41,760 nt of DNA from a virus. This document shows positions 1 to 41,760 of the stretch, piece after piece (position 1 is the first letter of the stretch; each line of letters begins with the position of its first letter). Position numbers and translations under genes: made by a program. The notes under the pieces were generated by a model. It had not been told where the DNA came from. It did not search any database and worked only from the letters and a program-made list of their open reading frames with translations. Where the stretch lies: the IMG/VR virus record IMGVR_UViG_3300032249_000636, positions 1 through 41,760 of that record. One strand, given 5' to 3'.

Positions 1-65
1 CCCTTTCCTTGGGACAGGGTGAAGCACCTGCTGGTATCGAGGTGCAATTTGGTATGAGGTCCAGC

Positions 66-76
66 CTGTTGACCCG
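66..76. repeat. Degenerate copy of the GTGTTGACCCG boundary repeat
   Basis: Reads CTGTTGACCCG, 10 of 11 bases identical to the exact copies at 487, 1228, 1573 and 1609. It lies just past the stop codon of the leftmost minus-strand gene. No gene can be supported in the 84 bases at the window edge. Confidence 0.5.
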
Positions 77-84
77 GGCTGCTT

Positions 85-465
85 TTATCGAACGGAATCC
101 CAAATGCCTCGCAATTTTTCGTAGCATTTGGACAGGATTTTCATGGCCTTATCGTCGTCATCGCCGAAGCATTGAAGGGCGGCTTTGATTTCGGAGATTG
201 CGTAGTTGATGGCCCACTGGTCGGCAGTCAGCGGCTTATTGCTGGCCTGCTCACGGTGAGAGAATATGAATCCCTGCCGTTCGAGGCGTTGGCCGAGGAT
301 CTGGACGTAGCGGGACATGGCGCGTTGTTGGGAGTAGAGGAGGTCTTTGTCTTCGCGGGGGAGGACGGGGAACTGGTCGCCGCCGAGGAAGGCGTTGAGT
401 TTGTTGAGACGGTCGGCGGTGTCACGGGTTTCGGCGAGGAGGCGTTGGAGTTGGTCTGGATTCAT
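85..465 (-). CDS. crAss001_48-related small phage protein
   Basis: A 126-residue protein. Its N-terminal layout resembles the crAss001_48-related family of small phage proteins: a leading Leu-rich helix (QLQRLLAETRDT), then KLNAF and LLYSQQRAMSRYVQILGQRL. The family's function is unknown. A longer reading frame opens at 501, but the ATG at 465 is preferred because homologues begin near MNPDQL and the longer start would run into the upstream gene's stop. The leader CAATCCAACACC before the ATG has no Shine-Dalgarno sequence and is also found before the holin at 30299. The C-terminal half is mixed helical with an acidic DDDD run. Family assignment is from pattern memory only. Confidence 0.7.
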   Translation of the reverse strand: MNPDQLQRLLAETRDTADRLNKLNAFLGGDQFPVLPREDKDLLYSQQRAMSRYVQILGQRLERQGFIFSHREQASNKPLTADQWAINYAISEIKAALQCFGDDDDKAMKILSKCYEKLRGIWDSVR

Positions 466-486
466 GGTGTTGGATTGGGTTGGAGG

Positions 487-497
487 GTGTTGACCCG
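487..497. repeat. GTGTTGACCCG boundary repeat, exact copy
   Basis: Abuts the stop codon (498-500) of the minus-strand gene at 498-812. On the gene strand it reads CGGGTCAACAC and lies 21 bases before the ATG at 465. Confidence 0.7.
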
Positions 498-812
498 TCA
501 CAGGATTTCGACGGGGGTGGAGTTACGTTTGTCGAGGGTGCCCTTGGGGAGAGCGGCGATGGCGGCTTTCGCCTTGTCGATGTCTTCTTTGAGGGCGAGG
601 ATGGTTTCTTCGAGTTCGGCTTTGCGAATGTCCCGGGCGGCGGTGGGACTGGTGCGGAATTTGCGGGCGTGAAAGGCGTGGAAGATGGTGCAGTATCCGA
701 GGTTTCGGACCATGCCTTGTGCTTTGATTGCTCCGGTTTTGCCCCAAGGTTGGGCCTCGAAGTGAACGAGTTTGCCGTCGCGGTCGTAAGTGTAATAGGT
801 GGTGGTTTTCAT
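498..812 (-). CDS. Hypothetical protein with C-terminal coiled-coil helix
   Basis: A 104-residue protein of no recognised family. It starts MKTTTYYTYDRDGKLVHFEA, which looks like a small beta hairpin. The middle has a His/Cys-containing stretch (GYCTIFHAFHARKF), and a long charged helix follows (RKAELEETILALKEDIDKAK) with heptad-like spacing. The reading frame stays open to 1055, but the ATG at 812 is chosen because it makes an exact ATGA overlap with the stop of the gene at 809-991, the usual junction in this genome; the sequence before it is a frame shadow. It is the third gene of a minus-strand run of three coupled genes. Confidence 0.75.
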   Translation of the reverse strand: MKTTTYYTYDRDGKLVHFEAQPWGKTGAIKAQGMVRNLGYCTIFHAFHARKFRTSPTAARDIRKAELEETILALKEDIDKAKAAIAALPKGTLDKRNSTPVEIL

Positions 813-991
813 GGTAGGAGTGTGGATCTGGTTAGGGTTTTGTGGGAGAGGAGCCAGTTGATTGCCTCGTCGTGGTTGCCAACGTCCTCGGGCATGATGG
901 CGTTGTCGGAGACGGCACCGTGATCTTGGAGGATGTCCATGACCTTTTTGGGGTCGAGATGGGCAATTTTGATGAAATGGGCGAGAGTCAT
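809..991 (-). CDS. Hypothetical 60-residue protein
   Basis: Short acidic protein that I do not recognise. MTLAHFIKIAHLDPKKVMDI and NHDEAINWLLSHK suggest two or three short helices, so a compact helical (possibly helix-turn-helix-like) fold is possible but unproven. Start and stop both form ATGA overlaps with the neighbours (988-991 and 809-812), so it is probably translated by coupling between them. The same frame is open up to 1294, but only the last 60 residues look like natural protein. Confidence 0.65.
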   Translation of the reverse strand: MTLAHFIKIAHLDPKKVMDILQDHGAVSDNAIMPEDVGNHDEAINWLLSHKTLTRSTLLP

Positions 992-1185
992 TCTTCGGGT
1001 GGGCGTGGGGGGACGAAATGTTTGTCGGCGTGATCGACGAGGTTGCCGATGACAATGCCGAACTGCCAAGCGGGGTAGCCTTGGCCGAGTTGGGCGCGGA
1101 GTTGCTTCCATTCGCGGAGGGTCATGGAGACGGTGAGTTCGAGTTCGATGGACTCGGGATTGAGGACGGTGAGTTTGGATCTCAT
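988..1185 (-). CDS. Hypothetical 65-residue protein
   Basis: First gene of the coupled minus-strand trio; not assignable to a family. It opens with MRSKLTVLNPESIELELTVS, a pair of predicted beta strands, then a helix around MTLREWKQLRAQL, and ends Pro-rich (VPPRPPEE). The ATG at 1185 follows an A-rich leader ending AAAAACACC with no Shine-Dalgarno sequence. Its stop overlaps the next start as ATGA. Confidence 0.65.
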   Translation of the reverse strand: MRSKLTVLNPESIELELTVSMTLREWKQLRAQLGQGYPAWQFGIVIGNLVDHADKHFVPPRPPEE

Positions 1186-1227
1186 GGTGTTTTTGAAGTT
1201 TCGGGCCGAAACATTGGACAGAGAAGC

Positions 1228-1238
1228 GTGTTGACCCG
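1228..1238. repeat. GTGTTGACCCG boundary repeat, exact copy
   Basis: Touches the TAG stop (1239-1241) of the gene at 1239-1562 and lies in the gap before the trio that starts at 1185. Confidence 0.7.
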
Positions 1239-1562
1239 CTATCTGGTGGAAAGGATCTCGCCGAGGCGTTCGGGGGTGCCTGCGAAGGCGACAATCGTGG
1301 TAAACGTGGCGGGGCCGTGGTAGGCGGAGCGGACCTTGTGGATGGCGTCGAAGGAGATGGTTTCGATGTCGGTGTGGAAGGCGCGGAAGCGGAACATGAG
1401 GGACTTCCCGCCGATGGGTTTTGGCTTTCGGCGTTCCGCCTTGGGGGAGTGTTTGGCGAGATGCTTGGGGTTGAGACGGTCCTCGAACGATAGCCCGGGG
1501 AAGCGTTGGCGGAGGATGTCGAGTTGATGATCGGCGGATTCGAGTTCGGTAGGTGTATTCAT
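1239..1562 (-). CDS. Hypothetical 107-residue protein
   Basis: Not recognised. The N-terminus (MNTPTELESADHQLDILRQR) is probably helical. The centre is basic (KAERRKPKPIGGK) and the C-terminus looks like alternating strands. It is the first gene of the leftward group, starting about 70 bases from the tRNA. Two copies of the GTGTTGACCCG repeat lie between its ATG (1562) and the tRNA, the nearer one ending 10 bases from the ATG. Confidence 0.65.
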   Translation of the reverse strand: MNTPTELESADHQLDILRQRFPGLSFEDRLNPKHLAKHSPKAERRKPKPIGGKSLMFRFRAFHTDIETISFDAIHKVRSAYHGPATFTTIVAFAGTPERLGEILSTR

Positions 1563-1572
1563 GGCGACGGGA

Positions 1573-1583
1573 GTGTTGACCCG
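1573..1583. repeat. GTGTTGACCCG boundary repeat, exact copy
   Basis: Lies 10 bases upstream of the ATG of the minus-strand gene at 1239-1562. The next exact copy starts 36 bases further on. Confidence 0.7.
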
Positions 1584-1608
1584 AGCGCGAAGGGGGTCAA
1601 GGGGAACA

Positions 1609-1619
1609 GTGTTGACCCG
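1609..1619. repeat. GTGTTGACCCG boundary repeat, exact copy
   Basis: Lies between the leftmost divergent gene and the tRNA, right after the T-run (seen on the minus strand) that follows the tRNA 3' end. Confidence 0.7.
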
Positions 1620-1629
1620 CGAAAAAAAA

Positions 1630-1702
1630 TTGCAGGGGCGGGGATCGAACCCGCGATCTTCAGGTTATGAGCCTGACGGCTTAACCGCTTGCCTACCCTG
1701 CT
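1630..1702 (-). tRNA. tRNA with anticodon CAT (Met, or Ile2 if lysidine-modified)
   Basis: Folds as a 73-base cloverleaf on the minus strand. The acceptor is AGCAGGG with CCCTGCA, followed by T8-A9 and a 3-bp D stem GGC/GCC. The anticodon stem is TCAGG/CCTGA with loop CTCATAA (anticodon bases at 1667-1669). The variable loop is AGATC, the T arm is GCGGG-TTCGATC-CCCGC, and the discriminator is A. CCA is not encoded. The anticodon stem lacks the three G-C pairs of initiator tRNAs, so elongator Met or a lysidine-dependent Ile tRNA is more likely. Odd: positions 1 and 72 form an A-A mismatch. A run of eight T follows the 3' end on this strand. It sits in the divergent gap between the leftward and rightward gene blocks. 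Confidence 0.85.
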
Positions 1703-1828
1703 AAAAAGTGGAGCCCCCCGAGTGACCGTGAAGAAAGGAGAAACACGGCACCCGAGGGGCATGACGTGGAGCAACTCACGCAGGGGGAGGATGGAGTTGG
1801 AGAAAGATTCCGTCAAGCGGGAAAGTTG

Positions 1829-1857
1829 TTGACCTGTTGACCCTCTGGAACTATCGG
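1829..1857 (+). promoter_or_regulatory. Possible rightward promoter
   Basis: TTGACC at 1829-1834, a 17-base spacer, then TATCGG at 1852-1857, just before the first rightward gene at 1864. The -35 box is good; the -10 box matches the sigma-70 consensus only in its first three bases. A second TTGACC at 1837-1842 belongs to a degenerate copy of the boundary repeat. If the -10 is correct, the mRNA would be nearly leaderless. Tentative. Confidence 0.25.
1834..1844. repeat. Degenerate copy of the GTGTTGACCCG boundary repeat
   Basis: CTGTTGACCCT, 9 of 11 matches, partly overlapping the possible rightward promoter. Confidence 0.35.
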
Positions 1858-1863
1858 TAGTGC

Positions 1864-2061
1864 ATGGCCGAGAAATGTCCATTGAAACAGGCAGTCGAAA
1901 AAGTCGTTGTCGATTGGTCCCACCGGAAAGCGGTGGAGGAACTTGAGGCGTTGGCCTCGGCGGACGGGTGCATGGTTCGGGGTGGTGTTCTGGTTCTCGA
2001 ACGGGAACGGCAGAGCGTCCTGCGGAAAATGTATGCTTTGGTCAAGGGCGTGACGCTATGA
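1864..2061 (+). CDS. Hypothetical 65-residue protein
   Basis: First gene of the rightward block; no family recognised. The N-terminal helix (LKQAVEKVVVDWSHRKAVEELE) is amphipathic, followed by a short strand-rich part (VRGGVLVLERERQ). The stop overlaps the next start as ATGA. With the ATG at 1864 it has only a few bases of leader after the last plausible promoter element. Confidence 0.6.
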   Translation: MAEKCPLKQAVEKVVVDWSHRKAVEELEALASADGCMVRGGVLVLERERQSVLRKMYALVKGVTL

Positions 2062-2330
2062 AGGCAAGCATCTGGCGACGAAACCTTCGGATCTACGTCT
2101 CGTTGCGGAACGGGGTGGACGTTTTTCTCGGAGGGGTAAGGATTGCGCCGATGTTTCGGGGTGGAGACATCATCAAGCTGATGAATGACAACGCGGAGGC
2201 GATCAAGGCGAGCGGGGTCACGGATTTGGCGGAGAGGCTTGAGGAACGGGCCAACCGCGAACTGAAAAAAATGACCATCGCCGCAAATGTTGCGACGATG
2301 GCAAAAGTTGCGAGAAAGGAAAAACCATGA
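2058..2330 (+). CDS. Hypothetical 90-residue basic protein
   Basis: Not recognised. A strand-rich start (MKASIWRRNLRIYVSLRNGV, then DVFLGGVRI) leads into a helical second half (DIIKLMNDNAEAIKASGV, LAERLEERANRELKKM) and a basic tail. The ATG at 2058 is preferred over an upstream in-frame start at 1968 because it forms the ATGA overlap with the preceding gene. Its stop overlaps the following start in the same way. Confidence 0.65.
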   Translation: MKASIWRRNLRIYVSLRNGVDVFLGGVRIAPMFRGGDIIKLMNDNAEAIKASGVTDLAERLEERANRELKKMTIAANVATMAKVARKEKP

Positions 2331-2653
2331 TTGATATTGTTTGGCATTGCGAACATTGCGGACTCAAGCACGAATGGAAGTGGAAGTGCTGCCACGTTGT
2401 TGAGGGGCCAATCGAGATGGAGTGCGACGAGTGCAAAGCGAAGACTCGCCTCCTTTCCGACGGCGACGGGAAACTCGACCCCGCCCCTTCGGATCAAGAC
2501 ATTATCAACGCGATGGCGGAACACGGTGGGGAATTCGCCAAGGAACTCGCCTCACTGTGGAAGCGGGCGGATTCCGTCAACCGCGAAAGAATCAAACAGG
2601 CGTGGTCGGAATTGTTCGCTAAATACATACCATTCGTCCAATCACTCAAATGA
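2327..2653 (+). CDS. Small zinc-ribbon-like protein
   Basis: A 108-residue protein with paired cysteines C8-x2-C11 and C33-x2-C36, plus C21-C22 between them. This suggests an N-terminal zinc-binding ribbon of about 40 residues. The remainder is helical (ASLWKRADSVNRERIKQAW) and resembles a small adaptor or nucleic-acid-binding module. The exact role is unknown. It is coupled by ATGA overlaps on both sides. Confidence 0.65.
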   Translation: MIDIVWHCEHCGLKHEWKWKCCHVVEGPIEMECDECKAKTRLLSDGDGKLDPAPSDQDIINAMAEHGGEFAKELASLWKRADSVNRERIKQAWSELFAKYIPFVQSLK

Positions 2654-2862
2654 ACTGTGGAATCTGCAAACACTTCAAGCCGTCCATCAAAGTGACGATG
2701 GGGCCATTCTTCGACGACGAAGATCCCATTGTTTGCGAGGGATTCGAGGGCGAGTGCAGGATTCTTCCTCCGGTCTGCCGGATGTTCTCGCGCAGGGCGC
2801 AATTTCCCATCGTCACGCGGGCTATGTCTTGCTCGCAGTTTGAGCCCGAAGACGACGAATGA
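2650..2862 (+). CDS. Cysteine-cluster small phage protein
   Basis: A 70-residue protein with cysteines at 3, 6, 29, 36, 43 and 61. The pattern CxxCKHF ... GECR..PPVC ... FPIVTRAMSCSQFEP is the layout of a widespread small protein seen in phages and bacteria (CxxCxFF, GxCRxxPP, FPxV, WCxEF). Those cysteines are thought to bind metal, and no function is established. It is coupled to both neighbours by ATGA overlaps. Confidence 0.65.
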   Translation: MNCGICKHFKPSIKVTMGPFFDDEDPIVCEGFEGECRILPPVCRMFSRRAQFPIVTRAMSCSQFEPEDDE

Positions 2863-3356
2863 AGCCGAAGCGGTCATTCGTGGCTCTGGACAACCAGAAC
2901 CACAAGGGGAACACGAATACATGGTTCACCCCTCCCGAAATCATTGCCCCTCTCGGTCCATTCGACCTCGACCCCTGCACGCAATCGTTCCGCCCGTTCG
3001 ACACGGCGGCTCGGCATGTCTGCGAAGACTTGGGCGAGGATGGACTTTCGGAAAAATGGGAAGGGCGCGTTTGGTTGAACCCTCCGTATGGTCCTTTTGT
3101 GGCGCGTTGGCTTGGAAAACTGGCCTATCATCGTGATGGAATCGCCCTTGTTTTTGCACGAACCGAAACGGAATGGGCGCAATCCATCATGCGTGATGCC
3201 GACGCCGTGAACTTTTTGTCTGGTCGCATCGCGTTTATTCGGGCAGACGGGACGGCAAGCACAAACGCGGGAATGGGTTCAATGCTCATCGCGTTCGGCG
3301 ATCACAATGTTGAAGCCATCTCGGGGCTCGACGGCATCATTTTGACGAAGCAATGA
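2859..3356 (+). CDS. Phage Dam-type DNA N6-adenine methyltransferase
   Basis: A 165-residue protein matching the phage DNA N6-adenine methyltransferase family (Dam, PF05869). It has the N-terminal W22-F-T-P-P, FDLDPC at 35-40, DGLSEKWEGRVW, then the catalytic NPPYGPF at 74-80 that positions the target adenine. The cofactor would be S-adenosylmethionine. Length is typical for the compact phage form. It sits directly before the terminase, coupled to it by ATGA, so it may be made late and mark DNA before packaging; that is inference. Likely role: self-modification of phage DNA against host restriction. Confidence 0.88.
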   Translation: MKPKRSFVALDNQNHKGNTNTWFTPPEIIAPLGPFDLDPCTQSFRPFDTAARHVCEDLGEDGLSEKWEGRVWLNPPYGPFVARWLGKLAYHRDGIALVFARTETEWAQSIMRDADAVNFLSGRIAFIRADGTASTNAGMGSMLIAFGDHNVEAISGLDGIILTKQ

Positions 3357-5623
3357 CCAAGATCACGGACAACCTTTTCATCGGCGACCTTGAGGACTGC
3401 AAGGTTGAGGGGATGTCGATTGTCCACGCCTGCAAACACCCGTGCCACAAGGAGAACTTCGGGACACCCGACGCCTCCGACCCGACCTATCTCTCGGGAG
3501 AAAAAGGAAACGACCTGTTCTTGAACATGATCGACCCTCCGGTGCCGTTGTTCAAATTGCAGATGTTCATGGTGTTCTTCGACTGGATGCAGTCGCGTCG
3601 GAATACTCCGGTCCTCATCCATTGCAACAAGGGGCAGTCGCGGTCGGTCGGGCTCGCCTTGCTGGAGATGGTTCGGCGCGGGGAAATCCCGGGCAAGACC
3701 TTCGATGAGGCGAGGGTATCATTTGATACCTTGCACCCCGGGGTCTTCCAACCCGGGAACGGGCTGGAGACTTTCTTTCGAGACAACTGGATGGAGTTGT
3801 TCCCCGTGGAACAAATCGAAGAAAAGCCGATGGAACTGACCACGGACAACGCCATCGGGGTTGTGAAGAATTCCGCCCTCGTCCACTTCGCGGGGTTCTC
3901 CGAAATCGAGGACAAGGAACACAAGTGGATCAAGCCGAAACCGAACGTCTTCCAATATCGGTGCTACGAGGCTTACGAGTGGCTCGACGCGCAGGGGGTT
4001 CCCATCCGTCTCGTTTTCCTCAAGCCTCGGCAGGTCGGGAGTTCCACGGTCACGGGTCATATTTGCTACCACCACTCGCGCAGGTATCGCGTGGACGGGA
4101 TTCTCATGGCCGACGAGTCCTCCCGAACCGACAAGATTTGGGAGATTTTCAACTCCTACCCGAAGCACGACCACTTCACCCCGCATTGGGATTCGTCGCA
4201 CACGTCGAACACGGAACGGGCGGTCTTCACCTACAACGACGGGCAAGAGGGGTTGTGGGAACGCGACACCGCGAATGACCCGAAAGCTGGTGCCGCTGGC
4301 ACCCGTCAGGTCGCGTGGATGTCGGAAGCTGGTCGCTACTCCAAGACGGGGCAGAGGCAGGACACGAAGGTAATCGGCAACGTTCTTTCGTCCCTCGCCG
4401 ACGTGCCTCACTCCCTCGGAATCTTGGAATCGACGGCAGAGGGTCAGGGAGGATTTTTCCAAGAGGCGTTTGAGGGTGCGGTGACGTTGGAGGAGAGGAA
4501 AAGGGGAAAGGTCGGCAACGGGTGGGTCAGGGTCTTCGCGGGATGGTGGGAGTTCGAGGAATACCAGTTGCCCGAGTTGCCACAGAACGCGGATTACTAC
4601 GACGACGAAGATCCCCGCTGGCAGCAGTTCAAGGAGCGGGAGAAGCGGGGCAAGATGCTCTACAAGTGGACGCCCGCTCAAATCGCATGGCGTCGTTACA
4701 TGATCGTGTCGAAGCTCGGCAAGAGCGAGTCACAGTTCGATCAGGATTACCCCGAGAGCCCCGAAGTGGCGTTTCAGGCGTCAGGGTCGCCACGGTTCAA
4801 CATCATGGGCGTGGCGAGGCTCAAGAGTCAGGCGTTGGTCGGTCACGACTACGGCAGGCTCGGGAATCTGGTCGAGAACAAAAACGTGGTCACGTTCATG
4901 CCCGGGGACCAATGGCTCTGGATGTGCGAGGAGCCCCGCTTCGGGCTCGAATATCTCGTCTTCATCGACGCCATGACGGGCCAGCAGTCCGAGGGAAGCG
5001 CAAAGCGTGACGCGCACGCTTGCGGGGTTCTCCGCAAGGGGTATTTCTCCGACGACAAACGGACGTGGCACAACACCCGACTGGTCGCCGCGATTCATGT
5101 TGACGGCGGGTGCCGATGGGATGACGACATTCTCGCCGAGCGGGCACTCCGCCTGTCCAAGTTCTACGGCGATTGCATTGTGATTCCCGAGGCCAACCAA
5201 GCCCTCGGTGTCATCCGGTGGCTGGCCGACAACGGGGCGTTCCTCTGGTTGCGCGAGAAAATGGATGAACTTGTCCCGGGCAAGCGGCACCTGATACCGG
5301 GATGGTTGACCACCCCCGGCGCGGCGGGCACCCGTAACCTATGGGTTAATGCCATCGCGGAATTCATCAGGGAGGAAACCCTCGACTGTTCCTTCATGCC
5401 TGCCGTTCAGGAGATGGAGACGTTCCAGCGGGGCGACCGAGGGATTGCCGAGGCCCGCCCGGGCAAGCATGACGATTGGGTTGCGGGACTTGGAATCGGG
5501 TTGTTCCTCCTCGACAACGCCACGATGATGACCCCGCCCCAAACGTGGTCGCAGTTCAGCGGGTCGTTTTCGTCCACCCCGGGGAATGAGGATCTCAGGG
5601 AAAAGTATCGCGGGTTGAGTTGA
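3353..5623 (+). CDS. Large terminase subunit with fused N-terminal dual-specificity phosphatase domain
   Basis: A 756-residue protein in one uninterrupted frame. Residues 1-150 form a dual-specificity/tyrosine-phosphatase-like domain: ITDNLFIGDLEDC, general-acid candidate D61 (MIDPPVP), and the catalytic loop H90-C91-N-K-G-Q-S-R97-S98 (HCx5R), all intact. Residues 165-756 are a large terminase (TerL). The Walker A-like KPRQVGSST lies at 224-232, the Walker B region AWMSEAG at 321-327, and the coupling motif ILESTAEGQGG at 357-367. The RNase H-like nuclease acidic residues are D539 (FIDAMTG), E613 (IPEAN) and D707/D708 (KHDDW). TerL pumps DNA into the prohead through the portal and cuts it. 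The start codon forms an ATGA overlap with the methyltransferase stop, so translation normally enters through the phosphatase. An internal ATG at 3830 (residue 160) could give a terminase-only form. Confidence 0.9.
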   Translation: MTKITDNLFIGDLEDCKVEGMSIVHACKHPCHKENFGTPDASDPTYLSGEKGNDLFLNMIDPPVPLFKLQMFMVFFDWMQSRRNTPVLIHCNKGQSRSVGLALLEMVRRGEIPGKTFDEARVSFDTLHPGVFQPGNGLETFFRDNWMELFPVEQIEEKPMELTTDNAIGVVKNSALVHFAGFSEIEDKEHKWIKPKPNVFQYRCYEAYEWLDAQGVPIRLVFLKPRQVGSSTVTGHICYHHSRRYRVDGILMADESSRTDKIWEIFNSYPKHDHFTPHWDSSHTSNTERAVFTYNDGQEGLWERDTANDPKAGAAGTRQVAWMSEAGRYSKTGQRQDTKVIGNVLSSLADVPHSLGILESTAEGQGGFFQEAFEGAVTLEERKRGKVGNGWVRVFAGWWEFEEYQLPELPQNADYYDDEDPRWQQFKEREKRGKMLYKWTPAQIAWRRYMIVSKLGKSESQFDQDYPESPEVAFQASGSPRFNIMGVARLKSQALVGHDYGRLGNLVENKNVVTFMPGDQWLWMCEEPRFGLEYLVFIDAMTGQQSEGSAKRDAHACGVLRKGYFSDDKRTWHNTRLVAAIHVDGGCRWDDDILAERALRLSKFYGDCIVIPEANQALGVIRWLADNGAFLWLREKMDELVPGKRHLIPGWLTTPGAAGTRNLWVNAIAEFIREETLDCSFMPAVQEMETFQRGDRGIAEARPGKHDDWVAGLGIGLFLLDNATMMTPPQTWSQFSGSFSSTPGNEDLREKYRGLS

Positions 5624-5635
5624 GAAAATAATCCG

Positions 5636-5672
5636 TTGACACGGCGGGGGATGGTCACAAAGAGGTTCCATC
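5636..5672 (+). promoter_or_regulatory. Leader of the Pro/Ala-rich gene: TTGACA box and Shine-Dalgarno sequence
   Basis: This 49-base gap is one of the few larger gaps in the rightward block. TTGACA at 5636-5641 is a perfect -35 hexamer but no good -10 follows at 16-18 bases. It sits inside a small inverted repeat, CCGT-TGAC-ACGG. AAAGAGG ends about 7 bases before the ATG at 5673 and is one of the few recognisable Shine-Dalgarno sequences in the window. Confidence 0.35.
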
Positions 5673-7850
5673 ATGGCTGATGGAGGCACAGGCTATCGTT
5701 CACGAACTCAATACGAGCGAGACAAGTCAATCGCAAGGTCTGCGACACGGGATGCCAACCGAGAAGAAATTTGGGCGACCCTGAACACTCGTCGTCAACG
5801 ATTGATTGAGGCGGGCGTGAATCCTTCGATGCTGCCGCCGATTCTCGGGGCCAACGGAGCAAAGCCCGACCCGACCGACACGGCGAAAATCGCCACGCAG
5901 TTGCAGGGACTTGAACAACAAAGGGGCATCACTCCCGAGGGGAAAAAGGACGGTTCCACGCAGCAGCAAACGCCACCCGCCGCGCAACAGAAAGTCGCCG
6001 CCGATCAGGCAAGCGCAACAGGCTCGGCGGTGTTGAACTATCCGAAGGGCGGACCACTGGCCGACATCCCTCCTCCGACCGCCCCAAAACAACTGCCCCC
6101 GGCGTTCGCCGCCGTGCAAGCCGCCAACCCGACCTTCACCCCGCAACAGGTCGCCGATGAATTGGTCCGTCAGGAAAAGGCACGCCAGCCCGCTATTCCA
6201 AATAAACCGATGGTTCCGAACCCGGGAATGGCCGCAAGAATCGGGGCGTCAAACCCCATTTTGGCTCCGACAATGGCCGCTGCCAAAGCAACCGAGATAG
6301 CGTTGGGGACAAATGTTACAGGATTGAATCCTTCCGCCTCCACGCCTGCGCCTGCTCCCGCCGCTCCGCCTCCTGCTCCCGTCGCCCCGCCCGCCCCGTT
6401 GGATGGAGTTCCGCAACCTGATTGGCGGACGGGTGTTCCGTTCGAGCGTTCTGCTCCATCGACGCCCGACAACCTGAATCTGGCCAAAGACCCTCTCGAC
6501 TACACGAAACCCGCCGCCGAGCGGGCGTTCACCGGGATGCAGGAGGGCGAAAAAGCCCGAGCCGCAACCGCCGAGGGCAAGACCGCCGCGCCCGCTGGCG
6601 GTGCCCGTTCGGGTGCGCCGAACTGGAAAGAGGGTGCCCCGATGCAGTTCCCGCACGGAACCGAGACGGTTTACAAGGACGGGAGTGGATTTTACACCAT
6701 TGGCCCCGTGTCACAGATGACGGGCCAACCGACCAAACTTCACTTTCAACCGAGTGCCGAGCAGGCCATGACCATCCAGCACGGTGACGACTGGATGAAG
6801 CCAAACCCGGGCGCGTTCGGTAATCTCACCGACGAGGACGCACGGAAGCGCGGGTTGCCCAACGCCCTCGCGTTGCAACGCAACCTCATAATGACCAACC
6901 GGACGCTCGACCAGTTCCCCGAGCGTGGGGCCGTGCCCAATGCTCCGCTTGCCGCCATCCCGCCGCCGCCCGCCGCCGCGCAGCCCACGGCACCCGCTGC
7001 CACCGCCGCGCCCGCCGCGACTCCGCCTGCCGCAGTCACCCCGGCACCGATCGTCGCGCCTACTACTGTCGCCGCCCCGCCGCCGAACGTGATGAACACC
7101 CCTGTTGCCCCGGGTGGAGTGACGACCAACTCGAACCCTGTTCAGCCCGTGACCGTCCCGGGTGCGCCCGCCGCCGCCCCGCTCAACACTCTCCCCGCGC
7201 CCGTTCCCGGCGTGAACACCAATCCCGGTCTGAATCCCAACCTGAACTTTCCGAAACCCGCCGCGACACCGTTTCCCATCGCTCCGCCGCCGACGGGTTC
7301 CGCGCCTGCCGCGCCCGCCGCCCCGGTCGCCGCTGTGCCAAACGGCCAACCTATCAGCGGGGCAAACACTGTCGGGGCACCGTTCACCGTCGCCACGTCT
7401 CCCGGGAGTCTTTCACCGTCGATTGATCGGCAACCGACGCCGCCACTGACCCCCGAACTGGCCGCACAGCGCGATCAGATCCGCCGCGCCCAAACCGCCG
7501 CGAATTTCGGGCAGCACGCAGACACCGCCAAATCCGCCAATGAATCCATGTTTCAAGCTGGTGTTGCTGTCGGCGGGATGAAGCCGCAACCGCAAGGAAT
7601 CGTGATCGGCGGGAACGCGAACAACCCGGGGTTCGGCCAAGGCAACGCCCCTACTCCTGTTACTCCTCCGACAACGGGGCAGGTTCCAATGCCTACCTCC
7701 AAGCCTCTCGATTCCCTTCCGACTCCGACATCAAGCCTTCAATCTGCCGCGCAACCGATGCAGTCCGCCCCACCGACCGCCCCGGCTTTGACGGGTGCTG
7801 TTGACCCCGAGGAGGAATTGCGGAAGAAGAAGCTCGCAGGCATCAAATGA
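5673..7850 (+). CDS. Pro/Ala-rich low-complexity protein, probable virion-associated
   Basis: A 725-residue protein of no recognised family. A charged N-terminal 45 residues (SRTQYERDKSIARSATRD) leads into long disordered Pro/Ala/Thr/Asn stretches (about 75-250 and 415-600). A folded-looking island of about 90 residues lies near 325-400 (ETVYKDGSGFYTIGPVSQM, then QPSAEQAMTIQHGDDW), and the tail is charged (PEEELRKKKLAGIK). The disordered composition resembles scaffold-like or ejected internal virion proteins. Its stop overlaps the start of the giant polyvalent protein as ATGA, so the two are probably made together and may be partners. Confidence 0.7.
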   Translation: MADGGTGYRSRTQYERDKSIARSATRDANREEIWATLNTRRQRLIEAGVNPSMLPPILGANGAKPDPTDTAKIATQLQGLEQQRGITPEGKKDGSTQQQTPPAAQQKVAADQASATGSAVLNYPKGGPLADIPPPTAPKQLPPAFAAVQAANPTFTPQQVADELVRQEKARQPAIPNKPMVPNPGMAARIGASNPILAPTMAAAKATEIALGTNVTGLNPSASTPAPAPAAPPPAPVAPPAPLDGVPQPDWRTGVPFERSAPSTPDNLNLAKDPLDYTKPAAERAFTGMQEGEKARAATAEGKTAAPAGGARSGAPNWKEGAPMQFPHGTETVYKDGSGFYTIGPVSQMTGQPTKLHFQPSAEQAMTIQHGDDWMKPNPGAFGNLTDEDARKRGLPNALALQRNLIMTNRTLDQFPERGAVPNAPLAAIPPPPAAAQPTAPAATAAPAATPPAAVTPAPIVAPTTVAAPPPNVMNTPVAPGGVTTNSNPVQPVTVPGAPAAAPLNTLPAPVPGVNTNPGLNPNLNFPKPAATPFPIAPPPTGSAPAAPAAPVAAVPNGQPISGANTVGAPFTVATSPGSLSPSIDRQPTPPLTPELAAQRDQIRRAQTAANFGQHADTAKSANESMFQAGVAVGGMKPQPQGIVIGGNANNPGFGQGNAPTPVTPPTTGQVPMPTSKPLDSLPTPTSSLQSAAQPMQSAPPTAPALTGAVDPEEELRKKKLAGIK

Positions 7851-10760
7851 AATCCCCGCTCGACGATCTGGTTGCCAGTGGGGCCGAGACGGCTGATGCC
7901 GTCAACAGGCAGATCACGAACCCGCCCTTGCCGGGAGAACTCCCTTCACAGCAGGTCCAACGCGAAGCGCAAGAGGGCATTGTTGAGGACCGACGCAACC
8001 GCATCAAGGCGAGTCAGCTTGCCGCCCGTGGTCTTGCCCCGTATCAGAATCCTGAAACGGGTGCCGTCGCCCCCGTCACCGATCAAACGGGCGTTCCAAT
8101 TACACAGTTCGACTCGAACAACAACATCGGATACGACGCGGCGGGCGCACCCGTGGAAGTCAGCTTTGACCCCTACGGGAACCCCAAGACGAAAGACCCG
8201 TTCGCCGATCTTCCCGCCCTGACCGACGACAAGACGGGCGACATCTACAAGGTCCGCAAAGGTCTTCCGTGGCAATGGCAAGGACGGGACGAGCGAATTG
8301 CCGAAGCTCGCCGACTGGAGGATGAGCAGAAGCAACTGGCGCAAACATCGTCGGCCCTCGGGCGGAAGTTGAGCCTCGACGAACACGCGGAAAAAACCGC
8401 CCTCGCGCAGCACGACAAACTTGCCGAGGATCTCGCCGCAAAAATCCCCGTCATCGCGGGCGAAGGGTCGAGAGAGGACAAAGAGCGTCTCCTCAACGAG
8501 CATTTCGACTCGGAGTTGAAGGGCGCGACGAAGACCGACGGATTCCTCGGGTTCGGCGGAAACCCAACCGAGGACTCGATTCGCCAGCAGCAGGACATCG
8601 AGGCCCGCCGCAAAGAAGCACTCGGGACGCTCAACCAGATTTACACCATTCAGGATGAGATTCGGGCGCGTCGTGACGCTATCGCCGAATCACAGGGGCA
8701 GGCAGTTTCCATCGCCGAGCAACGCCTCAAGGGCAGTCTTCAAGCGGCGGGAATGGATCTTCCCGAGGATACGCTCCGCCAGCAGGCAAAATCTCAAGTT
8801 GGGCCGACCACTCTCGATCTTGGAGAAGGTGAAGGGTCAGTCATCCCGATTCAGAAAACCCCCGGCCAAGTCGCCGCGCAGCAACGTCTTGATTCACTTC
8901 GCCAGCAGGGAGTTGATGTCCCGGGCTCGGTGCGCGATCTGCCAAAGAATCCCACGACGGGCGAGCCCGTCGTTCCATCGAACATCATTCCCGGCAGGGA
9001 TGAGGCGGGAAATCCTCTGCCCGACGGTGAATACGCTGGAGCCGCTCGGGCGATGGAAAAGATTGAGCAGGTTCCGCTGGATTTTTGGGACAAGTGGAAG
9101 GACGTGTCGCAGGACAACCCCGAGCAATTACTCCCGTATGTCGGTAGCGCGAAAGAAATCATCGAACTCGGTTCGGTTGGTGTCGCCGCCTACAAACTCC
9201 GGTCGGGTGAAGCCGATCAGGAAGACCTTGCCTTGCTCAAGGAATTCGTCGAGCGCAACAGTCGGGACACGACGTTCATGTATAAAGTCGGCGCAGTTGT
9301 CGCCGCCCTTCCCGCTTTCGCTGGCGAACTCCTCACAACTGGCGGAACCTACACGGCGGGATCTCGCGTCGGCATCAAGATTGCCAAAGAGGGCATGGAG
9401 TGGCTTGCCACCAAAGCGGGAAAAGAACTCCTCGAAACCGCCGCCGCGAAGTTTGCCGTCAAGGGCGCGGGTGCAATCACTGGCTCGGCGTTGCAAACGC
9501 TTCCGGCAAGTGCCCTGAGAATCAGCGCAGAAACCATGACTCGGATGCTTCCCGAGATGGAGGTCGCCGAGAACGACTTGGGACAACTGGAGGGCGTCAT
9601 CACCGCCGAGGGCGACGACCTGATTCCCGCCCTGACCAAATCGTTTGGCAACCAATACGTTCAGGTCATGTCCGAGCGGACGGGCGGGGCACTCGCTTTC
9701 ATCCCGGGCGCGAAGAAGCTGGAGGCACTCAAACTCGGGTTGATGAAGAAGTGGTTCGACGTGAACCCCAAAGCGACCCCGGGCATGTTCGCCTCACTGG
9801 TCAAGCAGGCGGGGTGGCACGGAGTTATCGGGGAAATGTTCGAGGAGCGTGTTGGCGAAGTCGCGGGCGGTGCCATTGCTCTCGCCGCTGGCGACAAGGA
9901 AAACCGAGACTTCGGCGCGACGGGTTCACTTTTGCGGGGCGACCCCGCCGCCGCCTTGGAACAACTCGCCGTTGAAGGCGTGTCGTTCATGGTTCCCGGT
10001 GCCTTGGGCTCGGGCGTCGGTGTCGTGGGTGCCAAGAAAGCCGAGAAGCGCACCGCCAGCGTGGCACAAGCCTACCAACAGGAAGGCAAGGTCTTCGATT
10101 CGGTCAACACGCTCGAAGGGATCTCGCCCGAGCAAGCCGATCAGGCTGAAAAACTACGTTTTACCGCACAGACCCGTCAACAGGCACTCGCCCTTCCCCT
10201 TGTGTCTCGGCACAAGTCCGCCATCGACGACACACTGGAGGAGGTTGATTTTTGGGGCAAGCAGGACCACACGGGCGCAAAGGCGTTCCTGACCACCCCC
10301 GGCCAGCACGTTTTTGTAGCACAAGAAGTCGGGTCAGGACTCCGCAACGATACGGGAGCCGCTCCGCTTTTCGAGCAGATCGAAAGCAAACTGTCCGAGG
10401 ACGGGATCACCAACGAGGTCCAACGGCAGGCGATGGCGAACCAGATGGTCGGCTCAATGGCTCTGGCGCGGACCATCGACGAAGTTGCCAAGGGAAATCC
10501 CGTCACCGACAAAGCGACCCTCCAGATGCTTCGGACGGCAGGGGTTGTCACGTCGGGCACCAATGACAAAGGCGAAATGCAGTTGGAGGTTGACGCCCGC
10601 GCCCTCCAGATGCTTCCCAAGTCGATTGCCGAGAAATACGCCGACGACCTTGCGAATCTGAACATCAGCAACCGCATGGAACGCGGGGCTATCGAGCCCA
10701 TGCAGGCCATGTCCGAAGCGGGGCGGGTGAAGATCGGAGAAGTCGCCGCCGCCCTTTCGC
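7847..10760 (+). other. Giant protein part 1: internal-virion-like region
   Basis: Residues 1 to about 970. Charged and helical up to 330 (many DE/RK-rich stretches such as EARRLEDEQKQLAQ). Then about 405-790 contains hydrophobic Ala/Gly-rich helices: VGAVVAALPAFAGELL near 480-496, GGAIALAAGD near 676, VPGALGSGVGVVGA near 714. Alternating soluble and membrane-active helices are typical of ejected internal virion proteins of short-tailed phages. No enzyme motif seen. Confidence 0.5.
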
Positions 10761-13700
10761 CTCTGGCAGAGGAGGTCCAAACCCCGGGAACCGAGGAAGG
10801 GGCAGACCCCGGGGGAGAGTTTTCCGACCCGCCCGTGGAACAACCTCCGCAGGCACCCGAAGGCGAACCACCCGTTGAACAACCTCCGATCACCCCCGAG
10901 CCTCCGGTCACTCCCGAGGGTCAACCCCCGGTTCCCCCGGTTACTCCCGAGCCGCCCATCACTCCCGAAGGGGAACCGCCCGTTGTTACCCCCGAGCCGC
11001 CTATCGCCCCCGAGGGTGAGCCCCCTGTCCCGGGCGAACAACCTCCGCCTGTCACCCCCGAGCCGCCCGTTGTTCCGCCGACCGATCAGCCGCCTCCCGG
11101 CGAACCTCCTGTCGCGCCTCCCGCGCCCGAGCCGCAACCCCCGGGCCAACCGCCCGCCGCACCCGAGGGGGAACCTCCTGTTGCTCCCCCGGGCCAACCC
11201 CCTGTTACTCCTCCCGCGCCTGAACCGCAGCCTCCCGGTCCTGAGACGAAAGGCCAGCCCGGGGGAGAACCCCCCGCGCAGCCGCCTGCCGCCCCGCCAG
11301 AGGGCCAGCCGCCGACGGGTGGCCCCGTGACACCCCCGGGCGGGCAAACGCCTCCCAAAGCCCCCAAAGCGCGGCGTCCCATCCCCAAAATTCCCGACAT
11401 CCCTGAAATCGACGACCTGTTCGGTGCTGGCCCCCGCCCGTCCGGTGGAGTGCAGGGTATCGCCCCGCAATCGGCGGAGCCTCCCGTCGATTACAACACG
11501 CCCGAGTTCAAGTCCAAGTTGGCCAAGATCGGCGTGAAGGTTTACCAGAGTGGCGTCACCGAGCCTGCCGACTTCGCGGGAGTCATCTACGACCAGCTTT
11601 TGCGGAACAAGGGCAAGGCCGACGCCGATAAACTCACGGGTTCCATGCTCGGAATTGCGTGGCTGGAGGTTCAGGACCAGAACCCTGACGCGGTTGATTT
11701 CAGTCGCACCGAATTCAATGCCATTTTGGCCGAACTCCGCGACAGCAACGAGGAGGCACCGCCCGGGGAACCTCCCATCGCCCCGCCCGAAGGCGAACCT
11801 CCGGTTGCTCCCCCCGAGGGTGAACCGCCCGCTCCGCCAGAAGGGGAACCGCCCGTTGCGCCCCCCGAAGGAAAGCCACCCGAGGGCGAACCTCCTGTTA
11901 CGCCGCCCGAGGGCAAACCGCCCGAAGGTGAGCCTCCTGTTGCCCCGCCCGAGGGTGAACCCCCGGCACCGCCCGAGGAAAAGCCTTTATTCCCCCACCA
12001 GTGGGGCGAATTGCCGGAAGACGGCGACCGCGTTGTAGTGTCGGGCGAATGGCCTGAGTTGCGGCAGAACAAGTCCCTCTACGGACTCTCGCAACTGACG
12101 GGAACGGTTGTTCGCGCCCGCAACGGCAAGATCACTGTGGATTTCGACCCGAACGACAACGGGCAGTCCTTCCCCGACATCGAAGTGCCCGCTGAGTTTG
12201 TCGCCCCCTACGATCAGGACACCTATCCGTTCCCGCGTGACACGAAGACCCTGAAAGAAATCGACGACTACTACGAGTCGGAACTCAAGGTCATCACCGA
12301 AATTGCCACCCGCAACGGAATCGGGTTTGCTCCTGTTGACCCGAAAGAGCAATCGGATGCCTACTATTGGGGTTTCGACAGGGCGATTCACTTAAACAAG
12401 GCGGCACTTTTGGCGCGGGCCAACATGACCAACACGGATTCGCAAACCCCGCTCAAGTTCATTCAGGCAGTCCTGTGGGAAGAACTCGGTCACGCCCTCG
12501 AACACAAGGCGGCGGGATTCGATTCGGCCAAGATGGCGCAGAACGATGAGTTGGTTTGGCGGGAGTTGGTCAAAAACAACCCGTCCCGCGCCGTGATGAT
12601 TGCAAGCACCTATTCATCGGCGAAAAGCGATTCCTACCTCGGGGCGGAATACGTCAGGATGGTGTTCCAGCAACAGGTCTTGGGATTCCCGACTGGTCAC
12701 ACGGAAAAACTGCCTTCGACCCCGACGCTTCTTCGCATCATGCGGAAGATCCTCGCGTTCCTGAAAAACGCCATCAAGCCCTCGAACCTTCGGACGCAAC
12801 CGATCTTGGAAATGGTCGTGGCCAGAATGACGAGTCTGGTCCGCCAACCCGGGGAGTTGCGGAAGATCACCGACAAATGGGACTACGCAGAGGCGATCAA
12901 GGAGCGAATTCTTGCGGGTGAGAAGTTGACCAACGTGGACGCGAGGAAAATGCGCGAACACAGCAACGTTGACTTCAAGGATGACAAGGAGATGGACGAG
13001 TTCATTGAACTCGGTGCCGTCCGCGCAATGCGAGTCATCGCCGCCGACACGTCGGTTTCGGTCGAGGAGACTTACGACCGTCTCGTTGAAATCTACCAAT
13101 CGCAGCCCGTCCTGAACAACCGCACGTCGGATTCGTCGATTCGTCAGGCTTTCTCGACCCCGCCTCCGCTCGCCTACTACGCGAGCCGCATGGCCAACCT
13201 CAAAGACAAAAACGGAATCGTCGGCGAGATGACGGCGGGAAATTCCGCCCTACTGGTGGAACTCAACCCGAGGACGCAACTGTATCGGGTCAACGAAATC
13301 GACCCCGAGCGTCGGGCGCGGTTGGAGTATCTCGGGTTCGAGGCAACCGGATTCGACGCCCTCATGGAGAAGGTGTTCAACGGGGATCTCGACACGCTTT
13401 TGCTGAATCCCCCGTTTGGCACGCAAAAAGACTCCATGAACGTGAGCAAGCCGTTCACGATCACCGAGGGCGAATACACCCTCACGACCACAAGGCAGGA
13501 CCACTACCTTGCTCTCAAAGCCTTGCAAGAGGGGCTCAAGGATGACGGGCGTGCCGTGCTGATTCTCGGGAGTGTCGGGGCGACAACGGACGAGGGGCGT
13601 AAAATCGACTACGGCGGGAAGCAGTTCGCGGAGTTCCACTTCATGCTGTCCCGTCTCTACAACATCGTCGAACACATCACTGTTGACGGGGCTCTTTACA

Positions 13701-16700
13701 ACCGGATGGGCGCGGCGTGGCCCGTGGATGTCATCACCATTCAGGGCCGCAAGCCGTCCACAAAATACTCGTTGCCGTCCTTCAAACCCCCGACTATGGT
13801 TACGTCGTGGGACGAGTTGCGCGAGCGACTGGCAGAATATGAGCATCCAACCAAAAAACCCGATAAGCCAAGTGGCGGAAGCTCTGGAGGACAACCCGGG
13901 GGAGGTTCTGATGGTTCGATTCGTCGGCCCCCATCCAGACCACAACCTGACGGGAAAGACGGAGGATCTGGAGGGAACCCTGACGGGGATACTTCACAAC
14001 CACCCGAATCAGGGAATGGTGGAAAGAACCCTCAAATACCTCCAACAACTCCAGACGGAACTCCTCCCGTCGAACCCGACGCCGAAGCAAAAGGCGGAAT
14101 ACCAGAACGCGATTCTGGACGAGATGCGGACGCTACTGGACAACCTGTAAGCGGGTTCCAAACTCCCTACACGCCTCTCTCGAAGGCGAAAAAGCCCGAT
14201 GGGATGTTGACTCCCACGGAGTTAAAAACCCCGCAGGAGCGGGCTCTTGCCACGTTGGAGGAAGACGTTGGCGACATCGACGCCTTTGTTGCCCGCGAAC
14301 TCGGTTACGATTTGGGCAAAGTCGTGTTGGACGATTTCAAGGGAAAGAAAATTGGCATCGACTCATTCAAGCAAGTCCGCGAACTCGGGGCCGAACACAC
14401 ATGGAACGAGGGCGACATTGTTCTTGAATTTCGAGACGGAAAGTTGATTGAAGCGTCACGAATTGACGATGTTGAGGAGTTCCTCAACGCCCCCCGATCA
14501 TCCATCAGGTTCATGGTTGGCATTGAAACGGGCATCATGGATGACGCGGCGTTAATGTCCTCGGGGGCACCGTCATTCGACGACCCGAACGCAACTTACT
14601 ACGTTGTCTCCGACCGCACAAAGAACGACCCCAAGAAGTTGTTGGCCCAACACTTCCTCGCCGAGCAGGTTGACTCCATCGCCCTCGCTATCTGGAACCA
14701 CGACCGAGGGCACTCGGTCATTGTCGGGCACCAGACGGGAATCGGCAAAGGCCGCATCGCGGCAGGTCTGATGAAGTGGGCGCGGTTGCGCGGAATGATT
14801 CCGGTCTTTGTGACGCAGAACGAAGGTCTTTACATGGAGATGTTCAAGGACATCGACGACATCGGCGATCACGCCAACGTCACCCCGTTCTTTACCAACT
14901 TGGCCTTGAACCAAGGAGCAGGTCTTTACGATGTCACGGGGTCGCTGTGGAAACCACGGCGCAGCAGGCAGCTTGCTCACTACAACACCATCGTTAGCAC
15001 GGGCGAATTGCCCATGATGGACGTGGTTGAAGCTGTCGATACGTCCACTATCGTTGATGAGGTTGTCGAGGAAACTTCTGACGCCCCGACGGAAGAAGGT
15101 GGCGCGGGAGTTCAGTCCGTCGGCAAAAAGGGCAAGAAGGGCAAGAAAAAGGGTAAGCCGACCGAGCAGACGCAGACCACGCAAAGGCGGGCGAACGTGG
15201 TGTTCACGACCTACTCACAGTTCAACGGTCGCCCCGGCCTGCCGCGTCAGGACGTTCTTTCGGCCATCGGAGAAAAAGCCTTCTTGGTTCTGGATGAGTC
15301 GCACGGTGCCGCTGGCGATAGTCAGGTTGGCGCGTTCATGGTCGGGCTGCTTGGAAACGTCGCGGGCGCGTATTACTCGTCGGCCACGTTCAGCAAAACT
15401 CCCGCCTCGATGGGGTTGTATCACCGCACGACAATGGCGGCATCAGGGGCGAGCCCCGACGAAATCATTGCCACCATGAAGGATGGTGGTCTGCCAATGC
15501 AGCAGGTCATTTCGGAAATGCTCGGCAAGGATGGCGTTTTGACCCGCCTCGAACGCGACTTCGGGACGGTTCGCTTTCACGATCAGGAAGGAACCGAAAA
15601 CAAAGACCGAGACTACGAGGCGGCACGCAACTTCTCGGGCATCACCAAAAAGATTGGCCGATACGATGTCGCCGCCCGCCAGCAAATGCGGACGCTTCAC
15701 AATTGGCTAGGGCAGTTCGGAATCACCGTCGTTGCCGGGACAAAGCCGCAATCGGCGAAGATGGCGTCCAAGGTTCCGTTCGCCAACCTGTATTACAATC
15801 TGGTCAACACCTACGTCTTGGCCCTCAAGGCTGACTCCATTGTGAAGGAAACGATTGAGCGGGTCAAAAGCGGCACCCCCGTCCCGACCGACCCGAAGGA
15901 ACTGGAGAAATACAACGCCGATCTTGAGAAAGACAACAAGCGCATCGCCGTGTTGGAGGCGTTGAGCAACCTGACTCCCGCCGAGGCGATGGAGTTGGAC
16001 ACGCTCAAACGTCGCCGCGAGGGGCAAAAAATCATCATTCAGATTGACCTGACGGGCGAAGCAGGATTGCAGGACATGGCAGGAAGCGGGGCGGACGCCG
16101 ACTTCCGTGAAATCCTGCAACGCTACCTTCGGAATTGCGCCCGCTTCAACCTCAAGTTGCCTCTTGGGCTCGGCGAGGTTGAGGGAAACCTTTTGCAGCA
16201 GCAGTCCGCCCCCGACATCACCCCGTTGCTGATTCGTGCGGGGCGCGACCCCGGCCAAGTCACGAAAGCTGTGGAGGAGTGGCAAACCCTCTGGAACAAC
16301 GCGCAGCGGAATTTGCAGCCCGAACACATGGAGGTCAATCACACCATCGAAAAGGCGAACCTTGGAGACTTCGCCGTTTCGCCGATTGACTACATTCAGG
16401 ACAAACTGGCCGAGGCAGGCATCGCGTCGGGCGACTACACCGGACGAGGCACGGCGGTCAAAGAGGGCAAGATTGTCAGTAAGCACAAGAACACCCGGGG
16501 CGACATGGACGCCCTGAAAAAACGGTTCAACAACAACGACGATTTCAACGTCCTCATCCTGAACCGCTCGGGTGCCGTCGGAATTTCGCTCCATTCATCC
16601 GTCACCGTCGAAAGCCACAAGCAGCGGGTCATGCTCTTGGCTCAACCGTCGCCCGACATCGCGGTGTTCATGCAGACCCTTGGGCGCATTTTCAGAACGG

Positions 16701-19700
16701 GTCAGGTGAACAGTCCTGAATACGTTTTCCTTCGGACTGCACTTCCTGCCGAATATCGCCTCGGCATCATGCTCCGCCGCAAGATTGCGTCACTCAACGC
16801 CAACACGACCAGCAACACCGAAAGCGATGTCTCCTCCGAGATGGAGGCATACGACATGTTCAACGAGTATGGCGACCGAGCCGTTTACGAGTTTTTTAAG
16901 GCGGACCTGATTGATTCGTTCAGAAACCACAAAACGCCCGTGATGGCGGAACTCCCTGAGTTGTTTTCCGACGCATCGCAAGCGGAACTTGATCGAGTTT
17001 TCGGTGCCTACATGGGCACGGGTGGAGCCTTCACCAGTAAAATTACTGGAGCAATGGGCGTCATCGACCCCTACGTTGCCGAAACGTTCTACGATGGCGT
17101 CATTGAGCGGTTCACCAGCACAATCAAGGCGTTGCAGAACGATGGCATCGACCCGTTCTCGACGGCGGCACTTGATTACAAAGCCGAGCCTCTCGGTGCC
17201 GCAGTTCAATTCACGGGTGCCGTTGGTGACAGCACATCCGAATTTGCTCAACCGTCCTTCATTCAGAAGATGAGGTTCAAGTCGGGCAAGGAGCCCGAGG
17301 ATGTCTTCGAGGTTTACAAAGAAGCGTCCGCCAACCGTCGCAGGATTGAAGGACAGTGGGGGAGGCTTGTTGCGCGTGGCGACTTTTCCCTGTGGGATAT
17401 TCAAGGTGTCGCAACCGACCCGTCCGATGAACTCTTGCCCGAGGAAAAAGACGACACGGTTTACACTTGGGGCCAAAGTGATCCGGCCAAAGGCAAGGAT
17501 GGCAAATGGTGGGTTCCAATTTTGGAGAACGCCAAGAACATCAAGAAACCCACCTTGGAAGATTACCGTCGAGTTCTGGACGCCACGGCGGCAGAGCATC
17601 TCGACCGACGCGGGAAGGCGATGACCAAACAGACCCGACAAGGTTTGGAGCAGAAGGTTGAGCGGGCATGGAGGATGGCGCAAACGGCAGTCCGCTTCAT
17701 GTATTCTTCGGACATCTACGCGAAACAACAGTGGATCTACCACGCGGGCACCGGGGCCGACGCCGCAGGGGCGGGCGGAGAAACCGCTTTGGCAATCATT
17801 ACCGACGTTCACTTCAACTTGGAAAAGCCTTTGGCCCCCTCCGAGTCCTACGTCGTCCTCAAGACCAACAACTCCAAGCATCACACCAAGAGACTCCAAC
17901 TCACCATGATGGAGGACCGCTTGAGTGCCTATCACGCCTCGACGGAATACGACACTGGCCGATCTTTCGCTTACAATTGGGAGGAAACCAAAACCGTCGA
18001 GACGGAGCGGTTTGTCATCACGGGCAACCTGTTTAACGGGTTCCGCGAAATGCGGGCTCTCGGGGTGCGGGGCTCCATCGTGAGGTTCACGCAAAAAGAG
18101 GGACCGGAACTCGTCGCCATCGAACTGCCCTCCACGTTTACGGGCGTTTCCGAGGAAATCATCAAGACTCCCGAACGGTTCATCGAAAAGGTTTTGCTCG
18201 AAGGCGTCACCGCAACCATCGCGGAAATCAAGGGCGACAAAACAGGGTTCACTGGAACGCTTTCTTACAACTCGAACTACGACCAAGTGTATTTTGAGGT
18301 CGATACCGACAAGTCGGGCAAGCTGAACACGAACCCCGCCATGATTGCCCTCACCGAAGGCGGCAATGGGTTCTACACTCGGCGCGGTCGTGGCTACCGC
18401 AGCACCTACATTGATCGAGCGAGGGTGGCCGAGTTCTTCAACTTCATCACGGGTGCCCCGTTCAACGCGCAAATCAAGGTGCCTGTCGTCACCACGGGCA
18501 ACGCGCAACCTCTCGGCACCACGTCAGCCAGCAATCCCGCCGTGCAACGGATGCTCGGGATTCAATCCAACGCGCCCCTCTCCGAACGCAACCAGAAGCA
18601 GATCGAGTGGATGAAGCCCCGCGCCACGAAGATGCTCGGTTACGAAGTGAAAGACCCACTCGGGGAACTCCTTCGGAACAAGTTCGACGCCTTTGTTGCT
18701 CTGGCCAAACAATTCGATAAGGAGGTTAGCCCGAAAGAGGGAAAGCAAGCCGTCGCCCCGCAGGGTGTCGCCCCGGCCCCCGAGGTTCTCAAGGTGTCCC
18801 GCAAGGAGGTCAACACCAAGCCGACCGAAGCGCAGAAAGAGGCGGGTAACTACAAGAAGGGGCACGTCACCCTTTCAGGTCTGGACATCACCATCGAGAA
18901 CCCGAACGGCACGCAGCGGACAGGCACCAGCAAGGCGGGCAAGCAATGGTCCGTTACGATGTTTGGCGACTACGGCTACATCAAGGGTTCGGAGGGGCAG
19001 GACAAAGACCACGTTGATGTTTTCATTGCCCCGGGAACCCCCGTCGATTTCGACGGACCTGTTTTCATCATCAACCAGATCAACCCGCAAACGAACCAAT
19101 TCGACGAACACAAGGTCATCATCGGGGCCAAGACCGAGGACGAGGCCCGGGCCATCTACCTCAAGAATTACTCGCCGGGGTGGAAGGGGTTGGCGTCGGT
19201 CGGGGGAATGTATTGGGGTGACTTCGCTCAATGGGCGCGGGGCGGAGGGGCCAAGGCTGGCCCTGCACCGATGTTGATTCCCTTTGGGGAGTCCACGTCC
19301 CCGATGGCCGACGCGACTCATCCTGTGGTCAGCAGGCACGCAACAGACCCCATCACAGGCGAGGGTGGCGACGGGGAAATCAGTGAGTTCGAGATGATCG
19401 AGCGTCAGCCAGTCGTTGTCTCTGAACAACCGACCGCCGAATTCAAGGGGCGGAGGATTGGTCGCCGGGAAATCGTCAGGCAGTTGAGTGCCGTTCTGGA
19501 AGCGGCGGGGCGCAACCTGCCGTTCAGGGTTGGCCGGATGCGCGGGCGGAAGGATGTCACGGGCGTTTTCAAGGAAATGCCCGAGGTTGTCCGGTTGCGC
19601 GAGGCTCTGAGTCTCGACGTGGCGGCACACGAATTAGGACACGCCTTGCAAAAGCTGGTTTACAAGACCATGAAGGCGGGCGCACTCAAGTCCCTCCCGA

Positions 19701-22654
19701 GTGCGGTCAAACAGGAACTCCTCAAACTCGGCAAGAATCTCTACGGGTCGAAGCAACCACTGGCCAGTTACACGGTCGAGGGGTTCGCGGAATTCGTTCG
19801 GATCTACCTGACCCAAGACAACGCCGCTCTGGTTGCCCCGGCCACGCACGATTTCTTCATCAACACCGTCATGTCGGTGTATCCGAAGGCTCGGGAGCAA
19901 CTCCTCATCGCCAAAGACCTGTTCGACCAGTATCGGGCGCAGGGCATCGAAAACGCGACCGCCGCCAAGATGGTTGACCCGCTCAAGGTCCGCACCCGCC
20001 TCCAGAAGTTCATGTCGATCTTCAACCGGGACGAGTTGTTCAAGAACTGGATCGAAGAATTCAAGCCGATCAGGGACTTGTCGGAGCAGGCCAGCGAACT
20101 TTTGAAACGGGCAGGACGGGGCAAGTTGGACATCGAGAACGACCCGTATCTCATCGCCTCTGTTCGCCGGGGCCAAGAGGGGCACGTCGCCCGCCACATG
20201 GTTGAAAAGGGCATGATGGACTTCAACGGCAATCCGGCAGGCGCAAGCCTCAAAGAAGCGTTGGCCCCCGTCGAGAACCAGATGGAGCAGTTCACCCTGT
20301 TCCTTTGGGCTCACAGGGCGATGGAGCGTCTCGGGTTCGACATCGACAAGGACACGAAAGAATGGGTTCGCGCCACCGATGAAAACGGGGTGCCCAAACC
20401 CTCCAGAAATCCCGGCATGACCGAGGAGGACGCCCGCTTCCTGATTGCGGAACTCGGGAAGAATCCGAAGTTCAACATCGCCGCGCAGAAGGTTTGGGAG
20501 TGGAACGCGGGCGTGATGAACTACGTCAGGCAGGCCAGCCCGAGCATGGCGACCATGCTTGACCGCATCGAGTCCTCCTCGAAGTTCTACGTCCCTCTCC
20601 GCCGATTTTTCGAGGACGACGAGATCCAAACGGCCAAGGCTCACCTGAACGCCAAGTCGGGAAATCCCCTCCAGAATTTCAGGGGTTCCGGTCGAGACAT
20701 CATCGACCCGATTCCTGCCCTCCTCCAGCACACCGAACGGTTGGTTGCTCTGGCTCACAAGCGGCAGGTCATGGACGCCATCATTCGCCTGTCGAGCATC
20801 TCGGGGCTCGGGTTCCGCGTGGAAGAAGTTCCCCGTGGAATGGTCCGCAACTCTCTGACAATCGGGCAGATCAAGAAGCAGTTGGAGCAACTTGGCCTCG
20901 ACTCCGACCAGTTGGATCAGGTCGAGGAGGATGCCCTCCTGAACTTTTTCAGCCCTGCCCTCATTCCCAAGGGGAACGACCCGATCATCTCCTACACGCA
21001 GAACGGCAAGACCAAGTGGTATTTTGTCGAGCCCCGCCTCTACGACGCCTTGCAGGGGTTGGAGGTTTACCGCTTGCCCAAGATTGCCGATTTCTTCCTC
21101 GGGATGCCTGCCCGCCTGTTCCGCCTCGGGACGACCGGACTTCGGGCAAGTTTCTCCTTGTTCACGAACCCTGTCCGCGATCTTCCGACTTTCCTGATGC
21201 AGACGCAGAGCAGGGAAAACAACCCCGGGACCATGCTCGGTCATTGGGCATCCTCTCTCGCCGCCCTCGTCAACCCGATGAGATTGACGGGTGTTGAGGA
21301 CAAGTGGATTTCGCAGTTCGACCGCTTCGGGGTGCAGGTTGGCCAACCTCTCGGGGTGGACATGCAAATCGCTGCCACGTCGCACCGTCGCATGTATCAC
21401 GGCATGACGGAAAAGATCGTCAATCACCCCATCGAAATGCTCCGCGAACTGTTGAGCGTCACCGAAGCGGCACCGCGTATCGCGGAAATGAAACTCATGG
21501 CGAAAGAAGTCGGGTGGGATGGCGAGTCTCCTCTTTCACAGCGGCAGGCGTTGGCCATGAGTCTCGCCGCGAAGCGTGTCACTGTGGACTTCATGGCGGC
21601 GGGTGCCGTCGCCAAAAAGGTGAATCAGGTCATGCCGTTCTTCAACGCCAGCGTGCAGGGCATGAGACTGTTCGCCCGCGCCCTCAAGGAGAACCCGTCC
21701 CGAGCCGCCATGATGGGATTCTCGGTCCTGACCATCCCGACCCTCCTCCTCTGGTATATGAACAAGGACGAGGACTGGTATAATGACCTTCCTTGGGCTG
21801 ACCGCTTCCTGTTCTTCAACGTGCGGGTCGGCAACCAACTTCTCAAGATCCCGCGCCCGTTCGAGTATGGCAACTTCTTCTCGGCGGTGCCCGAGGCGAT
21901 CTTTGACTCGTTCTACAAGCAAGACCCCGAATCGGCGAAGGCGGTGTTCAACCATATCATCAAAACGTCGAACCCCACGTCGTTGCCGCCGCTTCTGAAC
22001 GCATGGTATCAGGACGCCGCGAACAAGGTTGAGTTCTTCGACCGCCCGATTGTGCCGCAACAGGAACTCAAGTTGTATCCCGGCGAGCAACGCGGTCCCT
22101 ACACTTCCGACCTGTCCAAGTTTCTTGGAGACGTGTTCCCCAAGACTGTCAGCCCACGCCGTCTCGACGCCGCGATCTACGCTCTTACGGGCGGTGCGCT
22201 CGGTGACTACACCCGCGACATGGAAACGATGGGCAAGGCTCTCGGACTCATGCCGTCCACCCGCGAACTCGAACCTTCTGACATCCCTGTGTTCGGTCGT
22301 GCCTTCGCACGGGGAGGGGTGGAAAGCGGCAGGAGTCTTGCGATCGACAAGTTTTTCACAGCATGGGAGGAAGCCAACCGTCGCCAGAAAAGCCGGATGT
22401 TCCCTGAAACTCCCGCCGATGAACAACGCCGCAAAAGACTGGCCGACGCCTACAAGGCCATCAAGGTTCTGAACGCCTCCGCCCGCATGGCGAGGACGAT
22501 GGAACAACGCCAACTCATCAATGCGAGGATTCGTGATGTCGCGCAGTCCGCGCTTGAACGTGCGCCAAAAGCCTCAAGCATCTCGGCCATGCCGTATTCA
22601 CAGGCACCCAAAAAAACCACTGACAACCGCGTGATGTTCACCGGATTCAACTGA
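7847..22654 (+). CDS. Giant polyvalent (DarB/strawberry-notch-type) virion protein, 4935 residues
   Basis: One frame of 14.8 kb, over a third of the window. Order of parts: N-terminal internal-virion-like region (1-970) with hydrophobic helices; Pro-rich repeats (about 982-1190 and 1303-1380); degenerate peptidase (E1545-E-L-G-H1549); adenine-methyltransferase fold (G1793 motif I, N1854-P-P-F); low-complexity linker (about 1998-2102); strawberry-notch helicase (Walker A K2301, D2483-E-S-H, Q2943..R2950); inorganic-pyrophosphatase-like domain (about 3655-3815); metallopeptidase H3928-E-L-G-H3932; LPD38-like C-terminus (about 4405-4830). Polyvalent proteins and P1 DarB are known to be injected with phage DNA and to protect it from restriction; the same role is inferred here. 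Nearly 5000 residues is extreme even for this class. Alternatively it may be processed into several products, for example by its own peptidase. Confidence 0.9.
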   Translation: MKSPLDDLVASGAETADAVNRQITNPPLPGELPSQQVQREAQEGIVEDRRNRIKASQLAARGLAPYQNPETGAVAPVTDQTGVPITQFDSNNNIGYDAAGAPVEVSFDPYGNPKTKDPFADLPALTDDKTGDIYKVRKGLPWQWQGRDERIAEARRLEDEQKQLAQTSSALGRKLSLDEHAEKTALAQHDKLAEDLAAKIPVIAGEGSREDKERLLNEHFDSELKGATKTDGFLGFGGNPTEDSIRQQQDIEARRKEALGTLNQIYTIQDEIRARRDAIAESQGQAVSIAEQRLKGSLQAAGMDLPEDTLRQQAKSQVGPTTLDLGEGEGSVIPIQKTPGQVAAQQRLDSLRQQGVDVPGSVRDLPKNPTTGEPVVPSNIIPGRDEAGNPLPDGEYAGAARAMEKIEQVPLDFWDKWKDVSQDNPEQLLPYVGSAKEIIELGSVGVAAYKLRSGEADQEDLALLKEFVERNSRDTTFMYKVGAVVAALPAFAGELLTTGGTYTAGSRVGIKIAKEGMEWLATKAGKELLETAAAKFAVKGAGAITGSALQTLPASALRISAETMTRMLPEMEVAENDLGQLEGVITAEGDDLIPALTKSFGNQYVQVMSERTGGALAFIPGAKKLEALKLGLMKKWFDVNPKATPGMFASLVKQAGWHGVIGEMFEERVGEVAGGAIALAAGDKENRDFGATGSLLRGDPAAALEQLAVEGVSFMVPGALGSGVGVVGAKKAEKRTASVAQAYQQEGKVFDSVNTLEGISPEQADQAEKLRFTAQTRQQALALPLVSRHKSAIDDTLEEVDFWGKQDHTGAKAFLTTPGQHVFVAQEVGSGLRNDTGAAPLFEQIESKLSEDGITNEVQRQAMANQMVGSMALARTIDEVAKGNPVTDKATLQMLRTAGVVTSGTNDKGEMQLEVDARALQMLPKSIAEKYADDLANLNISNRMERGAIEPMQAMSEAGRVKIGEVAAALSPLAEEVQTPGTEEGADPGGEFSDPPVEQPPQAPEGEPPVEQPPITPEPPVTPEGQPPVPPVTPEPPITPEGEPPVVTPEPPIAPEGEPPVPGEQPPPVTPEPPVVPPTDQPPPGEPPVAPPAPEPQPPGQPPAAPEGEPPVAPPGQPPVTPPAPEPQPPGPETKGQPGGEPPAQPPAAPPEGQPPTGGPVTPPGGQTPPKAPKARRPIPKIPDIPEIDDLFGAGPRPSGGVQGIAPQSAEPPVDYNTPEFKSKLAKIGVKVYQSGVTEPADFAGVIYDQLLRNKGKADADKLTGSMLGIAWLEVQDQNPDAVDFSRTEFNAILAELRDSNEEAPPGEPPIAPPEGEPPVAPPEGEPPAPPEGEPPVAPPEGKPPEGEPPVTPPEGKPPEGEPPVAPPEGEPPAPPEEKPLFPHQWGELPEDGDRVVVSGEWPELRQNKSLYGLSQLTGTVVRARNGKITVDFDPNDNGQSFPDIEVPAEFVAPYDQDTYPFPRDTKTLKEIDDYYESELKVITEIATRNGIGFAPVDPKEQSDAYYWGFDRAIHLNKAALLARANMTNTDSQTPLKFIQAVLWEELGHALEHKAAGFDSAKMAQNDELVWRELVKNNPSRAVMIASTYSSAKSDSYLGAEYVRMVFQQQVLGFPTGHTEKLPSTPTLLRIMRKILAFLKNAIKPSNLRTQPILEMVVARMTSLVRQPGELRKITDKWDYAEAIKERILAGEKLTNVDARKMREHSNVDFKDDKEMDEFIELGAVRAMRVIAADTSVSVEETYDRLVEIYQSQPVLNNRTSDSSIRQAFSTPPPLAYYASRMANLKDKNGIVGEMTAGNSALLVELNPRTQLYRVNEIDPERRARLEYLGFEATGFDALMEKVFNGDLDTLLLNPPFGTQKDSMNVSKPFTITEGEYTLTTTRQDHYLALKALQEGLKDDGRAVLILGSVGATTDEGRKIDYGGKQFAEFHFMLSRLYNIVEHITVDGALYNRMGAAWPVDVITIQGRKPSTKYSLPSFKPPTMVTSWDELRERLAEYEHPTKKPDKPSGGSSGGQPGGGSDGSIRRPPSRPQPDGKDGGSGGNPDGDTSQPPESGNGGKNPQIPPTTPDGTPPVEPDAEAKGGIPERDSGRDADATGQPVSGFQTPYTPLSKAKKPDGMLTPTELKTPQERALATLEEDVGDIDAFVARELGYDLGKVVLDDFKGKKIGIDSFKQVRELGAEHTWNEGDIVLEFRDGKLIEASRIDDVEEFLNAPRSSIRFMVGIETGIMDDAALMSSGAPSFDDPNATYYVVSDRTKNDPKKLLAQHFLAEQVDSIALAIWNHDRGHSVIVGHQTGIGKGRIAAGLMKWARLRGMIPVFVTQNEGLYMEMFKDIDDIGDHANVTPFFTNLALNQGAGLYDVTGSLWKPRRSRQLAHYNTIVSTGELPMMDVVEAVDTSTIVDEVVEETSDAPTEEGGAGVQSVGKKGKKGKKKGKPTEQTQTTQRRANVVFTTYSQFNGRPGLPRQDVLSAIGEKAFLVLDESHGAAGDSQVGAFMVGLLGNVAGAYYSSATFSKTPASMGLYHRTTMAASGASPDEIIATMKDGGLPMQQVISEMLGKDGVLTRLERDFGTVRFHDQEGTENKDRDYEAARNFSGITKKIGRYDVAARQQMRTLHNWLGQFGITVVAGTKPQSAKMASKVPFANLYYNLVNTYVLALKADSIVKETIERVKSGTPVPTDPKELEKYNADLEKDNKRIAVLEALSNLTPAEAMELDTLKRRREGQKIIIQIDLTGEAGLQDMAGSGADADFREILQRYLRNCARFNLKLPLGLGEVEGNLLQQQSAPDITPLLIRAGRDPGQVTKAVEEWQTLWNNAQRNLQPEHMEVNHTIEKANLGDFAVSPIDYIQDKLAEAGIASGDYTGRGTAVKEGKIVSKHKNTRGDMDALKKRFNNNDDFNVLILNRSGAVGISLHSSVTVESHKQRVMLLAQPSPDIAVFMQTLGRIFRTGQVNSPEYVFLRTALPAEYRLGIMLRRKIASLNANTTSNTESDVSSEMEAYDMFNEYGDRAVYEFFKADLIDSFRNHKTPVMAELPELFSDASQAELDRVFGAYMGTGGAFTSKITGAMGVIDPYVAETFYDGVIERFTSTIKALQNDGIDPFSTAALDYKAEPLGAAVQFTGAVGDSTSEFAQPSFIQKMRFKSGKEPEDVFEVYKEASANRRRIEGQWGRLVARGDFSLWDIQGVATDPSDELLPEEKDDTVYTWGQSDPAKGKDGKWWVPILENAKNIKKPTLEDYRRVLDATAAEHLDRRGKAMTKQTRQGLEQKVERAWRMAQTAVRFMYSSDIYAKQQWIYHAGTGADAAGAGGETALAIITDVHFNLEKPLAPSESYVVLKTNNSKHHTKRLQLTMMEDRLSAYHASTEYDTGRSFAYNWEETKTVETERFVITGNLFNGFREMRALGVRGSIVRFTQKEGPELVAIELPSTFTGVSEEIIKTPERFIEKVLLEGVTATIAEIKGDKTGFTGTLSYNSNYDQVYFEVDTDKSGKLNTNPAMIALTEGGNGFYTRRGRGYRSTYIDRARVAEFFNFITGAPFNAQIKVPVVTTGNAQPLGTTSASNPAVQRMLGIQSNAPLSERNQKQIEWMKPRATKMLGYEVKDPLGELLRNKFDAFVALAKQFDKEVSPKEGKQAVAPQGVAPAPEVLKVSRKEVNTKPTEAQKEAGNYKKGHVTLSGLDITIENPNGTQRTGTSKAGKQWSVTMFGDYGYIKGSEGQDKDHVDVFIAPGTPVDFDGPVFIINQINPQTNQFDEHKVIIGAKTEDEARAIYLKNYSPGWKGLASVGGMYWGDFAQWARGGGAKAGPAPMLIPFGESTSPMADATHPVVSRHATDPITGEGGDGEISEFEMIERQPVVVSEQPTAEFKGRRIGRREIVRQLSAVLEAAGRNLPFRVGRMRGRKDVTGVFKEMPEVVRLREALSLDVAAHELGHALQKLVYKTMKAGALKSLPSAVKQELLKLGKNLYGSKQPLASYTVEGFAEFVRIYLTQDNAALVAPATHDFFINTVMSVYPKAREQLLIAKDLFDQYRAQGIENATAAKMVDPLKVRTRLQKFMSIFNRDELFKNWIEEFKPIRDLSEQASELLKRAGRGKLDIENDPYLIASVRRGQEGHVARHMVEKGMMDFNGNPAGASLKEALAPVENQMEQFTLFLWAHRAMERLGFDIDKDTKEWVRATDENGVPKPSRNPGMTEEDARFLIAELGKNPKFNIAAQKVWEWNAGVMNYVRQASPSMATMLDRIESSSKFYVPLRRFFEDDEIQTAKAHLNAKSGNPLQNFRGSGRDIIDPIPALLQHTERLVALAHKRQVMDAIIRLSSISGLGFRVEEVPRGMVRNSLTIGQIKKQLEQLGLDSDQLDQVEEDALLNFFSPALIPKGNDPIISYTQNGKTKWYFVEPRLYDALQGLEVYRLPKIADFFLGMPARLFRLGTTGLRASFSLFTNPVRDLPTFLMQTQSRENNPGTMLGHWASSLAALVNPMRLTGVEDKWISQFDRFGVQVGQPLGVDMQIAATSHRRMYHGMTEKIVNHPIEMLRELLSVTEAAPRIAEMKLMAKEVGWDGESPLSQRQALAMSLAAKRVTVDFMAAGAVAKKVNQVMPFFNASVQGMRLFARALKENPSRAAMMGFSVLTIPTLLLWYMNKDEDWYNDLPWADRFLFFNVRVGNQLLKIPRPFEYGNFFSAVPEAIFDSFYKQDPESAKAVFNHIIKTSNPTSLPPLLNAWYQDAANKVEFFDRPIVPQQELKLYPGEQRGPYTSDLSKFLGDVFPKTVSPRRLDAAIYALTGGALGDYTRDMETMGKALGLMPSTRELEPSDIPVFGRAFARGGVESGRSLAIDKFFTAWEEANRRQKSRMFPETPADEQRRKRLADAYKAIKVLNASARMARTMEQRQLINARIRDVAQSALERAPKASSISAMPYSQAPKKTTDNRVMFTGFN
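10790..11420 (+). repeat. Pro-rich repeat block I in the giant protein (PEGEPPV/PEPP units)
   Basis: About 210 residues built from PEGEPPV, PEPPVTP, APEGEPP and PGQPPVTPP units. Codons vary freely between copies while the peptide pattern is kept, and GC at third positions stays high, so the protein sequence appears selected. Probably an extended spacer between modules. Confidence 0.8.
11755..11985 (+). repeat. Pro-rich repeat block II in the giant protein (APPEGEPPV units)
   Basis: About 77 residues of near-perfect APPEGEPPV/TPPEGKPPEGEPPV repeats. Between blocks I and II is a folded region (about 11440-11750) with PEFKSKLAKIGVKVYQSGV. A short SH3/KOW-like segment follows block II (about 12000-12230, DGDRVVVSGEW, then SQLTGTVVRARNGKITVDF). 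Confidence 0.8.
12240..12860 (+). other. Giant protein part: degenerate metallopeptidase-like domain
   Basis: Around residue 1545 the sequence VLWEELGHALEHKA has the surroundings of an HExxH zinc peptidase helix. The first histidine is replaced by glutamate (E1545-E1546-L-G-H1549), so zinc binding is doubtful. An intact HELGH copy occurs later in the same protein at residue 3928. Confidence 0.4.
13060..13830 (+). other. Giant protein part: DarB-like N6-adenine methyltransferase domain
   Basis: About residues 1740-1995. FSTPPPLAYYAS near 1767 precedes motif I (G1793-E-M-T-A-G-N-S), the acidic NEIDPERRARLEYLGF segment and motif IV N1854-P-P-F-G. This is the type of methylase domain fused ahead of helicases in DarB-like proteins; S-adenosylmethionine is the expected cofactor. 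Confidence 0.75.
13839..14150 (+). CDS. Nested gene in the +1 frame of the giant ORF, 103 residues
   Basis: A complete ATG-to-TAA frame inside the giant gene. Its product looks like a natural soluble protein: MSIQPKNPISQVAEALED, then GEVLMVRFVGPHPDHNLTGK, TLTGILHNHPNQGMVERT and a long C-terminal helix (KQKAEYQNAILDEMRTLL). By hand count, GC at third codon positions is about 72% (74 of 103) in this frame, like the rest of the genome, but about 32% in the giant frame over the same stretch. There the giant product is a Gly/Pro/Ser-rich linker (GGSSGGQPGGGSDG). So the nested frame appears to be the older coding frame. No Shine-Dalgarno sequence is evident; the start region ATATGAG resembles the ATGA junctions used elsewhere. 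Function unknown. It may be expressed as its own protein, or be a relic of a separate gene read through when the flanking genes fused. Confidence 0.65.
   Translation: MSIQPKNPISQVAEALEDNPGEVLMVRFVGPHPDHNLTGKTEDLEGTLTGILHNHPNQGMVERTLKYLQQLQTELLPSNPTPKQKAEYQNAILDEMRTLLDNL
14157..16850 (+). other. Giant protein part: strawberry-notch/DarB-type SF2 helicase
   Basis: About residues 2104-3001. It begins near FQTPYTPLSK, as in strawberry-notch proteins. Walker A is T-G-I-G-K2301-G-R, motif II is D2483-E-S-H2486, and the second lobe has SGAVGISLHSS and motif VI Q2943-TLGRIFRTGQ. A Lys-rich insert (GKKGKKGKKKGK, near 2426) lies between motifs I and II. Expected activity: ATP-dependent translocation on nucleic acid, in DarB-like proteins linked to protection of incoming DNA. 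Confidence 0.8.
17640..18480 (+). other. Giant protein part: helicase-associated C-terminal region
   Basis: About residues 3265-3545, strand-rich (HAGTGADAAGAGGETAL, SESYVVLKTNNSKHHTKR, ERFVITGNLFNGFREMRALG). It resembles the conserved region that follows the helicase core in strawberry-notch proteins. No catalytic residues identified. Confidence 0.4.
18810..19290 (+). other. Giant protein part: inorganic-pyrophosphatase-like domain of polyvalent proteins
   Basis: About residues 3655-3815. EAGNYKKGHVTLSGLDITIE, then NPNGTQRTG, DYGYIKGSEGQDKD and D3719-K-D3721-H-V-D3724-V-F match the InPase domain described in polyvalent proteins. The Asp triad corresponds to the metal-binding DxDxxD cluster. 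It could remove pyrophosphate made by another enzyme, or act on a different phosphate substrate. Confidence 0.7.
19440..19860 (+). other. Giant protein part: HELGH zinc metallopeptidase domain
   Basis: About residues 3865-4005. H3928-E-L-G-H3932 followed about 50 residues on by VE3978GFAEF, the gluzincin arrangement of two histidines and a glutamate as zinc ligands. Could cut host proteins, or the giant protein itself, after entry. Confidence 0.7.
21060..22330 (+). other. Giant protein part: LPD38-like C-terminal domain
   Basis: About residues 4405-4830. FRLGTTGLRASFSLFTNPVRD, then VTVDFMAAGAVAKKVNQVMP, PFFNASVQGMRLFARAL, a membrane-like helix (VLTIPTLLLWYM) and RPFEYGNFFSAVPEAIFD match the large polyvalent-protein-associated domain LPD38, which usually ends such proteins. 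Its function is unproven, perhaps virion attachment or membrane passage. Confidence 0.65.
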
Positions 22655-22655
22655 C

Positions 22656-24923
22656 ATGAAACCACTCGTTCAAGGACTCCAACTTCTTCCGCCCCTCGAA
22701 CCCGAGGAGGTTTCGGAAATGACGCCGACCGCTCCGCCCGAGGATACTGAAACCGACGAAACGCAGGCGCAACCTCTCGCCATGCCCCCGTCCAAGATTC
22801 AGACGGGCATGAAGCTGACGAAAGAGCAGCTTGCCAAACTGGAGGAAACGACGAAAACCCGCATCGAGGAACTCATGCAGGAGATGGGGCTCGAACACTC
22901 CCGAACCATCCGTCCCGACTCGTTTCTCGGCATGAGGCAACGGTATCAGGACAGCTACGACGGCGACTACTCATGGCGCAAGGGGTTGGGCGGGATCTTC
23001 AACAACAGCAACTTCACGAAGGGCACGAACAAGCGTTACGTCCGCAAAACCGCCGCCAAGATGAGGGATGACCTACTCGGCACGTCTCCGTTCTTTGCCA
23101 TCCTCCCGGCCAAAGCGGGGATTGTGGGGGGTGATTCCAAGTCGAAGTTGGCGCAGCAGATCGAGAAATACATCCAGCGTGAAGTCGAGCGGTCCAACGT
23201 GCGCGAGGGGATTCGGATGGCGCAAAAGTGTGCCCTGATTCGCAATGAAGCGGTGGCAAAGATCACCTACCTGATCGAGTCCAGCCCGTATATGGCTGAT
23301 GCCGAAGTGCTGGTTGACCAGACGGGCAATCCGGTCAAAACAGTATCCGGCCAATTCATCTACAAGGACGACAACTTTTTCGCCGACCCGAATGTTGAAG
23401 GGGTGTTTCGCCTCGAAAAAGAGGCGACGTTCCAGATGACCGAGGGGCAATACAAGTTCCAGAATGTTCCGTCGCTCAAGCAGTATCGAATTCACTACAA
23501 GAACGTCGATTGCCGCGTGGTGGACTACCGCTCATTCCTCTGCCCGCTGACGGCAGAAAGCGTCCACAAGGCTGATTGCGTCGTGCAACTCATGGACCTG
23601 CCCGAAGATCAGGTGCAAGAGATTTACGGGAACATCGACACGTTCAAGATTTACCAGTCTCGCCTGACTGCCAACGACCCAATCTCCGGTGAAGAAGCCG
23701 CCAAGGAGGCTCACGGCGAGGACGAGTTCACGGCGAAAAGTGCCGAAGCGGTCAAGGTTCCTCTCGCCGAAGTGTATCGCAGGTTCGACGCCGACGGGGA
23801 TGGAGAGTCCGAGGAAATCTTCATGGTGTTCGACATGCTGAACAACAAGCTGATCTTTTGGGACTACCTGCACAGGCACATGGAGAAACGCCCGTTCGAG
23901 GTCATCCCGGGCATCGAGAGTGTTCCGAACCGCTGGTATGCCGTCGGGGTGTTCGCCACGATGGAGGACCACGGGCTCTATATCGACGGGCAGTTCAACC
24001 GCGTGAACGTGGCCGATTCCAAGTCCGAGACGGTTCGATTCAGGGTCAGGAACTCGGTGCGTCAGTGGAAAGATGGAAACCCGATTGTTTACGGTGGCAA
24101 CGATACTCTCGACGTGGAGAACGGATACGACGCCAAGAACCCTCCACTGTTTCAGGTCAATCTGGCCCAACCCTCCGAGATGGGTATGGCCCTTATGCGG
24201 GAAATGGAGCAGGCCGGGGATCTTCTGTGGGGTTCCATCTCCGCGCAGGATGCGTCCGCCTCCAACCTCAACCAGTCCAAGACTGCCACGGGCATCCTGA
24301 ACCTTGAGCGGGTCGGCGACATTCTCATCAAGGATGCCGAAATCGACCAGTCCGTTGCCATCACGGCAATCATGGGTCAAGTGGTTTCCGTCTTGCTGGA
24401 AAACCTCGACCCCATCGTTTCGGTTTTCAGCGAGGAGGAAAGTTCAATGGTGTCCCTCAACCGCGAGGAAATCCGAGACATCGAAAAGGACATCCGACTT
24501 CTCCTTACGCGAAGCCGTTCGGTCGAGCAGTTGGCGGTGAATGAAAAGTCGGAAGCGATTTGCTTGCGCTACTTCCAACTGAACCCGTATCAACAGTTCC
24601 ATCTTCGCCCGCTTTACATCTTCCAACTCAAGAGCCTCGAAGTGCCCGACGCCGACGAGTTGCTCCCCAAGGTCACGGAGCAGGACGTTGCAGCATGGCA
24701 GCAGGCGCAGGCGCAAAAGCCCGATCAGGAGCCCAAGGAAATCCTCAACTACAAGGACGCCCCGCCGTCCGTGAAACGTCAGATGGAGCAGGCGTCCGGT
24801 TACGTCCCGGGCACACAACAAGAACACGTCGATGAACAAAATGTCATTAGATCCAAAGGAACAGACCCTAACCAACCTGAGAATCCGCCTGTCGAGGCTG
24901 GCGGTGCTTCGGGCCAATCCTGA
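22656..24923 (+). CDS. Portal protein
   Basis: A 755-residue protein with the length and layout of podovirus-type portals. The N-terminal 50 residues are disordered, then comes RQRYQDSYDGDYSWRKGLGG. A long mixed core includes an acidic loop DADGDGESEEIFMVFD near 372. LNQSKTATGILNLE near 540 is a typical portal stem/crown signature, followed by a long helix and a Gln/Pro-rich tail. The portal is the dodecameric ring at one capsid vertex through which terminase pumps DNA and to which the tail attaches. It starts one base after the giant gene's stop, with no Shine-Dalgarno sequence in between, suggesting reinitiation by the same ribosomes. Confidence 0.8.
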   Translation: MKPLVQGLQLLPPLEPEEVSEMTPTAPPEDTETDETQAQPLAMPPSKIQTGMKLTKEQLAKLEETTKTRIEELMQEMGLEHSRTIRPDSFLGMRQRYQDSYDGDYSWRKGLGGIFNNSNFTKGTNKRYVRKTAAKMRDDLLGTSPFFAILPAKAGIVGGDSKSKLAQQIEKYIQREVERSNVREGIRMAQKCALIRNEAVAKITYLIESSPYMADAEVLVDQTGNPVKTVSGQFIYKDDNFFADPNVEGVFRLEKEATFQMTEGQYKFQNVPSLKQYRIHYKNVDCRVVDYRSFLCPLTAESVHKADCVVQLMDLPEDQVQEIYGNIDTFKIYQSRLTANDPISGEEAAKEAHGEDEFTAKSAEAVKVPLAEVYRRFDADGDGESEEIFMVFDMLNNKLIFWDYLHRHMEKRPFEVIPGIESVPNRWYAVGVFATMEDHGLYIDGQFNRVNVADSKSETVRFRVRNSVRQWKDGNPIVYGGNDTLDVENGYDAKNPPLFQVNLAQPSEMGMALMREMEQAGDLLWGSISAQDASASNLNQSKTATGILNLERVGDILIKDAEIDQSVAITAIMGQVVSVLLENLDPIVSVFSEEESSMVSLNREEIRDIEKDIRLLLTRSRSVEQLAVNEKSEAICLRYFQLNPYQQFHLRPLYIFQLKSLEVPDADELLPKVTEQDVAAWQQAQAQKPDQEPKEILNYKDAPPSVKRQMEQASGYVPGTQQEHVDEQNVIRSKGTDPNQPENPPVEAGGASGQS

Positions 24924-25122
24924 GTTCAAGTGGTTCCTTGAGGAGTGCGTCAAGCCCCGCTTGGATCAAGCCGAGGCGGACGCATTGGACCTGCACACGA
25001 CCGCCGAGGAGAGAACGATTGCCTGTCATCTTCGGGTGTCCCTGAAAGCGATCCATGAATGGGCGGACGTGGAATTCGACGACGCGCAAAGGGATGAAAA
25101 AAGTCTTGCCAACCCCGAGTAA
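24832..25122 (+). CDS. Hypothetical 96-residue protein overlapping the portal gene end
   Basis: Mostly helical acidic protein (TNLRIRLSRLAVLRANPEF, ADALDLHTTAEERTIACHLR, AIHEWADVEF) of no recognised family. It overlaps the last 92 bases of the portal gene. The second Met (24841) is equally possible, and an in-frame GTG lies further in. The part beyond the portal stop has normal codon use, so the gene is probably real even though its start is uncertain. Confidence 0.65.
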   Translation: MNKMSLDPKEQTLTNLRIRLSRLAVLRANPEFKWFLEECVKPRLDQAEADALDLHTTAEERTIACHLRVSLKAIHEWADVEFDDAQRDEKSLANPE

Positions 25123-25155
25123 CATCCCAAGGCACACACTCAACAACCTACCGCC

Positions 25156-25488
25156 ATGTCATTCGCCGCCACACCCACGCTTCTGTTTCCCGGTGCAACC
25201 AACGGCACCAATACCCTCTCCCTGACGACCGCGACCGCCGCTGGTGCCAAGTCTCTGCCCGAACTGACCGACGCCGAAGCGCACGTCACAACTGGCGACT
25301 GGCGCAAGATTGTCTTCGCCCTCATGGAACGGTTGTTCCTCTACTACGATTCTCTCGCCTTGGCCGACAAACCAACGAAGGTCGCCATCACTCGAACAGG
25401 CACCCTCCAGTCAAACGGCACGATCAATTACCAATACATCGTGACCATCAACGCCGCCGCCACGGGCACCGAAGTCCAAGCCGAGTAA
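25156..25488 (+). CDS. Small structural-type protein
   Basis: A 110-residue protein, Ala/Thr-rich at the N-terminus, with a helix around WRKIVFALMERLFLYYDSL and a C-terminal beta hairpin (TKVAITRTGTLQ, NYQYIVTINAAA). It lies in the portal-to-fibre structural block. The leader ACAACCTACCGCC is A/C-rich without a Shine-Dalgarno sequence. No family recognised; a minor head or neck protein is possible. Confidence 0.6.
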   Translation: MSFAATPTLLFPGATNGTNTLSLTTATAAGAKSLPELTDAEAHVTTGDWRKIVFALMERLFLYYDSLALADKPTKVAITRTGTLQSNGTINYQYIVTINAAATGTEVQAE

Positions 25489-25526
25489 CTTTTCTCAACA
25501 TCAGCCCCTCGTAAGAGGACACACAC

Positions 25527-25919
25527 ATGGCCACGCTCAAAAAACCCCGTTCCCTCGGGAAAACCGTCCGCGACATTTTCAACTGGTGGGTTCCGGTTGA
25601 ACGAATTCCGGTCGCTGCCGTCTCATCTTCCGCTCTCGAAGCGTCGAAGATCCTCGTTGCCCGCCCCGCCGCTCTGGTGTCCCTCTCAGGGCACACAACG
25701 GCAGCAGGATTTGTCCAGTTGTTCGACTCGGCCACGCTGCCTGCCGACGGGGCCGTTCCCGTCATTGCCATCAAGGTTGGTGCCAACACGGACTTCCTGA
25801 TCGAGCGGGCCGCGCCTGTCGCCTTCGCGGCGGGCATCGTCGCCGTGTTTTCGTCCACCCTCGACACCAAAACCATCAGTTCGGCGTCCTGTCTGTTCGC
25901 CGCACAGGTGACTGAATAA
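25527..25919 (+). CDS. Small structural-type protein
   Basis: A 130-residue protein; a basic start (MATLKKPRSLGKTVRDIFNW) leads into a strand-rich, Ala/Val/Ser-rich body (AALVSLSGHTTAAGFVQLFD, VPVIAIKVGANTDFLIE) resembling a compact jelly-roll or beta-sandwich virion protein. An AAGAGGA box ends 8 bases before the ATG, a rare Shine-Dalgarno sequence here that could mean strong expression. A decoration or neck protein is a guess. Confidence 0.6.
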   Translation: MATLKKPRSLGKTVRDIFNWWVPVERIPVAAVSSSALEASKILVARPAALVSLSGHTTAAGFVQLFDSATLPADGAVPVIAIKVGANTDFLIERAAPVAFAAGIVAVFSSTLDTKTISSASCLFAAQVTE

Positions 25920-25925
25920 ACGCCC

Positions 25926-26714
25926 ATGAACGCTATCGACCGCCTCCGCAAAAAAGCCCGCTTGGAAAAGCAGGTCAATCCTCACTCGTTATTTGCTCAC
26001 GCCATTCTCGACCGGAACAACAGGGTGGTTCTGGACGGTGAAAAACTCCGCTACCAGCTTTACGCCCCGGGCAAAGACGGTGCGACCATCGGACAGTTCA
26101 AGCCGAAGCTCAACCAGTCCTACGTTGTGGACGCTCGCCACTGGCGCACGTCGAGCAACTCCATTGAAGTTCGTGTGAACGACATCGTAGAGGCACCACA
26201 GTTCGGCGACAGGATTGTGTTCCTCGACGCCTTTGGCAGTTTCGGCAGCAACATCCTTCCGACCATGCCAGCGGTGACAATCAACGGCATCAGGTTCACG
26301 GGAACGCTTTGGAATCAGGCCAAAGAAATTTCGTTTGTGCCTACTGATGAAAATGTTCCTGAATCAATCGTCAACACTACGTCGTCTTTGGTCATCAACT
26401 ATGAGTCAGGCGTTTCAACCATCGGCTCAATTTTAGCTGCCCTCGAATTGATTGATGATTTGTCGTGCGGCATCAACGATGAAGGCGAAGAACTCACAGA
26501 CGTTGTTGCCGAGGAGGCGACCGACGTTCTTGTTGGAGGCGTTGCCTCCACCCGAACCCTCCGCATCGTGGGCAATCAGACCACCCGCATCAATGGGATC
26601 TGGAATGGTGTCAATTCCCTCGTCGATGTCACAACGGCCAAATCGCGTGTCGAAATTGTTTACGTCGGCGATACGGTCGGGTGGGACGTGACTGTTCACA
26701 CTTCCTCGGTGTAA
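25926..26714 (+). CDS. Hypothetical structural protein, 262 residues
   Basis: Not recognised. A short basic helix (IDRLRKKARLEKQV) is followed by strand-rich sequence (DRNNRVVLDGEKLRYQLY, SIEVRVNDIVEAPQFGDRIV). A central Thr/Ser-rich part follows, and the C-terminal half (LRIVGNQTTRINGIWNGVN, SRVEIVYVGDTVGWDVTV) looks like a second beta domain. Six bases separate it from the preceding gene. Its place just upstream of the BppU-like and fibre genes suggests a tail or neck component. Confidence 0.6.
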   Translation: MNAIDRLRKKARLEKQVNPHSLFAHAILDRNNRVVLDGEKLRYQLYAPGKDGATIGQFKPKLNQSYVVDARHWRTSSNSIEVRVNDIVEAPQFGDRIVFLDAFGSFGSNILPTMPAVTINGIRFTGTLWNQAKEISFVPTDENVPESIVNTTSSLVINYESGVSTIGSILAALELIDDLSCGINDEGEELTDVVAEEATDVLVGGVASTRTLRIVGNQTTRINGIWNGVNSLVDVTTAKSRVEIVYVGDTVGWDVTVHTSSV

Positions 26715-26735
26715 TGCGCTCCATCTCAAACAGCA

Positions 26736-27083
26736 ATGAGTGCGCCTATTGAGCTAACGTGGAAGCGAAACGACACAGGGCGTCTTAATATCATCGTTAC
26801 GCAAGCCAACGGGTCGCCCTACGACATCACGGGAGCATCTCTTTTTCTTACCGTCAAGAAGTCAGCGGGGGTGCCTGACGCCTCCGCTCTCATCTCCAAA
26901 AAAGTTACAGCACACGACGACCCGACAAACGGGGAATCTCATTTTTCCATCGACACCACTGACAACGACATCAGTGGTCGCTACGTTTTTGACGTTCAAA
27001 TCAAGACGGCAGCCGACGACGTATGGACGCTGTTCGATGGAGTCTGGAAGGTTGTGTCCGACGTGACGCAACGAGTTGCCTGA
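26736..27083 (+). CDS. BppU N-terminal-like tail/baseplate beta-sandwich protein
   Basis: A 115-residue single-domain protein with the strand pattern of BppU-type N-terminal domains from phage baseplate and host-attachment proteins: ELTWKRNDTGRLNIIVTQ, GSPYDITGASLFLTVKK, SHFSIDTTDNDISGRYVFDV and a final strand VWKVVSDV. Such domains anchor receptor-binding fibres to the tail. The next gene, two bases after the stop, is a collagen-like fibre, which fits. The family match is by pattern only. Confidence 0.6.
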   Translation: MSAPIELTWKRNDTGRLNIIVTQANGSPYDITGASLFLTVKKSAGVPDASALISKKVTAHDDPTNGESHFSIDTTDNDISGRYVFDVQIKTAADDVWTLFDGVWKVVSDVTQRVA

Positions 27084-27084
27084 C

Positions 27085-28863
27085 ATGTCGCAAAATTATC
27101 AAATCACAGTTCCGGCACCCGCCCAAATCTACCAGATCACGGCGGCGATTCCGCCTACTCAAACGGTCGATGTTGCGGTTCCGACTGTTGGGCCTGCGGG
27201 CGAGCAAGGGGCGCAGGGGCCACAAGGACCACAGGGGCCACAAGGCGCGGCAGGGGCGTCGGCATGGGAAGACATTACAGGAAAGCCAAGCGTGTTCCCT
27301 CCCGAGCCAATGACGTTTGCTGGCACGAAATATCTTAGCTCGACTCCATCTGTGTTGACGGCGGCACGGAATCAACTTGTGTTTGTATTCTGCACCGGAG
27401 TTGGAGGAATCCTCCAGCTTCCAACTACGGGCAACCAGCTAGGCGACCTGTGCCAAGTCGTGACTAAGGGAGGAACGATTCCGGCCACCGTCTTGAACAA
27501 AGATGGTTCTGTTGTCGCTGGTCTTGAAGGCTCATGGCAGCAGGCGATTTTGTTCATTTACGCGCAGTCTGTTGATTCGGCCACATGGTATCCGGTGAAT
27601 CGAGACACCATCAATCACTCGGGAGACGCTTTAACCCCGCTGTCCATTGAGCCGACCTCGTTTTTGCGATTGCCTTCGGCTCCCTCTGTAAGCCCGTCCT
27701 CGGGCGATCTTTATCGCAACGGAAATGCGTTGGTCTTTTTCGATGGGTCGGGAACCCCTCAAACGCTAGTAAAACTTACCGACTTGGCTTCGCCTCCCGC
27801 CATCGGAAACACAACTCCCTCGACTGGCGCGTTCACAACGTTGTCAGGAAACAACGGAACGCTTACCGCTTCTGCTCCTGTTCTGGGTTTAGCACAAGTT
27901 TGGAACAACTCAGCAGTAGCTTTTACAAGCCTGAAACTCGCAGTAACAAACACCGCAAGCCTTAATTCAGCAAGCGGTTCAAAGTTGCTAGACATTACCA
28001 TTGATGGTTCTTCGCTCTTTCGTTTGCAGCGGAATTTTTCGGCTGGCTATCTCTATTTTGGAACAACGGATACCGGAGTTGGCGCAGCGGCTTCTGGCAC
28101 AGTTCTCACTCTTATTTGCAACGGTGGAGCCACCATGCAAATCGGTTCTGGCGCAGGTGGGCCAGTGATTAGGTCTGATTCAAGCTACGCATGGGCATCT
28201 TCTACAAACATAACGTCCTCTGCTGATTTGGTCATTACAAGGGATGCCGCAAACATCCTTGCCCAAAGGAACGGAACCAATGCCCAAGAGTTTCGCATTT
28301 ACAACACCTACACCGATGCTTCCAACTACGAACGAGGGTTCATCCGTTGGACTTCCAACATCCTCCGTATCGGAACGGAAAAACTTGGGACGGGTTCAGA
28401 CCGCGCTATTGAATTTTGGCGCAACGGAAGTAGGTGGGCATACATTGATGCTAGCGGTTTTTTCAATGCTGACGGAGGATTTTTGTCAGGTGGTCAAATT
28501 CGTGTTGCAGCATCAGCGGCACTTTATTGGAGTGCAAGGACCATGCTGAAATCTCCAGCAGACGGAACGCTTAAACTTTCAAATGTGGCGGAAACGGATT
28601 TTGGCACCTTACAATTTGGTGGCACAACAAACCTTTTCCCCGCTATCAAAAGAAATGGAACAACCTTAGAAATTAAGACGGCATCTGATTCCGCCTTTGC
28701 TGGTCTTGCCGCTGGCAATCTAACGCTTTATCCGTCTTCCAGTGTTACCCCAAGTTCCGTAAGAGGTGAAATCGTTGTTGAAGCCACCAGCAACACGACG
28801 CTTACTTTCAAAATGCGCGGCCTTGATGATGCTATCAGAAGCGGAACAATTACTCTCTCCTAA
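27085..28863 (+). CDS. Tail fibre with collagen-like stalk
   Basis: A 592-residue protein. A short N-terminal adaptor (MSQNYQITVPAPAQIYQITA) is followed by eight Gly-X-Y triplets at residues 36-59, then WEDITGKPSVFPPE, a head-binding-type beta region, and a long Ser/Thr/Asn/Gly-rich beta-solenoid-like body ending TFKMRGLDDAIRSGTITLS. Collagen triplets followed by such a body are typical of trimeric host-recognition fibres. The ATG at 27085 is preferred over an in-frame TTG at 27076 because it falls just after the previous stop. From about 27800 the DNA is visibly AT-richer than its neighbours with relaxed third positions, consistent with an exchanged receptor-binding region. No clear C-terminal chaperone domain is seen. 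Confidence 0.8.
   Translation: MSQNYQITVPAPAQIYQITAAIPPTQTVDVAVPTVGPAGEQGAQGPQGPQGPQGAAGASAWEDITGKPSVFPPEPMTFAGTKYLSSTPSVLTAARNQLVFVFCTGVGGILQLPTTGNQLGDLCQVVTKGGTIPATVLNKDGSVVAGLEGSWQQAILFIYAQSVDSATWYPVNRDTINHSGDALTPLSIEPTSFLRLPSAPSVSPSSGDLYRNGNALVFFDGSGTPQTLVKLTDLASPPAIGNTTPSTGAFTTLSGNNGTLTASAPVLGLAQVWNNSAVAFTSLKLAVTNTASLNSASGSKLLDITIDGSSLFRLQRNFSAGYLYFGTTDTGVGAAASGTVLTLICNGGATMQIGSGAGGPVIRSDSSYAWASSTNITSSADLVITRDAANILAQRNGTNAQEFRIYNTYTDASNYERGFIRWTSNILRIGTEKLGTGSDRAIEFWRNGSRWAYIDASGFFNADGGFLSGGQIRVAASAALYWSARTMLKSPADGTLKLSNVAETDFGTLQFGGTTNLFPAIKRNGTTLEIKTASDSAFAGLAAGNLTLYPSSSVTPSSVRGEIVVEATSNTTLTFKMRGLDDAIRSGTITLS
27190..27261 (+). repeat. Collagen-like Gly-X-Y stalk, eight triplets
   Basis: Residues 36-59 of the fibre: GPA, GEQ, GAQ, three GPQ, GAA, GAS. 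The DNA shows the CCACAAGGA/CCACAGGGG near-repeats expected of a slippage-prone collagen tract. Confidence 0.85.
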
Positions 28864-28867
28864 TCCA

Positions 28868-29212
28868 ATGAATCCCATCATTCCATCCGATCAACCCGTC
28901 ACCGTGCCACCCGTGGAAGCCAAGACATTCGACGCTCTCTGGCTCTACTCTCTTACGGCCCTCATGCCGTCTTCTGATGCAGGGCAACTTTCCGCCGAGT
29001 TCATTCCCGTGAATTCAACCACTGGCGACATGCTCCCCGAAGGGAAGCAGACCATCCTTGTCAACGACCTTCCAAAAGCCTTGGCAGAAATTCCAGAACT
29101 TCAAGCGGCGTTTGCGGCAATCGTTATGGCCGTCGGCCCCGTCAAAGAGTGGCTGGCAGCGCAAGCTCTCGCCCTTCAAGAGCAGCAAGAAGACCCTTCC
29201 ACCAATGAATAA
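28868..29212 (+). CDS. Hypothetical 114-residue protein downstream of the fibre
   Basis: Not recognised. MNPIIPSDQPVTVPPVEAKT leads into a small domain with FDALWLYSLTALMPSSD, then ending in helices (LAEIPELQAAFAAIVMAV, KEWLAAQALALQEQQED). The frame opens earlier at 28766 inside the fibre gene, but the ATG at 28868, four bases after the fibre stop, fits better. It could be a fibre-assembly or attachment accessory given its place; that is inference. Confidence 0.65.
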   Translation: MNPIIPSDQPVTVPPVEAKTFDALWLYSLTALMPSSDAGQLSAEFIPVNSTTGDMLPEGKQTILVNDLPKALAEIPELQAAFAAIVMAVGPVKEWLAAQALALQEQQEDPSTNE

Positions 29213-29381
29213 GACCGTCACTCTTACTGAGCCCGAAGCAAAGCTTGTCATGCAAAGCCTCGATGTCGCCGTGCGCCAAGGAGGATTGCAGGCGGCGGCA
29301 GCATTGCTCGATCTTGCTCGCAACATTGAATTGCAACTAACCCAACCCAACCCAACCCAACACCAAAACCCTAGCCAATAG
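29205..29381 (+). CDS. Small conserved-type phage protein, 58 residues
   Basis: MNKTVTLTEPEAKLVMQSLD, then AVRQGGLQAAAALLDLARN, form two helices in a pattern common among tiny phage proteins of unknown function (LTxxEAxxxxxxLDxAVRxGGxxAA). The ATG at 29205 overlaps the previous gene's stop by eight bases; a longer frame from 29058 is a shadow. The C-terminus is encoded by four CCCAA repeats (29341-29360) giving TQPNPTQ. Confidence 0.65.
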   Translation: MNKTVTLTEPEAKLVMQSLDVAVRQGGLQAAAALLDLARNIELQLTQPNPTQHQNPSQ

Positions 29382-29393
29382 AAGCCCATTGAA

Positions 29394-29783
29394 ATGATTC
29401 CACTACTTGCCGAAGCAGCCTCCGAAATGCCGATCACGTTTGGTCACGTCATCGGAATAGCCGCCGTCGTAGGGGCAGGCATGGCCGTATTGAACACGGT
29501 CGGCAATCTTTTCTCGTCGTGGCTTCAAAGCAAACTGCCTACTTCAAAAGCAGAACGCGCCACGCTGGTTTTGGAGCAGGCGCAGGCTTGTAAATACGAC
29601 CATCAAGGCATCAAAGAAATTCTCGTCGCCATGAACGCCAACATCGCCAATGCGGTAAGCGCACTCACGGCAATGGCGAACGCAGATGCGCTACGGCATC
29701 AAAAAGTTCTGGAACATCTTCGAGCCCTGCGTCGTCGCGCAGGTCACTCACACGCAGAAATCGGCGACATAGACGAAGAATGA
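29394..29783 (+). CDS. Membrane-anchored coiled-coil protein, inner-spanin-like candidate
   Basis: A 129-residue protein with one membrane segment at about 15-40 (ITFGHVIGIAAVVGAGMAV) and then a helical soluble part with coiled-coil character (AERATLVLEQAQACKYD, KVLEHLRALRRRAG). Its stop overlaps the next gene's start (a small lipoprotein) as ATGA, and holin and endolysin candidates follow, so a two-gene spanin pair that joins inner and outer membranes at lysis is plausible. A simple membrane accessory of the fibre or lysis block is the alternative. Confidence 0.55.
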   Translation: MIPLLAEAASEMPITFGHVIGIAAVVGAGMAVLNTVGNLFSSWLQSKLPTSKAERATLVLEQAQACKYDHQGIKEILVAMNANIANAVSALTAMANADALRHQKVLEHLRALRRRAGHSHAEIGDIDEE

Positions 29784-29992
29784 AAACGAAACTCCTCCTC
29801 CTCACCGCCGTGCTTGCCCTCACGGGTTGCGCGGGGCAACAAATCGGAATCTCTATCCCCGTGCCGCCGAGTGGCGCGGACATGGGGAAATACGGGTTCG
29901 TCAAACTCGGCTACGAACCCAACGCCCTGACCACCCCTTATCTCAATGGGTGGACCAACTACGTCACCGTTACCACCAACCAATACAAGTAA
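29780..29992 (+). CDS. Small lipoprotein, outer-spanin-like candidate
   Basis: A 70-residue protein with a clear lipoprotein signal: MKTKLLLLTAVLALTGC with lipobox L-T-G-C17. The mature part is about 53 residues (QQIGISIPVPPSGADMGKYG, ending TNYVTVTTNQYK). Signal peptidase II processing would place it on the outer membrane of a Gram-negative-type host. Size and coupling to the upstream membrane protein fit an outer spanin, but no sequence family is recognised. Confidence 0.6.
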   Translation: MKTKLLLLTAVLALTGCAGQQIGISIPVPPSGADMGKYGFVKLGYEPNALTTPYLNGWTNYVTVTTNQYK

Positions 29993-29996
29993 ACCC

Positions 29997-30260
29997 ATGA
30001 ACCCTGATACCGAAAGCAAGCCGCCAAGAACCCTGATTCAATGTTTGGATGACATGCGGGCACAACTCAAAGACCTCGAAATGCAGGCGCGGTCCATCGT
30101 CAAATGCGACGAACTGAACGCCCTTCCGACATTCGACGGGCAACGGGGCGAGCAGAAGGGGCAAGCCATGCTCGCCGTGCGCCACATCGAAGACGCACGG
30201 ATGCGCCTCGGAAAAGTCATCCAATACCACGGCGACGGAGTTTCCTGCTACGACAAGTAG
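29997..30260 (+). CDS. Acb2/Tad1-hairpin-like protein, possible cyclic-nucleotide sponge
   Basis: An 87-residue protein predicted as two helices: LIQCLDDMRAQLKDLEMQAR and, after a short loop, RGEQKGQAMLAVRHIEDARM followed by RLGKVIQYHG. Length, helix layout and the C-terminal pattern (R-E-x-(A/S) ... LAxxHIExARMxLGK) resemble the Acb2/Tad1 hairpin domain. Members of that family bind cyclic oligonucleotide or cyclic ADP-ribose signals and silence CBASS or Thoeris defence. The match is from pattern memory. A longer frame from 29946 exists, but the ATG at 29997 follows the lipoprotein stop by four bases. It could instead be a lysis-timing or other small helical protein. Confidence 0.55.
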   Translation: MNPDTESKPPRTLIQCLDDMRAQLKDLEMQARSIVKCDELNALPTFDGQRGEQKGQAMLAVRHIEDARMRLGKVIQYHGDGVSCYDK

Positions 30261-30298
30261 CCTCACGACCACACAAACCAGAACCGCAATCCAACACC

Positions 30299-30712
30299 AT
30301 GAACACCCAACTCACTGAACTCATCAAGGGGCTGACTGGCAAACTCGCCACTTGGCTCATTCCTATTCTCACGTCCCTCATCGCCGCCGTAATCGGGTCG
30401 GTTGTGGCGAAAGCCGCCGTCGCTGTCCCGTGGCTGGACCTATCCTCCGTGAATCCCCTAGTCATCGCCTCGCTGGTGGCTGGCGGACTCGTTGCCATCA
30501 TCGTCGGCACACTGAACGGAGTGACCACTTACCTTCTCAAGAAGGGAACCACGCAGGTTCAGGACACGCTCAACAAGGTTCTCACGCTGACCAATGTTCC
30601 GACCGCTCCGCTTACCACCGATGGCATTGCGGGGGCGAACACCAACAAGGGCGCGGCGGCGGTCGTTGAACTGCTCCTGTCCCTCATGCCACTCACCAAG
30701 AAAAAACAGTGA
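30299..30712 (+). CDS. Probable holin
   Basis: A 137-residue protein with two membrane segments, about 18-43 (TWLIPILTSLIAAVIGSVVA) and 53-80 (LVIASLVAGGLVAIIVG), a short loop between them and a polar, basic-tailed C-terminus (PLTKKKQ). Two-helix topology, size and position immediately before the endolysin fit a holin that permeabilises the inner membrane at lysis. The leader CAATCCAACACC is the same 12 bases as before the minus-strand gene starting at 465. Its stop overlaps the next start as GTGA. Confidence 0.65.
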   Translation: MNTQLTELIKGLTGKLATWLIPILTSLIAAVIGSVVAKAAVAVPWLDLSSVNPLVIASLVAGGLVAIIVGTLNGVTTYLLKKGTTQVQDTLNKVLTLTNVPTAPLTTDGIAGANTNKGAAAVVELLLSLMPLTKKKQ

Positions 30713-31272
30713 ACATCCCAAACTCGCGCCCGCAGCAACCGAAGGACAAAACCCTCGAACTCCTGAAAAAGTTCGGCGTGGATCTTGTGGTTCACCCGTG
30801 CGTCATCATGGGGGTCAGGGGTTACTACCTCGACACGATGGGCAAAAAAGGGGCGAACGACGTGGGTATCTACGATGACGCCCTATTTTTTGTCTCGCCC
30901 TCTGCCTATCTGACGGTCAACGCCAACACCGACCCGTCGGTTCTCAAGCAGAACGTGTCCACCCTCAAGCCGGGGCTCTATCTCTACCGCAAAGGCAAAC
31001 ACGGGCTTTCCAAGCCCGGGGGAGGGTATCCCGCCTTCCGGCCTGCGACCAAGGACGAGGAGCTTCCTGTTCGACGCTACAACGCGAGGACAGGGGATTA
31101 CTACGACTCCACCGGAATCGCCATCAACATCCACAAGGGCGGATACAACACGACCAGCTCCCTCGGGTGTCAGACGGTCTATCCCGACCAGTGGCTTGCT
31201 TTTCAAACGCTCGCTTATTCCGAGATGAAGCGGTGCGGTCAGGAGACGATTCCTTACCTACTCATCGGATGA
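30709..31272 (+). CDS. YkuD-like/L,D-transpeptidase-fold peptidoglycan enzyme, probable endolysin
   Basis: A 187-residue protein starting at GTG in a GTGA overlap with the holin stop. The key motif is near the C-terminus: H142 in INIHKGGYN, then S151-L-G-C154-Q, followed by YPDQW. This matches the His...S-x-G-C active site of L,D-transpeptidase (YkuD) folds, in a form common in phage lysis regions. There the cysteine enzyme is expected to cut peptidoglycan cross-links rather than make them. The N-terminal half has GVRGYYLDTMGKKGANDVGI. No signal peptide, so export would rely on the holin. Alternative: a virion-associated cell-wall enzyme. Confidence 0.7.
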   Translation: MNIPNSRPQQPKDKTLELLKKFGVDLVVHPCVIMGVRGYYLDTMGKKGANDVGIYDDALFFVSPSAYLTVNANTDPSVLKQNVSTLKPGLYLYRKGKHGLSKPGGGYPAFRPATKDEELPVRRYNARTGDYYDSTGIAINIHKGGYNTTSSLGCQTVYPDQWLAFQTLAYSEMKRCGQETIPYLLIG

Positions 31273-31382
31273 GGCGATGGGTTCTACGAATCATGCTCCG
31301 ATTTTCCCGAACCTGCTTATGGGCCGAGCAGGAAATTCGGGACGAAAGATGGCGTCGGGCAATGACTCTATTCAAACGATGA
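31269..31382 (+). CDS. Tiny basic protein, 37 residues
   Basis: MRRWVLRIMLRFSRTCLWAE, ending RRAMTLFKR. It begins in an ATGA overlap with the endolysin stop and ends in an ATGA overlap with the next tiny gene, the junction type of true genes here. Hydrophobic-basic N-terminus; function unknown. It could simply be a coupling leader. Confidence 0.4.
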   Translation: MRRWVLRIMLRFSRTCLWAEQEIRDERWRRAMTLFKR

Positions 31383-31534
31383 AACACAAGCGGGTCAAAA
31401 TCGACTGGCGGGACATGACGAGGCGTTGCTCCTCGTTCTTGAGGGCCAAGGGGGAAATGAGGTCAGACGGAACCTCCACGGCGGAAAGACGGAAGCGGAA
31501 CGAGGACGAGAAAAAAAGGCTTGCGCTGGCATAG
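31379..31534 (+). CDS. Tiny basic protein, 51 residues
   Basis: MKHKRVKIDWRDMTRRCSSF followed by a charged helix (TAERRKRNEDEKKRLALA). Highly basic, so perhaps nucleic-acid or membrane associated; no family. It starts in an ATGA overlap with the preceding 37-residue frame. The frame is open upstream to 31277, but that start lacks the overlap. Confidence 0.45.
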   Translation: MKHKRVKIDWRDMTRRCSSFLRAKGEMRSDGTSTAERRKRNEDEKKRLALA

Positions 31535-31559
31535 CGGTGTCTCAACGACGGGCCTCGTT

Positions 31560-32633
31560 ATGGAAACGCAGGCCGAAATTGCCGCCACACCACAGGGTCA
31601 GGACACTGACATATTACCATCGCTGCCGCTTGACGCCCAAGGAGCCGAACAGGCTTTGCAGGACGGACTCAAAATTGCGAGCGGGCAAGCCTTGGAGCCG
31701 GAAGTAACGCCACCTACCGAAGAACCCCCGGGGGAGCAGCAACCGTCAGGCGGAGACGCCGACGCACCGCCGCCGCCCGAGCCTACGGTTGACCCCGCCA
31801 CGGGGAAGGTGTTGCCGAACCGGATCTCCACGGCTCAATTCAGCGGGGACGAACAGGAAGCGATCAAACTCCGCAAAGAGTTACGGGATCAGGGGCAGGA
31901 CGTGACGCTCAAAGAGGCGTTGGAACTGGTTGAGGACAGAAACAAAAAGTCCCAATCGGCGACACCACCGCCAACGGAAAACGCCACGACCACAAACCCT
32001 GAAACCGAACTCCGCGCACAGCTTGCCGACATCGAGAAAAAACTCGACGCGGCGGCGGAAACCGAACTTTTCACCAAGGAAGTTCGGGATCTGATGGACC
32101 AAAAATCCAAGTTGTCACGGGATTTGGAGAAGTTCGAGGAGGCGAAAGTCACTCAACAGGCACAGATTCAGCAGGAGAGGTTAAGCGCACGGGAAAAGGT
32201 CAAGCAGGATGTCCTGCAAGTCTTTCCCTCGGCCAACGACCCGAGCAGCCCTCTCGGAAAAGAGGTAGCTGCCCTGATTGCAGAGTTGAAGGATGAGTCG
32301 CACCCCGACCACCTTTTGCTTTTTTCCGAACGCGCCCCGAAATTGGTCACGCAGGAAGCAGCCGAAAGGCTTGCCGCCCGCATGGCCGAGAATGGGTCAA
32401 TCACGGTTGACCAAGCCCTCGCGCAACTCAGAGCCCCGAAGCAAGCCCCGTCGTCCAACGGGAGTCAGGCATCGCAGCCCAAAGGACGGGTGAACCCTGC
32501 CAGTGGATCTAGTGGTCCGTTGGATGTGGGAACCCCCGTCACCGAGAAGGAACTTATGAGCGCAGTCACGGCTAACCCCGCGCTTGCAGATGAGTTGCTC
32601 GGGGCAAAATCAGGCGGCTGGATTATCCAGTAG
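31560..32633 (+). CDS. Capsid scaffold protein
   Basis: A 357-residue acidic protein just upstream of the major capsid gene, the usual place of a scaffold. The N-terminus is disordered and Pro/Glu-rich (PPTEEPPGEQQPSGG). The middle contains long coiled-coil helices (LRAQLADIEKKLDAAAETE, MDQKSKLSRDLEKFEEAK) and the C-terminus is a small folded tail (VTEKELMSAVTANPALADE). The scaffold would guide prohead assembly and then leave. The ATG at 31560 is chosen; an in-frame TTG at 31521 would overlap the previous gene. Confidence 0.75.
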   Translation: METQAEIAATPQGQDTDILPSLPLDAQGAEQALQDGLKIASGQALEPEVTPPTEEPPGEQQPSGGDADAPPPPEPTVDPATGKVLPNRISTAQFSGDEQEAIKLRKELRDQGQDVTLKEALELVEDRNKKSQSATPPPTENATTTNPETELRAQLADIEKKLDAAAETELFTKEVRDLMDQKSKLSRDLEKFEEAKVTQQAQIQQERLSAREKVKQDVLQVFPSANDPSSPLGKEVAALIAELKDESHPDHLLLFSERAPKLVTQEAAERLAARMAENGSITVDQALAQLRAPKQAPSSNGSQASQPKGRVNPASGSSGPLDVGTPVTEKELMSAVTANPALADELLGAKSGGWIIQ

Positions 32634-32720
32634 AAACCGTCGCTCCAAAACATCGAATCAGCCCTTGTGGCCTCATTGGTGCCTTCTCTCTCAGTCACAA
32701 AACACAACCACACAAGCACT

Positions 32721-34292
32721 ATGAAGACCATCAATCTTCCTAATTGGGTGGGCATCGTTTTGGCTGTTGCGGTCGTCGGCATCCTCCATGCCCTCGACAC
32801 GCTCCATGCCTTCGGAGCCTCGCCCTTCATTGTTGGTATGGCTTACGCCAGCATCAACGCCACCACCGCCGCTGAATTGGTCGCCGCAAATCCCAAGGTC
32901 CGTGAGGAACTATGGGTTCGCAGCATCCTGATGGGCGCGGATCACCTCTACCAAGAGAATCCGTTTGCCGATAACTTCACTGGCCCCGCCGAGTCGCGCA
33001 AACCCGTCGTCACCATCACCGACACCGAAAAGGTGGAGGGCAATACTGTGAACGTCCCGACCATTGCTGGTTTCGGCGGTCCCGGCGTTGCTGGCGAGGG
33101 CAACCGCATCGGCTCGGAGCAGAAGATCAAAACCGGGAATTTCCCGGTCAAAATCGGACGCTTCTGGTTCGGCGTTGGTTTCACCGCCATCTCCCGCGAC
33201 GAGACTGTTATCGGCGGGCGACTGGATACGGTCATCAAGCAAGGGCTGAAACTTCTGCACGCCAAAAAGCGTTCGGACGACAACCTCATGCGTCTCATTC
33301 AGGCGACCACCACGGTCAAGGGTGCCCGCAACCTCATCTTCCCCGATGGCGTTGGGAGTCGTGCCGACATCGTTGGTGAATTCGTGTTCGACACGGCCAG
33401 CATCACTAAGATCGGCGACCTCATGCCGAGCATTGGTGCTATTCCCATGAACATCACGAAAGACCCAACGGGTTCTCCTGTCGAAAAGTTCACCATCTTC
33501 GCTACCCATCGCGCACTCCGCCCGTTGCAAAACGAGCCGACGTATGTTGATGCGGTCCAGAACGGTCAGGTGCGCGGCGACAGCAACAACAACTTCACGG
33601 GTGAATTCGTGGATTGGCTTGGGCACGGTCTGTATCGCTGGTATATGAAGGACCACTCCAACAAGGGGCCAGTCGGTTCCCCGCTGGAGCCTCGCGCCCT
33701 TCTCGGTGCCGCCATCACTGGCGCAACCACCGGGACGATCATCCAAGGTGGCGGGTGGAACTACGACGCGGCGGACTCCCCTGCTCCGCAGTATTTCGAG
33801 TTCTTCTCGAACGCGCCTTACACGTTCTACAATGGCGACACCATCGCCGCTGTGACCAACGTGACCCGCTGGCTCCAGATCATCAACCCTGACGGCACCT
33901 ACGGGACGTTCCCGTATCAGGTCAACGACGGCAACAAGATCACCCTATCTGGCGGTGCCCTTGCTGTCGGCGCGGCTGGCAAGCGCACCACCAACTTCGT
34001 GCAGAACGCGGTTGTCGTGGAGTGCAATGCCGCTGGTCAGGCGTTTGGTCGCATCCTCGGACTCGGGGCGCAGGCACTTGCTTGCGGCACGGGTTCGATC
34101 AACGGCTCGAAGTCGTCCCCGCAAATGGGCACTCGCACCGAGGAACACCGGAATCACAACATGGACCACGCCATCGGCGCGGAAGGTGTTTGGGGCAACC
34201 AAGTCGTCGCCCGTCACGACGGAACCTTCCCCGGTTTCGTTGTCATGGAGACTGCGCTGATCGTCCCCGGCGCACCGCAGATTGTGGCTTAA
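32721..34292 (+). CDS. Major capsid protein, DUF4043/N4 gp56-like
   Basis: A 523-residue protein with the DUF4043 (Phage_capsid_3, N4 gp56 type) pattern: VREELWVRSILMGADHLYQE, FWFGVGFTAISRDETV, HAKKRSDDNLMRLIQ and a beta-rich C-terminal half. It forms the HK97-fold shell. Odd: the first 39 residues (NLPNWVGIVLAVAVVGILHA) are a hydrophobic, signal-like segment not expected in this family, and a typical capsid start (MAYASINATTAAELVAANPK) lies at Met40, position 32838. The true start may be 32838, or the extension may be a removed pro-peptide. A GTG at 32667 is less likely. A hairpin terminator follows the stop. Confidence 0.85.
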   Translation: MKTINLPNWVGIVLAVAVVGILHALDTLHAFGASPFIVGMAYASINATTAAELVAANPKVREELWVRSILMGADHLYQENPFADNFTGPAESRKPVVTITDTEKVEGNTVNVPTIAGFGGPGVAGEGNRIGSEQKIKTGNFPVKIGRFWFGVGFTAISRDETVIGGRLDTVIKQGLKLLHAKKRSDDNLMRLIQATTTVKGARNLIFPDGVGSRADIVGEFVFDTASITKIGDLMPSIGAIPMNITKDPTGSPVEKFTIFATHRALRPLQNEPTYVDAVQNGQVRGDSNNNFTGEFVDWLGHGLYRWYMKDHSNKGPVGSPLEPRALLGAAITGATTGTIIQGGGWNYDAADSPAPQYFEFFSNAPYTFYNGDTIAAVTNVTRWLQIINPDGTYGTFPYQVNDGNKITLSGGALAVGAAGKRTTNFVQNAVVVECNAAGQAFGRILGLGAQALACGTGSINGSKSSPQMGTRTEEHRNHNMDHAIGAEGVWGNQVVARHDGTFPGFVVMETALIVPGAPQIVA

Positions 34293-34310
34293 CCGCCGCT
34301 TCATGGGGTT

Positions 34311-34354
34311 GCTGGCCGGGGGGAAACCCTCGGCCAGCATTTCCCTCAATTTTC
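34311..34354 (+). terminator. Terminator-like hairpin after the capsid gene
   Basis: GCTGGCCG (34311-34318) pairs with CGGCCAGC (34331-34338), and the inner GGG/CCC extends the stem with one mismatch around a GAAA-type loop. A T-rich tail (ATTTCCCTCAATTTT) follows. It probably limits transcription beyond the highly expressed capsid gene. Confidence 0.65.
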
Positions 34355-34366
34355 CAACCAAAATCC

Positions 34367-34873
34367 ATGAAAATCGTCATCCTCCAAAACAGGGACTATC
34401 GAGGCCAATTCCCTGTTCCCGTCATCGGGCGTTCTGGCTACAAATACGGCTCCGCTCAACCCGTGGCAGGCAAACGCTTGCTTGAATTTCGGATGCCCTT
34501 CTCCGACTGGCAAGAAGCCTGTTGGGACATTGCCCTCGGCGGTCGCCGTGCTGGCTATACCTTTTTCGTCGCCGACATCGTTGATGCCGACGCACCCGTT
34601 TCCGAACCGGAACCGGAACCCACTCCCGCCCCTGTCGAGGAACCCCCCGCGCCCGAGCCTGTGAGCCCGCTGGAGACGCTTCCCGAGCCCGAGGGGCAGT
34701 CATCCCCCCCACAGTCATCCGACGAGCGCAGGGCCGAACTGGAAGCAATGACGCCCAAAGCCCTCAAGGGGTTGGCCAAGGTGCTTGGGGCCGACCCCGG
34801 GACTTCCGCGACAACCCCCGCTTACATCGACGCCATCCTCGCCAAAGAGTTCCCGAACCCTGACATCCCATGA
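34367..34873 (+). CDS. Hypothetical head-region protein with Pro/Glu linker and HeH/SAP-like tail
   Basis: A 168-residue protein. Residues 1-75 are a small folded domain (MKIVILQNRDYRGQFPVPVI, ending RRAGYTFFVADIVDAD). Residues about 77-120 are Pro/Glu/Ser-rich and disordered. The C-terminus (DERRAELEAMTPKALKGLAK, then TPAYIDAIL) looks like a helix-extended-helix/SAP-type module, which usually binds nucleic acid. Location between capsid and connector suggests a head-completion or capsid-associated role. The ATG at 34367 follows the A/C-rich leader CAACCAAAATCC; the stop overlaps the next start as ATGA. Confidence 0.6.
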   Translation: MKIVILQNRDYRGQFPVPVIGRSGYKYGSAQPVAGKRLLEFRMPFSDWQEACWDIALGGRRAGYTFFVADIVDADAPVSEPEPEPTPAPVEEPPAPEPVSPLETLPEPEGQSSPPQSSDERRAELEAMTPKALKGLAKVLGADPGTSATTPAYIDAILAKEFPNPDIP

Positions 34874-35838
34874 CCGTCCAGCAAATCGTCCTGCACATGC
34901 TGTCGTATATCGGTGTCCGCGACCTGAACCCCGCGAACAACACGAATTCGACCAGCCCCGGCATGGCGAGCGGCGGCGACGGTGCCTACGGAGACATCCA
35001 GTTTGCTCTGAACAAGCTGAACATGGCCATGCAGCAGATTTTTCGGGATGGTCCGAAGGATCTGTCGGAACGCCCCGGGGGAGGGGTCATCAAGCCCCCT
35101 CGCAACATCTTGGTCACGGTCACACAATTTTCCAACACGATCACGGTCGTTTCAGGGTGGGAAGCGGATATGGTGGGGTGTTCGGTCACAGTAAATGGTG
35201 ATTCTGGCGGGGAGAACCTTCTCCTTTCCTCGACCCGCCTTGCCCGCCCGCACCCGGGGGCCAGCGGAACCGTTTCGGCGGTCGTCTATCACGACGCGAT
35301 TGCCCTTGCCTCTGATGTTCGGACGGTCATTGACCCCATCGAGATGCCGAACTGGTTTCCGCCCATCGTGGTCGTCACCACCGAGGCGGACCTCAACACC
35401 TTCAACTCTGGTTACGCCGGAACCAAAAAGATGACCGCGCAGCCTCGGGCCGCGCTTGTCACAACCATCTTCACCGACGGGGCACCGAAAAAGTTCCTCC
35501 GCCTCAACCCCCTTCCCGATCAAATTTACCCTGTTCGGTGGCGCGAAAAGGTTGACCCTCCTCATTACGTCATGGCCGACGTGATTGCCACGGGGGATGA
35601 GGAGGACGGGCCGTTCACCGACCCGGGCAAGGTTCTTCCTCTCCATTGGGTTGAGTCGGTCCTTCTGCCGATTGCGACCGAACTCTTTGTGTCGCACCCG
35701 AGCTTTTCCAACTCCGCCGCCGAAAAGGCCATTCAGAAGGAGGCGGCGATTGCCCGCTCCATCATGTTGCCGGATGAGGCAGTCTCCAGAACGGGGTCGG
35801 CGGGGCATTACCCGAACCGAATCCCGACATGTCGATAA
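34870..35838 (+). CDS. Probable head-tail connector/adaptor protein
   Basis: A 322-residue protein downstream of the capsid genes. A helical N-terminus (TVQQIVLHMLSYIGV, DIQFALNKLNMAMQQIF) is followed by a beta domain (NILVTVTQFSNTITVVSGWE) and a final helical part (KVLPLHWVESVLLPIATELF, AEKAIQKEAAIARSIM). This helix-beta-helix layout is like adaptor or tail-tubular proteins that sit below the portal ring in short-tailed phages. No exact family match can be claimed. Confidence 0.45.
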   Translation: MTVQQIVLHMLSYIGVRDLNPANNTNSTSPGMASGGDGAYGDIQFALNKLNMAMQQIFRDGPKDLSERPGGGVIKPPRNILVTVTQFSNTITVVSGWEADMVGCSVTVNGDSGGENLLLSSTRLARPHPGASGTVSAVVYHDAIALASDVRTVIDPIEMPNWFPPIVVVTTEADLNTFNSGYAGTKKMTAQPRAALVTTIFTDGAPKKFLRLNPLPDQIYPVRWREKVDPPHYVMADVIATGDEEDGPFTDPGKVLPLHWVESVLLPIATELFVSHPSFSNSAAEKAIQKEAAIARSIMLPDEAVSRTGSAGHYPNRIPTCR

Positions 35839-38291
35839 ACCTCCGCCACGACGCGATTCAACTGCGTCCATCCAAAGACCTCCTGCGAAAGCTGGAACTG
35901 GTCGAGCAGAGCCCGTCGTTTACCGCAGTCACGGAAACCCTTCCCGTGCGGTCGGGGAAATTCGAGTGGTTGGCCAAGTATTCCTCGCACCCTGACAAGA
36001 CGACGTTTCCTGAACACGTCTTGACGGCGCAGGGCAAGGCGCAGGGCGACGACAACAACTGGTATGTCGTGCGGGTTTACGAACTCCTCCCGGGGCCAGC
36101 GGTGCCGGGGGCGAAAAAGGTTGTTCCCCGCGAGATCCCCGAGCAGTTCATCATTTCGGCGACCACCGCGACCACCAAAACCAAAGTCGCCACAGGGACC
36201 GCCCCCGATGACGTGGACGCGCCCGGGAGTGAGTCCATCGTCACCCCGCAGGACGACAGTGTTGCGGTCAAGGAGACGAGCATTGAGACGTTGGATTACG
36301 TCACCGAACTCCTCGGGAAGAAACTCATCAGTGACTTCGGGGGGCTGGTTGCCCGCACCGAGCAACGCCTTGTTGACCCCGGGGCCAACGCGGACTCGGG
36401 TTTTGGTGTCCTCGACAGCAGTTCCGAACCCATCGGGGCCAACGGGGCGCACAACCTCAAGAAGTCGATCATCGCCGACGCCTTCCCCGAATTGCGGGGC
36501 GCACAAGTGGACTCTCGATACGGGGTTGTTTTCAACTACACCCGCCAGATCGTTGACGCACAAGACGCTGGAGAGGGCGGGGTGATCGACGACGGAGGAA
36601 TCATTCGGGCCATTGAACTTGATCCAAAGGACGCATGGCACACTTGGAAAACAAGATCCTCGGCGGTCTTGCCTACCGATCAAGTATGGTATGGACTCCG
36701 CAAGGAGAACATCTTCCCCGACGTTCTGGAGTCACTCATCGTCGGCGGGTCGGAGTCGTGGTATTCGACGCCATCGTGGAAAGTCGTCCCGAGCGTTCCG
36801 CTCAAAGCCCGCTTCACCCGCAAGTTTTCGTTCGGTCCTCCAACCGAGGAACCCGAGCCACTCAACTATTGGGAACGTCCGTTCCACATCTCCTTTGAAT
36901 ACAGTCGAACCAGTGTCACAGCGACCGTTTCCTCGGGCACGTCCACCAACAACGGAACCAGCGGCGGAACCAGCTATTCGACGAATCACACGGTAAGCCA
37001 AGGGACCAACTTATCGACCAATCAAGGAACGGCGCAAGGGACCAATCAATCTACCAGTCAGTCCACAAATCAGGGAACTTCAACGTCCACGGGTTCCGGC
37101 ACCAATAGCGGAACCAGTCAATCGACCAGTCAAGGAACCAGTCAGGGAACCAGTCAATCGACCAGTCAATCGACGAATCAGGGCACGAACCAAGGGACCA
37201 GTCAATCGACGAACACCAACACTTCGACCGGGACTTCAACCTCGACCAACACGGGAAATTCGACGGGCACCAACACTTCGACCACCAGCGGAACGCACTC
37301 ATCCACGAACACTGGAACGCACTCCTCGACCAATCAATCCACCAATCAGGGGACCAGTCAGGGGACCAGTCAGGGAACGTCGCAAAGCACTTCGACCGGG
37401 ACATCGAGCGGAACCAATTCAGGGACCAACACCAGCACCAGCACCAGCAGCGGAACAAGCAACGACAGCACGACAATTTCGGACATTGGAGCCCCGCTTG
37501 TCGGAGATCCGCAAACAAATCGCGCCTCATCGAGTGGTTCGACCAACACCACCACAGGCACGTCGAGCGGGACAAACACTGGCACCAACACTTCAACCAA
37601 TTCAGGGACCAATTCCTCGACGAACAGCAACACGGGTTCCAGCACCAACAGCGGCACGTCGAGCGGAACGCAGTCCTCGACCAACTCGGGAACCACCAGC
37701 GGGACATCGAGCAACACGTCGAGCGGAAACAACACTTCGACCAACTCGGGAACGAACGCTTCAACCGGAACCTCGACCAGCACAGGGACCAGCAGCGGCA
37801 CAAACTCTGGAACCAACAGCGGAACCAGTAGCGGGACGCAATCCTCGACCAATTCTTCCACGAATAGCGGAACCTCGTCAGGAACCCACTCCTCGACCAA
37901 TACCAGCACGACATCTTCGACCAACTCTGGAACGAGTTCGGGCACGTCGTCATCGACGAGTTCCTCGACCAACACGGGCACTAGCCAGTCGGACAACACC
38001 AGCATTTCAAACGGAACCAGTCAGGGGACCAACAACAGCACGTCGAATTTTACATCGAACTCAACCTCGACTTCGACCGGGACATCCGTTTTCACGCTCA
38101 ACCTGCCAAAGTGCATCCGTGATGAAATTGTCGTGTCGCTTCCGAGCGGCGGAACTTTTACGATTCCCGCAACTCCCGTGCATGATCTACCTTGGGGCGA
38201 ATACGTCGAAACGTCTCGTCAATCCGAACACTGGAAACAGGGTATTTGGGTGACGGAAATCATCGAAGTGTTGCTCCCTGCGTATGTCTGA
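35829..38291 (+). CDS. Large tail/adhesin-type protein with long Gly-Thr/Ser/Asn repeat
   Basis: An 820-residue protein, starting 10 bases before the previous stop. Residues 1-368 are a folded region (LRKLELVEQSPSFTAVTETL, IETLDYVTELLGKKLISDF, HISFEYSRTSVTATVS). Residues about 370-755 are a continuous low-complexity tract of units such as GTSQSTSQGTNQ and SGTNSGTSSGT. The last 65 residues are a folded tip (NLPKCIRDEIVVSLPSGGTF, ending EIIEVLLPAYV). The long Ser/Thr/Asn tract could be an extended or beta-helical stalk, possibly glycosylated. Likely an appendage or virion surface protein, by context only. Confidence 0.65.
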   Translation: MSINLRHDAIQLRPSKDLLRKLELVEQSPSFTAVTETLPVRSGKFEWLAKYSSHPDKTTFPEHVLTAQGKAQGDDNNWYVVRVYELLPGPAVPGAKKVVPREIPEQFIISATTATTKTKVATGTAPDDVDAPGSESIVTPQDDSVAVKETSIETLDYVTELLGKKLISDFGGLVARTEQRLVDPGANADSGFGVLDSSSEPIGANGAHNLKKSIIADAFPELRGAQVDSRYGVVFNYTRQIVDAQDAGEGGVIDDGGIIRAIELDPKDAWHTWKTRSSAVLPTDQVWYGLRKENIFPDVLESLIVGGSESWYSTPSWKVVPSVPLKARFTRKFSFGPPTEEPEPLNYWERPFHISFEYSRTSVTATVSSGTSTNNGTSGGTSYSTNHTVSQGTNLSTNQGTAQGTNQSTSQSTNQGTSTSTGSGTNSGTSQSTSQGTSQGTSQSTSQSTNQGTNQGTSQSTNTNTSTGTSTSTNTGNSTGTNTSTTSGTHSSTNTGTHSSTNQSTNQGTSQGTSQGTSQSTSTGTSSGTNSGTNTSTSTSSGTSNDSTTISDIGAPLVGDPQTNRASSSGSTNTTTGTSSGTNTGTNTSTNSGTNSSTNSNTGSSTNSGTSSGTQSSTNSGTTSGTSSNTSSGNNTSTNSGTNASTGTSTSTGTSSGTNSGTNSGTSSGTQSSTNSSTNSGTSSGTHSSTNTSTTSSTNSGTSSGTSSSTSSSTNTGTSQSDNTSISNGTSQGTNNSTSNFTSNSTSTSTGTSVFTLNLPKCIRDEIVVSLPSGGTFTIPATPVHDLPWGEYVETSRQSEHWKQGIWVTEIIEVLLPAYV
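36936..38090 (+). repeat. Gly-Thr/Ser/Asn/Gln repeat tract (about 385 codons)
   Basis: Degenerate tandem units with 3-residue periodicity (GTS, GTN, STN, STS). At DNA level 12- to 24-base blocks such as ACCAGTCAATCG and ACCAGTCAGGG recur, mostly in the first half. A non-repeat island lies at about 37460-37540 (DSTTISDIGAPLVGDPQTNR). Confidence 0.9.
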
Positions 38292-39615
38292 CGAGGCACC
38301 CATCCCGAAGAACGAGGACACCCGCCCCCGCGATCTGATTCGTGAGCAGGCCGCAAGCACCGCGTCAAAAGACCCCCTTACCGCATTGGCGGCAGAACAG
38401 GAGCGTCCTCCGATTGTGGAGGCACCGCCCCCGTTCCCGTCCATGCCCTCGCTGCCGTTTCAGCCTCCGGTCACGGACGACTTGATGGCCGAGGCGGCAC
38501 GGATGGCGGTCGCCGACGCTCTAAAGAGAATCACCATCAATGGTGCCCCCGCTACCCCGTCAGGGGATGGGGGTTTCGACTTCTCCATCCAGCACAGAGA
38601 GCCCGCCAGCGAAACGTTTGCGCGAATCAACTCTCCTCCGCCCCCGGCACCGCCAACGCAGACGCTTTCCGAACAACACGGCACCCTTCTTGGAGGCGTC
38701 GTTGAGCAACCAAAGCCTGTTGAGGAAAGGATGAGTTTGTCCGAGCAGCATGGAACCCTCCTGACGGGCACCAAAGAGCAGCCGCCGACGTTTTCCACGC
38801 CGCAGGAGCCCCTGAGATTCCCCGAGCATCAAGAGCCTTACAAGGGGCCGCTGGAGCAGCAGCACGGGTCACTTCTCGGGCGCAACGAAAGCACCGACCC
38901 CCACAAGGACGAAAGGGGCACCATGATGGGGCGGGAAAGGCTGGAGGGGGAGACTCGCGGGGAATACATGGAGCGGCAGAAAGAGATCCGCGAATTCAAG
39001 AAGGACGACGCCACCGCCGCCGCCATCAAGAATGGTGACACGACCTACTTCAACAAGGGATTCGTGCCCGTCCTGTTCACCCGGGGAGACGGATTGCGAA
39101 AGATCCTGCTTCGCATCGACAACTCCATCAGCACCGTTGTTGAGGGCGCGGTCGGAAGCGAACGCACGGGAACCCTTCCCGCAACCAATGGGTATTACAT
39201 CGCGGGAGCAGATGCCCCACCGCACCCGTGGCAAGTGACGTTCCGCAAAGACGGCGAAACGTGGCAATACAAAGTTGACCTCGCCAGCGACCTTTACAAA
39301 GGGTTTGCCGACTGGACAAAGCAGACGGTTACGGGACTGGACGCATGGGCCTCGGCCAGCGAGGGCTACCTTGTGCTGACTGGAACCATTGCTTCGGGAG
39401 CAATTACCGCCGCCGCCGTCTCCTTGGGAGGCACTACCCTTCCCGCCCGTATCACGTTTGCGGGGTCGCCATCGGTGCAAACACAATTCGTTTACCAGTT
39501 GGCCTACATCTACGCGGTCGGAGACGGGTTCAAGGTCATTCAGAACGCGCACAGTCACCTGACCCTTGTGGACGTTTGCGTAGATGGAAAGGGCGCACTC
39601 TACCCCATTCAATGA
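38284..39615 (+). CDS. Structural-type protein with EQHGTLL repeats and C-terminal beta domain
   Basis: A 443-residue protein with an eight-base overlap with the preceding gene. The N-terminal half is disordered and Pro/Glu-rich, with short motifs LSEQHGTLLGG (128), LSEQHGTLLTG (152), LEQQHGSLLGR (190) and a weaker DERGTMMGRE (209). They may be binding peptides for a partner protein. A charged helix follows (EYMERQKEIREFKKDDATA). The C-terminal about 200 residues are strand-rich (GFVPVLFTRGDGLRKILLRI, PWQVTFRKDGETWQYKVDLA) like a virion protein domain. Function unknown; co-transcribed with appendage genes. Confidence 0.6.
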   Translation: MSDEAPIPKNEDTRPRDLIREQAASTASKDPLTALAAEQERPPIVEAPPPFPSMPSLPFQPPVTDDLMAEAARMAVADALKRITINGAPATPSGDGGFDFSIQHREPASETFARINSPPPPAPPTQTLSEQHGTLLGGVVEQPKPVEERMSLSEQHGTLLTGTKEQPPTFSTPQEPLRFPEHQEPYKGPLEQQHGSLLGRNESTDPHKDERGTMMGRERLEGETRGEYMERQKEIREFKKDDATAAAIKNGDTTYFNKGFVPVLFTRGDGLRKILLRIDNSISTVVEGAVGSERTGTLPATNGYYIAGADAPPHPWQVTFRKDGETWQYKVDLASDLYKGFADWTKQTVTGLDAWASASEGYLVLTGTIASGAITAAAVSLGGTTLPARITFAGSPSVQTQFVYQLAYIYAVGDGFKVIQNAHSHLTLVDVCVDGKGALYPIQ

Positions 39616-40361
39616 GTCTGATTTCGAGTCTCCCCTTTTGTGTGAAGGAGTTCGACAACTTCTCGGAGGTAGTAGCGGCTTACGACACCCCCTATGCCGA
39701 AGCGCAAGTTCTCGGGAGTGGCACAACTTACAACAGTTTCAAGGGTTCACTTTTTCCGTTGGCCCTTACAAAAGCGCAGGCGCACGCTCTGTATTGGAAG
39801 GTAAAGCAAATCGAACTCGCTTACGAGGTAAGCACCGCAGGAACCGACGCTATCGGTTTTCCTGAAACTTTTGCGGAAGTTCCATCAGACTTTTTGGGCA
39901 GCAGCGTCAGGACCGCTATTCATAAAAGAGTTTGCGGAGGACTTAGCAACTTGCCCTACACGTCAGGGTTTTACACGCCCCCGCCCGCTGACGAAACGAC
40001 TTACGACGGGACTTCGATTTCGTTGTTTCAAGCGCGGGGATACTACAATTCAGAGCCCGCGTGGGTGGACATCCCTCGTTGTGTGAAGGTGGGAGATGCC
40101 TACTACCCAATGTTTGCTTGGGGAGACGACGCTTACGGGGGTGGGCAAGCATCCACTTTTGGCATTGAATCTACTCGCGTTGACGGGGCGAACACCTTCA
40201 CAAGCACTTGGGTAACAGGACCGACTGTGACGCTTGATTTTCCTGATTCCAGCACCGCCACTTTTGCAACGTGGCTTCTTGAAGTGGTGAAAACCGGACC
40301 ATCCCCGGGCTCGACAAGTTCCGATCTGACGGTTTCAAACTGGCCTGTTATTCTATGGTAG
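39612..40361 (+). CDS. Hypothetical appendage-region protein, 249 residues
   Basis: Not recognised. MSLISSLPFCVKEFDNFSEV opens a region with an LTKAQAHALYWKVKQIELAY helix. A Gly/Tyr/Thr-rich part follows (YDGTSISLFQARGYYNSEPA), and the end is a beta domain (TVTLDFPDSSTATFATWLLE). The ATG at 39612 makes an ATGA overlap with the upstream stop; a longer frame from 39345 is a shadow. The DNA is somewhat AT-richer than the capsid region, as in the fibre gene. Confidence 0.6.
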   Translation: MSLISSLPFCVKEFDNFSEVVAAYDTPYAEAQVLGSGTTYNSFKGSLFPLALTKAQAHALYWKVKQIELAYEVSTAGTDAIGFPETFAEVPSDFLGSSVRTAIHKRVCGGLSNLPYTSGFYTPPPADETTYDGTSISLFQARGYYNSEPAWVDIPRCVKVGDAYYPMFAWGDDAYGGGQASTFGIESTRVDGANTFTSTWVTGPTVTLDFPDSSTATFATWLLEVVKTGPSPGSTSSDLTVSNWPVILW

Positions 40362-40942
40362 CCAACGACCATGAAGTTTTGCACCGGGAAATTCTCGACG
40401 TTGGGGGCGTTATCGTTGGGGGCTACGTTCGAGAATGGGTAAGAAACGGCGGAGACGCCCCATCAAACGAGGGGTGGTCTGACGTGGATTGCTTCTTCCC
40501 TGATCCTGACAAGGGGTTAGCGGCAAGGGCACGCCTCAAGGAGTTGCTTGGCGAACGTTGCCCGAGCATCCAGATACTTTTCGGGCTGGAGTTCTTCGAT
40601 GACTTTTTTTGCAACTGTTGGAAATTCGACGGGGCGATTTCGCCATATCCTCCCGCTATCGACCGATACGAGCAAACGCTTGAAGAAACCCGCCAAGAAA
40701 TAGCGCGGGTCATCGTCTCCATTCCTCGGGTTATGCGGGCACCAAGACGAGTCGCCGCCATGTCCCAAAGAGGATGGGAGATTCAAAACCACTTGGGGCG
40801 AACCGCGATTCGTCCGCATCAGTTTTCTCGGGAGGATTGGGCAACAGGAAATTTCCGCGAGTTGGCGTGGAATCCTTGGTGCGTTCTGACCGAGGACAAG
40901 CGCATTTTGCGAATAATTCCGCCCCGCAAAAAAAGTTCTTGA
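40355..40942 (+). CDS. Nucleotidyltransferase-fold protein
   Basis: A 195-residue protein with the signature of the polymerase-beta-type nucleotidyltransferase superfamily near its start: V-G22-G23-Y-V-R26-E-W-V, then W-S-D43-V-D45-C-F-F. This is the GG...R...DxD layout of CCA-adding and minimal nucleotidyltransferases, with both metal-binding Asp residues present. A helical segment (YEQTLEETRQEIARVIVSIP) and a basic C-terminus follow (ILRIIPPRKKSS). Substrate unknown: possibilities are tRNA ends, protein side chains or small molecules. It overlaps the previous gene by seven bases. Confidence 0.6.
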   Translation: MVANDHEVLHREILDVGGVIVGGYVREWVRNGGDAPSNEGWSDVDCFFPDPDKGLAARARLKELLGERCPSIQILFGLEFFDDFFCNCWKFDGAISPYPPAIDRYEQTLEETRQEIARVIVSIPRVMRAPRRVAAMSQRGWEIQNHLGRTAIRPHQFSREDWATGNFRELAWNPWCVLTEDKRILRIIPPRKKSS

Positions 40943-40946
40943 CGGG

Positions 40947-40974
40947 TGATGCAGTTTGATGCGAAAGTGCATCA
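40947..40974. promoter_or_regulatory. Candidate operator: repeated TGATGC half-sites
   Basis: TGATGC at 40947-40952 and again at 40957-40962, exactly 10 bp apart, followed by the reverse complement GCATCA at 40969-40974. A TTGACG at 40939 could be a -35 box. The spacing puts the two direct half-sites on one face of the helix, as is usual for ribbon-helix-helix repressors, and the gene at 41005 encodes one. Confidence 0.5.
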
Positions 40975-40997
40975 TTCCCTTCGCAAACGCGAGGGAA
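40975..40997 (+). promoter_or_regulatory. Hairpin just upstream of the ribbon-helix-helix gene
   Basis: TTCCCTTCGC, loop AAAC, GCGAGGGAA: a 9-bp stem with one bulged base, ending 7 bases before the ATG at 41005. It follows the rightward block that ends at 40942. It could be a weak terminator or mRNA leader structure, or part of the operator. Confidence 0.45.
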
Positions 40998-41004
40998 TTT
41001 CACC

Positions 41005-41184
41005 ATGAGAACCACCATCGACCTGCCTGAAAACATGTTGAAAGACGTTTACAAATTGGCCCGTATCAACAGGCGGACACGCTCCTCGGAGATTGCCGTT
41101 GCCGTTGAACGTTGGCTGACTGTCAACGAGTCCGTGTTAGGGCAGGTCAAATCCAAGAAAGGAACCAGTCAGCATGATCGTTAG
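41005..41184 (+). CDS. Ribbon-helix-helix (CopG/Arc-type) DNA-binding protein
   Basis: A 59-residue protein: MRTTIDLPENMLKDVYKLAR, then INRRTRSSEIAVAVERWL and a polar tail. The TTIDLPE strand, two helices and the R-x-R-S-S-E-I turn are the standard ribbon-helix-helix repressor fold, which dimerises and inserts its beta ribbon into the major groove. It probably represses its own promoter through the repeats at 40947-40974 and so controls the following replication-type gene. It may alternatively be an antitoxin-like protein, but no toxin gene is next to it. Confidence 0.75.
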   Translation: MRTTIDLPENMLKDVYKLARINRRTRSSEIAVAVERWLTVNESVLGQVKSKKGTSQHDR

Positions 41185-41760
41185 TGACAAAGGCGGGGGA
41201 GATTTCACGCCACCCCCAAGCGGAACACACATTGCGCGTTGCGTGCAACTTGTGGACATGGGCACCCAACGATGGGTGTTTCAAGGCAAACCCAAGGCGA
41301 CTCGCAAGGCTCGCCTGACATTCGAGTTGCCAGAAGAACTCCACGTCTTCGACGAAGACAGAGGCGAAGAACCGTTCATCGTTTCGCAAGAGTTCACGGC
41401 ATCCATCGGCGTCAAGGCGAACCTTCGCAAAGCCCTCGAATCGTGGCGCGGCCGCCCCTTCACCAAAGAGGAACTTGATGGGTTCGAGTTGTCCGCAATC
41501 GTTGGTGCCCCGGCGATGATTACCATTGTCCACGTCACCAAGGGCGACAAGAAATACGCCAACATCACAGGCATCGCCAAGCTGCCGAAGAACACCAAAT
41601 GCCCGAAGCAAATTTTGCCTTCGGTCAACTTCTCACTCGATAACTTCGACCAGAAGGTTTTCGACGGTTTGCCCGAGTGGTTGCGGAACAAAATCGCCGA
41701 CTCCGACGAATACAAGGCGTTGGAAAACGGAGACATGGACCAAACCCCGCCGCCCGACGG
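41174..41760 (+). CDS. Conserved phage replication/recombination-module protein, 3' end outside the window
   Basis: 195 residues visible; the frame is open at the window edge. The N-terminus MIVSDKGGGDFTPPPSGTH leads into ARCVQLVDMGTQRWV, then RLTFELPEELHVF, KANLRKALESWRGRPFTKEE, VTKGDKKYANITGIAKLPK and a C-terminal helix. This layout is shared by proteins found in phage replication/recombination gene groups, often suggested to bind single-stranded DNA, but no exact role is established. It starts 11 bases before the stop of the ribbon-helix-helix gene, so the two are translationally linked and likely co-regulated. Confidence 0.6.
   Translation, partial: MIVSDKGGGDFTPPPSGTHIARCVQLVDMGTQRWVFQGKPKATRKARLTFELPEELHVFDEDRGEEPFIVSQEFTASIGVKANLRKALESWRGRPFTKEELDGFELSAIVGAPAMITIVHVTKGDKKYANITGIAKLPKNTKCPKQILPSVNFSLDNFDQKVFDGLPEWLRNKIADSDEYKALENGDMDQTPPPD

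Follow-up and report, generated by a model that had tools for sequence, protein, structure and literature searches.

Large terminases (TerLs) such as T4 gp17 and its relatives consist of an ATPase domain and a nuclease domain, without a phosphatase domain. Packaging motors are known for these two activities and, to the best of our knowledge, reversible phosphorylation is not established in the control of such motors. Dual-specificity phosphatases (DSPs) include the human MKP/DUSP enzymes of eukaryotic signalling, and they also occur in phages: Vibrio phages VpV262 (ORF44) and 1.077.O (NVP1077O_32) and Tunturiibacter phage Tunturi_3 (ORF146) each carry one as a separate gene of ∼155-170 codons. 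The phage DSP family corresponds to phrog_5614, which is listed in PHROGs as of unknown function. On the bacterial side, phosphorylation enters phage biology through kinase-based anti-phage systems such as Stk2 (PMC9146914) and KKP (PMC11341870).

The window, by which we mean the whole 41,760-base stretch of viral contig analyzed here, is the source record of a gene in which a DSP and a TerL are joined in one reading frame. Below we describe this fusion, a second phage that carries it, and the placement of free-standing DSP genes relative to TerL in other phages.

Results

The fusion gene and its parts are as follows.

3353..5623, + strand: DSP-TerL fusion gene, 756 aa, an unbroken frame of 756 codons; same layout in L013:5989-8292
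3353..3802, + strand: DSP domain, residues 1-150 (AlphaFold2 model, PDB fold matches, profiles, Pfam)
3533..3535, + strand: D61, presumed general acid, invariant in 89 rows
3620..3646, + strand: phosphate-binding loop HCNKGQSRS, H90-S98, with nucleophile C91 and R97 (sequence; 89-row DSP alignment)
3800..3841, + strand: inter-domain linker, approximately residues 150-163, including ATG codon 160 at 3830-3832 (low pLDDT)
3842..5620, + strand: TerL, approximately residues 164-756, with ATPase at ∼164-480 and RNase-H-like nuclease at ∼481-730 (T4 gp17 matches, motifs)
4019..4048, + strand: Walker-A-like LKPRQVGSST, residues 223-232 (sequence, alignment)
4967..4969, 5189-5191, and 5474-5476, + strand: nuclease acids D539, E613, and D708, conserved in 98-100% of 170-173 rows

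A preliminary description of this DNA had proposed a single 756-codon frame joining phosphatase and terminase, and the open reading frame is indeed unbroken from 3353 to 5623 and recurs in a relative. The start codon overlaps the stop codon of a Dam-type methyltransferase gene as ATGA at 3353-3356, which bears out the suggested translational coupling between the two genes. The internal start proposed at residue 160 fared less well; an ATG is present at 3830-3832, but it is accompanied by neither a conserved start nor a clear ribosome-binding site. No clear ribosome-binding site was found at codon 160 or at the candidate internal starts of the relative, and the latter lie at positions that differ from codon 160. 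A separate, short TerL form lacking the phosphatase is not supported by the sequences compared.

The HCx5R(S/T) loop with its nucleophilic Cys and Arg is present as H90-C91...R97-S98, and an Asp suited to general acid catalysis, D61, lies ∼30 residues before the Cys, as had been claimed. C91, R97, D61, N58, G11, G94, and S96 are invariant in the 89 DSP rows gathered by our searches, where the search pattern partly forced the C, N, G, and S positions and left R97, D61, N58, and G11 unforced. Structure prediction and profile searches of this half alone, which the preliminary description had recommended, return a DUSP-type domain. AlphaFold2 models residues 1-150 (41 sequences) with a pLDDT of 94.3 and a pTM of 0.89, and the PDB structures closest to the model are MKP/DUSP catalytic domains, with the phosphatase chain of 4yr8 as the top match (Z 15.4; 129 residues aligned at rmsd 2.3). 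The family profile matches DUSP22, DUSP10, and VHR at E ∼1e-10. Pfam DSPc (PF00782) is matched by 40 of the 41 family members (E up to 0.01, best 2.4e-12), and the window's own domain scores 19.4 bits, under the curated cut-off of 33.5. We regard the DSP as probably catalytically active. In profile and in fold, it agrees better with a DUSP/MKP-type protein phosphatase than with an RNA-end phosphatase.

The second half also proves to be the complete terminase that had been described. The ATPase motifs (K224, R226, Q227, G229, S231, T232, E325, and STAEG at 360-364, of the form STxxG) are conserved across ∼174-178 rows. Searched separately, this half matches T4 gp17 both by profile (E 1e-14) and by fold (E 1.4e-19), and the gp17 nuclease is matched by profile as well. 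The gene lies on the same strand as the portal (22656) and major head protein (32667) genes. By its motifs, its nuclease acids, and its genomic place, the protein qualifies as a large terminase, as far as sequence comparison can tell. Between the two enzymes, residues 153-161 have a pLDDT of ∼44, below 50, in a model of the whole fusion. The pTM of that model is 0.58, with two sequences only covering the DSP half, so that the arrangement of the domains carries no confidence. A mixed alignment in which terminase rows had slid into the DSP region was discarded for this model, and another alignment was used.

The neighboring genes of the window are the following.

2859..3356, + strand: Dam-type adenine methyltransferase (Pfam Dam 9.6e-13, phrog_111)
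5673-7850: 725-aa middle protein, encoded after the fusion and ahead of the giant protein; neither Pfam nor PHROG gave a match
7847..22654, + strand: giant polyvalent protein, 4935 aa, homologue in the other fusion phage (G002) at E 6e-219
22656..24923, + strand: portal protein (Pfam SU10_portal), homologue in G002 at E 2e-164
27076-28863: probable tail fibre with collagen-like repeats
32667-34292, + strand: major head protein

A DSP alignment was scanned against 2.9 million viral contigs, and the best 80 of the 112 relatives that emerged were retained. This search uncovered the same fusion, 767 aa long, in IMG/VR 3300037423_001858 (64,967 bp; L013:5989-8292). The preliminary description had asked whether the two genes are always separate in relatives, and they are not. 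The two fusion proteins are 46.8% identical over 756 aligned columns. A contig from another metagenome (L014) shares an identical 10,650-base stretch with L013, with zero differences, and the two were therefore counted as one lineage. Identity between the two fusions is 49% in the DSP, 36% in the linker, 52% in the ATPase, 47% in the nuclease, and 24% in the C-terminal tail; judged by these values, the phosphatase half is as constrained as the essential enzyme to which it is joined. Both phages also share a block consisting of the fusion, a middle gene, the giant protein, and the portal. The giant protein of the window (4935 aa) combines a Strawberry-notch-type helicase, an InPase-like domain, and LPD38; its homologue in the other phage has 4537 aa. 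No similarity was detected between the 725-aa middle protein and its 507-aa counterpart.

The TerLs of the two fusion phages are sisters (tree support 98), and their DSPs group with those of L015 and L019 in a tree that is not fully resolved. One fusion event would explain these trees most simply, though it is not proven. The fusion was found in these two phage lineages only, among the best 80 of 112 DSP relatives and in scans derived from TerL. When the DSP scan was repeated with a deeper alignment, it returned 112 relatives once more, headed by the same contigs, and no further fusion was seen. In the TerL-derived scans of viral contigs (∼160 loci), a DSP occurs in the examined flanks only in the known fusion phage; the flanks examined for the nearest unfused TerL relatives (33-35% identity) contain none, which suggests that packaging by this type of TerL does not need a DSP nearby. 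Bacterial and archaeal genomes scanned with the fusion alignment yielded no relative, with peptide patterns that reach close kin only.

Besides the fusions, all phage DSPs found (best 80 of 112 relatives) are separate genes, and we located TerL in the records that bear them with PHROG models. Both genes are present in 44 non-redundant contigs. In 32 of these, counting the fusion, the DSP precedes TerL on the same strand by less than 3.5 kb, and in none of the 44 does it lie just downstream. Because short contigs favor closeness, contigs longer than 35 kb were counted alone, and there the DSP lies just upstream of TerL in 16 of 23, vs 4 of 30 for control families from the same records (Dam, metallophosphatase, ParB, and HNH; Fisher p 3.5e-5). 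Seventeen adjacent cases, Tunturi_3 included, belong to one clade, so the raw 32/44 overstates the number of independent events. Counted by TerL lineage, the difference is modest (6/13 for DSP vs 4/30 for controls, p 0.028). The TerL partners of the DSPs fall into six clusters, hence at least six lineages, without mutual BLAST similarity.

In the cultured acidobacterial phage Tunturi_3, the DSP (ORF146; L003, PP885686.1 96572-97081), ORF147, and TerL (ORF1) are consecutive across the circular join, which places the DSP two genes upstream of TerL; the main text of the paper describing this phage does not mention a phosphatase. The DSPs of VpV262 and Vibrio phage 1.077.O, among others, lie far from TerL. 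A scan of ten genes situated between DSP and TerL gave no clear family and no recognizable small terminase. Twenty-four of these DSP-TerL records, the window among them, yielded no Ser/Thr kinase; phosphorylation of any protein substrate would therefore fall to host kinases or to kinases that were not recognized.

Two features of individual records were noted in passing. The TerLs adjoining DSP genes at L028:1865-4321 and L029:1271-4219 look by eye to be interrupted by an intein-like insertion, with HINT-type sequence after the N-terminal motif. In Vibrio phage 1.077.O (L004), the DSP sits in a run with a HAD acid phosphatase, and a metallophosphatase-like gene lies a few genes further upstream.

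Discussion

The two-enzyme protein is real and, in our reading, selectively maintained. An assembly or sequencing error, or an unselected loss of a stop codon, might have joined two neighboring genes, given that DSP and TerL are often adjacent and that a TGA lies in another frame just past ATG codon 160. The preliminary description had named this risk. The same in-frame fusion is found, however, in an independent, 47%-identical phage assembled from two metagenomes, and both halves are under equal constraint. We therefore reject error as the source of the fusion and consider an accidental joining of either kind hardly tenable; that the fusion is real is virtually certain.

What the phosphatase does is a matter of more graded judgment. 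The targets suggested in the preliminary description (one of a host kinase, the portal or terminase itself, or RNA ends) are conjectures. As the likeliest reading, we propose that an active, Cys-based DSP, tethered to a full TerL through a flexible linker, works beside the packaging motor, where it would remove phosphates from Tyr, Ser, or Thr residues of TerL itself, the portal, the small terminase, or procapsid proteins. Host kinases would be the source of these phosphates, and their removal would keep packaging unblocked. The fusion would fix the dose of the two enzymes at 1:1 and place the phosphatase at the portal. We give an even chance to an active phosphatase tethered to the packaging motor that dephosphorylates motor-associated proteins, and the case that the DSP acts in packaging or assembly, and not elsewhere in the cell, seems to us evenly balanced too. 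More tentatively, and with some doubt, one may suppose that genome packaging is under the control of phosphorylation state in a wide range of tailed phages, with a DSP family that travels with TerL across unrelated phages and became joined to the motor in one clade.

The main rival is that the DSP acts on host targets, in takeover or in counter-defence against kinase-based immunity, and that the link to TerL only secures late, dosed co-expression. The description of kinase-based anti-phage systems, Stk2 (PMC9146914) and KKP (PMC11341870), in work on other phages makes a counter-kinase role plausible, several DSPs lie away from TerL amid other accessory genes, and the linker is flexible, with no confident joint orientation of the two domains (pTM 0.58). 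A free enzyme acting on the host would not need a covalent tie to an essential motor, however, early takeover would be ill served by a late gene, and the linkage recurs with unrelated TerLs above the level of control genes. We regard action on host targets as possible but doubtful.

Given that TerL produces DNA ends, the DSP might instead remove phosphate from nucleotides or from the ends of nucleic acids (RNA 5′ ends, DNA ends, or 2′ phosphates) during DNA cleavage and packaging. The family does weakly match the Rit1-type (Init_tRNA_PT) and PTP-SAK DSP models, and the DSP of Vibrio phage 1.077.O is found amid other phosphatase genes. RNA-triphosphatase DSPs, however, generally carry the loop HCxxGxNR, unlike the HCNxGxSR seen here. 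Nearly all members of the family (40/41) match DSPc, which is also the best match, and the fold neighbors are protein phosphatases. We hold this activity to be unlikely. The fold neighbors also include a pseudophosphatase (STYX-type, 2r0b), in line with a non-catalytic or scarcely catalytic module for phospho-binding or docking, for instance in motor assembly, yet C91, R97, and D61 are kept here and in all relatives found, which leaves such a module a slim chance.

Relation to Known Systems

The open-access papers that we searched contain no description of a DSP-TerL fusion or of a recurrent DSP-TerL neighborhood. Phage DSPs and TerL are each known separately, and the fusion is a new domain architecture. 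These findings point to an undescribed tie between protein phosphorylation and genome packaging. The covalent link, taken with the recurrent neighborhood across unrelated terminases, offers a testable route to phosphorylation control of packaging, which predicts phosphosites on packaging proteins. Tunturi_3 provides a cultured phage in which the DSP-TerL question can be looked at, and a role is suggested for phrog_5614.

Each half of the protein has described counterparts. The TerL half is like T4 gp17 and related terminases in its domains, fold, and motifs. The DSPs of VpV262, 1.077.O, and Tunturi_3 share 28-31% identity and the same catalytic residues with that of the window, from which they differ in being separate genes. 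The human MKP/DUSP domains (DUSP16, DUSP8, DUSP10, DUSP22, and VHR) have a like fold (Z 13-15) and the HCx5R loop at 15-22% identity. KKP likewise links protein phosphorylation to phage propagation, but it does so in defence with a PP2C-type phosphatase and two kinases, whereas the window holds a DSP within the phage's packaging enzyme (PMC11341870).

Follow-up and report, generated by a model that had tools for sequence, protein, structure and literature searches.

Three groups are among the closest described counterparts of the locus analyzed here. The DNA methylase-helicase dyad of polyvalent proteins, with DarB of phage P1 as its archetype, is believed to have incoming DNA as its target (Iyer et al. 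2017, PMC5512222). Hidden HNH endonucleases of the ShiLan type are out-of-frame homing-endonuclease genes embedded in the DNA methylase genes of phages (Arsenault et al. 2025, PMC11855218). Finally, overprinted genes are described from viruses, for example p22/p19 of Tombusvirus (PMC11044054; review, PMC8227390).

The present locus has features of each. Like the DarB dyad, the product of its host gene is a giant protein of many domains in which an adenine methyltransferase (MTase) is joined to a helicase of the SF2/SWI2-SNF2 type; unlike it, the locus carries a nested gene that belongs to a clade with helicases of the Strawberry-notch type and of which we found no mention in PMC5512222. As in the ShiLan systems, a complete out-of-frame gene overlaps part of a phage methylase gene, and the methylase frame stays open across that part. 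However, the gene described here sits in an interdomain linker, its product contains neither an HNH nor any other known domain, and it is present in nearly all members of its clade with few losses, whereas the presence of ShiLan-type genes is patchy. In common with the overprinted virus genes, one nucleic-acid stretch would specify two proteins in different frames, but here the carriers include DNA phages and plasmids as well as bacterial genomes from several phyla, and the gene has a single origin and is broadly retained. No report of an overlap in an MTase-helicase linker was found in the literature searched, the coverage of which left out most subscription papers. Overlapping genes as such are a known phenomenon; the nested protein family is undescribed.

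A +1 open reading frame in the linker of a giant MTase-helicase gene

The window, by which we mean the whole 41,760-nucleotide stretch of viral DNA that was analyzed (IMG/VR record IMGVR_UViG_3300032249_000636), contains one polyvalent open reading frame (ORF) of 4935 amino acids (positions 7847 to 22654, a gene of 14.8 kb; this and all features below are on the plus strand unless stated otherwise). An adenine-MTase-like part with an NPPFG motif (12884 to 13775) was delimited from alignment A1 and from homology to MTase-helicase fusions. Domain matches placed the N-terminal part of a Strawberry-notch type helicase (Pfam AAA_34) at 14711 to 14881, Helicase_C_4, the C-terminal domain of Strawberry notch homologues, at 16517 to 16936, an InPase domain at 18827 to 19237, and LPD38, a large polyvalent protein associated domain, at 21770 to 22291. 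These four domains and the NPPFG motif identify the host gene product as an MTase-helicase polyvalent protein. Structural genes adjoin the polyvalent gene, with an SU10-like portal protein gene at 22656 to 24923 and a weak Phage_capsid_3 match at 32667 to 34292. On the minus strand, two long ORFs of 572 and 597 amino acids lie opposite the giant gene (16790 to 18508 and 19634 to 21427) and are probably shadows of its high GC content at third codon positions (GC3).

Between the MTase and the helicase, the giant frame encodes a linker rich in Gly, Pro, Ser, and Asp (13776 to 14110) with a GC3 of 0.41. The initial annotation had called a 103-codon gene in the +1 frame of this region and had pointed to opposite GC3 values in the two frames, and both observations were confirmed. 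The +1 frame is open from the ATG at 13839 to the TAA ending at 14150, and over this interval the GC content at codon positions 1, 2, and 3 is 0.64, 0.32, and 0.71 in the nested frame versus 0.71, 0.64, and 0.32 in the giant frame, the giant-gene mean being 0.62, 0.44, and 0.72. The giant-frame GC3 of 0.32 is the minimum among all 103-codon stretches of the giant gene (mean, 0.72; standard deviation, 0.077). Because two further Pro/Gly-rich linkers of the same protein hold GC3 values of 0.63 and 0.59, low complexity alone is insufficient to produce the dip. Long Pro/Glu repeat linkers of the giant protein (PPEGEPPVAP...; 10775 to 11359 and 11750 to 11977), which served as a control, have a normal GC3. 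A likelihood comparison of the frames, based on the codon usage of the phage itself, favored the +1 frame over the giant frame only in 103-codon segments starting at 13745 to 13937.

Two in-frame ATG codons are candidate starts. The first, at 13839, would yield a product of 103 amino acids; it has no Shine-Dalgarno sequence, lies downstream of 92 further open codons in the +1 frame, and occupies the same alignment position as the nested start codon of L008, the nearest relative (Y-E versus H-E among the giant residues EYEHP/THENP). The second, at 13911, would yield a 79-amino-acid protein (MVRFVGPHPDHNLTGKTEDLEGTL..., 13911 to 14150) and is preceded, at a distance of 4 nucleotides, by a strong Shine-Dalgarno-like GGAGGT (13901 to 13906). 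The GC3 dip also extends over the interval between the two (13839 to 13910), and RNA structure near the nested start was unremarkable (z = +0.49).

The length of the window ORF is ordinary: shuffling the synonymous codons of the linker gave about 121 open codons compared with 130 observed (p = 0.78), and longer +1 open stretches exist at other places in the giant gene. Length was therefore dropped as evidence for this copy, and the case for it rests on its codon signature and, mainly, on its relatives.

The nested ORF recurs in nearly all relatives

A tblastn search with the MTase-helicase part returned one Bacteroides phage and many plasmids. On six-frame inspection of the linkers, the Bacteroides phage and two cyanobacterial plasmids showed a +1 ORF that coincided with a GC3 dip, and the elements from Pseudomonas, Acinetobacter, and Yersinia showed no such combination. 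Profile-guided scans then contributed 80 loci from IMG/VR and 80 from GTDB genomes. Among the 155 loci with a measurable linker, the window included, nearly all had a +1 ORF of 90 to 215 codons together with a lowered giant-frame GC3. A second scan, based on helicase motifs, added 47 unused loci, 46 of which had the ORF; the exception, L268, has a linker of 63 residues. Altogether, about 190 of 202 distinct homologous loci, drawn from IMG/VR, GTDB genomes, one phage, and plasmids, carry a 90- to 215-codon +1 ORF in the linker that joins the MTase to the Strawberry-notch helicase, and the frame was +1 in each case examined in detail. The earlier observation is correct, and more is there than it stated. 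Since the identical +1 offset recurs in about 190 loci, the pair of compensating local indels that might have mimicked such a pattern in a single sequence is excluded.

The nested gene has been lost at three loci (L127, L157, and L268), and because the giants there do without it, it is not strictly required. Scanning for the helicase with the window sequence alone found no relatives, and the two-sequence alignment A3 as a query retrieved only L008. None of the annotated records checked has the nested gene annotated.

In three loci from cyanobacterial genomes (L106, L124, and L152), the giant is interrupted near the linker, with the nested ORF intact in L124 and L152. We considered them as candidates for an ancestral arrangement of separate MTase and helicase ORFs and rejected them, as they are giants broken by a frameshift or a stop. 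An IS66-type insertion interrupts the MTase-helicase gene of L193, which lies on Vibrio anguillarum plasmid p292.

In relatives, the nested frame is constrained and the giant linker is not

We compared the evolution of the two frames among the relatives. In 604 of the 724 pairs in which both could be aligned over at least 80 residues, the linker was less conserved than the nested product. Of 456 pairs, 437 had their linker substitutions concentrated at nested position 3 (giant position 1), and in all 456 the flanking MTase and helicase had their peak at giant position 3. Because the pairs share phylogenetic history and their alignment followed the nested frame, the counts are inflated and give the direction of the effect only. 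The cleanest of the selection estimates came from 25 pairs sharing no sequence, in which changes were counted by their effect in both frames. The dN/dS was 0.41 for the nested frame, given changes nonsynonymous in the giant frame (95% bootstrap interval, 0.34 to 0.48), versus 1.42 for the giant linker, given changes nonsynonymous in the nested frame (1.15 to 1.71). In the relatives, these comparisons show that amino-acid selection acts on the nested frame.

The giant frame, too, stays open. The linkers contain no giant-frame stop, compared with 313 expected under shuffling of nested synonymous codons, a figure helped by our requiring the MTase and the helicase in one ORF, which only 3 of 160 loci, apparently broken genes, failed. 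Conversely, the +1 frame is open at p < 0.05 under synonymous shuffling at many loci, the window locus not being among them. As the giant frame is maintained alongside a constrained alternative frame, both appear to be used in the family: in the relatives, two frames open beyond chance are combined with purifying selection on the alternative one. The view of the initial annotation that the amino-acid sequence of the linker is a by-product of the nested reading agrees with its lower conservation, and no relative conserves the linker while its nested frame is broken.

At three loci (L040, L071, and L079), the nested proteins are 93 to 96% identical and the flanking MTases far more diverged, hinting at linker recombination or very strong constraint.

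Start signals of the nested gene are selected at the codon level

Across 109 representatives, a Shine-Dalgarno sequence precedes the first nested ATG in 66% of cases versus 24% for internal ATGs, and 6-base matches occur at 34% and 3%, respectively. The typical site, AAGGAG, is written in Lys-Glu codons of the giant (D-E-L-K-E-K-L). AAG-GAG was chosen at 56 of 66 such Lys-Glu sites, compared with 22 expected from the codon usage of each gene, and the choice holds even in genes that prefer AAA and GAA (in L048, the AAG and GAG fractions are 0.14 and 0.13). This bias shows selection on the nested start signals at the codon level in the family. The Bacteroidales-type representatives in the set of 109 lack a Shine-Dalgarno sequence, and a few found later have a match; Shine-Dalgarno use is rare in the Bacteroidales group, in line with these starts. 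Relatives thus carry start signals of their own for the nested gene, and in the window such a signal is present at the inner ATG, 13911, only.

The nested products form homologous families with a confidently predicted fold

The nested products group into homologous families, the largest cluster having 81 members from phages, cyanobacteria, and Desulfovibrio, with W6, P8, and L113 conserved. A scan of 73 family members gave no consistent match in Pfam, PHROGs, NCBIfam, or PADLOC, and a sequence search of the PDB with the family gave none. The absence of the protein from every family library tried is explained by annotation pipelines, which forbid long nested genes.

The initial annotation had seen in the nested product a protein of normal complexity with helices. 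For the product of L018, a family A protein (WxP proteins), AlphaFold2 with 70 aligned sequences returned a confident model (pLDDT, 92.1; pTM, 0.85) in which short N-terminal strands are followed by a helical domain. Foldseek comparison of this model with the PDB and BFVD gave nothing with an E value below 1, and a second alignment with the 167 best PDB chains gave no Z score of 2 or more. The model would allow, but does not prove, that the fold is new. For the window product, the alignment was shallow and the pLDDT was 60, and we set this low-confidence model aside as evidence. Searches with the window product by tblastn in phages, by a peptide-pattern scan of viral contigs, and in Pfam and PHROGs gave no match. 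Comparison with the nested families by HMMER, hhalign, and phmmer was not significant (best E value, 1.6), although with one of three family profiles the product ranked first among 662 ORFs.

The window product has no significant sequence similarity to family A, and it shares with that family the MTase-helicase linker, the +1 frame, and the start position of the nearest relative, L008. Because similarity is not significant and the model is poor, it is assigned to the family by its position, frame, and start and by where it falls on the tree, and we infer that the window copy is a positional homologue within that family rather than a sequence member.

A possible partner of the methylase-helicase dyad

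The segment linking the MTase to the Strawberry-notch helicase is very probably dual-coding. The giant frame would supply a disordered Gly/Pro/Ser tether between two enzyme domains, in which sequence matters little, and the +1 frame would encode a small acidic protein of about 80 to 180 amino acids (79 or 103 in the window). The nested protein is presumably made in the cell, from the same giant mRNA, by internal initiation at the nested ATG, usually with its own Shine-Dalgarno site.

As its gene cannot be separated from the dyad gene, the nested protein is best explained as a partner or regulator of the dyad. It may be a co-produced accessory or regulatory subunit of the giant MTase-helicase, binding the DNA-acting dyad or holding it in check while phage or plasmid DNA is being transferred. 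This partner role is deduced only from the location of the gene, and we put it forward as a plausible but tentative proposal. The broader reading, a hidden family of unseen fold that is obligately overprinted in Strawberry-notch MTase-helicase linkers of phages, plasmids, and several bacterial phyla and acts as an unrecognized partner subunit controlling DNA-entry machines, is slightly more tentative still.

The main rival proposal is that the nested protein does not bind the giant and is an independent counterdefense factor, for instance an inhibitor of restriction enzymes that acts as an acidic mimic of DNA. Anti-restriction proteins of the Ocr and ArdA type are small and acidic. The nested products are likewise small, found in an anti-restriction setting, and strongly acidic (median pI, 4.5; median net charge, -10; 94% negative; n = 190), and DarB-type MTase-helicases are themselves anti-restriction proteins (PMC5512222). 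However, neither the sequence nor the fold of the nested product was found to resemble a known structure, DNA mimics included, and the acidity is partly common to the giant linker (median charge, -5). An independent factor would also be expected to occur somewhere as a free-standing gene, and none was found in 292 cyanobacterial and 398 Pseudomonadota genomes. We consider this proposal unlikely, though deserving of serious attention.

If a partner role holds, the nested protein would provide a likely second component for the DarB-like methylase-helicase dyad. The gene is a deep and testable case of a conserved overlap outside small RNA or single-stranded DNA viruses, with a well-predicted fold (L018) that has no match among solved structures, and it can be tested in a carrier, the laboratory cyanobacterium Picosynechococcus PCC 7002 (plasmid pAQ6, locus L196). 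Bacteroides phage BS-TP4 (L002) is a further carrier in culture. GC3 dips in "disordered linkers" of giant phage proteins suggest themselves as a general screen.

The nested gene probably arose after the fusion

The initial annotation had regarded the nested gene as an older free gene that once lay between separate MTase and helicase genes. The constraint on the nested frame, the freedom of the giant linker, and the longer linkers of carriers would fit such a history, but the remaining evidence does not support it. Whole genomes yielded few family matches, and each of the 12 whose context was checked lay in an MTase-helicase linker in the +1 frame. The sampled cyanobacterial genomes contained five matches, all nested, and the only match in the Pseudomonadota genomes was a known nested locus; neither in these genomes nor near nested-less plasmid genes was a standalone homologue found. 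Five nested-gene-family matches occur in the single genome of Nodosilinea sp. LEGE 07298, the source of L100.

Fused genes without the nested gene occur on proteobacterial plasmids, namely those of Pseudomonas, Vogesella, Shewanella, Cupriavidus, Acinetobacter, Vibrio, and Variovorax (including L004), and the linkers of these homologues are mostly 56 to 95 residues long. P1 DarB, considered as a carrier, was rejected, as it neither matches the helicase profile nor shows a nested ORF under a GC3 dip. In a tree of 119 MTase-helicase sequences, the nested-less fusions lie outside the carrier clade, and three changes, one gain (branch support, 98) and two losses, account for the distribution, a polarity that hinges on the midpoint rooting of the tree. 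On the giant's tree, the nested gene has a single origin, and in the family it was found only inside the MTase-helicase linker. An older free gene is thus improbable; it is more likely that the fusion came first and that the nested gene arose once afterwards, by overprinting or by insertion, perhaps of an already existing gene, and was then long retained.

Readings without internal initiation or translation

Two further readings can be given very little weight. Ribosomal frameshifting into the +1 frame would produce a truncated MTase with the nested protein as its tail, for which the open codons above ATG 13839 and the missing Shine-Dalgarno sequence there leave room in the window. Stops just upstream of the nested ATG argue against such a fusion in the relatives: an in-frame stop lies within five codons in 92 of 144 loci, immediately before the ATG in 39, and many of the starts have a canonical Shine-Dalgarno sequence.

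Equally remote is an untranslated nested frame, in which a disordered linker rich in Gly, Pro, Arg, and Asp yields a long +1 ORF with high GC3 simply because giant position 1 is GC-rich; the ordinary ORF length and the equality of nested GC3 and giant GC1 in the window agree with it, but the other Pro/Gly linkers of the same giant show no comparable dip, relatives conserve the nested frame and not the linker and include a confidently folding product, and for the family it is refuted by the position-3 peaks, the AAG-GAG choice at selected Shine-Dalgarno sites, and the dN/dS values.
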